DNA from: Macrocystis pyrifera
Lineage: Eukaryota > Sar > Phaeophyceae > Laminariales > Laminariaceae
Direction: 5' to 3'
Length of the DNA stretch: 64,000 bases
NCBI GenBank assembly: GCA_031763025.1
Contig: JASSKH010000027.1
Location: 10,634,055-10,698,054 of the forward strand
Shown here: one piece after another, positions 1 through 64,000 of the stretch
Layout of the letters: each line of letters begins with the position of its first letter
Position numbering within the stretch: the stretch's first letter is position 1
Made by a program: the position numbers and the translations under genes
Notes under the pieces: model-generated
Databases searched by the model: none
Told to the model about the DNA's origin: nothing
What the model saw: only the letters and a program-made list of their open reading frames with translations

Positions 1-109
1 CGCTGGTCTTCCCCCCCCCTCCCCCCCAAAGAAGGAACTGGAAAAAAGGTTTTGCCGAGATATCTAACAAGGGGGGAAATGTCTGCTCGAGAGTAGAGAT
101 TCGAGAGAG

Positions 110-233
<124 letters not shown>

Positions 234-410
234 AAGCCCTCCGAAAAAAAGAATGTTAAGTGGCACCCTTGGTACCGTCGTCGAGAAAAAAACGAGGGGG
301 TAAAAAAAATAAAATGATCGCACTCCTGTGCGAACTCAACGCTCTTTATGTTATACCTGTATATCTATCTAATATATACCAGGTACCTGGTATGTATATA
401 GCGTTATAAG

Positions 411-530
411 GATTACCCTGGGCTGGGGTAATCGGTCGATCTTCTACCCCTGTAGCTCAGTAGGCAACACCTTCACGTTTGGCGTCGTCGGCAGGCCACG
501 GGTTCGAATCTCACTTCGAACCTTTCTTTC
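411..530 (+). mobile_element. tRNA-like SINE
   Basis: TAGCTCAGTAGGCAACACC resembles an internal Pol III box A, and GGGTTCGAATCTCAC a box B about 45 bp later. The ends do not pair into an acceptor stem, so it is a tRNA-derived repeat, not a tRNA. The first 60 bp recur at 708-770. Confidence 0.5.
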
Positions 531-660
531 GTAGAAACGCTTGCGTGCTGCGTCCCTAAAAAACATGTCTCCCGGGTTCCCCAGGTATTGAAACGAAGCG
601 GGTAGGTCAGCGTACGGCCGTATACGGCGCCTACGCCCCAAAAATCCCGCCGTTCAGCGC

Positions 661-690
661 GGGGGGGGGGGGGGGGGGGGGGAGGGGGGG
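661..690. repeat. Poly-G run between two SINE-like copies
   Basis: About 22 G, an A, then 7 G. Confidence 0.8.
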
Positions 691-707
691 TTATATATAA
701 GTTTTGA

Positions 708-772
708 CCTGGGCTGGGTAATCGATGGATCTTTTACCCTTATAGCTCAGTAGAGGTAACACCTTCGCAATA
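708..772 (+). mobile_element. tRNA-like SINE, truncated copy
   Basis: CCTGGGCTGGGTAATCGATG ... TATAGCTCAGTAGAGGTAAC matches the 5' part of the copy at 416; box B is missing. Confidence 0.5.
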
Positions 773-962
773 TTCCGTGGGATCATTTACCGGGTTCATT
801 TTTCGTTTGTTTTTTTCGAAATCGATTTATACGGGTGAGAGCTACAGCAAGTAGAACAGCTCCTCGAGTGTGGAGTAGAGCCTCAGAAACTATGAGGTGC
901 CACATACAAACCCCGCCCAGTGGTTCGTTCAAGTTCGGTAAAAAATTCAAGTTTGTTGTTGC

Positions 963-1070
963 ATTACGGGGGGCCATAGTAAATAGGACCTACGGTACAC
1001 ACAAAAACCTAGATATTTCCCGATTTTTACCGACAATATTTGGTCCTATTTACTATGGTCCCCCGTAATA
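963..1070. mobile_element. MITE family 1 (about 107 bp), copy 1
   Basis: Terminal inverted repeats of about 30 bp, ATTACGGGGGGCCATAGTAA and the inverse TTACTATGGTCCCCCGTAAT, around an AT-rich core. Confidence 0.8.
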
Positions 1071-1194
1071 GTTGGGGTTTCCAAAAAGTGGGGATAGGTT
1101 GGTGACTCTCTGTATACCTTTTTGCCTTCGAATGGGTAACACAGCGGGGAGGGCTTACAAAAGATCTGATCGCGCGCGTGAAAAACAAATCCCG

Positions 1195-1385
1195 GATTTT
1201 TTTTCGTCTTCAAAGAAAACGATTGGATAGGCGTGCGGTCCGCACTTCAGAATCGTGGTCCCCGCCGTTTATAACGTTTTCTCGCTCGCTCGATGCGAAA
1301 GCGGTGCAGGCGCGTTTCTGGTCAATTTCGCTCCGTTTTGGCTCGCTTGCGGGCTGGGGTCAGTCACGGTTAAAATAGGTCTCCT
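1195..1385 (+). repeat. Dispersed repeat related to 13170-13330
   Basis: Both share GCGGTCCGCACTTCnGAATC, GGCGCGTTTnTGGnCA and a GGGTCAG tail. The 13.3 kb copy ends in TTAGGGTCAGGGTTAGGGTT. Confidence 0.35.
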
Positions 1386-1525
1386 CGAACCTTTAATTGA
1401 AAACGTAAATAGGGTCAGTCAGGGTTGATAGGTCTCTTCGGACCTTTAATAGAAAGCGCAAATCGACGAAGAGGTAGGAATGCCTAATGGAATGAACCCT
1501 CTGTGCGATATTTAAAGCATGTACG

Positions 1526-1530
<5 letters not shown>

Positions 1531-1569
<39 letters not shown>
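1531..1569 (-). repeat. Poly(C) tail of the LINE (poly-G on plus strand)
   Basis: An uninterrupted run of about 39 G on the plus strand abuts the 3' end of the LINE. The same junction recurs in other truncated copies, so it behaves as the element's tail. Confidence 0.7.
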
Positions 1570-4277
1570 CGTACTCATTTGTTGCTTGCCTTAGTCATTT
1601 GACCATTGACCACGCACCCCTTTCGAGACGGAGCACCGTTCCTACTCCTAATAGAGACACCTCCAACAATCAGGCGCTCATTACGTTGTTTCCATAAATT
1701 GCATAGAAACTTTTTGCTAATCTTATCCCCTTCCTGTTTGGCCTCCTGTGGCCACCATCTATCTCCTAGGATAGCGATCGTTTTCTCGCTGCTATTCATT
1801 GTATCAAACTCCTCCATGTCACATTCGTCTATTTTCCTCATCTCCTCTTCTAACACCTCCCGTTCCTCCTTGTATATTTCACATTCTCCTACTATGTGAG
1901 TTCTACTCTCTATTGCTTTGCCACACGGGCACATCTGTGCGTCTACTTCCTCCTCTTCCCGGCTACTGGTGTACCTCTTTCTTCTTTCTGGCAGGTCCAG
2001 GTCCCCTACACGAAAGCGCAGTTTCAGCGTTTTCGCGAAGTCCATTGGGCCATGCAAATACTTTTTCATTCCTATTCCTTCCCTCAATCCCCCGTATATC
2101 TCTAAGTTTTTTTCCGATTCCACCTTGTGTCTTAGCGCTAGCCTTTCCCTTCTTTCCATCCTTTCTTCTACTTCTGCCTTGTACCTCCCAAACTTCCCGC
2201 CGGACATCATCTCTAGTTGGTTTCCCCCTAGATCCTTCCATACTTTCTCAACTACGCCATCCCACCTTATTCCAGCTCGCCCTTTTGATACTTTCTCCCA
2301 TACAGCTCTATCAACTATGGCTGGCAACCTCTTTTTTGGCATGTTCCTTACGTTATATTGCCAGTTCAACTTTCTTATGTTTATATTTGTCTTGAGTGGG
2401 CGCATTCCCAGTTCTGCTCTTAATACTGTATTACTAGTCGTACTTGAGAATCTTAGGATTTTTTTAGCTGCTGTCATTTGTACTGTTTCCAACTGTTTTT
2501 TACGAGTTTCGCGTTCCGTTCCCATACTTCTCCTGCATATTCTAGCTTTGGTACTATCACATTCATCAAGATACATCTCTTAATCCTAGTGTCAAGGTTC
2601 TGGTCTGTTAGGATCTCATCCATCTTGCCTACTTGTGCCTTACCCTTTCCTATTCCTATTGCTTTTGCTATGTGTATCCCAAGAGCAGTCTTTTGAGATC
2701 TCTACGCCAAGGTATGTATACTGGTCTACGATCGGCAATTCATCTTCTCCCCACTTCCAACTGAAATTTACCGGGTTTACCTTATCTTCGTTGCAAACAA
2801 CTACTGCGCATTTCTTGACGTTCGCCGTCATCCTCCATTTCCTGGTGTGTTCTAGCGCCTTCTCTATTTGTTTCTGCAATCCTTCGGGTGTTTCTGATAT
2901 CCCCACGAAGTCATCCGCAAACATCAATCCCGAAACCGTATCTTCCCCTACCGTGACTCCCTGCCTTGCTCCCTCGACTGCTACTATCAGGTCGTTAATA
3001 TACATCTTGAATAAGTTAAGTGACAACGTACATCCCTGTGCAACACCTTGTAAAATATCAACATACTTCGATATTTCCCCGTCCAGCATCACAGCACTTC
3101 TCGCACACTCCGTCATCTTTTTCATCATTCTGCACATCTTTCCTCTCATTCCTATTTCCCACAGTTTTTTTTTCCACAATCTATTTCTCCATACTGTGTC
3201 GTAGGCTTTCTGCACATCTAGAAATAAACAGTGTGTTGTTTGTCCCACGTCTTTCCTACCTTGAATAATATTACCTAAGGTGTACACATGGTCTACGCAG
3301 CTACGGTTTGGCCTAAACCCTGCTTGTCCTTCGCTTATTTTGTCTTCCTTCTCCATCATCGTTCCCATTCTATCGTTCAAAATCTTACCAAATGTTTTGC
3401 CTACTGTGCTTAGTAGCGTTATCCCTCTATAGTTCCCGGGTCAGCCTTATCTCCTTTCTTGAATAAATGTACTACTACTCCTTCTCTCCACCTCCTAGGT
3501 GCGTACTCGTTTTGCCATATCCAGTTATACAACATGACCATCATGGTAAGCATTCCTTCTCCCCCGTACTTCATAAATTCATTCACTATTTGGTCTGCCC
3601 CTGCTGCCTTTCTATTCTCAAGTTTAGCTACACACTTCTTTACCTCTTCCCTTGTGAACTCTCTCTGCAACCCTCCCGAACCACTGTCTTCCCTTTCTGA
3701 TGTATCTGCGTTCGCCTCTGCCCACGCGTTGATTTCCTTCTCGAATTCTGCATCGAACGTTTCGTTGGTTGTGGGTGTTCCTAGCTTTTGGTAATGCTCT
3801 ACTAGTACCTCCCTTTTCCCCTTCGAACTACTAACCACTTTACCGTTCTGTGCTCTTAGAGTAGCTATTCCCGTGTCTGCCTCTCCTGCTTGTTTGCCAA
3901 GTATCCCTTTTATCCCTACCCACATCTGCTTCATCCCGCCCTCAAAGTCTTCATTTGTTTTATTTACTACGTCTTTCTATATCCCTTTCTTCTTCTTCTC
4001 TACCATCTATTTTACTTTCTTTCTAGCTATATCATACTCCTCTCACCCTGTCGAAGTTTTACTCGATGTATACCTTGCGTGTGCCTTTCTCCTTGCTCTT
4101 ATAGCCTCTTTCACTTGTTCATCCCACCATTTTACCGCTCTGTTGCATACTATCAACTTCTTCCCTATTACTTTACTTGCTGTGGTCTTGACCAACTGCT
4201 CCCATCCTTCTATTATCCTAGCTCCTGCATCATCCCTTTCTATATCGTTCCTTGTTGTACCTATTCTTTCCAACAGC
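1570..4277 (-). mobile_element. Non-LTR retrotransposon (LINE), 5'-truncated and frameshifted
   Basis: Read on the minus strand. It starts inside the region before the reverse transcriptase (WEQLVKTTASKVIGKK, WWDEQVKEAIRARRKAHA at 4040-4277), then RT (3934-2640) with KKGDKADPG, GQAGFRPNRSCVDH, FLDVQKAYDTVWR, QGVAQGCTLS and the catalytic FADD box (FADDFVGIS). A C-terminal domain (2576-1575) has a zinc-knuckle CPCGK...HIVGEC (C-x-C-x8-H-x4-C). Frame changes near 3440, 2685 and 2500 break the reading frame, so it is dead. The endonuclease is absent. The 3' end reads ACAAATGAGTACG and runs into about 40 C (plus strand G run 1531-1569). Clade not assigned. Confidence 0.9.
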
Positions 4278-4833
4278 TCGGGGGGGGGGGGGGGAAGGCG
4301 TACTCCCTTGTTGCTTGCCTTCGTCGTTTGGCCTTTGACCACGCATCTCTTTCGAGACGCAGCACCGTTCCTACTCCTAATAGAGACACATCCAACAGTA
4401 GGGCGCTCATCACGGTGTTTTCATAAATTACGCATGAACGTTTTGCTAATCTCACCCCCCTTTCGCCGCCTGTGGCCACCATCTATCTCCTAGGATAGCG
4501 ATCGTTTTCTCGCTGCCATCTAGTGTACCAAACTCCTCCATGTTACATTCGTCTACTTCCCACATCTTCTCTCCTAATACCTCCTGTTCCTCCTTGTACA
4601 TTTTACATTCTCCTACTATGTGAGTTCTACTCTCTATTGCTTTGCTACACGGGCACAACTGTGCACCTACTACTCCCTCTTCCTCCCCGCTACTGGTATA
4701 CTTTTTTTTTCTTCTTTCTGGGAGGTCCAGATCCCCCTACACGAAATCGCAGTTCCAGCCTTTTCGCGAAGTCCATTGGGCCGTGCAAATACGGTTTCGT
4801 TCCTATCCCTTCGCTTGATCCCCCGTATATCTC

Positions 4834-4942
4834 TATTACGGAGGACCATAGTTAACAGGACCTATGGTATGCATAAAAACCTATATATTTACCTATTTTT
4901 ACTAACAAAATTTGGTCCAATTTACTATGGTCCCCCGTATTA
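4834..4942. mobile_element. MITE family 1, copy 2 (inside the LINE copy)
   Basis: TATTACGGAGGACCATAGTT ... ATTTACTATGGTCCCCCGTA; interrupts the second LINE copy. Confidence 0.8.
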
Positions 4943-4950
4943 GCGCAAAG

Positions 4951-5014
4951 TAACTATTTTTTACTAACAATATTTGGTCCTATTTACTATGGTCTCCCGT
5001 AATAGCGCAAAGTA
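4951..5014. mobile_element. MITE family 1, copy 3 (right half)
   Basis: Right half plus flank GCGCAAAGTAAC, which also follows copy 2: a local tandem duplication of the end and its flank. Confidence 0.7.
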
Positions 5015-5038
5015 ACAAGGTGGAATCGGAGAAACACC

Positions 5039-5145
5039 TATTACGGGGTCCATAGTCAATGGACCAAATTTTGTTAGTAAAAATAGGTAAATATATAGGT
5101 TTTTATCTATACCATAGGTCCTATTAACTGTGGACCCCCGTAATA
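5039..5145. mobile_element. MITE family 1, copy 4 (opposite core orientation)
   Basis: TATTACGGGGTCCATAGTCA ... CTGTGGACCCCCGTAATAG; the core is inverted relative to copy 2. Confidence 0.8.
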
Positions 5146-5668
5146 GTCTTTCCCTTCTTTCCATCCTTTCTTCTACTTCTGCTGCCTTGTACTTCCCAAA
5201 AGTCTCTGCGGACATCGTCTCTTCTTGGTTTCCTCGTGTATCCGTCCATACTTTCTCGACTACGCTATCCCATGGGGGTACTCATCACGGCTTGTCCGAA
5301 AGGCCTCTGCGCAGGGCTGTGAACGCCGGCCGACCCACCGACTTGGTTGACGTACTGGTGCTGCCGCGCTCACTGTTTCGTGCCTGTCTGTTTTCGCCCC
5401 TCCACTTGCATGTTTGTTGCAGCCTGTTTTTTGTGACCGCAGGCAGGATTTCAAGGAATTGAGAGCTAACGTGAGAACTTTTATCGATCACACTCGGCTG
5501 GCGCTGTTTGTTTGGCTTCATTATGTGACAAAAAAAAATAAACACGGCCGTTGATGGCGATGGGGTTTTTTTATGCGCCATAAACCCGCAGCTTCAGATG
5601 TTGTCTCCCTCATGTACGGACTTTGTCTCCTGCATGAGGCCACATAAAAGCCGTAGTACGCGTGATAC

Positions 5669-5768
5669 TTTCCATAGTTAATAGGACCTATGGTATACGT
5701 AAAAACCTGTATATTTACCTATTTTTACTAACAAAATTTGGTCCTGTTTACTATGGTCCCCCATAATT
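5669..5768. mobile_element. MITE family 1, copy 5
   Basis: CCATAGTTAATAGGACCTAT ... TTTACTATGGTCCCCCATAA; the left terminal bases are decayed. Confidence 0.75.
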
Positions 5769-6080
5769 GTATGACACACAGCCTGCAAAGATGATGAGCT
5801 TCGACGAAATGCTCGATCTCTTGCACGGCTAGTTGTTTTTTTTTTTCAATTTTTTAAATAATGGGTTGTCGCAGCCCTCTCTCCGGCTCTCTGAGCAAGT
5901 GGCCCCACGGGACACGCGCACCCCCGTAGCCTAAAAAAGCCTTCCATGAACCATCAACAAGGAAACCCAAAGTTGGCACTGCTGCAACTGCAGTAACTAG
6001 GATGCCTAGCCAACTACTACCTATTGTAGCCGGCGACTTTTAGTCATCCAACTCGCATCCCTACCCCAGAGGCTAAATAC

Positions 6081-6322
6081 CAGGGCTCTTCACGGGTCAT
6101 GACCCGGCCGGCGGGTAGGTCAGAAGTTTTCGAAATCTCACGGGCCGGGTCGGCTCGGGTCAGGAGGTCCAAAAACTCTCACGGGTCGGATCGGGTCGCC
6201 ACCCGACCCGATTCTACCCGACCTCACCCGACTCGACCCGGCTCGGCCCTGCGCGACCTCACCCGACCCGACCCGACCCGATCTGGACGGCGAGGTTTTG
6301 ACCCGATCCGTAAACAGCCCTA
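6081..6322. mobile_element. hAT-like GACCCG element, short copy
   Basis: Starts CAGGGCTCTTCACGGGTCAT, interior of (GACCCG)n and its inverse, ends AACAGCCCTA. Flanks CTAAATAC and GTAAAAGC match at 5 of 8 positions, a possible decayed target duplication. Sits about 100 bp before an exon of the substrate-binding gene. Confidence 0.6.
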
Positions 6323-6429
6323 GTAAAAGCCTCCTATTATACAAGTTGAGCTGTGAAAGTAAAAAGTAAATGATGAACTACACGAATAAAATAAAATAAA
6401 ATACTGCTGCCTGTCGGTCTTGTCTTCAG

Positions 6430-6593
6430 GTGGCAAGAGCAAGCGCTTGTCGTGGCAGGAGCTGGCGGCGTACGATGCAGACGTCATCCTCATCGCTCCC
6501 TGCGGCATGGACCGCAAGCGCGCAGCGATCGACGGCGACAGGATGTGGAGGCACGACTGGTGGCGCGAGCTCCGTGCGGTCAAGTTTGGGCAG
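6430..6593 (+). CDS. Exon of BtuF/TroA-like gene
   Basis: 164 nt, 2 nt of a split codon then 54 codons. Carries the DADVILIAPCG strand-loop and a following acidic/basic helix ending ...VKFGQ just before the donor gtgcga. Confidence 0.72.
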
Positions 6594-6973
6594 GTGCGAC
6601 CTCTCAACTGTCACAAGGGCACCGCTGCCGCCGCCGCCGCCTCTGCTGTGGTGCAGACCTTTCGCCACTAGAGAGGGTGTCGTCCGACCCCGTACGACCA
6701 ACCCTCTCCCTCTCCCTCTCCCTCCCCTTCTCCCTCCCCCCCCCCCCCCCCCCCCCCCGTCATTCGACTCTGTAATTCCATGCGCAAGAAAATCCGCCTC
6801 ACCAAGCGGTTCTTAGTAGGGTGCTGCTCACCCTCCATGCCACGACTCGCCAGACTCCCGCCGAACACCTCACGGTTTGTGGGCGCTTCGTACTTGCTGC
6901 GAGGGGCGATGTCTGCCTGGTCGGTGAAAACCTGACGTGCTCGATGGTCATCATACGACTACGGCCATGCATG

Positions 6974-7037
<64 letters not shown>

Positions 7038-7741
7038 CCTGGACCTGCCATCCCATTGCACACATTCCTCGTACAAAGGCCACGACGACGCCAAACGAAC
7101 AAAAAACAACAAAAAAATAACGTACAAAATTGACATTTTTTTGAATACGGGGGGCCATAGTAAATAGGACCAAATATTGTTATTAAAAATAGGTAAATAT
7201 ACAGCTTTTTACGTACACCATAGGTCCTATTAACTATGGACCCCCGTAATAGTATTTATTTCATTTTGCCGTCCGACATTGTGCGGGGCGTTCTTCATTC
7301 AGAATGAAAAAAAAAAGTGACACAGTTCGTCGGATACCACCATTCTCATCCGATCAACTCTCCTTCCCTGCGTATACTCAATCAAACACGTGCTATTACG
7401 GGGGGCCATACTAAGTAGGACCTACGGTACACACGAAAATCTATATATTTCCCCATTTTTGCTCACAATATTTGGTCTTATTTACTATGGTCCCCCGTAA
7501 TACCACCCTTTACCCAATTATTGTACCTGCTACGATGTCCTGATCAGGTTACAGATTGCTGTATATATTCGGCGACAGATTGGAAAAACAACCCTCCATC
7601 CCCCCCCCCCCCCCCCCCCCCCCCCCCTATATATGGGTTGGGTTTTCCCCCCCCCCCCTATATATGGGTTGGGTTGGCGTCGGTTGGCAACGACACTGTA
7701 AAACATGCCGCTCACTACGTGAGCTAGACATCCAGGGTACC

Positions 7742-7773
<32 letters not shown>

Positions 7774-8371
7774 GCGGTCGCCCACAGCTGGTTGTCTAGT
7801 TAGATCATTTGTGCGAAGTAAAGAACCTTTACTCTGCACAAGGGAATTGATCGTATCACGTAGTGTTCAAGGTACGGCACCCAAGAGGCAGTTACATAGT
7901 GCTCCCATTGCCGTCTCTGGAAGTGGCCACACCGGAAATTAAACTAACTCAATAAAGCTGTCATCCATAAGCAAGTCCGCCTCACAAGCGGTTCTTGGTT
8001 GGATGCAGCTCACCCTTCATGCGACTCGCCGGACACCTCACGGCGCTTCGCGCTTGGTGCAAGCAATGTCTTCCTGGTCGGTGAAAACCCGACATGCTCC
8101 GTCCCGGCATTGTAGGGATGCGAGGGTCTATGGTCATACGACTACGGCCATGCATGAGATCGAGTACATCTCCTATCGAGTACACCCCCCCCCCCCCCCA
8201 CCGCCCCCCCCCCCCCCGAAAAAAATAACACTTTTGTTAAGTAATATGTGGAAAAAAACGTCGTGAGCGACCCAAAGCTGGACGTGTGTCTATCAGGAGC
8301 AAGAATGGTGCTCCGTCTAGAAAAGGATGTGTGGTCAATGGCCTAGTGGCTAAGGAAAGCAACGCATTAGT

Positions 8372-8413
<42 letters not shown>

Positions 8414-8947
8414 CTCCGTCTCGAAAGGGATGCGTGGTCAAATGGCCAAATGACCAAGACAAGCAATAAATGACTACGCCCCTCCCCCACGGCGTGCTCC
8501 GTCCCGGCATTGTAGGGATGCGAGGGTCTATGGCCACACGACCACGGCCATGCGTGATAATGAGTACACCACCCCTCCCCTACCCGCCTCCCATCCCATG
8601 TCTATACGAAGGTGTACGCATTGGACGGAAATGCGTACTACGCCAGACCCGGCCCCCGCCTCCTTCAAGGTAGCGGTATCATCGCCCGCATCCTACACGG
8701 AGACGCCGTCGGGGACGCCATCGGCGAGGAAATTTCGCCGCGCGACTCGTGGACGACGATCTCAGGGCCCCCCATCCCCTCCCCGCGCACGCCTCCGCCT
8801 CCGCCTCCGCCTGTTCCTGATTCTCCTCCTGTTCTTCTTCCTCCTCCTCCTCCTCCTCCGATCTCGCAGCCGCTGCTGCCCGCGGAGCCTGCCGCTGCTG
8901 TAGCCGTTGTTGCTTCCCACCCGCCCCCCGAAATCACCACGACGTAG
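6430..8947 (+). CDS. BtuF/TroA-like substrate-binding domain protein, 3' part (last two exons)
   Basis: Two exons, 6430-6593 and 8612-8947, join in phase 0 and encode the C-terminal lobe of a class III (BtuF/TroA-type) substrate-binding fold, the family that binds cobalamin, ferric siderophores or metals. The first has LSWQELAAYDADVILIAPCG, matching the family's W-x-L-x-x-x-D-P-D-V-I-x-x-x-P-C-G segment. The second has LDGNAYYARPGPRL, matching the L-D-G-N-A-Y-F-x-R-P-G-P-R-L signature. Splice sites: acceptor tcttcag before 6430, donor cag/gtgcga at 6593/6594, acceptor gaag before 8612. After the fold comes a Pro-rich tail of about 60 residues ending at a TAG at 8945-8947. The exon at 6430 starts with 2 nt of a split codon, so earlier exons exist; none was recognised in 1-6429, so they are probably left of the window. 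The ligand cannot be told; cobalamin or iron binding is inference from the family. Confidence 0.75.
6786..7036 (+). mobile_element. Second poly(C)-tailed repeat family, copy 1
   Basis: Shares GCCTCACCAAGCGGTTCTT, CTGCCTGGTCGGTGAAAA and CATACGACTACGGCCATGCA with the copies at 7976, 8489, 12000 and 39130, then ends in about 60 C. No coding capacity seen; it resembles a short non-autonomous retroelement. Confidence 0.6.
7146..7252. mobile_element. MITE family 1, copy 6
   Basis: TACGGGGGGCCATAGTAAAT ... TAACTATGGACCCCCGTAAT; intron of the substrate-binding gene. Confidence 0.8.
7393..7502. mobile_element. MITE family 1, copy 7
   Basis: CTATTACGGGGGGCCATACT ... TACTATGGTCCCCCGTAATA; same intron as copy 6. 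Confidence 0.8.
7976..8217 (+). mobile_element. Second poly(C)-tailed family, copy 2 (fullest)
   Basis: About 210 bp ending GATCGAGTACATCTCCTATC then GAGTACA and a C run with two interruptions. Confidence 0.6.
8288..8412 (+). mobile_element. LINE 3'-end fragment with poly(C) tail
   Basis: About 87 bp of the LINE terminal region (gtgtctatcagg ... gcaacgcattagtac), followed by about 38 C. Confidence 0.7.
8413..8488 (+). mobile_element. LINE 3'-end fragment stacked on the previous tail
   Basis: Begins GCTCCGTCTCGAAAGG right after the C run, ends AAATGACTACGCCCCTCCCCC. Confidence 0.7.
8489..8590 (+). mobile_element. Second poly(C)-tailed family, truncated copy 3
   Basis: Starts at GTGCTCCGTCCCGGCATTGT directly after the C tail of a LINE fragment and ends ATGAGTACACCACCCCTCCCC. 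Lies just before the acceptor of the substrate-binding gene's last exon. Confidence 0.55.
8612..8947 (+). CDS. Terminal exon of BtuF/TroA-like gene
   Basis: 336 nt, 111 codons plus stop. Opens with VYALDGNAYYARPGPRL, then a helix (GSGIIARILHGD) and a proline/serine-rich tail ending EITTT. The tail is low complexity and is not part of the known domain. Confidence 0.72.
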   Translation: MYALDGNAYYARPGPRLLQGSGIIARILHGDAVGDAIGEEISPRDSWTTISGPPIPSPRTPPPPPPPVPDSPPVLLPPPPPPPISQPLLPAEPAAAVAVVASHPPPEITTT

Positions 8948-9331
8948 GGGAGGGGAGGAGTTCGTACGAGCGTCGGCCAAAGAGAGTTGTGATGGTGTGG
9001 GTGTGGGTGGGGGTGGGGGTGGAGGTGGGGGTGGGTGGTTGTGGTTGAGAGAAAGGCATTTCATGCCCGCAGCGTTCTGATTGGTCAATTGGTAAGAACA
9101 CGCGTCGTCATCCGGGATCGTGACGTCACTTTTCCGGGAAAAAAGCAAAAGTTTCTCAGGGGAGTGTTTGGTTGTTGTTTGTGGCTTGAAACGGCCTGTG
9201 GCTGCACAGTACCCACCCTGGGCGGAAATGAACGGAAATGGAAGGACCGTTTCGATCCTAATGTCGACACCAAGCGTTCCTTATATTTCCGTCAAGAGTT
9301 GTAAGCGACACAATTTAAGAATCTCTTTTTT

Positions 9332-9335
<4 letters not shown>

Positions 9336-9373
<38 letters not shown>

Positions 9374-9437
9374 CGTACTCATTTGTTGCTTGCCTTAGTC
9401 ATTTGACCATTGACCACGCATCCCTTTCGAGAGGGAA
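9336..9437 (-). mobile_element. LINE 3'-end fragment between two poly-G runs
   Basis: Plus-strand poly-G (about 9336-9373), then GCGTACTCATTTGTTGCTTG and about 60 bp of LINE end, then the next G run. Confidence 0.75.
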
Positions 9438-9452
9438 GGGGGGGGGGGGGAA

Positions 9453-9548
<96 letters not shown>
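9437..9548. repeat. Very long poly-G tract
   Basis: About 110 nearly uninterrupted G on the plus strand (only aa near 9451), one of the longest homopolymers in the window; likely the tail of another truncated retrocopy. Confidence 0.6.
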
Positions 9549-9550
<2 letters not shown>

Positions 9551-11364
9551 AGTTCGAGTCGTAGATAGGGTGTATCCGAGTCTAATTTCAATTCAAAAGT
9601 GGCCACATTCGATATTTTGTTTTGAAAACGGCTCGAGCCTGAAAATGTCAACTCCCGAATCCTTAAGTGCCGTCGCGTGTTGTAGTTGTGGTGGTGTAGG
9701 TGGCGGTGGTGGTGGTGGTAAATGATGATGATGATGATGATGATGATGATGGTAGTGGTGGTGGGACTCTGCCGCGTTGTTGTACCCTGTCCTTTTTTCC
9801 ACTGACAACGTTTATCATTGACACCAAGTAGCACTGGGGGGAAACACCACGCTGGGCGTAAATATAATGACCACGTGGTCTTCATAGTAATGTCTGAGGG
9901 GGCAGAGTGGTTTTAATAGCGATCAGCACCCACGACGGATCCCCCCCCCCCCCAAAAAAAAAAAAAAAAAAGCATGTAGTAATCCCTCCATCTTTTAACA
10001 CAACGTTTTTGCTTGAGATTACTCCCCCCGCGAGATGATGGCATCGGCTTCGTATGTATGTGCGCGTATGCCCGATTGCCGTCGGCGTAGCTAGCCGCTA
10101 CAACTAAATATTGCTGCTGCTGCTGCTGCTGCTGCTAGGCACCGCTGAAACTTGGGCCAGCAACATGCTATCGACATGGCGAGCAAAGGACCTGCCACGC
10201 CAGTACAGCAGTACGTAAAAAAAGGCAGCGGTAGGGTGCCGGTCGGTAACGTAAGGTAGGTAAGGTCGGTCGGTCGGTCGGTCGGTAGGTAGGTAGGTAG
10301 GTAGGTAGGTCAATCCGTCGGTAGTTGCGGGAGGCGGCGGCGGCGGTTCCGCGTCGACCACGCTCGCAATGCAGTCGGGTGGGCACCGTTGGCTATGGCA
10401 GTAAGAAAAAAAATCCCCTTTCTTTTTCTTAACGCTGTCGTGGCCCATGCAATGTTCTTCTACACTGCCTGTACAGTAGGGGGTCCCTCTATGGTGCCGA
10501 TTGCCCGCTATGATGCCGGTGAAGCCGCGCGGCACAGATGGGTTTAGTAGTGCGGCAAGTGTGCGGAGTAATTAGTGCCGGTTGGTTGCCGCCGTCGTGC
10601 CGTTATGGTTGGCTGGCGCATATGATACCATCACTATAGAGGGACAACTGCTATAGTAGTCTACTCGAGGGGATATCCTCTCGTTTCGCAGTCTACACGA
10701 CTTGGTCTGTTGTAGCGGAGGTAAAACACTGTTTGGTTTATTCTTCCTTCCTTCCGTTTTTTTTTTTTTTTTTCTTGTTTCTTCCCCCCCCCTCCCCCCC
10801 CCTCCCTTTAGTTCGGTTATACCTGGTAGTTTCGATGTCGTGCGCTCGACCCGTCGAATATGAAGTCTTCTTTTTTTCGAAGGAAAACAACGAGGAATAA
10901 ACGGCAATGTTTTTCTGTTTTCGTTCTTTGGTTCTTGTTCTTGTAGTTTTTTGTTTTCGTTTTTTGTTTGTGTTTTTCTCGAAGCATTTTGTTCGAATTC
11001 TTGTTTTCGGTTCGGTGTAGATGGACGCGTTTCTGTACTACAGGATACAAAAGTTACCGAGAAATTGGATAAAAGGAAGAGGGAAAGGAAGGAAAGAAGG
11101 AAGGAAGGATAGAAGATGACAAAGAGAGGGAGGGAGGGAGGGAGGGAGGGAGGAAGGAGGGAGGAAGGAAAACACATTTACAGAGCAGCACTCGTGGTGG
11201 CAACACGGAGGCTCCGCGCGACACGCAACGTGCAGCGGCCAGCGGCCAGCGGCCAGCGCGCAACCGCCCCCCCCCCCCTCCCCTGCCGCCGCGGTGTCCG
11301 CTATATATAGTCGATGGGAGAGAGGGACTGTGTTCGGGGTGGTGTGGTGGTTCGCTATAACATT
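9549..11364. other. Gene-free stretch with microsatellites
   Basis: Holds (ATG)n at 9722-9755, (CTG)n at 10110-10136, (TCGG)n then (TAGG)n at 10265-10310, T-rich and GAAG/GGGA runs at 10745-11170. No exon with family motifs was seen on either strand. Confidence 0.6.
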
Positions 11365-11830
11365 GCACACGTCGGGTAGATACCTACAGATAGGTCATCT
11401 ACAGATAGATCATCTACAGATAGATCATCTACGGATAAGTCATCTGCAGATAGATCATCTACAGATAGCTCATCTACAGATAGATCATCTACAGATAGCT
11501 CATCTACAGATAGCTCATCTACGGATAGGTCATCTACAGATAGGTCATATACGGATAGGTCATCTACAGATAGATAATCTAAATCATCCAGATTCTTACC
11601 TGCCGCGGTGAGATGTTGTGTACGATCTGTCTGCCTACATAGGTACTGTAGCATCGTGCGAGTCCAACCCGAGAAAAATGTTTTTACTCTGTAGATCGTG
11701 CAGATTACACGACTCCCACCCGGCAGCGTGAGCTAGATCATACAGATCAAACAGATCATACAGATCAGGAACATGTCTGCCCTGAAAGATCTAGGTCATG
11801 AGGGGGGGATCGGTGATCTGCCCGATCATA
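11365..11830 (+). repeat. Dispersed GATCATACAGATC family, copy 1
   Basis: The 15-bp array plus a downstream unit (GTGAGCTAGATCATACAGAT ... CTGCCCTGAAAGATCTAGGT) that recurs without the expansion at 28035-28320 and 40240-40520. Confidence 0.5.
11377..11580 (+). repeat. 15-bp tandem array CATCTACAGATAGnT
   Basis: About 13-14 units of 15 bp (CATCTACAGATAGATCATCT...). Open in frame on both strands because 15 is a multiple of 3; not taken as coding. Confidence 0.85.
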
Positions 11831-11999
11831 TATACCGCTCTGGCCGGAATTATAAGGAACGCTTATACATTAATATGAATAACAAGTGGTCCTCATATTT
11901 CCGCCCAGGGTAGTGTATGTCTGGGTTGGCGCGAGAGATGGAGAGAGAGCGAAGGGAAGGGGGGAGGGGGATGGGCGTGGTGGGGTTTTATTCATGTCC

Positions 12000-12148
12000 C
12001 TCGCATCCCTCCACAATGCCCGCACGGAGGAGCACATCGTCGGATTTTCACCGACCAGGCCAGACATTGCGCCTTTTACCAAGCGCGGAGCGCCTGCCGC
12101 GAGGTGTTAGGCGAGTCGCGTGAAGGATGAGCTGCATCCTTATATATC
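12000..12148 (-). mobile_element. Second poly(C)-tailed family, inverted copy 4
   Basis: Inverse of the family: CCCTCGCATCCCTCCACAAT ... TTTTCACCGACCAGGCCAGA ... GCGAGTCGCGTGAAGGATGA. Confidence 0.5.
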
Positions 12149-12149
12149 A

Positions 12150-13170
12150 AACGACCAGTATGGATGACAGCGTGGATGGAGAGGGGAGGGCAAGGGAGGC
12201 TATGCTCGGGCTGGTACACGTTACGGAGGTTTGTTATCATTGATAGGTTTATGGGTTCGCTCGAGAGGAATACGGAAAGAGAGGTTAACGGAAAGCAAGG
12301 GGAGTGGGTGGGGGGCGAAGAGGGGAGCAGAGAGGGGAGGGGAGGTCGTGTGACGTAGGAAAACACTCCCACAGAAGTACTGGTTTCCCACCAGCTACCG
12401 AGCGGCCCATCTGCTCGAGGGAAAGACCTAGATGCAGTATCTCCGACAGCAGCAGAGCAAGCAGTGAATCCCCCCCCCTTGCCCGAGCAGCAGTACGCTT
12501 CATTAGTCTCGTGCGCCGCAAGCGGGCGAGCAAAGTGTTGGATGCGGTTTTTTTTATGACTGTGACGTACCAGCAGGTGTCATATGAAAATGATGCCGCT
12601 CCGCGGGGAAACAGAAGGGCCGCTCCGCCTTCGTATTAATGTCTGAACGCTTCTATTAATAATTGTTACGGCCAGAGGGGTACCGGGTAGGAAAACGTGA
12701 GCACTCGTAGAGTATGGGAGCTAGTGCGCGAAGAGCGGCGAACAGTAACGCCTACCTACGTAATACTTAATACGTGTAGAGCTCGAGAGGCAAGGGTATT
12801 GATAATTGAATAGTTAACGATGCGTGAAAGACCTCGAGAGGCAAGAACACTATTATTGAATATTATCATATTGATATTAATATTTGAATGGCCGTAACGC
12901 GGCGGAAAGGTTACTGTTGATACATGTAGATACAATCGCGGCTGAAAAAGCGCACACACAAACAAAAAAAAAACAGGACGAACCACGATGAACCGATACA
13001 CCTTGTTTTCGATCGGCTGCGGGATGTAAAACAGCCACGCAGAGATACGCGAATAACACGCGCGCGTTTACGCAGGGAGGAGCTCAACGTCAGGATCGAA
13101 GCGAAAGATCATGCAGAACCCCCCAGAGTAGGTCTTACAAGCTATTAAGCTCGAGTCTTTAGTGGTGTTT
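12150..13170. other. Gene-free stretch
   Basis: Mostly unique-looking sequence. A 60-codon open stretch on the minus strand at 12350-12533 looks codon-like but matches nothing I know and lacks convincing splice sites. Confidence 0.4.
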
Positions 13171-13332
13171 TTGGCTTGAAAATTGCGCAGCGCGGTCTGC
13201 ACTTCGGAGTCGTCGTCCTCAATTGAGAAATTTCCTGGTTCGAAAGAAACGCGGGCGCGTTTACGGCCAGTTTTGGCCCGTTTTTTCTGCGGTTTTAGGG
13301 TCAGGGTTAGGGTTCGGGGTTGGGTTGGGTCT
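13170..13332 (+). repeat. Dispersed repeat with degenerate telomere-like end
   Basis: See the related 1195 copy. TTAGGGTCAGGGTTAGGGTT at 13304-13323 resembles a degenerate telomeric repeat, but it is short. Confidence 0.35.
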
Positions 13333-13574
13333 TCGCCCGTACCTTGATCACAACAGGAACCAAAATACCTGAACAGCCTACCAGGTATATACCAACCTGA
13401 AGATCCGAGCTCACAGATTGTAAAAGGGCCTCACCCCCCCGCACAACCCCCCTGCCCCGTTCCCCATCCTGCCACCACTCTGCCAGGTATCCCGTAATAC
13501 AAAGACCGTTTAAATACGATTTTTATACCAAAACGGCCCTCGTATTTTTTTAGTACATACCGTAGTGGTGTCCA

Positions 13575-13677
13575 CCCCTTCAGGACCGCAGTCTCTTTTG
13601 ATCAGTTTTGGGGACAAGCTACCTCGAACTTGAGTGGTCTGTCCCTAAAACCGGACTGCAGCTCTAAAAGGGTTAAA
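13575..13677. mobile_element. MITE family 3 (about 90 bp), copy
   Basis: Palindromic: CAGGACCGCAGTCTC ... TTTTGGGGACAAGC ... TGTCCCTAAAACCGGACTGC. Confidence 0.55.
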
Positions 13678-13742
13678 AGTCTACGGGATCGACCGATAGA
13701 TGTTGGCAAGTGAGTGTATACCATACTCTGACAGACACAGCC

Positions 13743-13764
13743 GCCCCCCCCCCCCCCCCCCCCC

Positions 13765-13806
<42 letters not shown>
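13743..13806. repeat. Poly-C tract
   Basis: About 60 C with one GG interruption. The flank is not a recognised LINE tail. Confidence 0.85.
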
Positions 13807-14844
13807 ACCCCCGGCGCCTTCGCCTTCGCCTTGAATTGTTATGAATAGATGGGCGAACAAAGAAAGTCCCTCCATGATCATAATGTAGGCCGCAGGCCCA
13901 TGGTCTTACCTGGGGTCCTTCAAGTACATTAAATTGGCGCGAAGCGCCATAAAACGAGGGAGCAAAGCGGCCCAAGGTTTTATTTTGCAGATAGGCGAAA
14001 AAAAGTGTTTCGTATAGCGGTGGGTACAGGCTTCGTCCGTCTGTAACTAAAGCTGTGCTTTTGTAAAACCGATTGCGAGAGCTGTACGCGATCGATTTCC
14101 GCACACCCGACATCTGCAGAAGCGGACGACCGTGGGCTAACGCGTGGAACTTGTTTCGCTGCACAAGTTGCCTCACTGTCGGAGTGCTGCTATGGTCTTG
14201 GTGGTGTTACGGGAGCGGCACTATTTCGTTTGTAGTTTGACTTCGTTCTCTGTGAGGCACACGGCCTACGGCATGCAACAGACAAACTCGCTTCCTTTTT
14301 CTATCTACTGCTAGTACTGGCCGACAACTCGAGTACAACGGCTTTTGGGTCTGTTTACACTTGTCCACAACACAGATGCTGACACACTACTGCTGTACGC
14401 GCGGTTTTGCTCTCGAAGAGCGAAAACGAACACACGACAAAAAAAAAAGGAAGGATCCGAAACGAAAGCAGTACGCCTTCCGCGGGCGACCAAACACACC
14501 AGAGACACATACCCTACTCCCCTGTTAAGGTCGATCTTAACGAGGAGTTTTGTTCAGTTTTTTTTCAGTTTTTTTTTTTTTCGGTATTTTCCTATAGGAA
14601 AAAACCGAAAAATACCGAAAATACCGAAATAATAATAATAAAAAAACAGTCCTCGCTACGACCCTTAGACGAGCACTCCACAACACACACTACTACTGCT
14701 GCTGCTGTTGTATTTTAGCAGGAGCAGCACAGCAGAAGCAGCAGCGGGGGGTAGCATAGCAGCAGCGTAACCTCGACGCTTCCCCCCCTGCCCTCCTCCT
14801 CCAATCAGGGGATGCTCTTAATTTGTCCCCGGATTAGGTTTTTC
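13807..14844. other. Gene-free stretch
   Basis: No family motif on either strand. Contains a T-rich palindrome around 14565-14630 (TTTTTCGGTATTTTCC with the inverse GAAAATACCGAAA). Confidence 0.5.
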
Positions 14845-15558
14845 CTGTTATGATACTGCTTTGTATGAGCTTGAAAGCCCGGTAATTACCTGGGTTCAGT
14901 CGGCTGCACTCGACATTTTTTTTTTCTTGACGTTTTCCTGGACTTTGGGGGTGTTTTTTTTTTTCTACTTCTTGGCGTTTTCCGAGTTTTCGGGTCGTTT
15001 TTTTTTTTTCTGCTAGGAGTGTTCCTGGTTTGTTTGTTTTTCGTGGGCTGTGTTCGGGATGGTTTTTCTGCATATTTTGTCCTCTCCTGCTCAGTATCGG
15101 GGCTGGTCTGGGTAATCGGGGCACTCATTTGTGGCACAGCACACGTTTCCAGAGTTGTAGGCAGGGTTTTCGGTGGTTCTTGACATCTTGCGTGTTATTT
15201 TTCTTCTCGTTTTGATGTTCACTTTTCGCTTTTCCATGCATCTCCCTCGCCCCCCCCCCCCCCCCCCCGCCGCGGGTGACATCGCGATGGTTTTCGTTGA
15301 CGAAATCATCCTGCCCCTTAAGGCTAGGCCTTCCTTTTTTTTTTTTTTTTACGTACTTCGCCGGCTTCGTTGCCTTGCCGTTCAGAGGTGTGGGAGTGGG
15401 TTTTGAGGAGCCGCATCTTCGACTCATGTTCTAGTTCGTGGAATCGGGTTTTCCTTGAATTTCCCATAATTCTGCATATACGGCTCATCAGAGTGGGCTA
15501 GTGTTATGATACTGCTGTGAATGAGCTTGAAAGTCCGGTAATTACCTGGGTTCAGTTA
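14845..15558 (+). repeat. About 55-bp direct repeats 650 bp apart
   Basis: TGTTATGATACTGCTTTGTATG ... is a longer match; core GAGCTTGAAAGCCCGGTAAT then TACCTGGGTTCAGT at 14847-14901 and 15503-15557. The interval has T-rich and C-rich runs and no recognised gene. Confidence 0.6.
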
Positions 15559-15918
15559 CTGGGAACGTATTTGTAGTACTCGGAAGGCGTATCTTCGGTG
15601 GAAAACCAGGGGTTTCCCAGAGGGGCACGAGCTTGGTCTCAGTCTCCGCGTGCACGAAAGGAATAAAACTGCTCTTCTTCTTCCATCTCTAAGCAAACAA
15701 CGCACGTGAGTACCAACGATTACCAACTTAATAGGTAGGTAGACCTGTCCAGGGATACAAAGTGTCCCGCAACCTTGATCTTAACATTCCCAAAAAAATA
15801 CTGCGACAGGGAAAAAACACAAGAAAAACTTTCTATTCACACACATGTTGTTGTTCTCACGTTGTTGACTCATCGCCAAAAATCTGTAGTCCGCGGTCAC
15901 AGGACATACTCCAAATAA

Positions 15919-16028
15919 CTATTATGGGGGACCATAGTTAATAGGACCTACGGTATACATAAACACCTACATATTTACCTATTTTTACTAACAATATATG
16001 GTCCTATTTACTATGGTCCCCCGTAATA
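15919..16028. mobile_element. MITE family 1, copy 8
   Basis: CTATTATGGGGGACCATAGT ... ACTATGGTCCCCCGTAATAA. Confidence 0.8.
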
Positions 16029-16044
16029 ACTCTTCCTGCAGTGG

Positions 16045-16330
16045 TGGAAGAATACAAGGTTGGGTTCTTCTGTAGGATTTGTGGATTCCGGGTTACGGGT
16101 ATAAAATATGGAGGATCTTACAGAAACTTAACAGAAATACCGGCCATGGGTATGAAAGTCCTACAAAGCAAACTCACAGAAAGTCCCTGCGGGTATTATA
16201 GTGGCACACGGGCGTGCAGAACTCACAGAAGTTTCGGGTACGGGTATAAAAATATTGTACCCGCACCCCGGGTACTCTGGCATGGGCGTACAGAACTCAC
16301 AGAAGTTCCGGGTACAGGTATGTGCTGATG
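16045..16330 (+). repeat. Degenerate CAGAAGTTCCGGGTACGGGTATG repeat, array 1
   Basis: At least five imperfect units built from ACTCACAGAAGTTCCGGGTA and CGGGTATnAAA. The same units recur at 16680, 18290 and, inverted, at 53870. Confidence 0.65.
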
Positions 16331-16496
16331 TCTTTATCCGTTGGGCTATCGGTAAAAAAGGTTAACCAATCGCGCACCCAATCCAAGCCTTATAACACTC
16401 CCCCTCCATGGAACGGGACCGGATATGCGGGTCGACGTGCCATCAACACGCGGTTTCCAATTCTTGGGGATCCGGAAGTATTTTTTCAGATTCTTG

Positions 16497-16600
16497 ACGT
16501 GAGGAAATTCACTTTTCAAGAGGAGAGCGATTTCATGGTTTGAGATTCGAACTCCCGACCACAACGGCCCATATCCTACCGATGATGCCATTTGTTAGGA
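16497..16600 (-). mobile_element. tRNA-like SINE flanked by direct repeats
   Basis: On the minus strand ATGGCATCATCGGTAGG (box A-like) and GGAGTTCGAATCTC (box B-like). Flanked by related about 55-bp sequences starting CCGTTGGGCTAT at 16337 and 16611. Confidence 0.4.
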
Positions 16601-16679
16601 TCCAACAGTCCGTTGGGCTATTGGCAAAAGGTTGACCAATCGCCTATTATGCCCAATCTAAGCCTCACGACATATATAT

Positions 16680-16950
16680 GTGAATGCCACACAGAAGCCA
16701 CAGAAGTTCCGGGTAAAGGGTATGAAAGTCCTATCAGAACTCGCAGAAGAAGATTTTGGTGTTGTGGCGCAGGCGTGCAGCACTCAAACACAAGTTCCGG
16801 GCAGGTATGAAAATGTTCATACCCGTACGTACCCCGGGTACTCTGTCACAGACGTACAGAACTTACTTACAAAAGTTCCGGGTACGGGTATGAGTATCGT
16901 ACAGAAGCCACAGAAGTTCCGGGTGCAGGTATTACCCCCCCGGGTAAGTA
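16680..16950 (+). repeat. Degenerate CAGAAGTTCCGGGTA repeat, array 2
   Basis: Units at 16690, 16790, 16870 and 16905 (CAGAAGCCACAGAAGTTCCG), separated from array 1 by the SINE-like insert. Confidence 0.65.
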
Positions 16951-17415
16951 ATTACACTTGTTATACTCGAGAGGGCAAAAAAACAACAATTCATTTATTC
17001 ATAGTAATACCGGAGGTACAAATGAAAACTGGTGAAACAAGTACAAAGGGTATTTGGCACACTTCGATTGGTATTATACCGCCTACACTGATCGCCCATT
17101 TTGTTGCTGTTGCCGTGCTGCTTGCTGCTGTCATTGCTGGCTTCTTCCACGGTTTTCACTTTACAGTTCAAGAAATAAATGTTCCAACTTCCCTGGAAAC
17201 GACTTCGGCAACTTCCCTGGAAACGACTTCAGCGATCACAGGTGAGGTATAATATTCGACTCGAAACACGGTAAAAGGTACTACTGTGGCACAAGAACGA
17301 AGCCTTGCAATAGTGCTGCAGTTAGTTGCGTATACCCGGTATTGAATGCTACTGCTGTGCTGTTGTTATATTAATATTGCAAGCCAAGGATTCGCCCCAC
17401 CCCGCTCCCCCCCGC

Positions 17416-17551
17416 CTTACTACATCGAGTACATCTCTCCTATCGAGTACCCCCCCCCCCCCCCCCCCCGCCCCGCCCCCCCCCCCCCCCCGCCCCCCCC
17501 CGCCCCCCCCCCCCGCCCCCCCCCCCCCCCCGCGCCCCCCCCCGCCCCGCG

Positions 17552-17589
<38 letters not shown>

Positions 17590-17655
17590 CCCCCCCCGCC
17601 CCCCCCCCCCCCCCCGCCCCCCCCCCCCCCGCCCGCCCCCCCGCCCCCCCCCCGC
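17416..17655 (+). repeat. Tail fragment and long C-rich tract
   Basis: TACATCGAGTACATCTCTCC and ATCGAGTACC (tail of the second family) lead into about 200 bp of C with scattered G, possibly several decayed tails joined. Confidence 0.5.
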
Positions 17656-18160
17656 CGCCATTTTGTACATGCATTCAGAGCACAAACTATCATGATCGTT
17701 ATCCGAAGTAGTAATTATGATGTCATACGTATATTCCAGGTACCAGCTTTCGACAAGAATAAGGTAAAGGGCGGCAGGGTGTATTCAACCGAGTACCGGC
17801 ATGCGCAGGGAAGGAGAATTCACTGGAGAATAATATTGATGGTATTCGACGAACTGCTGTGTCAGCTTCTTTCATTCCGTGAAAGATGATTGCCGCCCTG
17901 CAAGACAATATACTGTCAGAAGGGAAATACAAAAAAAAAGTGGTGTACGTGCCAGGTTTTGATAGTATCAACACTACCCAGTATATACAAAACGAAAGCG
18001 CACACATTGAGTCAGTATACCACGGATCCGCCCGTATCATCGACGAATATTATTGGGACTAGATTTTGCGAGGATTGGAGTTTCCTTGTGGCTGCGGTCA
18101 GACAGACAGACAGACAGACAGACAAGATTGCAATTCAGTTACCGCAGCTGAGACTCAGTT

Positions 18161-18242
18161 TCAGGTTTTACAAACAAACTGAGAATAATTGGGCACTCCT
18201 CAGGTTTTACAAACAAACTGAGAATAATTGGGCACTCCTCAG
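18161..18242 (+). repeat. 41-bp perfect tandem duplication
   Basis: CAGGTTTTACAAACAAACTG ... ATTGGGCACTCCT occurs twice in direct succession with no difference seen. Confidence 0.9.
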
Positions 18243-18289
18243 GTAAAAACCGAATACGTACGCACCGGGCTCCCGCCGGGTGTCATCAT

Positions 18290-18560
18290 GGGACGGGCGT
18301 ACTCGGCACAGAACTCACAGAAGTTTCGGGCAAGAAAAGTGCTCGAACAAAAAAGTTGTACCCGTATAATACCCCGTATCATCGTGGCTCGAGAGCGCCC
18401 AGACAGAACTTTTTATGCACACAGAAGTTCCGGGCAGTACGCGTATGAATGTCGCACAGAACTTACTTACTTACGACTGACTCACTTGCAGAAAGAAGTT
18501 CCAGGTACGGGCACTATGAATGTCGCGCAAGACTCGCAGAAAGAAGTTCTCTGTGCTTGG
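18290..18560 (+). repeat. Degenerate CAGAAGTTCCGGGTA repeat, array 3
   Basis: AACTCACAGAAGTTTCGGGC, CACAGAAGTTCCGGGCAG, GAAAGAAGTTCCAGGTACGG and related units. Confidence 0.6.
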
Positions 18561-20095
18561 TAGATAGAGCGGTGATAATACCCGGGAATATACCCCGGAC
18601 ACGGCTCTTGTGGGTACCCTACAGCCACCTTGGAATAACAAGCACCTTGGAATAACAAGTAAAAGCATACTCGTCGCGTACTTTCATTTCACACCGTGCA
18701 TAAATATTATACTTCTGTACGTGCCAGGTACCTGGTATGAAATAATACGTCCACCATCGCACGTACATGACATGCATGCGCACCCATGCGCATAGACTAC
18801 GGCGGCGGCAGCGGTTTTCACGTTTTCACACCCGCCTTGGGGAGTAATAATACCTGAGCACCCCAAAGTGATGCACGAGTGTACAAGGAAGGAAAGCATA
18901 CCTCGTACTAGCTTTCTACGCGTACGTGCAAGGATACGTCTATTTCTTCTACACATACTATTATTGCGATACCTAGGTCCTGATATCTCTACCTGGTGCG
19001 GTGTGTACGAGCACAGAGCTTTCCGCACACCACCATGATACACACAATACATATGTACAACATATATACTGGCGGTATTGTACGACACGCACATACACGC
19101 ATGCTTGCAGTTTCACCGATACGTACATCCCAGGGTGTCTACGACAAGCAAACTATTCCCCATCATGGGTGCTCATAACCCAAAAAATCACAATCTCATG
19201 ATACACACACATGTCACAGGATACAATAAAATACTCGCATCGCGTAGAGAAGCATGATACATATAATATATATAGTAGTATCATACACACCCCTGGTATG
19301 ATAAGAATGCAAACAAGCAAACCTATCTACATACATACCTCCATCAACCCCTAGCCCTCCAACAACAAAAAAAACGACAAAAAAGCAGTGAACGATTAAC
19401 TCTGCTCTCACCTGACAGACTTGGGGTTGGTTGACGCCCCACACCCAAGCTAGCGAATACAAGTACAAAGACAGCACAGCACGTATAAGCCTACTCCCCA
19501 CCCCCTCCCAACAAAAAAAAACGACAAAACAAGGACCCGACCGACCGACCGACACCGCTCTCACCTGGTTGGGAAACCAAAGGCAGTAGTGAGCAAGCCT
19601 CGCCCCCCACCCCCTCTAAAAAACCCCGACCTACTGACACCGCTCTCACCTGATGGGCCCGTCTCGCCCGTCTCGCCAGAAAACGGCATTATTATTCGGT
19701 GGGTTGGCATACAACATTCATCAGGCAGTCTTATTCACACCGTGCACGTCCCCTCACTTCATGAGCGCAGCAACAACACAATAAAAAATGCATTTTCTTT
19801 TTTAGAGTGGGTGGCGGCTAGGAGCCGCCGGGTGTTTTTGTTGTTGGAGGTAGTTGTGCTTTCGCCGTTGTCCTTGCTTGAGCGCTGACGAGCTGACGTT
19901 GTTTTTATTCCTTGGAAGCTCGTTCAGAATTCCCCCCCAAGGCTGGACGGAAAAATAAACACGCAAAGTTAAAACCATGTAGACGATGGTTTCGGTGTTT
20001 GTTCTTGCCACGACCGCTCTCGGCAGAAAAGCGCGTGCGGCCGACGGCTGAAAGACTCCGCGCCGGTTCGAGACGGAAACGGCGGCGGCCTTCCT
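18561..20095. other. Gene-free stretch
   Basis: Direct repeats CACCTTGGAATAACAAG at 18628-18662. Two related segments near 19360 and 19510 (ACAAAAAAAACGACAAAA, CTCTCACCTG). No gene recognised. Confidence 0.5.
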
Positions 20096-20099
20096 ATTG

Positions 20100-20320
20100 T
20101 TGCAGTTGTTGTTGTTAGTTGTATTCGCAGCTGAAGTTGAAGCTGCAGTTGAAGTTGAATTCGCAGTTGAAGTTGAAGCTGCAGTTGAAGTTGTATTCGC
20201 AGTTGAAGTTGAATCTGCAGTTGAAGTTGAAGCTGCAGTTGTAGTTCTATTCGCAGTTAAAGTTGAAGCTGCAGTTGTAGTTGTTTTCGCAGTCGTAGAT
20301 GTAGCTGCAGCTGAAGTTGA
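20100..20320 (+). repeat. 18-bp minisatellite GAAGTTGAAGCTGCAGTT
   Basis: About 11 imperfect units alternating GAAGTTGAAGCTGCAGTT and GAAGTTGnATTCGCAGTT. Open on both strands (Val/Glu/Ala or Thr/Ser/Ala repeats). No gene context, so called a repeat. Confidence 0.75.
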
Positions 20321-20639
20321 AGATCGGACTCTCTCTTGTCGAGAAAACCTGCAGGGACACTCCCTCCCTCCCCGGCCTCGCCATCGCGCCAAGACGACGA
20401 CGACGATGAATACGCTGTGGACCGACCGACCGACAGATCGACCGGGCCGATGTTGGTGACCTTTAATTATCTTGCTATCCGGCGCTTGAGCTTTTTCCCC
20501 CCCCGCCGCACGTGCGCGGAGACGACGCTCGCCAAACAGAAAGGCCCTCCTAGCAAGTAGAGGGAGGACGCATCGCGGACTGTTTCTTGCATAGCGCAAT
20601 CATCGCAATAACCGCCCCGCGTTCCCCCATTCCATATCC

Positions 20640-20953
20640 CGCAGTCGCTTGATGACGAGAACCTTCCTCTTTTTCCTCCGCCCTCTAGTCACAGATTCAT
20701 GACTAGAACCATCCTCCTCCTCTTCCCTCCAGTCACCCAATTGGATAACCAGAACCCCCCCCCCCCCCCCCTCACCCCCGCGCTCTCCTTCCAGTCACTT
20801 CGCATGATGACGAGAGAACTCTCCTCCCCATCCCTCCAGTCATTGTTTGATGACTAGAAATAACCCCTTCCTCTACCCTCGAGCCACTGATTTATGACGA
20901 GAACCTCCACCCTCCTCCTTCTCCCTCGAGTCACTGACGACGAGAGCCCCCCG

Positions 20954-20994
<41 letters not shown>

Positions 20995-21035
20995 TCCTCC
21001 TCCAGTCACTGATGGATGACCAGAACCTCCCTCTT
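20640..21035 (+). repeat. Degenerate about 55-bp minisatellite CCAGTCACTnGATGACnAGAACC
   Basis: Eight units separated by CT-rich spacers (20640, 20690, 20735, 20790, 20840, 20885, 20930, 21005); C runs of up to about 40 sit inside. Confidence 0.7.
20951..20992. repeat. Poly-C tract in minisatellite spacer
   Basis: About 38 C replacing a CT-rich spacer. Confidence 0.85.
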
Positions 21036-21049
21036 CATCCTCTTGCCTC

Positions 21050-21543
21050 CCCCCCCCCCCCCCCCTTCCCTCCCCCCCCCGGCACCCCCCCCCCCCCCCC
21101 TCCCCTAATCCTCCGGAAAGTGGCCGAGGCCGGTAGTAGACGGCCACGCCGCACGACACGGAAGACGATCTATGTAAAAGGTGTAACGGTGTACAAAACA
21201 CAAAACAGTAACCATTTCGCCGAACGAGCAGCCATACCAAAAGGACTCAACACTCCCTCACGCCCGGCTCATTGCGAAACGTGTGGGAAAAAAAAAAAAA
21301 AAGAAGAGCCGAGCCAGCGCCGTTTTTTCGATCTGCTATCTCGCCGCTGCTGCTAAATGCCGCTGCTGACGCGGGAAAAGGAGCAGCCAGCGCCGACCTG
21401 CTAATGCCGCCGCTGATACCGCTGCCGCTAATTGCCGCCGCTGCTGCTACTGCTGCTGCAGGACTACGGTCGCAGAGTTCCCTCTTGCGTCCGCCCTCCA
21501 CCTCCACTGTCCCACCCCCCCCGCCCCTCTCTTCCCCCCACGC

Positions 21544-21616
<73 letters not shown>

Positions 21617-23198
21617 AGCTCCTCCCTGCCCTGCTTCCATTGACCCGGGAAACCCTGGCAAAGAAACCATCAGCGACGTCGACGACACTTGATTCATGGT
21701 CCGTCGGCGGCGGGGTTTGCAACCACCAAAACCCTCCCCCCTCACGGTCCTTCGGCGGCGGGGCCGCAACCCAGCCGCCGGTCCAGCCCCCGCCCGTCCG
21801 CGACCCCCGCGCCCGCTCGCCATAGGCAGTTACAAAGCGTGCGCGGGTAGTCGCTCCTCGCCTGCTGCTGCGGCTCATGCCGCCCGTGTGCAGGCAAGGC
21901 GCCAAGAGAACCTCAAAAGACGGTGTCCACTCGGTACACCCCCCCCACTCTATATTAACGCATTTTGTGCAAGACAGAGCACCCTCCTAACCCCCACCTT
22001 CCCCTCAACGCCTTTCGCGTGAGAAAAAGGGGGAAACGGGGGGTCGGGGGGGAATACGATGGGAAATGGGGTCAGTCAGCTACAGGTATGGTGGATGAAG
22101 CAGAAAGGGACTTTTTCCCTCGAGGATATTGATCAATTTCTCCCCGCTAAAAGCTTTATCAAGCCGCCAAACAGCCCATGTATCACCGTCTTTCTCCCGT
22201 CTCAGCTCGGGGTGCCACCAGCCCAAGGAGAAGGAGAGGAGGGGGGGTCAAACGTCGGAGCGTCCCCTGCCACCCCTCGCCCCCCCCCTTTGCCCCGCTC
22301 CCCGCCGAAGGACCCAGACAGGAGGCAGGAAAATCCTCGAAGCGCCCGGAAGAGGACCTCTCCAACATCTCGTCCGCAGAAAGCGCCGGCTCAAGTCAAG
22401 TGCCTCCGGCCCGCCTCCCTGCATGTCCCTCCCCCCCCCCCCCCCCATCCCCCACGTACGATCGCTTCCTCGTGCCAAAAAAAAATGCGGCGGTGCATCC
22501 CCCCCCACGCGCTCGGCCTGGCCTCCACTCCCCCCCTCGCACATGCATTCCAGTCCAATTCAGACCCCCCCCCCCCCCCCCTCCTATCCTTCGGTGGGGA
22601 GGCATCCTCCTACAATACGCGCAACCCTCCCCCTTTCGGGGCTGAACACGCGCCCCTCGCTTTAAGCCCCATCGTGGCTTTCGCCGCCACGACAAGACAA
22701 TCCGCTCGCCCTCCAGCTCCTCGGATCGATGATTCAGGAAGCACCCTCCTCCCCTCCCCCGCCCCCCCCTCATATACAGGTCCATAACAAAATAACTGGG
22801 ATGTAAAAGGTAAAAACTGCTGCCACAATCTCTCCCGGGATGCAGGCCATCGCAGGTACCAGGCCTCTCTCCTCTCCTCCTTCCCTCCGGTACTCGCCCA
22901 GTCGCCCCGTTTCCCCCGCCACCTCCCTCCCTCCCTTAATCCTCGAAGCCGCCGCTACAAGATACGCGGCGTTTGTTCATGAGAGGCGAGGAAGGGAAAA
23001 AACGAAGCCAAAGCAACCGGAAAGACCCGATCGAATCCCCTCCAGAATGTCTCTTCTCTTGTCTCCACAAAACGCACCGTAGACGACACCTATAACTCAA
23101 ATCCATCCAGGTCCTCTCCGAAACCTCACTCCACCCCACCACGCCCCCCCCCCCTCCCCCCCCACCCCTCTCTTCACCAACTCCCTCCCAACACTCCC
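21050..23198. other. CT-rich stretch downstream of DCP2
   Basis: Strongly C/T-biased on the plus strand. Long open frames here are low-complexity Pro/Ser-rich and look like composition artefacts. It follows the DCP2 stop and may hold its 3' UTR. Confidence 0.4.
21547..21616. repeat. Poly-C tract
   Basis: About 70 uninterrupted C in a CT-rich region. Confidence 0.85.
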
Positions 23199-24244
23199 TT
23201 ATCCTTGAGATACGGCGCTCATGATGTCCGGCATGTCAAACTTGAAGTTGCCGAACAGACCAGCTCCTCCCGCCACCGGGGCCCCCACCGGTCCGCCCCC
23301 CCACAGCGGTACGCCTCCTCCACCTCCACCGCCCACCCCCTCTGTACATAGCCCGCTAGCTGCCTGGCTTGGACGGCCCTTGCCTTCTGCTGGTGCTTCC
23401 GAGGTAAGCACACCCGCCCCTGATGCGCAGGCCGCCGCCGACGACGTCGCCACTGCCTCCACGGCAGCCGCGATTCCACCGCCGCTACCTCCGCCGCTTC
23501 GCCCGTCGCCTTTCTGTCCTCCCACCGACCCCCTGCTGTTGCTGTTGCTGCTGCTGCTGCTGCTGTTGCTGCTGTTGCTGTTCCTGCTGTTCGTTTCTAC
23601 CCTCCTGCCAACGACCCCACCAGCCTTCGCGACCGTGCCGCCCTCCCTCTCCTTGCTCCCCCCGCCCCCGCCGCCGGCGCCGCCGCGGCTTCGGCTTCCA
23701 CGGGCGTTGCTGCTACCGTTCGCCCGGGTATCTCCCTCTCCCTTCCGTCCGCCTCCACCCCCCGCTCCCCTCGCCTGCTTCCCATTCCCACCACCGCCGC
23801 CGCCGCCGCTGATCGACACCCCCTCTGACCGGTGCTGTCCACCTCCGCGCTGCTTGAGGTGTCCCACCTGGTCTTCCTTCCGCGTCTGTTGATGGGCACG
23901 ATGCGCGTGGGAGGGCAGCCCGGCGGCGGCGGTCGCTTCCGGAGCCAGAGCCGCCGCCCCTGCCACCGTCACTGCAGCCCCGGTCGCCGACGACAACGTC
24001 ACGCGGGACGCCTGAGCGGTATCGCCAAACTCGTGCGGGTTACCATCGTACACGAACGTTCGCCCCGTAAGCCGCTCGTTCGCCGCCAGCATCGCCTCGA
24101 AGTCCCACCCCTCCCCGCCCCCCCCCGCCTCCATCCTGGTCCTGCCCGCCCCCGAAGGTGTCGCGGTTGTGCGCATCGTAGCCCTTCGCGTGTCCTCCTC
24201 CCCGCCTGTTCGGCGCCGAGCAAGCCCTAGCGGCCTCGCTTTTG
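23199..24244 (-). CDS. DCP2: DCP2 exon 10, disordered C-terminal tail
   Basis: 347 codons plus TAA at 23201-23199. Contains WDFEAMLAANERLTGRTF and YDGNPHEFGD, a conserved post-catalytic motif, then Gly-rich and Asn/Ser (AAC/AGC) repeats, ending FGNFKFDMPDIMSAVSQG. Acceptor cgccag before 24244 restores the phase from exon 9. Confidence 0.88.
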
Positions 24245-27204
24245 CTGGCGGAGGCGGAGGTATCCCTGCCCGAACTACCCCCCTTGCTCCCCTTGCGGCC
24301 CTGCTTCTTGGGCAGGGCGTTGCATGACGGAGCCGAGCTGTTTGTCGGGGAGCACGGCTGCGACTGAGGAAGTACATATAAGGGGGAAAAGTTGAGATGG
24401 GGGAAAGGTAAGTAGGCGGCGGGATGGTGGGGGGGGGTAGAAGATGAGCGGAGGGGAAGATACTCACATATGGGACGACTCCGGACGAAAACCTAAGTAC
24501 CGTTGGGTTATATAGACAATCATTACACAATGGTCATGGCCTTTACGTCCGGAGCTGAGCAAAGCATCGAAAATATCAGGGGAAGGTAGGGAGGCCGGGC
24601 GGGGGAGGGGTGCAAGATGGGCGGAAGGGAGAATAGCAATGTACCAGGCACACACCACCACACCATCCATGCTTTACGTGCATGCTTTACGTGCGAGTCA
24701 CCTGAAGCGTGCACCCCCGACAAAAAACGAACCACGCCCGCCCGGTCATGCATCGCATCAACGCATCCTGCTGGGCTTACACCACACACGCAGCAGCAGC
24801 AGCAGCAGCAGCAGCAGTACCTACATAAACCCGAACACAATGGGAACCAAAACCATAAAAGACAAAGAGGCGCCGCGCACCCTCTACCTGGAGCATACAC
24901 AAGAGAGAGAGAGAGCAGCCACTGCGTTCAATTTAAACAACAACACCTTACGGACGGACGGACGGACGGACGGCGGCATGGCCGGTCGTGCCATATTCTA
25001 TCCCAAACACAAAAAACAAAAAACCCCCGTACTACTGCTGCAAGTAGCACCAGAACCTTCGGCTTTCCGTTGCCAACCATTGGCCACCACGCGATACAGT
25101 AGTAAAAACCCCTTCGGCACTGCAACAAACCATTTTTTTTTTTATTTTTTTTTTTGGGGGGGGGGGGGGGGGGGTTTTAAAATTACTTGAATTTAGCGTA
25201 CGATCATATTTGCAGTGGTAAAAGTGATAAATCAATTCCGTCATGACTCCCAATGGGACAGAGAAATCTGACCCAAAAAGGAGGAAAAAAAATGACGCAA
25301 AAAAGTGACGAGTAGACTACAGCAGCAGTATCAATCAATCACACGATGCAATGGTTGTTGTTGAGGTAAGGGATGCACTCTGACACATGCGCGGGATGGC
25401 ACCCAACGTGTGTGTCGTACTGCTGCTATTATTAACAGTGGTGGATATCGGAATCGAGTAACAACAGTGGATATCGGAATCGAGTAACAACAGTGGATAT
25501 CGGAATCGAGTCAAATACGACACCAAAAAACTACCAGATACAAAACAAAATCGATAGGACTGGCGATTTCGATATATTTGATGCCTTTCGCGCAGCATCT
25601 GCACAAGGACATGCCAGGAGATGGAGGGCACAACAAATTCGACACGAATAACGAAAGTTCGATATTTCCAGACTTCATATCCCAACACTAACGTTTTTTA
25701 CCCTTCGGGGGCCGGCCACTATTACGGGGGACCACAGTAAACAGGACCAAATATTGTCGGTAAAAATAGCGAAATATATAGGTTTTTGTGTATGCCGTAG
25801 GTCCTATTTACTATGGCCCCCGGTAGTAATAATACATACCTGGTAGCAACCAAACCACTGTTACAAGTAGCGTCTTAGCAACCGTCTTCTCGGCTTTTTA
25901 CAGCAAGCAGTAGATTGTGGTTGGTTCACCTGGCTCGTAGCCGCACCCATAGCCGCAGCAGACGACCGGTCCGGCGATGTCGCCCTTCCCTTGCGCACCC
26001 TGATCAAGCTCTGGGTGCGCGCCTCTGCAAAACGCAGTAGCACCAAGTACAAAAACACGGCGGTCTGTTGGTCAGTCGGTCGGTCGGTCTGTATTTAGCA
26101 GGCCCGGACGACGAGAAACACGAAATCGCCGAGAGACCTCCACGTGGCCAGGTCAACCCAGCCCAGCCTACTGTACGTCAGCTCGCCTCCCCAACAGTCT
26201 CAATTCTCAACAAATAGTTACGAGGTTGACAACTCAATTCCTGCCACAATCAAGCCCTTTACACAATGCAACAAGGAGGGGGCGGAGAGATGAAACAGTG
26301 ACACAGGAGAAGCACAGCAGTACGAGTACAAAAAGTGGACCCTACCGGCCTTCAAACGCAGAGCAAACAAAAGCCCTGCACGACAAAAGACAATTTCATG
26401 CTGGGGGGGGGAAAGGGGTGTTGCGGCCCGCCAAATCAGAGGCACTGCGAAAAAAAAAAAATGAAACACGAGCTTTGCCTAACGCGGTCTGTGCAAATCA
26501 CCTCGACCAAGAAAAAAAAAAAAAAAAATATATATATACCAGGTGTGCCTTTGGCAACCCTGATACAACTCCTCGCGACCCCTATATCTGCAGCATTGGG
26601 GGAGGGTGCGGCCCGCCGAATCAGAGGCACGGCGAAAAACAAACAAACAAAAAAGCGACGTTCGCCTAACGCGGTGTGCGTAACGCACCCAGGCCAAAAA
26701 AAACAAAATGCCTCTGGCAAGCCCGATGCAACTCCTCGCGACCCCATAGCTGCAGCAGTGGCACAAACCACGAACCCCATACCCTTTACGACTCGCGTAA
26801 GGGACGGTTCGGGTCGGGTCATACACTCATGCAGGGGGGTGGGACTGTCAAACCAGGCACCGCGAATAAAAATAAAAAAAACGCGTTGTGTGTCTCAACA
26901 CGCCCCCCGCCCGTGTCATTCACCCCGGCCCATTTATTTTTTCGCAACCCCCCTGAACGCAGACCCCTTTACTATCATGCTTGATGCGCCCCGAGAAAAA
27001 AGCCTTTTTCAATCAACCCTGCTGTAACTCCTGCCGATCCCACACCTGCAGTAGCGCTCTTGGGTGCTCGCAACCCCTTCGTCTTGGCCATCCAGCGGTG
27101 CAACCGCGGCAAGAACGGCTCCACCCCGTAGCAGCCCTTCGGGAGCGCATCCAGGGGGAACCATTCCACTGCCGAGATCTCCTTCCGCACCTAACGACGC
27201 AAGT

Positions 27205-27235
<31 letters not shown>

Positions 27236-29282
27236 GTAAGCGAGGGAGGGGATAAAATAACAGCACCAGCAGCAGCACCAGCAGGGGCGCCACCAAATGT
27301 GGGAGGGGAATAAAACAACCGTTACAAAAACACGACGCCATCAACAACAACGTCACCGACACCAGCAACTTAACAAAACCACCACTAAGGTGCCGCCCAC
27401 CAAAAACGCAAGGGCAGCACCGATGGCAACCGCAGCAGCACAAGACAACGGCAACAACAACCAACCAATCAAAACAACCTGCATACCAACCAAAACAACA
27501 ACAACGAGGTCACCAACACCAGCAACTTACCAAAGGGCCGAGCACAGAAAACGCAAGGCGGCACTACCAGTATTATTAATATTTACGGGGGTCCATAGTT
27601 AACAGGACCAAATATTGTTAGTAAAAATACCTCAATATATAGGTTTTTATGTATGCCATAGGTCCTGTTAACTATAGACCACCGTAAATAGTAGCTTACC
27701 GAACAGGCGACGAAAAAGAAGAAAAAAAGAAAGAAATAAAGGAAGGGAACAAAAACAAGGAAACAAAAAAAAAAGAAATAACATAGGTTTAAGCGAGGGC
27801 TCACGCCCTCATATATACCCCAAGAAGAAAAAAAAGGAAGGAAAAAAGAAAAGAAATGCTAACGAAGGTTCAAGCGAGGCTCACATCCTCATAATATAAC
27901 CGGCCAGCGACGGAGAAAAGTACAGGTGTAGTCACGGTTTTCTCCCACACAAGCGGAGGTGGCGGCGGCGGCAGCGGCGGCAGCGACAGCAGCGGCTCAA
28001 CGGACACGCCCGAGAGTGAATCCCACCGGCTAACACCTTTCTACACGTCGTACACATCACAGATAATCTACAGATAGATCGTCTAGATCCTAACTTGTCG
28101 GTATGAGAGTTGTGCAGGATCTGTTTAGTACATATTATCCCACCAAGAAACATGTGCCAGATCATGGAGACTGCTTGCTATACGGCCTCCGTCCCCGCGA
28201 CAAGAGCTGCAGGTAGCAAGTAGATCATAACTCGATCCGGAATCTCTCTGCCCTGAAACTATCTAGATGATGCGAGCACCAATCGATCATCCGTTGGAGG
28301 TGTACGAACAACCTTCCATCTTTACGCAGTCAGGACCAACGGACAACAAGTCCAACCTTTCTCGATCGAAAGCACATCAATTTTACGGAACAACTATTAC
28401 GGGGGACCATAGTAAATCGGACCTACGGTACACACAAAAACCCATGTATTTACTTACGTATTTATTTACTATGGCCCCCCGTAGGAAGACACACACCACA
28501 ACCTTAGTATTTGGTCCTATTTACTATGGTCCCCCGTGATAAGAACTTTAACCTTACGTAGACACAGACACACACAGAAGACACCCCACACTGCAGCAGC
28601 AGTACCAGCATGATGCGTAAAATCACCCTCTGGCCGAAAAATATAGTTCCCGTTTCATCTCTGATGTGAAAATCAAACATAGCTTATATTACCGACCAGA
28701 GTACTGATAAAAAACACACAACAAAAACATACCGGTACGAGGCAACAGCAGATACTGCCTGTATCAGGTATTATTAATACCTGGTAGGCAACTAACTGCT
28801 CGTTCGCCTCAACAATCACAACTCACCAACAGGCGCTCTTGTAGCGTACCGCACACACAATTCAGCCGTTTACCTCTCTGATTGCTCGCTCGCCTCAAAA
28901 ATCACAACTCACAACCGCTGATGGCACACCGTAAAAAAAAATCCAGACGTTACCCCCCCCCCCCCCCCCCCGCCCCCCTCGCCTTCCAATTTCCAGACAG
29001 TTTCGACGTAGAAAGCTCCCTACATGCCCACCCGCCCGTGGCCACCATCCCAATGCTACCAACAACGAAACGGGTTGGTTGTCAAGCTTGCGCGAAGGGC
29101 GTGTGCATCCGCGGACAAGAAAAAAAAAAAAAAAGAAGGTCCCAACAAAACCGCTTTGCTCTGGCAAAAAAACTCAGCCAACGGCAATGTGCGCCGGAGG
29201 GAGGTCGGCCCGCGCCCAAAGCATTTAAGGTCAATCATTTCAACCTCCAGACAGAACTTGGAATGGAACATCAACCAATCGT

Positions 29283-29321
<39 letters not shown>

Positions 29322-32300
29322 CACGAAAAGTTTCGACGGACATCGGGAGAACAAAACCTGTGTGGCGTTCCTTCCTGCGAAACGTCTAATTTTTTTTTTA
29401 TAAAATCTAATTTTTCACGCGAGACAAGGAAGGACACACAAGCCTCAAGCATGAACTCGGCCAACAACAGCAACACCAGCAACAGAAACAAAACAGCGAC
29501 ACAAATGCAACAGGAATATGAAAAAAGACGGCAGCAAGAACGCAAAAAGCGATAGCAACCTAAAACCACAGCAACAGCTACACAGATAACGACACACCAA
29601 CACTACTATCGACGCAGAGCCGTGACAACAACAATTCATGACACCACCACGGCGGTAGATCGATAAAAACAACCCCAATTATGCTTCGACAACTAAAACT
29701 TTCGTCCACCAACATTACAAACGCCGATGAACACTTGACACTGCCATCACAATAACAACACCACTCCGACCCGAAATATACGGACCGTTAGCACAAATTT
29801 ATTCAATACAAACCGTCCTTATATTTTGGGTCAGAGTGGTACAAACAAATTACAGCACATGATGACAAAATATGTCAGGGAGACATATATCAAGCAAAAG
29901 GCAAAACGTGCGTTGTCAAGGGTGTATGTAGGGCTAAGCGTTCCACACTAAACTTAGTATTAAGGTGTCAGTCAAGGCATGTCCTTGGGCAAAATTGCTG
30001 TCTCTCATGGGGGTGAAAACGGTGCCTCCTGACATCTTCGCTTAACCCCTTCAGTACCGCAGTCTCAATTTGGGGAAAAACCAGTCTAATTCCAAGTGAT
30101 TTGTCCCCGAAACGGAACTGGGGTCCGAAATGGGTTAATGATAATATTAATATTAGTACCATAACACAAAACAGCAACACGAAAAAAGACCAAAAGACCC
30201 ACAGGTGAAAAAAAACAACGACGACAATTTCATACTGCCGTAGTTGTTCTACAGAGTACGATAAGACGAGTATCATTACAAACCCTAACCCCATCCCGAC
30301 CAACGTAAGGAGCTGGTCGTTATCAAATGGTCACGTTCGACTCCTACCCAGCAGCAGTGAACGACACCCATACACCCATACATCTTTTACAAAGCATTGT
30401 CGAAAGCTCTAATGCAACCACCACCACTACGCGTACCACCTTTTTGCCCAATAACTTTTCTTCTAGAGAAAAAAAAAAAAAAAATCAGCTGTGAAATCGA
30501 GCATTTCGGCCAAACTCATCTTTCGCAGGCTGTTTTGTGTTCCTTCACACGAAACCGTTCTTTCTACCCGTTAGCATCAGGCACAACCAGTGTCCGTCCG
30601 TGCCGATTCTTCAATCCTCGAAATGCAAGCTTTGTGGTTGCAAAACTGCAGTAGGACGCAGAGATACCACTGCTGCACATTTGTTATGCAGTAAGAGTAA
30701 TGAATGTGCGTGACAATTGCGAGCTACAAAAACACCACCACCACCACCACCATCACCACCACCACCACCACCACCACCACACACCACAACCAACGCACTT
30801 GCGAACAACACACGGGCACAAAAAAAACGACACTCATCGGCGCCACGGACAACGCACCTGCGGCTCGAACGCAAACCCTTCGTCAACGGCTGTGACAATG
30901 TACATGGTCGTCTGCTGACCGTTGAGGTAAAGCGTGAGGAAGTCCTTCTCGTTCGCACCCGCTGACGCGTCATACCCAGTCTCCTCCATCACCTGTACAC
31001 CATCAACCAACCGCAAGCAGCACCACACGCCAACAGCGAAACGACGACGCGCACAAAAAAATACACCATTTCGATGTCGTGAGCTTTTGAGCTATATATT
31101 TTCAACAATCCACCAGAGGATGTTACATATTTTCATGACCTGGTACCAATCTGTCCCATGTCCCATAATATAATAAACGGTGTTACACTAATTGTTAAAC
31201 CTCACGGTGATTATATTTCGGGACATAAACTGTCCCATAATATTGCGGGGGAAACATAGTAATCAAAACCAAACATGGAACATGATTGTGTAAGCATACC
31301 TATACCTATACAAGTATAATTTTGAGTTTTATCGTACAGGTTGGGTTGCTATGCTCCGCCGCCGTGCCGAGTGTTCAGGGCTTGGGGTCCAGTTTCGACA
31401 GGACATTATTGAGATTCCACACGTGGTCCTTTTTTTTAGTACTACACTCCCGCTGCTGCTGTGGAGACGAACCGATCAGGTCCACTGCTGCTGTGGAGAC
31501 ATACCAATCAACTTGACCTTTTTAGGACTGCAGTCCCGTCTTGTGGACAAACTACATAGAATTTGACTACTTTGGTCCCCAAAACGGGACTGCACTACTA
31601 TAAATAGAAGGGTTCAAAAGTAGCTTGACCGAAAACGGGAGTGCAGCAGTACTGAAGGGTCAACCCCTCCTGTTAATAACAGCCACAGCGAAACGGCGTG
31701 CCAAAAACCACTTCATCCACTCTGGCTGGTAATATAATCACCGTTTGGTATTGGACATGAAGATAAATCAGAGTCGTATGATATGCTGGGACAGCGTGGT
31801 GATAATGAGAACTTGGCGGGCAGTTTCGACAAAATGGTTGATATCTGGTGCAGTACCACGCTATTAATAACTTCTCGTACCCTCCGTGTCTTAGTTTTGT
31901 GGCCAGAGCAAGTGTCTCTCTAGGATTGTGAAGAATTGGCAAGGACACTGGTTGTGCTGATGGATGTCGACAGGTAGAAAGAACGGCTAACGCCAAGAAC
32001 ACACATATACAGACACACACTGCGAAACGACCAGGCACAAAAGCACCTCCACTCGGGAACAAAACAATCGCTTGGTACTATTTGGGATGAAAATAAATCG
32101 GGTATTATATATTTATTTTTTCTTCATCACTTCTACTTTCCAGCCCACTCGTAGGAGGTTTTACCCTCGACAATCTTCTGGACAAGCCGTGGTCACAGGT
32201 GTCGTCCCTTCTCCCCCCCGGTACGTGCCTTTATTTTTCGTCGCGCAAAGGGTTCAGCATTCCCACTGCTCGTCGATTTTCATCGAATGTACAGCTAACT

Positions 32301-35300
32301 CACGCTCTCGCGCTTTCCGCTAATGATTTTATTTATGCAAGAAAAAGTCCCTATGAGCATGCACTCGGTGAGACTTGAACCCACGAAATTGATCTTGACA
32401 GGCACGCGGACCACCTACCAAGCCACCGGGGACGCCGGCAACGGTATACGTTACAATAAGAAAATATTTAGGACACGGTCGGTTTCGATGAAGTGGTAAC
32501 TATTATTAATATCAGTCCACAATGGTAACTCCTATTGCATCTTCGTCCCGAGAAATGTCGCAAGATTGTCGGGGTCAAATTTGTAGGGTTCAAGAAAAAA
32601 AGAATACCATTTCAACCACTCTGTCGAAGCTGGGCCAAAGTCCAAGTCGTAAAACAGAATCGAGCAGGCTTTCACAAGACAGAATCAATCAAGATGAGCT
32701 TCGACGACATCCTCCATCTCACAGCTATTATAGCTGCATCTTACGTTACTTTTCAATATAACCCGCCATAAATAGATACAGAAAAATGACACCCACCGTT
32801 GTTGACAAACTACTACTATTAGTAGTAATATCATTACTTGGGAATTGGAAATATTGGAATTAGTTTTGGACATTATTTGGCAGTTACAAAAAAAGGCTAG
32901 GCACAAAAACGGTTTTCGTGCGTAACAAAAACGAAACCGACAAAACGGGCGGGTAAACAAAGATCGGGGTGGGGGGCTAAGGAAGGATCGCCCATGGCCA
33001 CGCTTGTCAGCAGTGGCGGTTTTCGTAGAACTCATGTACTCTCGGGATTTGGCAACAAAATAATGCTGCGGCTTTACCCCCCTGGTACAATTTACAGGTG
33101 CTCTTTGTGCCATTAGTAGGATAGGTACGATAATTGACCGGGGCCAAGACAAGTGCAGTGGCAGCAAGCAGTGGTAGACCAAAAATAACAACGTTTTGGC
33201 CCAAGCATAGCCGGCACGATATAAAGAATACCTGGTACATATAATGAGCAAATAAAAAAAAATTGCCGTGTAGTGTCAGAACGGCAGCCTCTGGGCACAT
33301 CTGTCTGTCTTCGAGCACAACACCAAACGAGAGAAAGGACGACGCCTCGCAAGATAACGCAAACCAACGCGCGAAAAGCACGTACCCGGTACCGTGCACG
33401 CACGACGCAGCGAGCGAAGTCACCAACCAGATGGGGGCAGGACACACAAAAACATACCTCGTTACCAAGGGCAAAACCAAAACGCGAAAAAAAGCAACAT
33501 CACCCTACATTAGGTAAATATATACGGATTATTCATCGAACGTAGACATCGTAATTTAGGGGGGGGGGGGGGGGGGGGGGGGGGAACGATATGCCACGAA
33601 GCACTTGTCCTGGGAAATCGATTTGAGCCATCAAACGACCAACCAGGCCGGCGGCGAACCAATCAAAACGCCGAATGTAAAGCGACTCGCCTCGCGGACT
33701 GCGGCGGCTATCGACGGCTCCCCCTGGTTGATCTTCCCCTTCGGTAGGCCGCGGCTGTTTCCTTTCCAGGCCTTCACCAGGACGACCCTCGTCATCGCGG
33801 CGTTCAGCAGAATGCATCCTGCCGTGATACGCAACACATGGTATGAGAACAAAACAGGGTTTCTTGAGAGAGGCCATCAAGGGCTACACCTTCAAAGGGG
33901 AAAGCAGAGCAACAGCCCCCCACCCCCCTCGCGGGTCAAGCGTCGGTCCCGCGCATGGGCCGGCTAGACGGGACGCAGAAAAATATATCATCGCGGCGTT
34001 CAGCAGACTGGACCCCTGCGGTGACCCATACATACGACACACGGAGTCACCAAGGGTTGTCTTTAGTAGGGAGGTCAGCTACGTACTTAATGGGGAAACC
34101 AAGCAGACGCTCACGCCCCCCCCCCCCCCAACCCCCCCGTACCAACGCGAGAAAATTCGAGACACTCAGTAGTTTTCACCTGCGAGGCATACACGCTGCC
34201 GACAACGCCATATACAAAAATTGGTCCGGTATCATTCACAAAATACTCCCGACGATGTATAATCAAGTGCCCTTACCGCTGCACGAGTATTTTATTTGTG
34301 TAATACCAGCACATCTAGCGTGAAAATATTTGACCTCCGTGTGCGTTGTGTGCATGTGCGAGTAAAGAATCTCTCGACATGTTCCTAAATCTTGCACTTT
34401 CCACTATGATCACAACGTGCGTGCATCGACCAAGAAAATAAAAAGCAAGAAAAGTTGCCAAGTCACTTCGGCCGCTGTTTTCGTCCTGCACGTGCTTGAA
34501 CGTACATACCAGGTACTACTACTGCCGTACAGCACAAGACGCAGGGACAGCAGTTGGCGTATAAATATCAAATCCAAACGGTCCTAATATGTTGGGTCAA
34601 AGCGTATACGAGCAGGGCTGCGTGCGACGCCGTCGCGAGTTAGAACAGAAACGCAACGAAAATCGTCCGGTCTTTCGCTCTGACTTGCGGGGGAAGAGGA
34701 GAGCCGCGGCACGTCAATGCTCAAACACAAGAGTTACTGATACCAGTACGTGCTGTAGCACAGCAGCAGTATCATAGCAGCACCACCATACAGGTGCAAC
34801 TGCGCCCACATTTCGAGGGGGAAAATACTCGGAAGTGGAATTCCCGATAGTTTGCAGTAGTCAACCAAGGTTGATATATTAACACTCAGGAACTACAGCT
34901 GTATAATATTGTTATTAATAGTAAAAATGTATGATGTACAGCAGATTAATATAAACTATATTACAGAGTACCTATTAATAGCACCTTGTATTAATAGTAT
35001 GCACTGCTGCCAACTCTATATATACCACGGACGACAATGATCTGTACAGCAGCGATCGGCGTCAACAACCAAGCAGCACGTCTCGACGAAAACCTGCGGG
35101 CGCACCTGCCGTAGGGATGGTGCCCTTCCACGACCGGAAGTGCTCGAAAAGCTCGTTGTACTTGCCGGTCAGGGGGCGTAATGCCTCGCAGTGCTCGAAC
35201 ATAAGCTTGGCAAACTCCTGCAGCCCGAGGAGATCGGGAAAAAAAAAAAAACACGCAACACAAAAAAAACACAAAGCAAGGAAGGAAGGAAGGAAGGAAG

Positions 35301-38300
35301 GAAAAGCCAGAATATCGATCAGAAAAGAGAAACACACGCATAAATTATATAATGTTGCGAAACGAATTGCCGTAAACCTTTGTGCTCGAGGGCCACGCCA
35401 CGCCAGGCCGCGCCGACCGCCGGCGGAAGCCGACGGAAGCATTTTGTTTCATATAGATCCCAATAAGTGGGACAAGAAAAAAAAAAGGCAAACGGGTTGC
35501 CACCGGGCACCCAAACGACGGAAGAGCAGTGCAGCCACCAGCAGACAGCTGTGAATATGACTGCTCTGGAGATAAACCTAAGAAACGCTTGGTCTTCATA
35601 ATGGTGTCTAAACGATCCTTAATTTTTCCGCCCAGAGTACTGTTTTACGACTTTGGGCGGAAAAGTAAGGACCGTAATGTACTGAAAAAATGAATACACC
35701 CTGTTTTACGACTTTGGGCGGAAATGTAAGGACCGTGATGTACTGAAATGAATACACCAACAGGTATTACATTTTCCGATCGAGTGGTACGTACGTACGT
35801 ACTCCCTCTCGATTTGAATCGTACTCGTATTCGAACTGAGCGCTTCGCCCGTGTTCGAGCAACGAATCAGGAACGGCAACGGCAACCACCAGTGCTTAGT
35901 ATTGCTATCCGCTGCATTCTGTTACGTAAACTAATCCGGCGGGCTGCGAAATCGCAACGTTTTCTCCTGTCCACGACGCCAGTGATGCGCGGTATGCAAA
36001 CCAAACGACAGCAGCAGATCGACCGACTGCCTGACCGACGTGAAACATGCCAACATCGTAAGGAGACCTTAACGTTGGTGCACCCCCCCCCCCTGCTCCG
36101 TCTCGGTTGAGGTGCATGGTCAATGTTCATATGACTAAGGTGAGCAACAAATGAGCACGCCCCCCCCCCCCCCTCCCAACGCTATTCCTACGGACGAAAT
36201 CATACGCATGCGTGCGGGACGTACTGTAAGCCGAACGCACGACAGCTTTCGTGCCGCCCGCCCTACACACCAGCACAGGCACAGGTAGCAGCACGACCAG
36301 GACAAATACAACATACCAGACACAGGCCGAACCTGACGTACGTATAAATGGTGGTCACCCACATGCGGCGTTTACGCGAGTAACTTCACGGGGAGGTTTG
36401 TACGTGGCTTGAAAAATCACAGCACACCACGGGTAAAATACTTGATACCAGGTACGTGATAAGTGTACCTTTCTGCGGACCTCTTTACATAGTCCTACCT
36501 CGTCCGTTCCCCCGTGTACCATACTGATCTCCCTCAGGCAACAAGTAACAAGCGCGTGCTGTCAAAACTTCGGCCTCCACAACGCTGACAGCAGCAGTAC
36601 TTCGACAAAGACATACAGCAAATGTATACCTGGCCCGCAGAGCAACGTAGCCGTCGTACCGTGATGCCACCCATTCCAACTGGCACCTGTAACCAACTCA
36701 AACGACTTTATCAATACTGCACTAGAGTGCCATGTATTATTCATAGGACCAAGAGTATTATACCGAATATTCTGCAGGCTATCGTACAACAGCTTCATTC
36801 AACAACGTACATATTTATATTCTAGTGTAACAGAGGAAAGACAACAACAAAAAGAGGGCGAGTGCAGCAATGCGAGAGGCGCGCGGGGCGTGCGTGCATT
36901 CGCGCCCCGTTACCACTGCTGCTGCTGCAGCTGCCGTTGGGGAAATACGTCACTGCCACCTTCCTTCCGCATCTACTACAACTATATCTCACATAAACCA
37001 AACGACAGCAGTACCGTACACGAGTCCTAACCATCCAGACATCGGCACGGATCGGAGGGCTGACTGTTGCGGCACTGCTGTTACCGACCCAACGGCTCCA
37101 ACTCGAAGTCTATACCTTGAGCTTGAAATGCGGAAGGTGCTTGTGGGCGTCTGCGATGAAGTCCTCGTAGAACCACCAAGCCTGCTCCAGCTGCACAGCA
37201 ACAACAGCAACAGGAAGCAACATCAGAAACGGTGCAGGGAAGTTTACGTTTTTTCATTGTTAACAATAGCACCACTACACTCGGTACATCTTCTAATAGT
37301 AGGGAAGGATGGAGAAACAAACAAAAAGCATGGGGGGGGGGGAGGCGGGGGGGAACACGTCACCCTACACGTCTCGTCCTTTCACGTACAAACTTGTCCG
37401 TCAAACACCAAAATACAGCGTTCCTGGAATAAACGTGATGTGTACCCGTGCATAGTACATACCACACTATATGTACGAGTACCATGAAGTCTGTCGTATA
37501 ATTAGCGAGAAACTTTACAGTAACGGAAAAGCTTTGACGTACGTACGCCCTTGACGCAACCAGTCCCAAGCGTGGTGAACGTATGCATGCGTCCTCGTGC
37601 TTCGTGGGGCTGTCGGAGTATCAAACCAGGAACAGCTTTCTCTAAAAATCTCCATCCTACTGCTTGGAAGCACCCGTCACAACCACCACCACCAACTACT
37701 GACCACTGCTGTTGTAGGCCATATAAAGTAAGAATATTCTAGTCTATCACTACTGCTGCATATGCATCGCAGATAATGATATTACGGGGCACCATAGTTA
37801 ACAGGACCAAATATTGTTAGTAAAACTACGTAAATGTATAGTTTTTTTTTATATATACCATAGGTCCTATTAACTATGGACCCCCGCAATAGCAGCTTTT
37901 GGCTGTTTTACTAGTATTAATAGTCACTGGTACAGCAGTATCGATTAGGTTGCCAGGTATAGATGATACAGGCTCGTACTGCTGCTGTACCAGGTACAGC
38001 AGCAACGCATCCCATCGCAGAGTTTCCTGCTATACGGGTACCGATATTCTCTACCGGTAACCGCTCTGACCCGGTGCACCGAAACCACCATCCACGTAAA
38101 AACAACTATTACGGGGGACCATAACAAATAGGACCAAATATTGTTGGTAATAATAGGTAAATATATAACGTTTTTGTGTGTACCGTAGGTCCTATTTACT
38201 ATGGTCTCCCGTTTATATACTACTGCTGTACCAGTACCTGGTAATCTGTAACGCGGTCTTATATGAGTAGGCATGATACCCATAGGGGAAAAAATAGCAC

Positions 38301-41300
38301 CAGGTGGTCAAAAGTATACGGGATTCTGGTACCACGCCAATATGTACTATTAATAATTGGTTTAAACATGGCGAGCACGAATACAGGACAAGGGAGACAA
38401 CAACACACTCCCATATACCGCTGATGCCCCAGCGCATCACGTGGTGAAACACAACAATCGTACGACTATAATAGTGGCGGCCACAGATTGAAAAGATAGT
38501 ACCAGTAGAAGGTACCAGGTAGTCAAAAGTATACCTGGTACGGTAAACTGGGACCGCGCCATCATGTACTAACCACAGATTTCTTATCTCTCTAGGATTT
38601 GAAGAATCGGCACGGACACTGGTTGTGCTGGATGTCGACGGGTAGAAAGAACGGTTTAATGTGAAGAAAACAACAACAACAATTGGTTATAAAACATGGT
38701 AAACACGAATGCAGCACGGGGGAGAGAACTAAACACTCCCGCACACCGCTGATGCCCCAAGCCATCACGTGGTGCAATACAACAATCGTATTGTAGTGGC
38801 GGCCACAGATAGCAACATATAACCTCGCGCCTCCCCATGGGGCTACAGACGCGTTTTTTCTCGCGTACTGATGTAAATAGCCCATGGTCCTGTCCAGACT
38901 GGCACTGCGTGCGAACAAGACAAGCCGACTGGCTCTGTAGACTTTTATTTTTATTTTTTTATTTTTTAGCGGGTCAAAGCTACCACATCACTTGGGACCT
39001 TTGTGGCTCTACGAAAGTAGGGGCTCCATACTCCGGCGGATTGGTAAAAATAAGCTCACCACACTTCCACGTTCGCGATTTCGTGTCTGTAGACTTGCTT
39101 CTATCATCAAAAGTACGAAATGGAAAATAAAACTTGGTGTGAGCAATGTCTGCCTGGTCGGTGAAAATCCAGCGTGCTTTGTGCCGGCATTGTAGTGATA
39201 CGAGGGTCAATGGTCATACGACTATAGCAGTACGGCAATTCATGACATCGAGTACACCCCTCCGCACCTCCATTGCCCTTGGCTCTGAAGTTGCGAGCTA
39301 CATGTACGTACGATCGTACCAGTAGAATCACAAAATATGTCGTTACAGGTATAAGGCACAGCAGTGCAGTCAGTATAAGAGTTACTCATGACCTTTCGGT
39401 CGCTTGGCTCCTGGATAGAGCGAACCATCTATGGTTGTCCCCCCTGAACCAAAAACAAAACTAATCAACAGGCGAACTCGGAATCTCGCTCAGCTCTGAA
39501 TGTGTGTGATTTGCGACTCCTTTCGATAGTAATTCGGCTATACATGATGGGGCACGCGAAACAAAAGCAACGATACTGGACAACGGAGCTATATAAGCAG
39601 TGTACCCTCGGGTGGTTTGGCAATATCACATGTATCTGAGACTCGAAGAGCACGTAAGAGCGCGGTTGACACGTCGTGCCCCTAAAAATATTTTCAGCGG
39701 TATATACATGGGTCATATCTGGTGCGCGCGGGGGCCGGGATACCAGTTGGAAAATTCGAAACTGTCCAACTTTATGCGGCTGCACGAAAAGCACTCCACG
39801 ACCTGGTACTCTGCGAAGAGCACAACGTTTTCTTGTCGATACTGATCCGCATGATTGATGCCGTTTTTTTTTCGTTGTAGATTTTACCTTGCCACGACCC
39901 ACCACGAACTTGCTACAATTACGATCCTCAACGATCTTCCAGCAGTATAAATAGAAGGATCAACCCGCTGAAAGTTCAGAGTAACCATGCAACCTTCGCA
40001 CGGATCGTATATACGGACGGTCAGACACAGGCACAATTTTTCCAGAACATCATGGAGACCAAACTACACTTTACATTTCACGCAGGTTGTGTTAGGCTGT
40101 TCGGACATCTGAAGACAGCGTCATCGCGTCATCAGAGAGCCCAACGCTGCACGCAGCTCTAGACAATACCAGGTATAAAATTACTGTGAAAAAAACAAAA
40201 AGTCATCTCGCCTCGGACAGATCATGATCTACATTCAGCTAGTATTATAAATATTATTAGTAGATCATCCACTACTGCTGCCGTAGTTCCTCACCTACAG
40301 CTGTGAAAGGTTGTGCTCAATCAGAATACGAGTAGATAGTACATGATCCGACACAGGACACATGTGCGAGACCAGGTAGGTTATACGGGTCCCACCCAAC
40401 AAACATTAGCTCAGGTAGATCATACCAGATTGGGAATAGATCCATCTGCCTTGAAAAATCTAGAAAAATTAGTGAAAAAGTGGAAATGATCTGTAGATCA
40501 TCCGTCCGAGGTGTACTTCGAGTTGGGGTATTGCCGCGTTCGGGGCGCCGACCAGCCCCTGGTCACAGCTCAGACCCGGAAACTCAAGTACCAGCCCTTC
40601 GGAGTAACGTGGAAATCCCAATTTGCAAGAAAACCCCGTACGCGTATAAAACCGCACGATGAAAAACTGGTAATACACTGGTAATACACGCATGGCGACT
40701 TTCGGGGTTGACGCCGACAACGGTGGATATGCATCGAAGTGCTTACCGTGTACCAAGGTACCTGGTACTGGTAATGCCCAAGATAGCACAGCGCCCCTGG
40801 GACGAATTTCAGAGACGATTTTCTCCATGATACGGAGGTGAGACAGAAACCAAAATGGTGGCATGTAAAATATCTTGTCGAGATCCATGTTTCCATAGAC
40901 ACTACAACGTCGCACGGCATTTACACTCTGCCGGTTGTGGAGAAAATCAGCTTCAAAAATCGCCGAGGGTGCTTGTTATGGTGCGCGTTACCAGGTACCA
41001 GGTACCGGTATGTGTTTTAGTAAATAATACGGTATAGAACAACCATATGCTTTACGCACGGACCGGCATATACCCGGCGTGCACTTTCTGTGTGCACCTT
41101 TTCTTCTTCACAGGCAATACAGCAGAAGCGAACCAAGTTGATAGCAACCGAGGCAATTCCACATACAACAGAGCTTCAGCATGCACGAGGTATGTACGTA
41201 TATATGCGAAAACAGGAGCACATGAAGTGCACCAGCAGCGTTAGCGCCATGGTTTGGATAGACACTGAACGTACCAGGTACACATCTAGCGCCAACATAT

Positions 41301-43421
41301 ATCCAATCAATACGTACCAGAGTATGCGCTTCGAGCTCCGTCTGCCGCAATAATCAGAATGTCAGCGTACCTCGTGCACGAATGCACTTGCAGTAGAAGG
41401 TTAAACGCATGACGGGAGCGTCCATGGCATGTGGAGTGATGGCAACATCGAGAATCAATACGCAAGGTTAATCTGGGAGAAGTATGTCAGGACAGGAGGT
41501 GGACTTGCCTGGAAAAAAAGACGGTCCGCGGAGCTAAGCTCGCCCTCCGGTAGGTTGAGCACGAATCGGACCTAAAGCAGCGCACGGAGAGACGGAGGGG
41601 GTCGGGAGGAGAGCTTGTTCAGACGGGTGTACGTGCTATAACTTTCCCACCGGTGACTTTCTCGTATCTCGAGAAAAAAAACGGCTTTGCTCGATGTTTC
41701 TCTGTTGGTTGAAGCTCTTGCTCGTTCCGTCGAGTGTACGCGTACGCCTTACACGATCCACGGGCAACATAGCATACGTTAGAGCAACAACAGTGTACCC
41801 CCGTACATACCTCTCGTATCGCACACCACGTATCTGGTAATACGTACTGGTATGTACTCGGAGGCAGTAACCATCATGATAGTGCAGATTCCCGTTGGGG
41901 CATCATATAATCGGTCGTTTCGACAGATACGATACGCAAATAACACCCTTTCCGCTGGCGGTGGGACGTGATATAGATAGAGCAAGCAACACGCGACAAG
42001 AAAAAATAATGTAAACGCTGAGATATGGTATCACATACTGGTAGTACGTAACAGGTTGGAGAACCGAGTTTCGGGATGCTGGCAAGTTAAAGGCCAGGCG
42101 TTCCGACTGCTCGCGCGAAGGCAGCGCCCCATCCGAGGCACACAAGAGCATGCCCTGCATACGCCGTTTAGGAGGTGCTGCTGCTGGAAAAAATGCTGCT
42201 GGTGTGCTTGCTTCTGGCTGCTGCACTACATTGGTGGTCTGTTGATACTTGGGTCAACAGTGAACGTCGATCAGGAGTTGTTTTGTTGCTGTTCAACAAG
42301 GTGTACACAAGTCAACAAGAGCGAAAATCCTGGCGCTATACTGAAACTATGATAAACAGCTGCAGCATCACATTTTTTCCCTGTTGTCGCACCTGCACGT
42401 CATCCAACGCGTCGTCAAGCGTCGGCACGCACGCCTTTTTGGGCTGCTTGAGCGGACTGCGCGGAGGGCGCATCCCCGCCCCGCTGCCGCTGCGGCTGCC
42501 TACTGAAGCCACGGTTTGTTTGCCTGCAATCAGGGTAGCGTACCCCTCGTGCTGCACTCCCTCCGGCGCCTGAACCGGTACCGCTACCACACCAGCGGAT
42601 GCCGATGATGATATTGGCCGTCTCTCTCGGCCCTACACCGAGCACAAGTTCGAGCCAAAAACACAAAAACGAAGACCGAAATAGGAAGGAGAGATATCAA
42701 GGGTGACAGCGATGGGAGGGGGTGAAGGGTCGCAGGCGAGGGAGGGGAGGCGCCTAGAGAGGGGAGAGCCTCGGTGGCGGATTCGGGGCGGGTGTGCCTC
42801 GCCGGGGCAATGATGTTGCCAGATAAAAATCAAAAGAGATGTTTTTTTTTTTTTTTTTTACGTTGGGGCATGTGCCGCAGTTTTTCGAGGACGAAAGGTT
42901 ATTTGCTGCGATCTGCTCAGAGGAAAGCGGCTCGCGCTTGAATTTGGTCGGGCTCCCTTGAGGCGACGACACGCGGGATGAGACATCCCCACAAGTTGGG
43001 GGAAAGGGGAAGGGTAACTGCGTTGGTGCGTGCCTCTACGCAAAGGCTTGGGCTTTTCACGGCGCGGTATCGAGCAACCCCTCAAGAAGTATCCATCACC
43101 TACACCCCGGAAAAGCGAGAGCAACAAACTTTTGCATCAAAAAAGAAAATCAGATCGTTTCTCGGCGTGTGTGTGCGTGCGACTGCTGTGTGAGCCTCGA
43201 CCATCTCATTGCTTTCACTTTGCGGGACCCGGACGATGCTTCAAAACAAAATGAAGGCTGTCTCGCACCTGCTCGCCATCCCCTGTCGGTAACGCGCCCT
43301 TCTTCTTTCGCGCGTTCGACTTGATATGTACGCCCGCTGGTGGTGCCGCCACTGCCGCGGCCGCCGCTGCCGCCGCCGCTTCCGCCGCGTATGCAGCCTT
43401 GTCGGTGTCGACCTCCCTCAT
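23199..43421 (-). CDS. DCP2: mRNA-decapping enzyme DCP2 (Nudix hydrolase), 10 exons
   Basis: DCP2 removes the m7G cap from mRNA, committing it to 5'-3' decay in cytoplasmic P-bodies. Exons (minus strand): 43421-43269, 43017-42862, 42569-42393, 41571-41509, 37190-37116, 35217-35106, 33818-33691, 30992-30858, 27190-27046, 24244-23199; all junction phases agree, giving about 729 aa. Order: Ala-rich disordered N-terminus (1-150); N-terminal regulatory domain (about 155-245) with LDDVQ/VRFVLNLPEGEL and cap-contact segment AWWFYEDF; Nudix domain with LPKGK and a canonical Nudix box (273-295, GKINQGE...REVMEETGY) holding the catalytic glutamates; Box B FPLDALPKG...VEPFLPRLHRW; then a long Gly/Ser/Asn-rich tail with the conserved TGRTFVYDGNPHEF and a C-terminal FKFDMPDIM. 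Introns 4 and 7 use GC donors (gcaagt, gcgagt). The start at 43421 is the only in-frame ATG of the first exon; an upstream exon is possible. Introns hold LINE, MITE and SINE copies. Confidence 0.93.
24790..24816 (+). repeat. (CAG)n microsatellite in a DCP2 intron
   Basis: About nine CAG units. Confidence 0.9.
25719..25830. mobile_element. MITE family 1, copy 9
   Basis: CTATTACGGGGGACCACAGT ... TATTTACTATGGCCCCCGGT; in DCP2 intron 9. Confidence 0.8.
26400..27046 (+). repeat. Degenerate about 200-bp tandem repeats next to a DCP2 splice donor
   Basis: Units near 26405, 26600 and 26830 share GCGGCCCGCCnAATCAGAGG, CTAACGCGGTnTGnG and GCAACTCCTCGCGACCCC then CTGCAGCA. The last part resembles the sequence over the exon 9 donor (CTGTAACTCCTGCCGATCCC). 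Confidence 0.55.
27046..27190 (-). CDS. DCP2: DCP2 exon 9, Box B
   Basis: 145 nt, VRKEISAVEWFPLDALPKG and VEPFLPRLHRWMAKTKG, the conserved C-terminal end of the catalytic core. Acceptor cgttag, donor gcag/gtgtgg. Confidence 0.93.
27581..27690. mobile_element. MITE family 1, copy 10
   Basis: TTTACGGGGGTCCATAGTTA ... TTAACTATAGACCACCGTAA; in DCP2 intron 8. Confidence 0.75.
28035..28320 (+). repeat. Dispersed GATCATACAGATC family, copy 2 (DCP2 intron)
   Basis: ACAGATAATCTACAGATAGA ... CTCTGCCCTGAAACTATCTA ... GATCATCCGTTGGAGGTGTA. Confidence 0.5.
28394..28542. mobile_element. MITE family 1, copy 11 (composite, two right ends)
   Basis: One left end, then a right end at about 28485 (TTTACTATGGCCCCCCGTAG), about 35 bp of other sequence, and a second right end at 28540. 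Confidence 0.75.
28626..28708. mobile_element. MITE family 2, diverged copy
   Basis: CCTCTGGCCGAAAAATATAG ... CTTATATTACCGACCAGAGT; imperfect palindrome of the same plan. Confidence 0.45.
29287..29322 (+). repeat. (CAG)n microsatellite in a DCP2 intron
   Basis: About 12 CAG units. Confidence 0.9.
29757..29845. mobile_element. MITE family 2 (about 85 bp), best copy
   Basis: CACCACTCCGACCCGAAATA ... TATTTTGGGTCAGAGTGGTA: inverted repeats of about 30 bp containing GGACCGT/ACGGTCC. Related halves or whole copies at about 9221-9300, 11850-11915, 28626-28708, 34568-34600 and 35588-35645. Confidence 0.6.
30043..30137. mobile_element. MITE family 3, copy
   Basis: CCCCTTCAGTACCGCAGTCT ... ATTTGTCCCCGAAACGGAAC then TGGGGTCCG; in DCP2 intron 8. 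Confidence 0.55.
30733..30783 (+). repeat. (CAC)n microsatellite just 3' of DCP2 exon 8
   Basis: About 16 CAC/CAT units, some 75 bp from the exon 8 donor. Confidence 0.9.
30858..30992 (-). CDS. DCP2: DCP2 exon 8, second half of the Nudix box
   Basis: 45 codons, VMEETGYDASAGANEKDF ... TMYIVTAVDEGFAFEPQ. Completes the REUXEEXGU motif. Acceptor gtacag, donor gtgcgt. Confidence 0.93.
31520..31662. mobile_element. MITE family 3, copy or composite
   Basis: AGGACTGCAGTCCCGTCTTG ... GGTCCCCAAAACGGGACTGC, then a further half (ACCGAAAACGGGAGTGCAGC). A related half lies at 31377-31410. Confidence 0.55.
32112..32434 (-). mobile_element. tRNA-derived SINE with A-rich tail, copy 1
   Basis: About 90% similar by eye to 57041-57361 over 315 bp. 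Minus-strand head GTGGCTTGGTAGGTGG (box A) and TGGGTTCAAGTCTCAC (box B), an unrelated body, then an A-rich tail (plus-strand T-rich at 32108-32130). Located in a DCP2 intron. Confidence 0.65.
33691..33818 (-). CDS. DCP2: DCP2 exon 7, first half of the Nudix box (GC donor)
   Basis: 128 nt, CILLNAAMTRVVLVKAWKG, GLPKGKINQGEPSIAAAVRE. The donor is gag/gcgagt; only this cut joins RE to VMEETG in frame. Confidence 0.93.
35106..35217 (-). CDS. DCP2: DCP2 exon 6
   Basis: 112 nt, EFAKLMFEHCEALRPLTGK through GTIPTA plus one base; links the N-terminal and Nudix domains. Acceptor ggctgcag, donor gtgcgc. Confidence 0.93.
35588..35645. mobile_element. MITE family 2, partial copy
   Basis: CTTGGTCTTCATAATGG ... 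CCTTAATTTTTCCGCCCAGA; followed by two direct repeats carrying the inverse GGGCGGAAAnGTAAGGACCG. Confidence 0.45.
35640..35758 (+). repeat. About 60-bp tandem duplication
   Basis: CTGTTTTACGACTTTGGGCG ... TGAATACACC occurs twice in a row (35640-35701 and 35701-35758) with few differences. Confidence 0.8.
36087..36173 (+). mobile_element. LINE 3'-end fragment in a DCP2 intron
   Basis: CTGCTCCGTCTCGGTTGAGG ... AACAAATGAGCACG, then a C run of about 15. Preceded by a short C run at 36081. Confidence 0.7.
37116..37190 (-). CDS. DCP2: DCP2 exon 5
   Basis: 25 codons from LEQAWWFYEDFIADAHKHLP. W and D of WFYED correspond to cap-contacting residues of the N-terminal domain. The usual His before this Trp is Trp here. 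Acceptor tgtgcag, donor gtatag. Confidence 0.93.
37780..37892. mobile_element. MITE family 1, copy 12
   Basis: TATTACGGGGCACCATAGTT ... TATGGACCCCCGCAATAG; in DCP2 intron 4. Confidence 0.8.
38105..38214. mobile_element. MITE family 1, copy 13
   Basis: CTATTACGGGGGACCATAAC ... TTTACTATGGTCTCCCGTTT, 210 bp from copy 12. Confidence 0.8.
39130..39262 (+). mobile_element. Second poly(C)-tailed family, copy 5 in a DCP2 intron
   Basis: GCAATGTCTGCCTGGTCGGT ... CATACGACTATAGCAGTACG ... ATCGAGTACACCCCTCC; the tail is decayed. Confidence 0.5.
40240..40525 (+). repeat. Dispersed GATCATACAGATC family, copy 3 (DCP2 intron)
   Basis: TAGTAGATCATCCACTACTG ... TCTGCCTTGAAAAATCTAG ... GATCATCCGTCCGAGGTGTA. 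Confidence 0.5.
41509..41571 (-). CDS. DCP2: DCP2 exon 4 (GC donor)
   Basis: 21 codons: VRFVLNLPEGELSSADRLFF plus Q. Acceptor ctttag; donor cag/gcaagt, a consensus GC-AG 5' splice site. Matches the DCP2 Box A region. Confidence 0.88.
42393..42569 (-). CDS. DCP2: DCP2 exon 3
   Basis: 59 codons, ends VPTLDDALDDVQ before donor gtgcga. The LDD immediately before the next exon's RFVLNLP matches the start of the DCP2 N-terminal domain (LDDLCSRFxxNLP). Confidence 0.75.
42862..43017 (-). CDS. DCP2: DCP2 exon 2 (tentative boundaries)
   Basis: 52 codons ending NCGTCPN before donor gtaaaa. The acceptor at 43018 (acgcag) keeps phase. Another AG at 42957 would break phase with exon 1. Ser/Pro-rich, likely disordered. 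Confidence 0.5.
43269..43421 (-). CDS. DCP2: DCP2 exon 1 (tentative)
   Basis: 51 codons from ATG at 43421: acidic start MREVDTDK, an alanine run, then a basic patch (NARKKKG), ending GDGEQ before donor gtgcga. It joins exon 2 in phase, but nothing in it is diagnostic of DCP2. The frame is open upstream to a stop near 43590. Confidence 0.5.
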
Positions 43422-45729
43422 ATCATCGCCCGTCGAGGAGATGATGATGCAATCACCCCCACCACCCTCTCGACCCGCCCTGGGCGCCAGCTTGGCTCCG
43501 GTTTGAAATCGCTTGTCTCTCGTGCCTATACCGCTTCTGCTTCTGCTGTTGCTGCTGCCGGTGCTGGTGCCTCTCCCCTTGCCCTACGCCTTCACTTTTT
43601 CCCAGTCTTGTTGTCTAAAACCCCCCCTCTCCTTGTTTCTCTTCCTCCCGCCCTCACACGCAATACACACACACCTCGTTCGTTTTCTCTCTCTGTTCTG
43701 CAGGGGAGGGGGCGAGCTGGTGATTTTCATTTTCATTTTCATTTTATTTTCTGGACCGCGCGCCAAACGCGCGAAAATGGCTCCGTTGGTTCTCGATATA
43801 TTCGATGATCCACCAATCAGCGACCACCATGTTCGTGAGATTTGAACGAGAAAGAATTTCGCGTTTTTTCGTATCTGATCTACGTATCTACGAAAGGCAT
43901 AGTTCTTGTTTTATTCCTCCGACAGATGGACCGAGATTTCAACTGTAAAAAAAAAATCTCGTACCAGGAAAATCTAGAACAGAGAGACTCGGACATACGA
44001 TATAGAGCCAGCGCGCGGCGGTGTTCTCGTTCTCTGCTGAGCAACATCAACAGCTCGCACAAACAAGCTGACAAGTGTTGACCAACAACCGACGTTCATG
44101 TATAACCCTGCTTGGTATCTTGTTGTATCTGATAGCCCACATACCCCCATGATATGGAAGAATGGTTTCGCTCGTTGCACGACAGCTCGTACACCAAATT
44201 AAATGTTGATGCTTATTATAGTCTACGAGGTCTGCTGCAATATACTGACTACTGGTACACAGCTGTATGTAGTAGTTGTACTTCAGTGTTTCCCTCTCTT
44301 GTCTCTTCGATCGTGTTCCTGTCCATACCAATATATCGTTTCATTGTACGCAGTGCTCATCAATGCGTGCGTTAATACCAGCTTGTTTTTTTTTTTGTTC
44401 TTCTCTCCCTCACCAACCACAACCATACCCACGCATACTTTTACACACCCCAGCAACCAGTAAAAGTACCACACGCCACAACATGATCATCTGAAACGAG
44501 TGTGAAAAAAAAAAGGAATACCACAAGTTCTGCCCATACACACACGTGCGTGATGCCGACGTAATAATAATAGTCGTTGTATTAATACAAAAACGGTTTC
44601 AAAAACCAACACCGTTGTTTTTACCTCGCTCGTAATTACTCGTCTATGAGACACGTCGAGCCGTAAACGGACACTGCTGCTGTGTTGTGCAAGTACACGT
44701 TCGCGGACCACATAATATCAACACAGCGTCTGTATCTCTCTACGGGCTTATGGTCACCGGGGGGGGAGTACGTACAGGCACGAGCGGAGTGTTGTTTTTC
44801 TCCTGTTGATACCCCACAAAAACGGAGACTAGCAAATGAGAGGTATAACGTACTGGATACGCAACACAGCACACACAAAACAAGCTTCTACTGGTTTGTT
44901 GTACTACTACTACTGCTGTTGAAAGACAAGAGTAAAAAACTACCAGCATCTTGTCACGATCATGTGGTATTGAGCTTGACACCGATACATGTGTGGTGGC
45001 AGATATTGTAGGAACGGGGGGGCGACAGCGTGGAGTATCTTCAGCGTTTATCACACTTCATCGGGTGCCCCTAATTGCAGCACGATCTTGTAAATACACT
45101 CGTGCACAAATATTGGTCAATTTTCATCTTGTAAGTCGGCCACGAACCAACCCGACTCCTACGCTAACCCCAGGCTCGGGGCCGGCTGGGGTGGTCGCGC
45201 GACTCGAGGCCGGCTAGGGCGGTCGCGCGGCTCTGTCACTTGTTTCTTCGGTGGCATTTCCCCTAAAAAAAACGGCCCGCGAAAAGGCCAGCCTCGACCA
45301 ATGAGACAGCGGCGAGAGGGACTTACCATTAATACGTACTGCTAATGTGGTATGAATATGACCAAAAAATGTATTCAAGTCGGAATGGAACATGAAAGTG
45401 GTGTTGCAATTAGGGCCTCGAACCGAACTCTTCGTGCATATCCCACTGCTCAGAACAAGGTGAGGACACCGAAACGCCAGTCAAATCATGTTTCACACAA
45501 GCAACAATCCACACGGTGTCATTTTCGTTCCACCCCCCTCTCTGCTAACAACTGCGTGTGAAACAACAGTGGCGCGCCCCCCGCGCAACAAGCTATGTCG
45601 AACCGTCTTCACGTGTTGACCTTTCAAATGGTGCGGGCCGATCAGAAAACTGCGGCTTCAACACCCCTCCGGTGCAAGGTGCGACGCGACTGCGCCAAAC
45701 CAGACCGGACAACGAAAATATAAATATGG
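43422..45729. other. Intergenic DNA between TRMO 3' end and DCP2 5' end
   Basis: 2.3 kb. Plus-strand T/C-rich at 43540-43760 with TTTTCATTTTCATTTTCATT. No further gene recognised. DCP2 promoter and 5' UTR are expected here. Confidence 0.4.
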
Positions 45730-45867
45730 TCACTCGGCCGAAACCACGCGCATTTCGTGCTCGGTGGTGACGAAGTGCATTACCACTCCGTCGAACCAGC
45801 ATTCGTAAAGCTCGCTACTAGCAAGTCCCCGCCCCTGATGAACGCTGCGCACATCCTGCATGAGCAC
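45730..45867 (-). CDS. TRMO: TRMO exon 12, C-terminus
   Basis: 45 codons plus TGA, VLMQDVRSVHQGRG then YECWFDGVVMHFVTTEHEM. Equivalent to the family's LxxDPRSVYRR...FDxVxVxF end, with Val in place of Pro in DPR. Acceptor catgcag. Confidence 0.9.
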   Translation of the reverse strand: MLMQDVRSVHQGRGLASSELYECWFDGVVMHFVTTEHEMRVVSAE

Positions 45868-48800
45868 CTGCATGCAGAAAAAAACATCACGCCACGACAG
45901 CGGGGGGGGGGGGGGGGGGGGGGGGGGGGGCGGGGGGCGATTGATTAAAAAAAACCCAAGAAACTCCTAACCTGTTCTTCAGTAATCGGTAACTCCATGA
46001 ATGAGTCTCCAACGATGCCTATCGTATCCGAAGGGCTTCAATGCGATGCAGAGCCATCACGGAGGACCATAGTAAATAGGACCAGATATTGTTAGTAAAA
46101 ATAGGTAAATATATACCAGTAGGTAATATGTATAGCACAGGTCCTATTAACTATGGTCCCCCGTAATACTAGTCCAGCTGAAGCGTGTCAATGCGACCCC
46201 GACTCTACCAGATCTGGGAAGCTTGCGGCTCCGAGCGCCCGGGCCTTCGCCCGTGCCGGTACTTGGAGCCCAGTGCACGAGCGACACTGCCTACTGTGGC
46301 GTACTTCGGCTTACACCGCATCGAATCCACCCCTTTCGAGGCTGCCGGCACCCTGGAATGCCTTGCGCCCTCATCAAGCACCTTGCTTGTGACAACATGT
46401 CGTTCCTACGTACAGGCAACAAGTGTGTTGCGTTGTGCGTTTGTCATACTTACGATTTCTCTGCGCTGCAAAATCACGATAAACCGGTTTATAACCGCAC
46501 CCGCGATTCACCACTTTGAAATTTAGTGGGACAACTTTCGCAGCCTCTAAGGGGTTCAGGGTTGTTAATTCCGACAGCCTGAACCAGAACGACGAGGAGG
46601 CGTGCCGCGAACCACTAACACGGCCCATCAGGCGGCTTTTACCTCTGCGACGGCGGCCTTAAACGTTTCCGTGTCGGCGTAGAACGCGCTCTTGCTTTTC
46701 CGCGCCTCCTCCCCTACACATCTCGCCAACCCCTCGCTAGCAGCTTCCGTGAAGACGACTCGTCGCAGACAAGCATCTTCTTCCACCCATTGCGGCACCT
46801 GGGACGAATGCACACATTATGAGAATAAACAACACATGTCGCCAAGTCGGGGCGTGGGCATGCGCTAGATAGCATACCCTTGCGCTGACTCATCCGAGGA
46901 TTGTTTTACGCTGGGTGCGCGCGCGGCCCTAGCTCTCCAGGTAGTTGCTATTGTTCGGATGGTCTGTTGCCGTCGTGCTCGTCCAATCTCTACAACAACG
47001 CCGCCTACACATAAATCTTAACACGGCCTGCCCCCGCCAGAACCGCACGCGCTTATGGGGACAGAAAGATTGGAATTAGTGTGAACTGACTTCTGCGGTA
47101 GTTGAGGGTTAGCTGCTGTGCGCACCATAATACCCGCGGCGGCTTCTTCAGCATATTCTGAAGGAGTCGGCAGAGCGACACCATACAGGCTAGGTTCGTG
47201 GAGTGACACAAAGGGGGCGAGGTCGCACACACCGCAATCCTTCTATGCTAGACGTTGGACAACCTCATGTCGAACGAGAACCGCTCAGGCGGGATTGGGC
47301 GGCACGCCCGCTTCCTACTTCCGCCTTCTCTTGCGCAAAATAAAATCTACGCCCAAGCCACGTTCTACGCCTGATTTTGTTTTCGCGCTTGCTTACCCTC
47401 ATGTCCTGCGGCATGTCGTGGGGGATGACCGGCTTGATGTCGATGATCTGCACAGAAAAAAAACGGCGCAAGAAAAGACAATAGGGGAATTCCAAGGAAT
47501 AACGCCAGCGCACGCTAGATTGACCCAACAACATATGGTACAAACAACAGATCGGCACATACATCCAAGAACCCGCCCCTCCCCGAGCGTGTGGGGTCTC
47601 GTCAGAAAGTAGACCTCAAACGTCACATGGCACCCGCAGAGCGTGATTACACTGTTTGAGGATCGGGCCGACTAAAAAGGGGGCTGTTGTAGTCTGCCGA
47701 CTAGGTCCGTAGCCCGACAACGTCCGCCGTGCACAGACCGCGCGTACGAGTCGAACAACCAGCTCGCGGAAGAACATTTTCAGGTTTTGGAGGTCGTCCG
47801 CGATTTAGCGGACGAGACCGAGGTCCTCACCGGCGTGCCGTTCACCAGATCAACGCCGCTGACTGTAATGCTGTTGGTCTTGAGATTCACTCCGTCCAGC
47901 TAGAGGGTTCAACGAAAGAGATAGTGGTGGACGATCAATGCCGAACGGTGGGGGGGCGAGGGGGGGGGGGGGGGGGGTACTCACTTGTTGCTTGCCTTAA
48001 TCATTTAACCACTGGCCACGCACCCCTTTCGAGAAACAGCACCGTTCCTACTCCTAATAGAGACACTGCCAACAGTTGGGGGGGGGGGGGGGGGGGGACG
48101 CGTGGAAACGAGGACGTAAGAAAAAACGCGTGTGTACATAGGCGTGCCTCTAGCCGGTGTGGCGGTGATGTTCCGAAACCGAATATAAATACCGTCCGCG
48201 GCGTTTTGTTTCAGGAGGCGCAACCGAAGCATCGTCGCAGCAGCTACCAGCAGGAAACCGCCAGGGTGTATTGTCATGGCTGATAAAAACTACAACCGCT
48301 TGCGGTTAACTTCCGTCGCAAGGGAAAACAAAAGGACGCCACCAGCCCGACGTTTCGTACATCTAAACTCACCTTGACCATGGTCAGCCCTAAGGGGTTC
48401 GGTCGATGTGGGCTCCGAGTTCCCAGGACGCCGACCTTCTTGCCCAAGCGAGGTGGACTGGGCACAAAAAACGGACGACGTGGCGGGAGAGGCTGAGTAA
48501 AGGAGGCTACAGCGCGGGTGATTGGGACTGATCACGCTTGCACTGCCCAGTAGCGTAGCAGAATTGTGCGATAACCAGCTCACCATGCGTAGTACAATTG
48601 AACGATCGAATACGTTGACGCGAGGATTTTCTTCAGTAGTTATTACCACACGCGATCAAGGCCGACATCCATGAACAAATGTACTGCAACCCCGACACGC
48701 CGCCAGCCTTGCGTGCGAGACTGATCGGTACACCCCGCAAGTACGCAGGGAGGCATGCTGAAAGGCAGAGAGGCAAGCAGAGGCTACCTCGATGAACTCA

Positions 48801-51800
48801 CCACACTTTCGTGAGAAACGTTTGCCGCAACTTATGCCTTGGCTGTTGATACTCCCTCGCTCCGCCCCCCCACCTCTCGGCCCTCTCTTTCTCCCCCGTG
48901 CCCGGTGCCCCCTCCTCCCTCGTTCTCCGCCCTTCTAACACCACGCTCTCTCCCTCGGCATCCCCGCCCGACAGAATTTGCCTCGGCCGGCCTCTCTTCT
49001 ACGACACCGTTAACCGTGGCGTTCGTGTTGTCGTGGAAGACGAACAGGAGCCACACGTGCGAGAAATCGTCCAGACCGATCAGCGCGGGGTACCCAACGA
49101 TCGAGGAGTCCAAGGTCACCTGAGCAAAGCAAGGCATGGCGTGGGGTAATCGTGAGAAGGACGAGTAGGAGAAGAGACGACGGGGGATACACATTTGTTG
49201 CTTGCCTTAGTCATTTAACCATTGACCACGCATCTACTGTAGTTCGAAACGGAGCACCGTTCCTACTCTTAATAGAGACACCTCCAACATTTGGGTCATC
49301 ATTACGTTGTTTCCATATATCGCATAGTTTTTTTTTGCTGATCTTATCCCCTTCCTGTTTGGTCGCCTGTGGCCATCATCTATCTCCTAGGATAGCGATC
49401 GTTTTCTCGCTGCTATCTAGTGTATCAACTCCTCCTTGGGAGGAGGGGGGGGGGAATCACGAGCGAAGAGTGTAGGGGCACCTGCTGACTAGCCGTGGGC
49501 TCTCCGACTTCCCGGCCGTGACTCAAAACGATGGCTGGCCCCTGCCAGAGGCGTAGACTCGCGTTAAACCCTTTACAAGTGCAACCACGTTTTTTTTGGA
49601 AATTTACGTGGAACTAGCGAGGGAGACTTATGTTAAGTAGCAGAAGAGTTAAATAACCGCATCTGGCAGAGGCTCACGACTGATATCTACACCGGCTCCA
49701 AGCGACAAAAACGATAACGATGGTATAATGAACTGGCAGATGAAAAACGGGGGCTGCACCGCACCGGGGTGGTGGCTGTTGCGGTGCCCTCGCGATTGTT
49801 ACTTCGAGTGGCGCGTCCAGGGCCGCGTCGGGAATGGTTTCACCTTCCCCCGCGATAAAGGTGTGATGCTCCCCTGCCGAGGCGTTCCTCTCCGATCTCG
49901 GAACGGTGTGCTGCCGGCGTCGCAGCAAGGGGTGCACGGAAGACAATCGGGGCGCGGTTACGCTGAGATATGGAGGTAGGGAAGGGAGCTCGTACAAGTA
50001 GTATTCCGGGCACAGGCGTGCAAGTAAATTACCAGTGGCGTACCAGCACTTCTCATCATACATACCAACATACGGCTCGTCTCGCCGTTCCTATCACAGA
50101 AGAAAATAAAAAAAAAACGTTTAATGGGCGACGATCGGCAGAAGGGCAATGGATACCGTGTGCCACGTGTATGATGACGTTGTTCAGTTGGCGTCAAGTG
50201 TTTTGCACCACGCGCCCCGCGGCGCCTCTTGCCCCCCCTCGACCGAAAGCCTTAGTCGAGAACATGCCATCTTAGTTTACGCACAACATTCAACCTCAGG
50301 CTCCGTTTGCCGTCCGTATCGGGACATTAACACTGACTCAAACTTGTATGATACAAATCACAAAAAAGCAAGCAGACACACCCGCGGGTGTACGCATGCG
50401 CCCCACGAATAGCGCTCACCTAATGGTGCCCACCGCGGTGAAATGGTAGCCATCCGTCTCCTCCACCTCCTAGGCACCACGCACGCATGTGTGGCGCGCG
50501 GTAGGGGTATAAGGGGCGATGAAGACGCGGAGGGGGTGTCATGTGTAGTACGAAATCAGCGATAGCAACATGATACACGCCGCCGGCCGTTGGCCGAGCT
50601 GAGACGTCCACAGACGAGCGCAGCAGGTCAGCCCATAATCGGCGCGAGCGCGCAGGGGGGTAGGGGTCGCAATCGCTCGCTCGCGCAAAACTAAACAAAA
50701 TTCGATGGCATTGAGGCACAAGGTAACCTTCAATGGGACGGCCACCCTGGTCTTGACAGCGATGCGATACCGCCCGTGTCGTCACCCGAAGCTTCCCCTG
50801 CAGGCCACCCGCGTTATACTTCATCTTAGGACAATGTGCGCGTGGCAAGGACAGGCTATCACCTGCTTCTCAGCCCGGAGTCGCCTCTCGGCCTCGGTGC
50901 GCCCTCTTCGCTCCTCGGCCCGCTGCCTCCCCTCGGACGCCACCTGTATGCCCAGTTGGGAAATTTTTGCAGCTTTAGCACCCAGCTCTTCGTCCTGCGA
51001 AGGGGGTGATCAGCGGGGGCAACACCATGAGTCATTCGATCGCCCTTGGTGAGGGCGGGGCTCCTCCCAGGAAATTCCAAAACGTGTTCATGCCCGATAG
51101 TAGGCTCGGTCGGCGATCGGTGGAAAATTCGGCTTCAGCCAGCTCGAAAGGGGGTCCCTAGTTGCGCCGTTGGTATGAGATACCTGGTACTGGTATCGAT
51201 CATATTCGCGGTCGCTCGTAAAAATGTTATTAATAGATGTTGGGTGGTCTTGCCTAGACACTTTCATCGCAGTTCACGCGCGGACGGACGCGACGAAAAG
51301 TAAACGTTTCGTTCTAAAATTTCTCTACAATAGTACAGTAGTTAACTTAATATACACAATACGAGAAATAAAATACCTATTAAATAGTACCGGTACTCTT
51401 ACCTATATATTGTCTGCAGACTAGTAAAATAGCATAACAGCAAGCGAAGCGCCTGTTCGACCAGGAGCCGGCGACCCATGTACCGGCATGTTGCTCTGGG
51501 AGTTGTCGGAACAAAGTGTCGCGTAGTACCGGTATCGACGTACTCGTACCTCGTACGGGTACTCCTACCTTATACTGACTGCTGACAAGCAAAACACCTG
51601 TTTGACCAGCAGCCGGCGATCCATGTTGCCTCGTCGTCGCGAAAAGGGCTGGGGTAGTGCTGGGCCCGTAGACGTGCACCGCATCACGACACGCCATCAT
51701 AGAACTACTTACTTAGATCTCGATCTCTGAGCGTGCTCGGTTGGTACATCCCTGGCCTCTCAGAGCTCCCACGTGGGAATCGCCTCCTTTCATTACTTGC

Positions 51801-53102
51801 CGGACCCTTCCAGCGGGTCTTTGTTTTCTCCATTTCTCGTCGTACTTTCAGTCCTTCTTTCTTTTTTCTTCTTTTGTTTCGTGTGCGTGCGTGTACTCCG
51901 AGCACGGTTGCGCGGGCGAACCCGGCACCGTCGCGGGTGTCAACGGATGCTGGCGGGTAGAGGGGGAGTTGCAAGGAGCGCGGTCGCCGCTTTCGTGCCT
52001 AGGCGTCGCGTGTGCCCCGAGACACGAAGGATGCATCAATAGGCTCTGTCTGGCCTCCATTTGTGATTTTTGATAGTAGTACGTACGAGTATTTAAGGGT
52101 CGTTCGGGATTGTAAGATAATATTCAAGCGGTGCTTATTTTTTGCGACCGGGCTGAAAGTCACAAGAGGGAGGTACCCCGAATGAGCACCAACATTGTCG
52201 AGCTTGCGTCGAGGTTCACGATGAGCATCGGGCTTCACGCGAGGCGGGCGACGGGGCTCACTGTGGAAAAGAGCGAGGAAAGCTTTACCCGGACTGAATC
52301 GGTGGCGAGATGGTCGCGAGAGGGGCGGGCGGCGTACGAGGCTGAGAGAGAAGCTCTGCTGTCTGCTGTCAAGCTTGTTTTTCTTTTTTTCTTTTTTCCA
52401 ATTTTTCTTTTTTGACTGGTGTAAGGTGTTCCAATCCGGTAGTAAATTATTATACGAAAGGAGACGGGGATTTTTTTTCTTTCAGAAATTTTCGGTTTCA
52501 CTTTCATTGTTTTTGCTGTGCTGCTGTGCCGTGCTGTGCTTTCTCTTCAGCACAGACACAGCAGAGCATATCGAAAGAAGAAAATAAGTACCGTAGCTGG
52601 GGTATGTACGAATGCACGACATGTGAGCGATCGTAGCGGAAAACCGCCCGCGACTCGAAGCATATGTGGCGTCCGAGCTGTTTTCTCCTGAAGCATGGCG
52701 GCAGGACTCTTGGCATTATCAAGTCGCCAGTTTGCAACTACAGGGGTCATGAAAAAAACAATATTCAATCATGGACCTCTGCCCGCTTCACATAATTTGA
52801 TGTACTTTTCCTTCCTCTGTCCTGAGTGAGCGTAGCGGGCGGCGCAGGCCACCCGCGGAGCGAAGCGCCTTGTAGACGTCTACTATTAATAATACTACAG
52901 GTGATCCAGTCATGTCTGTACTCGAACTCGTATACTCTGCTGGATGTTGCACCTGCTGCTGTGTAAGAGACCTCAAGGAGGCAAGCTCTTCCTTGCGACG
53001 GCGACTTTCCGCCATAGCGCCGACCGCGACCCACGCCAGTCCGGCTAGTCCACAGGCCACCACCGAGGCCGTTTTGGTCCCAGAGGAAACGTGCAGATCC
53101 AT
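45730..53102 (-). CDS. TRMO: tRNA (adenine(37)-N6)-methyltransferase, TrmO/TsaA family, 12 exons
   Basis: TrmO uses S-adenosylmethionine to N6-methylate t6A37 of threonine tRNAs. Exons (minus): 53102-52953, 50994-50863, 50469-50420, 49910-49844, 49119-49006, 48842-48802, 48457-48373, 47899-47831, 47447-47397, 47242-47126, 46798-46643, 45867-45730; phases agree throughout, giving 389 aa. Residues 11-30 form one hydrophobic segment, followed by a charged coiled coil (31-94) as in plant homologues. The TsaA barrel follows: VGTI (108-110), RRGTPRQG (117-124), GLDDFSHVWLLFVFH (148-162), PPRLGKKVGV (186-195), TRSPHRPNP (198-206), SGVDLVNGTP (227-236), IIDIKPVIPHDM. The C-terminal part has VPQWVEED and DVRS (349-352) where the family usually has DPRS. 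The membrane segment suggests an organelle or membrane location (inference). Exons 5 and 6 have the least certain boundaries. LINE-tail and MITE copies sit in its introns and just beside its exons. Confidence 0.92.
46058..46169. mobile_element. MITE family 1, copy 14 in the last TRMO intron
   Basis: CATCACGGAGGACCATAGTA ... ACTATGGTCCCCCGTAATAC. Confidence 0.8.
46643..46798 (-). CDS. TRMO: TRMO exon 11
   Basis: 52 codons, VPQWVEEDACLRRVVFTEAA ... TFKAAVAE, matching the VPxWV start of the C-terminal domain. Acceptor cccag, donor gag/gtaaaa. Confidence 0.9.
47126..47242 (-). CDS. TRMO: TRMO exon 10, linker
   Basis: 39 codons, KDCGVCDLAPF ... YAEEAAAGIM. Linker between the barrel and the C-terminal domain. 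Acceptor gcatag, donor atg/gtgcgc, the first donor that keeps phase 0 with exon 11. Confidence 0.65.
47397..47447 (-). CDS. TRMO: TRMO exon 9
   Basis: 17 codons, IIDIKPVIPHDMPQDMR. Continues GTP into the D-I-K-P-Y-I-P motif; the usual Tyr after Pro is Val. Acceptor tgtgcag, donor gtaagc. Confidence 0.92.
47831..47899 (-). CDS. TRMO: TRMO exon 8
   Basis: 23 codons, LDGVNLKTNSITVSGVDLVN plus GTP. Acceptor ctctag, donor gtgagg. Confidence 0.92.
47948..48097 (-). mobile_element. LINE 3'-end fragment between poly-G runs, in a TRMO intron
   Basis: A G run, then GTACTCACTTGTTGCTTGCC through the terminal about 100 bp of the LINE, then a second G run at 48078-48097. Lies between TRMO exons 7 and 8. 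Confidence 0.75.
48373..48457 (-). CDS. TRMO: TRMO exon 7
   Basis: 85 nt, PPRLGKKVGVLGTRSPHRPN and PLGLTMVK. TRSPHRPNPLGLT is the S-adenosylmethionine-site signature. Acceptor gcccag, donor aag/gtgagt. Confidence 0.93.
48802..48842 (-). CDS. TRMO: TRMO exon 6 (short, tentative)
   Basis: 41 nt, PRHKLRQTFLTKV plus 2 nt, with a strong donor (gtgtg/gtgagt). It turns the next exon's PPRLG into KVCPPRLG, the family pattern K-V-x-P-P-R-L, and fixes the phase. The acceptor has a weak pyrimidine tract. Confidence 0.62.
49006..49119 (-). CDS. TRMO: TRMO exon 5 (3' boundary uncertain)
   Basis: VTLDSSIVGYPALIG then LDDFSHVWLLFVFHDNTN, the core TsaA strand. Acceptor gctcag. Donor taken at 49006 (gtcgta); a cut at 49015 (gttaac) also keeps phase and would shorten the loop by 3 residues. 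Confidence 0.88.
49182..49435 (-). mobile_element. LINE 3'-end fragment in a TRMO intron
   Basis: About 250 bp collinear with the 3' end of the LINE at 1570-1820, after a short GGGGG. Lies between TRMO exons 4 and 5, about 60 bp from exon 5. Confidence 0.75.
49844..49910 (-). CDS. TRMO: TRMO exon 4
   Basis: 67 nt, TPFRDRRGTPRQGSITPLSR plus GK. GTPRQ is the signature loop of eukaryotic TrmO. Acceptor cggcag, donor gtgaaa. Confidence 0.87.
50420..50469 (-). CDS. TRMO: TRMO exon 3
   Basis: 50 nt, EVEETDGYHFTAVGTI plus 2 nt. VGTI is the first strand of the TsaA domain. Acceptor gcctag, donor gtgagc. It supplies the exact phase needed by exon 4. Confidence 0.8.
50863..50994 (-). CDS. TRMO: TRMO exon 2, coiled coil
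   Basis: 44 codons, heptad-like and highly charged: ISQLGIQVASEGRQRAEERR then GRTEAERRLRAEKQ. Acceptor tcgcag, donor gtgata. Confidence 0.8.
52953..53102 (-). CDS. TRMO: TRMO exon 1, membrane segment
   Basis: 50 codons from ATG 53102: a hydrophobic stretch VVACGLAGLAWVAVGAMA followed by basic/acidic AESRRRKEEL. Donor cagcag/gtgcaa. Start chosen because the hydrophobic segment plus coiled coil matches plant TrmO N-termini. Confidence 0.75.
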
Positions 53103-53382
53103 GATCGATGAGAGCAAGCCTGGCTCCAGGCGAAGTGGACCGGTATCGGTGGTGTGATGAGAGTTTGCGCAGAGTGAGCGTCGCACCTTCGCAGCCAGAA
53201 ACTCTATCGTAGAGACTCCAGAGATGGTCAACCGGAGCCGACCAAAGAGAAAATCCTTCCGCAGCCAGTAGACAGTTGGGACAGGTAGATATCTCGACGT
53301 GTACAAGCGCAGAAAGCTCGAGGTAGCCTTGCTTCGCTTCAAATGGTCCCGCAAGCACAAGCACCTCCTGCGAGAAGGCTAC

Positions 53383-53470
53383 TGTTGTTAGTACTGGAGT
53401 CCCGTTTTGGGGACAAATCAGGGAAAATCCAAGTAGTTTGTCCCCAACACGGGACTGCGGTCCTAAAATA
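53383..53470. mobile_element. MITE family 3, copy in the TRMO/SDR divergent intergenic region
   Basis: GTACTGGAGTCCCGTTTTGG ... TTGTCCCCAACACGGGACTG then CGGTCC. Ends 4 bp before the candidate SDR start codon. Confidence 0.6.
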
Positions 53471-53473
53471 CCC

Positions 53474-53849
53474 ATGCGTGTAGAGATAAAGTGGCTTTTC
53501 CTCTCCGGGTGCCAGAAGAAACTCTTTTTTTGTTGGACCCTGTTTTGTGCAGTCTACAGCAATCAGTCCATCCTTGAGTCAGCGATTGTGTATGTGCCAC
53601 TCAACCACAGCTTGAGTGAGTCACATACGACGCCTATCCTCCCCGTGTTGCAGCTTTGCAATGTCGCTGCAGATGGTTTCGAACGTTGCAGCCACAGTGT
53701 TATTGACGCCCTTACGCTTCTGTGGAAGGCATGCTCAAGCCCTGCATTGGGTACTCTACGAGCCGTCGGACAACAACCTCGGCCTTCGTTTCCCCCCTAC
53801 GAAGCTGATATGTCACGTCGCGTGGTCATAGTTACCGGAGCCAACACAG
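53474..53849 (+). CDS. SDR exon 1
   Basis: Open from ATG 53474 and ending VIVTGANT plus G at the donor acag/gtaaga. The N-terminal 100 residues are not conserved in any way I recognise; only the end is diagnostic. A palindromic MITE lies just upstream. Confidence 0.65.
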
Positions 53850-56800
53850 GTAAGAGCTCGGTACGAAGAGCGAAACATCCAATATTGCACACGGTTGTAC
53901 TGCAGGGTACACACAGAACAAGACCCGGTGCATTTTTGCGGGTATTACCCGTACCTGCACATAGATATGATATGTATGATACCAGGGGTACGGGTATGCC
54001 ATTGGCCAAAAAAACTCGTGCGGGTAGGGTACATACGGGTTCAACATTCGCGTACCTACGAGTACCCGGAACTTCTTTGAGTTCTGTAAGACTTCCATAC
54101 GGTACTCGGAGCTTCTGTGAGACCTGGAAGACCTCAGAGTCCGTACCTATACCAGGAAAATCTGAAATGGCAAGGTTGTGTTCTGTAGGATCCGGTACTG
54201 GAACTTCTGAAAGTTCTGTAATACCCGTCCCCGGAAATTCTGTACGTTATGTACGCTCGTGTCACAGTTAGTACCTGGGGTATGCACGGGTATGCCTTTT
54301 AAATATACCCGGGTGCGGGTGCGGGTGCGGGTGCGGGTACGGGTACGGGTACGGGTACGGGTATAGTATTCGTGTAACCACCCGGAACTTCTATGAGTTC
54401 TGTAAGACTTCCATACCCGTAGTACTCGGAACTTCTGTATTTTCTGTAAGAACATCGTAACCTATCCGGAATCGACTAATCCTACGGAAGATCTCAACCT
54501 TGTAAGCTTCACTGCTGTTTGTGGTACTCGTACTGCCGTATACCCAGGTACTACTCGTATTACTGCTGTACGTACGTATGATACCCGGTATTGTTTTTTT
54601 CGCACCGTAAATATACGTCGATGATTCGGAACTTGTAACCTGTACGTACAATAGCACTGCACTGCTGTTTTTCGTGGTCACAAGACCCGCTCCAACAAGT
54701 CTGGATTCCGGCGTGAAGAAAGCTAACCAGGGAAAACTACGAAACCTGAAAAATCGCGCCCACGGTAAGGCCAGATCTTACGCAATTTTTTTTTAGGTGA
54801 TTATATGACTGTTTACGGAGGCCTCGGGGTATTTGGTCCCTTTTCTGATCAGATTTTATTAGACATATATAAAACTCAAGAGAGGGCGATATTTCGAATC
54901 TTTACGTCAAAATCAGTATCGCGATTTCCGTATTGGCAAATCCCTCGATATAAAACTCAATATGGCCTTTTTTGCCAGAAGCACCTGAGATATGAAACTC
55001 GGGTGTATTATGAAGAGTCTGATTAATTAGGTAACAGTCCACGTCATCCTCCAGCAAGTCAAGCACGTATGTATGGGCTAGAGGACGTGGCTGCTGCTGC
55101 TGCTGCTGTGGTAGGTAGAGTTCACACCAGAACCCATGTTACGGCGATGGCGCCGACATGAAGTGGCCGCCAAGCGGCTCCTCCTCCTGTCCGGGCATCC
55201 GGCGCGCCGACCGCTACCCGCTTGTTGCCGGATAGGGTGGGTGGCACGGCTTGTTGGGGGCATGGATTTGGGGCGACTCCATCGTCGAGACGCCTAGCCG
55301 GAACACTGGATTCTGGACTGGTGTCGCTAAAAACCCGGGCATCCCGGGCATCCGCCCGTCCCCGACCACGGGAGAACCTGTCTGCCCTATGCATTCAACC
55401 AAGTCGTCGCGTCCACCGCCGCTGTTGTTGCTCATGGCGGCGTCGTGATGATCGAATGACCGAGTACAGGAGACAGGCTATGTCTGAGGTGTGTCCAATC
55501 TTGTCTACAAAATTCGGCTCTACCAACAAAAAAGAGAACACAAATATATGCTTGGGGTAAAAATACCCCAAGCATATATTTGTGTGTTGCGGACCACGTA
55601 TAGCGAAAATATCGCCTACACCCGACGTCCGTATAAAACTCGTCAGGCACATAATTTGGCTCTAAAGGTCAAATATCGCGATATTCTCGAGTTTTATATG
55701 TGTCTATTGATATCACGTTTTATGGGGCCTGTTTGGTGGGGAAAATGTTCCTCCGAGATTTTATCACTCATGAAATTCCATGTGATGATATGTTTTGACA
55801 GCCTTTTCTGATCAACTCTGATGTGATAAAATGTGCTTTTGCACAAGGCCTCGGAGGCATTGTACAATTTTGTATAGGTTATAGACTGGGCTCATGATGG
55901 GTCACGACGCTACATGCTTGGTTACTGTTGTACACAGCTGGGCTCCAGCACTTGTGCATCGGCCGCCACGGAGAGGGAGGGCATCAATACCTTGGCCGCC
56001 ATCGCGTCCCTTGCGGCCGCCCAACTGCAGCTGCTCTAGGCAATGAAAACAACTTTGGAGACGAATAGGACGAGACTACAGCAGCAGTATCAAAACAATC
56101 TAAGGTTTTTTTTTCCAGACTACGACGGTCGCAAGCAGCTCATGCTCCGCGAGAGCGAGAGCTCCTTGCTGGTCGAGCGACTAGCAAACCCCTTACGCAG
56201 CTCCCCAGGAGGTTCCACATTCCGTTCCTTCCTTCGAGGGGCTGATGGTGAAGGTTGATCGCCCAAGCCGGCGTGAATGACTCGTTCGTGTCGTGGTCCA
56301 CGTGGAGTTCAAAATCTCGGTTCTGTTCTGTTTTTTTTTATTCTCTCATGAAATAAAATCAAACACGATAAGATGGCACATGGTGCACCGATCTGGTGTG
56401 GCTTTTTGCCGGTGGAAAATCCGACTTCCTGCCTTTTTCAATCACTCAAAATTTTTTGCATAAGATCAGGCCTAAACAAAAAAATAAACCATGGTATCAG
56501 GCTGTTTCCTATGTGGTTCGATTTCGAGCTTCAGATTTGTATTTTTCGATCTCAAAAATGAATGACCCTGCTTAGACCTATGCCAATGGAAACGCGAAGT
56601 CCAAAAGTTTTCTTTCAAAAATATCGCTTTGAAAAAACAGCCGAAAATATCCAGGGCTTTTCGCGAGTCAGGTCAAATCTCACGGGCCGGGTCGGGTCGG
56701 GTCGGGTCAGCTGACCCGACCCGACCCGCGAGATTTTGAAAGCCTCTTGACCCGACCCGCGACCCGACCGGGAGAGTTAAACAGTTGTTGACCCGATCCG

Positions 56801-59800
56801 ACCCGAGCCGTGAGATTTTAAAATATCCTGACCCGACCCGACCCGACCCGCCACCTTCGGATTGACCCGTGAGACACGGGTTTCATGCGGGTCGGGTCAC
56901 CTTGACCCGCGAGACTATTTATCTTGACCCTCAGGTCCGAACTGCGGATCTGGCCCCTGGGTCGACACTTCAAAAACAATTCAATATTCATTTTTGTGCC
57001 CACAAGCGATATGTGGCCTGGCTGTAGTTTTTTTTTCTTTTTTTTTTTGTTCATCACTTCTCTACTTTTCAGCCCACTCGTCGGAGGTTTTTACCCTCGA
57101 CGATCTTCTGGACAAGCCGTGGTCACAGGTGTCTTCCCTTCTCCCCCCCGGTACGTGCCTTTATATTTTGTCGCGCATAGGGTTCAGCATTCCCACTGCT
57201 CGTCGATTTTCATCGAATGTAGCTAACTCACGCTCTCGCGCTTTCCGCTGATCAATTTTTTATGCAAGAAAAAGTCCGTATGAGCATGCACTCGGTGAGA
57301 CTTGAACCCACGAAATTGATCTTGACAGGCACGCGGACCACCTACCAAGCCACCGGGGACTGGGTGGGTATAAATGGATGCGGGCATGCTATATGGATTT
57401 GACAGCGTTTTAATGTTTGAATAAGATACCAAAGGAGTAATATTGAGTATTTATACGAGAAAAACCTTTGGGTAAGAGCGGGAAGTGTTTTCAGTGTCGG
57501 ATCCGCGGGCCGGATGCACGGGTCCGACCCGCGCGTCAACAGAAAAGAACTCGCGGGTCACGCTGGCTCGACTCGCTAGTGACCCGTTTCTCGCGAGTCA
57601 TGGCCTGACCCGACCCGTGAGATTTTTATCACCTCTTGACCCGACCCGACCCGACCCGTGACATTTGAAAAACTCTTGACCCGACCCGACCCATGACATT
57701 TTGAACACCCCTTGACCCGACCCGCGGGTCGGGTCATGACCCGCGAACAGCCCTGAAAATATCCTCGTACTGCCGCTGTGGGAAAAAAAGGAAAACATGT
57801 TTGATTTTTCTTCTTTTTTTTTCTCACGGCTGCAGGCGGCGCAATTTTGTTTTCTCTCTTTGCCAATTGTCAACACGCTGATAAAATTCAGCTCGTGCGA
57901 CGATAGATGCTCGATCTCGATATAGACTCAGCCCACGGCCAACCCGCTTGGTGTCTGGCAAGGCCAACGAGTATAGATGACGGCATCGAAGATAGAAAGT
58001 GAATACATGCTCTAGGGGGCGAAAGCTTGCCGGCGGCGTCCTGCGGTATCCTCCCAAACCTGAATAAAAGCCTGTTTTTTGCCATTCGAGACGGATCGAG
58101 AAATTTTGTCTTCTGTTTTGTACACACCAGCAGCTATTTGTTTTTTTATCGTACGCCTGGCCGGCGCCCGCCGCACGTCACTAGTCATTGTGGGAAGACG
58201 GTACCCAAGGGTGGGTCGGAGCCCCTGACGAGCGCACTCCGTTCAGAATTCATGACGCAATCCTTGGTTTTGTCGATCGATGTCTGTCGAGGACTCGGAA
58301 TTTCGCCGCTTCGAACCAAAGATCGGTCTAAGTTTTCTGAAGCCGATCTTGGCCCAACATCGGCCCCAGATTTGCTATTTTTGGGCTTTTCCAAATGTTG
58401 GGAACTTTTTTTTTTTTCTAAACGTGCCCATAGGAAGCATGTTCTCATTTTTTTGGCGGGTATCTTTAGAATCCAAACTTTTTATTGATACTTCGCGTTC
58501 CCATTGGCATAGGTCTTGTACAGTCCAAATATGCAAAATCCGACCAGATTTTTTTCGATTTGAGAATCCGATGACCCAAGTCGTCGGATTTTGGGCCAAA
58601 ATCCGATGACCTGGGTCATCAGACTTTCAAATCGAAAAATGGCATGCTCTCGAAATTCAAGATGTTATCCACGACAGCAAACAGCAGCAGAATGATCGAT
58701 GAGTTGGATGGTGATACAGCTGTATAGCGACGTTGCTTCGCGCCCGACGCGCGGACGGCGCGTCTCTCCGTGGCCAGCCTAGAGTCGGCTGGCGCGGGCT
58801 CGGGCCTAGAGACCAAGAGAAGCGCACTCGGCACTTGCCTCTCCGTGTGTACGTACTCGTAGACTACACTGCAGCTGTACAGCAGCAGCAGTCAGTCACA
58901 AAATGAAACACAAAATACCAAGACAGGTTGACTCTAGCGCACTCGCCACGTCTCTTCACCACCAGACTAGAGGCAGTCAGCGTGGGCTCGGACGCTTGGG
59001 TCCGTACGCGCAGGGCAGCGCACCCAGCGCGTCTCTTCGCGGCACCAAACCACAAAAAACAGCAGTTGGTCTCGGCGTTTGCTCGAATCTCTACACGCAA
59101 AATAAATCTGATTTTTCCGTATAGGAATACTCTTTCGATTTGGCAAGTTCATATCTGAAAATGCCATCGGGTCAAAATCTGAAGCTAAAACTCGAACCGC
59201 ATAGAAAACGACCTCAAGGACGTTAGTGTTGGCCCTATAATGGTGGGGACCGACCTGGCTAGTCAGGAGCCGGTGTACCGTAGGCTTCGTGGTTTGTGGT
59301 CAGTCCACGGTACAGCAGTCCAGTGGCCGCTTAGCCAAGTGCCGATACCCGGTTTTTTTTTAGCGGCGGATTTTGCCCTATACAGTTATTACGGGGGTCC
59401 ATAGTTAATAGGACCTATGGTATACATAAAAACCTATATATTTAACTATTTTTAGTAACAAAATTTGGTCCCGTTAACTATGAACCCCCGTAATAGTTGT
59501 GATCCTTTTATAGTGCTGGTTGAGTAGTGCCGGTCCCGCGCTATAGTGCGCCTGTAGAATCGCTTGGCACAGATGGGATTCACCACCAGCGTGGCAGCGT
59601 GCGGAGGAGTGCCGTCTACCGCTATATATTGAGCCGGTATTAGTGGCTTACGCATATCGGCACTTCAGAGAGACCACTGCTGTCCCCGGCAAGTGGGGGG
59701 GGGGGGCAAAACACCCCCGGTATACCGTTTTTTTTTATGGCGGATGAACTTGAAACACCCTGTGCAATCAAGTTGGGGCAAATTCATCCAACAGCAGAAA

Positions 59801-62800
59801 CCCTACGGTTCGGAACGGTTCTCGGAACGGTTCTCGGAACCGAACGTTGAAAGGAACCGTGACCAGCACCGATGCTTACACAACCTACCCCCACTAACTT
59901 ATATATCCCCTTTAGGACTACAACAGTCCCGTTTTGGGGACAAGCCACTTAAATTCCAAGCAGTTTGGGACCCAAAATGGGGCTGCGGTCGCAAGAGGGC
60001 TAAAAACTCTCGCTGTGTCCGGCTGTCTGCCGTATACCAGGTAGCACGCAAGGTAACACATCCTCTGGGGTGCTTTTCTAAGCCTAGTTTCTCCCGAACC
60101 AAGAGAGGAATGCATAACCCACAGAGTGGCTTCGGCGATCATCCCTTTGGGGAGCACACTGCAGTCCCGCTTTTGGGGGACAAAGCAGTCAGATTCTAAG
60201 CATTCTGTCCCCCAAACAGGACTGCAGTCCTGGAAGTCTCATCGAGATCTCTCCCTGGACGCATATGTTGGCGTTTTTCACTCTCCCCATTGTCAGAGAA
60301 AAGCAGCTTGGAAATGCGTCCGCGGGGGGGCGTGTTATCTTGAAATACGGGCGTTCTACGGTATGGCCCTTCTGGTATCATGTCTTCTATGAATAGTGCC
60401 CACACACTATAATAATTTAAATACAAGTTGTTTGTCCCGAAAAACTTTGGGTGCAGTTCTCGCGGTGTCAGCGAGCACTGCCGTGAGTGCGCTCTAGACC
60501 CCACGCTTCACGGTGTGCCAGGTGGCTTTGCTGTTGACCGCCGTGCTCGTCCTGCCTGCCCCCCGCTCGCCGTTAGTGCCTACGTACGCACCCTCTCGCT
60601 GATTTGTTCTGTGCACGTTTGTGTAGGGGCATGGCATTTTGCTTCGGGGGCTATACGGGTGCGAGCACATCTACTGTAGAACATCAGTACATGCATGTGA
60701 TAGCTTGTGTGAGGGAGCTGAGGCCTGGTGATTTTGGTGTTTGCAGACAGCCCACGGACGAGAGATCAGTCACTCAAATACGTCCCGTCTCGCCACCTGA
60801 CGTTGACGTGATGCTGATACGTCGGATTTTTTTGTCGCATTGGCTGCGCATTTCTGGGCCGCTTGGATGAATATCCGAATGAGAAAATTGCCAGGAGGCT
60901 GAGGTTGTCATTTATTTGTGGTACCTTACACCTGGTATATATTAACAGGAGTATGCAACTGTACCGAGGAGTAAAATTCGTGCCTCGATATCCCCCTCGC
61001 GAAAAGCCCGTACCGAAACAGCTGTCAAACGGTCTTTTTACCTCCACCCTCGACACCTCTCTTTTGAAGATTCAACGAACGAGCGCCCCAGGGGCAATTC
61101 CACCGTGTGATATGTATTCCAGAATGTGACGCGCTGCTGTACTGAATTGTGGCGTTTTTCGTCCTCCTCCTCCAGGCATCGGCGCCAGGACGGCCTTTCA
61201 TTTGGCTCACATGGGTGCCACGGTCATCATGGCTTGCCGTTCGGTCGAGCGAGGCGAATGTGCTCGCGTAAAGCTTGAACAAGAAATCAGGTTCGTTCGT
61301 TCGTTCGTTCGTTCGTTCGTTCGTTCGTACGTACGTACCTACGTTCGTTCGTTTGTTTGTTTGTTTGTTTTTTTGGTTCAGTGGTTCGCAATTCTCGCGT
61401 CGTTTCACGTTTTCGCGGCACTGTCGAGGTTGTGGCGTGTCTGGTTCAGCTCACCGGTTCGAATTTATCCTCGTTCCCGTTCGTTTGTTGCTGTTGTTGT
61501 TGCTGCTGCCTGTTGTTATATTGTTTTCGTAATTTGGTACTATATGCTACGTACGTACTTCGTGTTAGTGGCATTTTTTGTTCTTGCTGCTGCCCCCGAG
61601 CCCACTCACGCTAGATACTCAGTACTGTTTCTCTTACCGTACCACCATTCGGTGCCCCGGGCCACCAACCCGGCGGAGGGCATCTCGCGCCTACGACGTC
61701 TGCTGTAAGCGTTTACCGACGTGTTTCTTCGTTTTTTTCATTGAGCAGGGACTCATCCTCCACAAGTGCAGGCAGGGCGGGTACTGGAACACTAGAGGTG
61801 AAGTTGTCCTTTGGTTAACATCTCTAGCGGATACATAAATATGGGCTTTCTGAGTCGTAGTTTGATATCTGTGAGGCCTCGCACGAGCGGCCGCCACTAC
61901 GTGTGCACCGGGACGAGCGCGTGAGGGAACTGTAGTGTACTACCTGGTACATGTTTCAAGTGTTCAACGTAGATGTTGCAGAAGTTTGAGTCCAGGAGTT
62001 GCAAGTGTTTGATGCCGTATGTTGCGGACGGGGATTGAGACTCTCCGTCATACGCTTTCGATGATAGTACATAAAACCGGTTTGAGTGCATAGTAGTTGG
62101 CCTCCAGATTCACCCTGACTTCTGCTGTGGTATACTTGCAGAAGCAAAAGCCAACTGGGACCTTGGGTACAACCAGCCGACCAAGATTTTTTTCTTGCCG
62201 GAGGTGCCGCTGCAAGTATGATGTGGACAGCCATCCATGTTATCGGGAACGACGAGTTTTAACCCAATTTTCAACTTTACCTCCGTTTTGGAAACAACTT
62301 ATTTTCTTGGATGAAATCATGATGAGTGAGATTGTCTGCAAAATCGGAGGAGAGAAGGCACCACTCAGGTGCCACGTAGTCACAAGAGGTTGCAGGAGGG
62401 TCGACATTCATTTCAGACTTTTGAGGCCATCGTTTTTTCCCAAAGTCGCAACCTAACAAGACTACTATTATTAGTGATAGATCGGACAGTACCCCACGAG
62501 CGATCACACCGATCGCTATACAATATTCTGCATACATGCTTTGCACATGGTATTATACGCTTGTTCGCAAGAACACATGGAGCGTGCAGCCAGAAAGTGT
62601 AGGGCATGAGGTGACCCTCCGAACCGCAGTAAGCACCGAAACATTGGTACCACCTCTCTCCCTTGAACCCAACCGTCCTTCCTTCCACGTTGCAACTCCC
62701 CGCCCCCCCTTCCCGTTGGAGGTGATAGAGATAATTTAACAATGCGGCTGCCGGCGCTTGAGCAAGTTTGGTTAAGACTTGTAGGGTCCTATCGCTGTTG

Positions 62801-64000
62801 GCAGGTTGCGCGGAGAGTTGAAGGGTCACATGTATCCGTCGCAGTCGTCGACTCAGAAATGTAGTTATGTGGTCACTGCCTGTCTCAAAAACACACAGCG
62901 GTTGTTTCACTCCCTGCGCATCTGCGCATGCCTGCTCTCCTTGGCTCTGCCCGTTGGAGAAGATGCATGTCACCACGTTTCTGTACAAAGAGTAGCGCCC
63001 CGCCTAAGCGCTGAACTTGTTTATTTTCGGCACTTACTGAGTGCTGGGTCGGTTTTTTTCATGCACTTTTCGATGTGCAAGAATCAGCTTGATGTACGAA
63101 GTCTCAACGCGAGCCACCAGCACCAGATCCTTGAGTAGTGCTGGTATACTTCGAAGTACAAGTATACAAGGTTTCCCTCCAAAACATGCCTAGGGGAGTA
63201 GCGCAAGGACGAATTGAAAACCATGCAGCATGCGTACGGGGTGTGGTAGGTCAGGGTAGGTGATATTTTTGTTGGAAAAAAAAATGTGAGCGATATTCCG
63301 CCGCAAAAAAAAACGTTTCAAATGCCCATTTAATACACACTCAATTCGAGTATATTCCAACACGAACAATTCATTTTGTCCGATCACGCCCAATCACGTG
63401 AGCGTATTGCCCTGCATCTCCACGATGATTCGTCGATTACAGCGGTGTCTTTAGTTGAGTCTTTCTCGCAGTGGTTCTCGAGATACGACTTCAGGAAGGA
63501 TTCCCCGTTTTATGGCTGGCTCAGCTCGTATGATACAGTATTTGCGAAGTTGTCAAATATCTGCACATATACGCGTAGACATGTAGACCCTTTGTAGAGC
63601 TGCACCTGCATTTTGGGGACATAACATGGAAAATAGCGTGGAACTGTTGCTGTTGACTGAATCGTTCTTATAGATTTTGTTGATGATTCCGCCAAGCATT
63701 GTATACTATATGCCGGTGAGTTGATGCATGTCTTTTGTTGTAGCGCTCACGGCGAAGAAGGCCTGTCCCGCACAAAACCGAGGACTGCCGACAAAAAAAA
63801 AAGGTTGGAAGCACTCCACGCGTGACAGGCGGAACACAGCAGTACAGTCGTGGGATAATATTTACAGAAATGAAAAAATGATGCACCGAAGAAGGGGCTG
63901 GAACTGTCGACCACACTCAGCTGCCCAAAAAAAATGGCACTCTAGCAGCAGTAGCCGCGGCGTTGGTGTACCTGTGGCAGCATGCGTGTATCACACAGCA
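53474..64000 (+). CDS. Short-chain dehydrogenase (retinol dehydrogenase-like), 5' part
   Basis: NAD(P)-dependent oxidoreductase of the classical SDR fold. Exon 1 (to 53849) ends RRVVIVTGANT plus one base; exon 2 (61176-61290) continues IGARTAFHLAHMGATV and IMACRS, so the split codon rebuilds the dinucleotide-binding motif TGANTGIG, followed by ACRS at the end of beta-2. A 22-nt microexon (61776-61797, AGTGTLE) and a probable exon from 63403 (RIALHLHDDSSITAV, SLVESFSQWFSRYD) follow the pattern of RDH-like proteins up to the point where the NNAG motif is expected. NNAG and the YxxxK active site were not found before the window ends, so the gene continues to the right. Intron 1 is 7.3 kb and full of repeats. 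Substrate unknown; retinoid-type activity is only family resemblance. The start is uncertain: ATG 53474 or the later ATG of MSRRVVIV. Confidence 0.8.
53870..54470 (-). repeat. Degenerate CAGAAGTTCCGGGTA repeat, inverted array in SDR intron 1
   Basis: Inverse units (CGGAACTTCTGTGAGTTCTG type) from about 54065 to 54465, with a perfect hexamer array (GGGTGC)n then (GGGTAC)n at 54309-54362. Confidence 0.65.
54840..55715. repeat. Inverted-repeat-bounded unit with repeated ATATAAAACTC motif
   Basis: 54860-54897 (TTAGACATATATAAAACTCA ... CGATATTT) is inversely repeated at 55672-55712. TATAAAACTC or close variants recur at about 54867, 54949, 54991, 55631 and inverted at 55690, next to TATCGCGATA-like palindromes. 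May be a DNA transposon relic; nothing coding was recognised inside. Confidence 0.4.
55538..55585. repeat. Perfect 22-bp hairpin with AAAA loop
   Basis: Left arm 55538-55559 (begins ACACAAATATATGCTTGG), loop 55560-55563, right arm 55564-55585, exactly complementary. Confidence 0.9.
56652..57755. mobile_element. hAT-like non-autonomous DNA transposon
   Basis: Begins CAGGGCTTTTCGCGAGTCAG and ends with the inverse CTGACC-type sequence, GGGTCATGACCCGCGAACAG then CCCTG. The ends are inverted repeats (CAGGGCTnTTCGCGnGTCA). Flanked by a perfect 8-bp duplication AAAATATC at 56644-56651 and 57756-57763, the target length and CAGGG ends typical of hAT transposons. The inside is GACCC/GGGTC arrays plus an inserted SINE; no transposase seen. 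Confidence 0.8.
57024..57361 (-). mobile_element. tRNA-derived SINE with poly(A) tail, copy 2, inside the hAT-like element
   Basis: Same head and body as 32112-32434; tail is a clear minus-strand poly(A) (plus-strand T run 57027-57047). Confidence 0.65.
59386..59497. mobile_element. MITE family 1, copy 15 in SDR intron 1
   Basis: TTATTACGGGGGTCCATAGT ... AACTATGAACCCCCGTAATA. Confidence 0.8.
59915..60003. mobile_element. MITE family 3, copy in SDR intron 1
   Basis: AGGACTACAACAGTCCCGTT ... GACCCAAAATGGGGCTGCGG. Confidence 0.55.
60148..60233. mobile_element. MITE family 3, copy in SDR intron 1
   Basis: CACACTGCAGTCCCGCTTTT ... TGTCCCCCAAACAGGACTGC; strong palindrome. Confidence 0.6.
61176..61290 (+). 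CDS. SDR exon 2
   Basis: 115 nt between acceptor cctcctccag and donor atcag/gttcgt. Encodes IGARTAFHLAHMGATVIMAC and RSVERGECARVKLEQEI: Rossmann helix 1, beta-2 and the CR motif typical of RDH11-14-like SDRs. The donor opens directly into a GTTC tetranucleotide repeat. Confidence 0.88.
61288..61370 (+). repeat. (GTTC)n / (GTTT)n / (GTAC) array starting at the SDR exon 2 donor
   Basis: Tetranucleotides begin at the splice junction itself; the first GTTCGT is the donor. Confidence 0.9.
61776..61797 (+). CDS. SDR 22-nt microexon
   Basis: G then seven codons AGTGTLE. Completes a split Arg codon from exon 2 and ends in phase 0 at gag/gtgaag. Fits the expected KLEQEI-R-x-G-T-x-x-V spacing before the LDL strand. 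Confidence 0.6.
63403..63506 (+). CDS. SDR exon 4 (probable, 3' end unresolved)
   Basis: RIALHLHDDSSITAV then SLVESFSQWFSRYD follows the microexon in phase 0 and matches the LDLxDxxSVRxFxxxFxxRYD segment of the family. The acceptor (cgtgag) is weak, and the donor shown (cc/gttttat) is a guess. Confidence 0.45.

Follow-up and report, generated by a model that had tools for sequence, protein, structure and literature searches.

A LINE family with poly(C) on both sides of its copies, and SINE-like partners, probably inserting into C/G homopolymer tracts

We describe a eukaryotic LINE family that, together with SINE-like passengers, probably inserts into homopolymeric C/G tracts. In the window (the whole 64-kb stretch of DNA analyzed here), the same homopolymer, C, was found on both sides of all eight LINE copies, with the 5′ edge of one of them (c1) being defined by the tract. 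In a preliminary description, the C-run following the element had been taken for a poly(C) tail that came either from an unusual template or from terminal addition by the reverse transcriptase (RT). The copies do end in C, as was claimed there, but the C tracts on their 5′ side had been left out and are a new observation. As a tail added at ordinary sites does not predict such tracts, we prefer to see in the C-run the insertion target and in the C tail of the RNA a copy of it; most simply, the tail would be part of the landing site. The observations behind this reading are the C tracts at both ends, their orientation, the sharp 3′ ends, the 5′ truncation and the shared 3′ module, and they come from eight LINE copies, all truncated, in one 64-kb window of one allele.

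The family is a non-LTR retrotransposon (LINE), as already proposed, based on the Pfam and structure matches of its RT and on truncated copies with a common 3′ end. The RT of c1 matched Pfam RVT_1 at 4.5e−30 when the peptide was read across one frameshift, and at 1.8e−24 in the stop-free stretch that carries the domain (2643..3380, minus strand), while its best solved-structure matches were R2 (2e−18), followed by LINE-1 ORF2p (8.6e−13). Upstream of the RT lies a Trp-rich stretch that we take to resemble the linker of APE-type LINEs, and downstream what is presumably a CCHC-like knuckle, a motif recognized by eye in the translations. The knuckle belongs to the stop-free C-terminal stretch (1578..2576, minus strand), for which no Pfam family was found up to E 0.5, a PDB sequence search gave a best match of only E 0.61, and the AlphaFold model had a mean pLDDT of 42.5. 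The Pfam scan of c1 covered these two stop-free pieces; only RVT_1 passed the cut-off and no endonuclease domain was found in the two pieces, hence c1 was taken as 5′-truncated and the tract specificity is not traceable to a protein. The reading frame ends with a TGA within the last 8 nt of c1 (TGAGTACG), leaving almost no 3′ UTR. An RT scan of viral contigs found no relative. An 18-mer of the element 3′ end had one match in viral contigs (with no C-run after it) and one in genome contigs (a Ruminococcus MAG), several matches being expected by chance in 257 Gb according to our own arithmetic.

Copies were collected by blastn with the 2.7-kb copy c1 as query and the 64-kb window as subject (E up to 0.01), which returned 10 pieces that were resolved into eight LINE copies (c1–c8), dispersed across the window and having a common 3′ end and differing 5′ ends. 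In all eight the 3′ end is GAGTACG or a variant of it, followed by C's. Copy c1, previously placed at 1570–4277, spans 1570..4279 (minus strand) and is 5′-truncated and frameshifted; its junction stood as described, GAGTACG being followed by a C40 tract (1530..1569, minus). Three of the blastn pieces make up c2 (4299..5272, minus), which is split by MITE-like DNA at about 4833–5146, and its tail after GAGTACG, a CCTT+C15 tract (4280..4298, minus), is at the same time the 5′ flank of c1. The other minus-strand copies are c3 (49187..49438), with C5 after GTGTAT (49182..49186, minus); c4 (47978..48074), with C18 after GAGTA (47960..47977, minus); and c5 (9374..9436), with a 3′ module 97% identical to that of c1 and C40 after GAGTACG (9334..9373, minus). 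On the plus strand, c6 (8218..8372, local alignment from 8227) has after TTAGTA a C40 tract (8373..8412, plus) that is also the 5′ flank of c7 (8413..8478, 66 nt), which in turn ends in GACTACG and the tail CCCCTCCCCC (C4-T-C5; 8479..8488, plus) directly before a SINE-like copy; the last one, c8 (36094..36159), has C14 after GAGCACG (36160..36173, plus). Tails are thus short (c3) or interrupted (c2, c7) in three of the eight. Every junction of GAGTACG or a variant with C's named in the preliminary description was recovered by sequence reading, homopolymer listing and inspection of the flanks of all copies.

The link between the end motif and C-runs exceeds chance. With up to one mismatch, GAGTACGCCCC occurs 10 times in the window (0.98 expected; 10 reached in 0/100 shuffles), five of these being LINE ends, three SINE-like ends (8178, 17445, 39250) and two neither (3498, 18294). 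The strict 3′-end motif immediately precedes 7/66 C-runs of at least 8 in the window, compared with 0/73 A-runs, 0/73 T-runs, and 1/66 G-runs of that length.

On the 5′ side, a C tract ends 0–9 nt upstream of the start in 8/8 copies, and all eight tracts are C on the sense strand, none G. For the seven copies with a start defined by homology to c1, a C-run of at least 5 ends 0–9 nt upstream in 7/7, while a C-run of this size ending within 10 nt upstream is found at 1.95% of window positions (both strands), the threshold (at least 5, within 10 nt) having been picked after the data were seen. These tracts are C5 for c2 (5274..5278, minus; gap of 1 nt), C10 for c3 (49445..49454, minus, next to TCCTCC; 6 nt), C20 for c4 (48078..48097, minus; 3 nt), C13 preceded by C96 for c5 (C96-TT-C13, 9438..9548, minus; 1 nt), C14 for c6 (within C15-ACCG-C14, 8185..8217, plus, the tail of SINE-like copy s1; 9 nt), the above-mentioned C40 for c7 (0 nt), and C11 for c8 (36083..36093, plus; 0 nt). 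The C15 tract adjoins c1, whose coding-like sequence continues up to it; as no second copy reaches so far upstream, this edge is defined by the tract itself and not by homology. In the control, 16 intervals of a MITE-like family (some of them fragments) had C5 or G5 in 2/32 outer flanks.

The eight tracts differ in what they can say about sites that existed before insertion. The 5′ tract of c1, c6, and c7 is the tail of another copy, and the C5 of c2 follows GATGAGTA, an element-like end, upstream of which the DNA matches nothing else in the window; since each follows the C tail of another element, c1, c6, c7, and apparently c2 are not independent evidence for pre-existing tracts. The 30-nt 5′ flank of c2 contains 10/30 C, a value reached by 25% of windows, and is not unusually C-rich. 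No element end can be recognized before the 5′ tract of c3, c4, c5, and c8, and the joint chance for these four is about 1.4e−7 (our own multiplication, with the threshold chosen post hoc).

Six SINE-like copies (s1–s6), joined by similarity to s1, were found in the window. Copy s1 (7967..8184, plus, 5′ end approximate) has its 3′ module in common with the LINE and a 5′ flank that is not C-rich, while s2 (6770..6974, plus, 5′ end approximate) ends in CATGCATGA and not in GAGTAC, with C23 upstream (6736–6758, plus) and C62 downstream (6975–7036, plus). In s3 (11998..12170, minus) the end of the 3′ module is missing and the 5′ flank is C-rich, with interruptions; s4 (39133..39256, plus) has an A-rich, not C-rich, 5′ flank and the tail CCCCTCC; s5 (8495..8568, plus, 5′ end at 8490–8495 by scoring) ends in GAGTACA and continues C-rich; and s6 is a 27-nt remnant of the 3′ end (17424..17450, plus), directly followed by a 204-nt C-rich array with scattered G's (17450–17653). 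The 3′ ends of s1, s4, s5, and s6 read GAGTAC(A) and then C. The first three of these align with the eight LINE 3′ modules (s2, s3, and s6 stand outside that alignment), s1 matching the 3′ ends of c5 and c1 at E 2.5e−4 and 6.8e−4, and judging from this alignment the 3′ ends of s1, s4, and s5 can be called homologous to the LINE 3′ end, as in a LINE-paired SINE. As to a tRNA-like head, ARAGORN and an Rfam gathering search gave nothing in the window. The number of C's in the 30-nt 5′ flanks is 22 for s2, 18 for s3, 13 for s5, and 20 for s6, compared with 7 for s1 and 3 for s4, i.e., four of the six copies have a C-rich 5′ flank, with s5 being marginal (7.7% of windows reach 13 C). The LINE clearly obeys the target rule; for the SINE-like copies the rule is looser, or masked by decay.

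In one alternative, the element has a C tail of its own, whether encoded, attached to the RNA or attached by the RT, and inserts at unspecific sites. This accommodates the sharpness of the 3′ GAGTACG|C junction as well as s1 and s4, which have C tails yet ordinary 5′ flanks, but it is at odds with the C tract found just upstream of all seven homology-fixed LINE copies and abutting c1, set against the 1.95% background. Tailing at unspecific sites was dismissed as the main explanation because of these tracts, and we consider the alternative unlikely.

The copies also differ in where they start: c2 at LINE position 2016, c3 at 2462, c4 at 2612, and c6 at 2566, with c5 (2648), c7 (2646), and c8 (2645) starting within 3 nt of each other (9436 on the minus strand, 8413 and 36094, respectively; LINE 2645–2648) and c1 reaching further upstream. 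The start of s5 (8490–8495) is at or near the base homologous to these three starts, and the shared start of c5, c7, c8, and s5 suggests a discrete unit of ~65 nt and not random truncation. Such a short class could be produced by RNAs with C's at both ends, generated when transcription of a truncated copy inside a C tract includes its flanks, in which case the 5′ C's would derive from the RNA and not from the target. The three starts at 2645–2648 and that of s5, which coincides with the homologous base or is at most some 5 nt away, are in line with this, and Zorro3, according to the accessible part of its description, has poly(A) at the 5′ end as well (PMC1965478). However, the four other starts (c2, c3, c4, c6) and the more upstream one of c1 would each need a C-flanked parent of their own, and we regard this origin of the 5′ C's as rather improbable.

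C tracts are abundant in the window, with 47 C/G runs of at least 10; base composition predicts 0.13, and 50 first-order Markov simulations gave 0.3 on average and 2 at most. Fifteen of the 47 are within 12 nt of an element edge, 8 further ones prolong such tracts (9453 and seven runs in 17476–17653), and by our count 24 are located elsewhere, so that unoccupied tracts are common. Occupied ones may hold more than one element: s1-C-c6-C-c7-C-s5 form an array within about 600 bp, head to tail and in one direction, and c2-C-c1 are likewise arranged head to tail in the same direction. The 3′ modules inside the arrays are only 77% (c6/c7) and 86% (c1/c2) identical, which means that the members came from different source copies and rules out tandem duplication of one unit. 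Serial landing in one C tract would produce these arrays. Template jumping, in which the RT leaves one RNA for the C tail of another and creates head-to-tail concatemers, would also give the single direction seen in both; an origin as concatemers only is dismissed on account of c3, c4, c5, and c8, with no recognizable element end before their upstream C tract, and we give this mechanism little credence. A length of exactly 40 is shared by four C/G runs (1530, 8373, 9334, 13767), the others of at least 10 spanning 10 to 96, so that assembled run lengths are not to be trusted and a sequencing or assembly length effect is possible for these four. That the C tracts are largely an artefact of assembly or sequencing, as the four equal runs might suggest, is very hard to believe since run lengths vary (8 to 96), several runs are interrupted by other bases and the junctions are consistent, only the lengths being doubtful.

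Evidence for an RNA structure of the 3′ module is weak. A hand-drawn stem-loop had 91.6% of cells paired vs. 89.6% in shuffles (reached by 16/500), and pairing fell to 29–54% when the model was slid by 1–3 columns. Covariation was weak, with 2 pairs changed on both sides (53/500 shuffles) and a score reached in 30/500. RNAalifold on the same 11 stretches predicted 8 pairs, one of them with a two-sided change, and single-sequence folds of the 3′ modules had z-scores of −1.75 to +1.02.

Besides the LINE and its partners, the window contains a MITE-like family (about 110 bp, termini similar to ATTACGGGGG...CCCCCGTAAT), present as 16 merged blastn intervals in both orientations (963–1071, 4833–5146, 5672–5762, 7144–7252, 7393–7499, 15919–16025, 25719–25822, 27584–27691, 28394–28537, 37780–37892, 38106–38209, 46059–46168, and 59387–59496 among them). 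Repeats of the GACCCGACCCG type are located at 6160–6300, 56713–56851, and 57607–57724, a 15-bp tandem repeat (about 13 copies) at 11384–11581, and an 18-bp tandem repeat (about 11 copies) at 20127–20322. Possible exons of a short-chain dehydrogenase were noticed far apart on the plus strand, at about 53810–53850 and 61175–61285; one candidate ORF has VIVTGANTG and no Pfam match, the other matches PF00106 at E 0.025, below the cut-off of that family. Such distant exon candidates would suggest long introns.

For insertion into C/G tracts, we propose the following scheme. Within a C/G tract, the endonuclease would nick the G strand and so free a poly-G 3′ end, this end would pair with the 3′-terminal C's of the element RNA, and target-primed reverse transcription would begin at the GAGTACG|C junction, with the remainder of the C tract staying on the 5′ side of the new copy. 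The C's of the RNA would probably stem from transcription read-through into the donor's own downstream tract. As they would be copied from that tract, tail and target would be one sequence, and every new copy would bring along a landing site for the next one. Terminal C addition by the RT is unnecessary for this scheme, yet possible, and the priming poly-G strand could fold into a G-quadruplex. Counting against the scheme are c6 and c3, where 9 and 6 nt separate the tract from the start of the copy, c2 with a tract of only C5, and s1 and s4, i.e., two of the six SINE-like copies, which have no C-rich 5′ flank. The proposal in its full form, with poly(C)/poly(G) tracts as a dedicated LINE-SINE landing site, the RNA C tail as a read-through copy of the donor's landing site, each insertion spreading the target of the next one, and poly-G as the primer of the RT on an RNA whose C tail is independent of polyadenylation, is tentative, and our confidence in it falls a little short of even.

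The closest system in behavior appears to be Zorro3 of Candida albicans (L1 clade), a LINE that, as far as the accessible parts of the reports go, has a homopolymer on both sides, as target and possibly as tail. Its empty sites were short poly(A) tracts, and poly(A) tracts of at least 10 exceed expectation ~15-fold in its genome (PMC3510499, PMC1965478, in the portions available). In the available portion of PMC1965478, the authors suggest the corresponding scheme for poly(A), in which the target offers a poly-T flap and the RNA poly(A) anneals to it, and PMC3510499, within the same limits, states that target, duplication and tail are not always separable in identical homopolymers. The three are indistinguishable in such homopolymers, and this holds for the present family too. 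The Zorro3 homopolymer is poly(A), which polyadenylation supplies, whereas poly(C) needs another source; furthermore, for Zorro3 most characterized new insertions are full length, empty sites are known and an assay exists (going by the accessible text), compared with truncated copies in one window here. The likeness concerns behavior, namely a homopolymer on both sides, and not clade placement. Simple repeats are also the targets of R1-clade LINEs specific for microsatellites or telomeres (Waldo, Mino, Kibi; TRAS, SART), where the known repeated units have two or more bases, in contrast to the single C of the tracts described here. More generally, targeting of repetitive sequences, microsatellites and telomeric repeats among them, is described for several LINE clades (PMC4640811, available part).

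Among algae, the Ectocarpus RTE-X LINEs resemble our family in having an abundant non-autonomous partner (RTEX-N1) that shares their 3′ end, although, unlike here, the accessible part of that report mentions no C tail or C target (PMC12477816). Green-algal LINEs likewise have 3′ simple repeats other than poly(A) and SINE partners; the repeats given in the accessible part of the source are (CATA)n, (CA)n, (CAA)n, (TAA)n, (ATT)n and others, with no (C)n (PMC3747384). No LINE inserting in poly(C) was found among the matches listed in the open-access literature, where 'poly(C)' with its brackets is not a usable term. If true, poly(C) targeting would set apart RT recognition and primer pairing as two functions of a LINE tail, would show how read-through of a target can maintain a tail, could help to explain the excess of C/G homopolymers in some genomes, and would present a LINE machinery directed at a single simple sequence. 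Homopolymer targeting as such is already known from Zorro3 and its poly(A) tracts, and the poly(C) version would be what is new.
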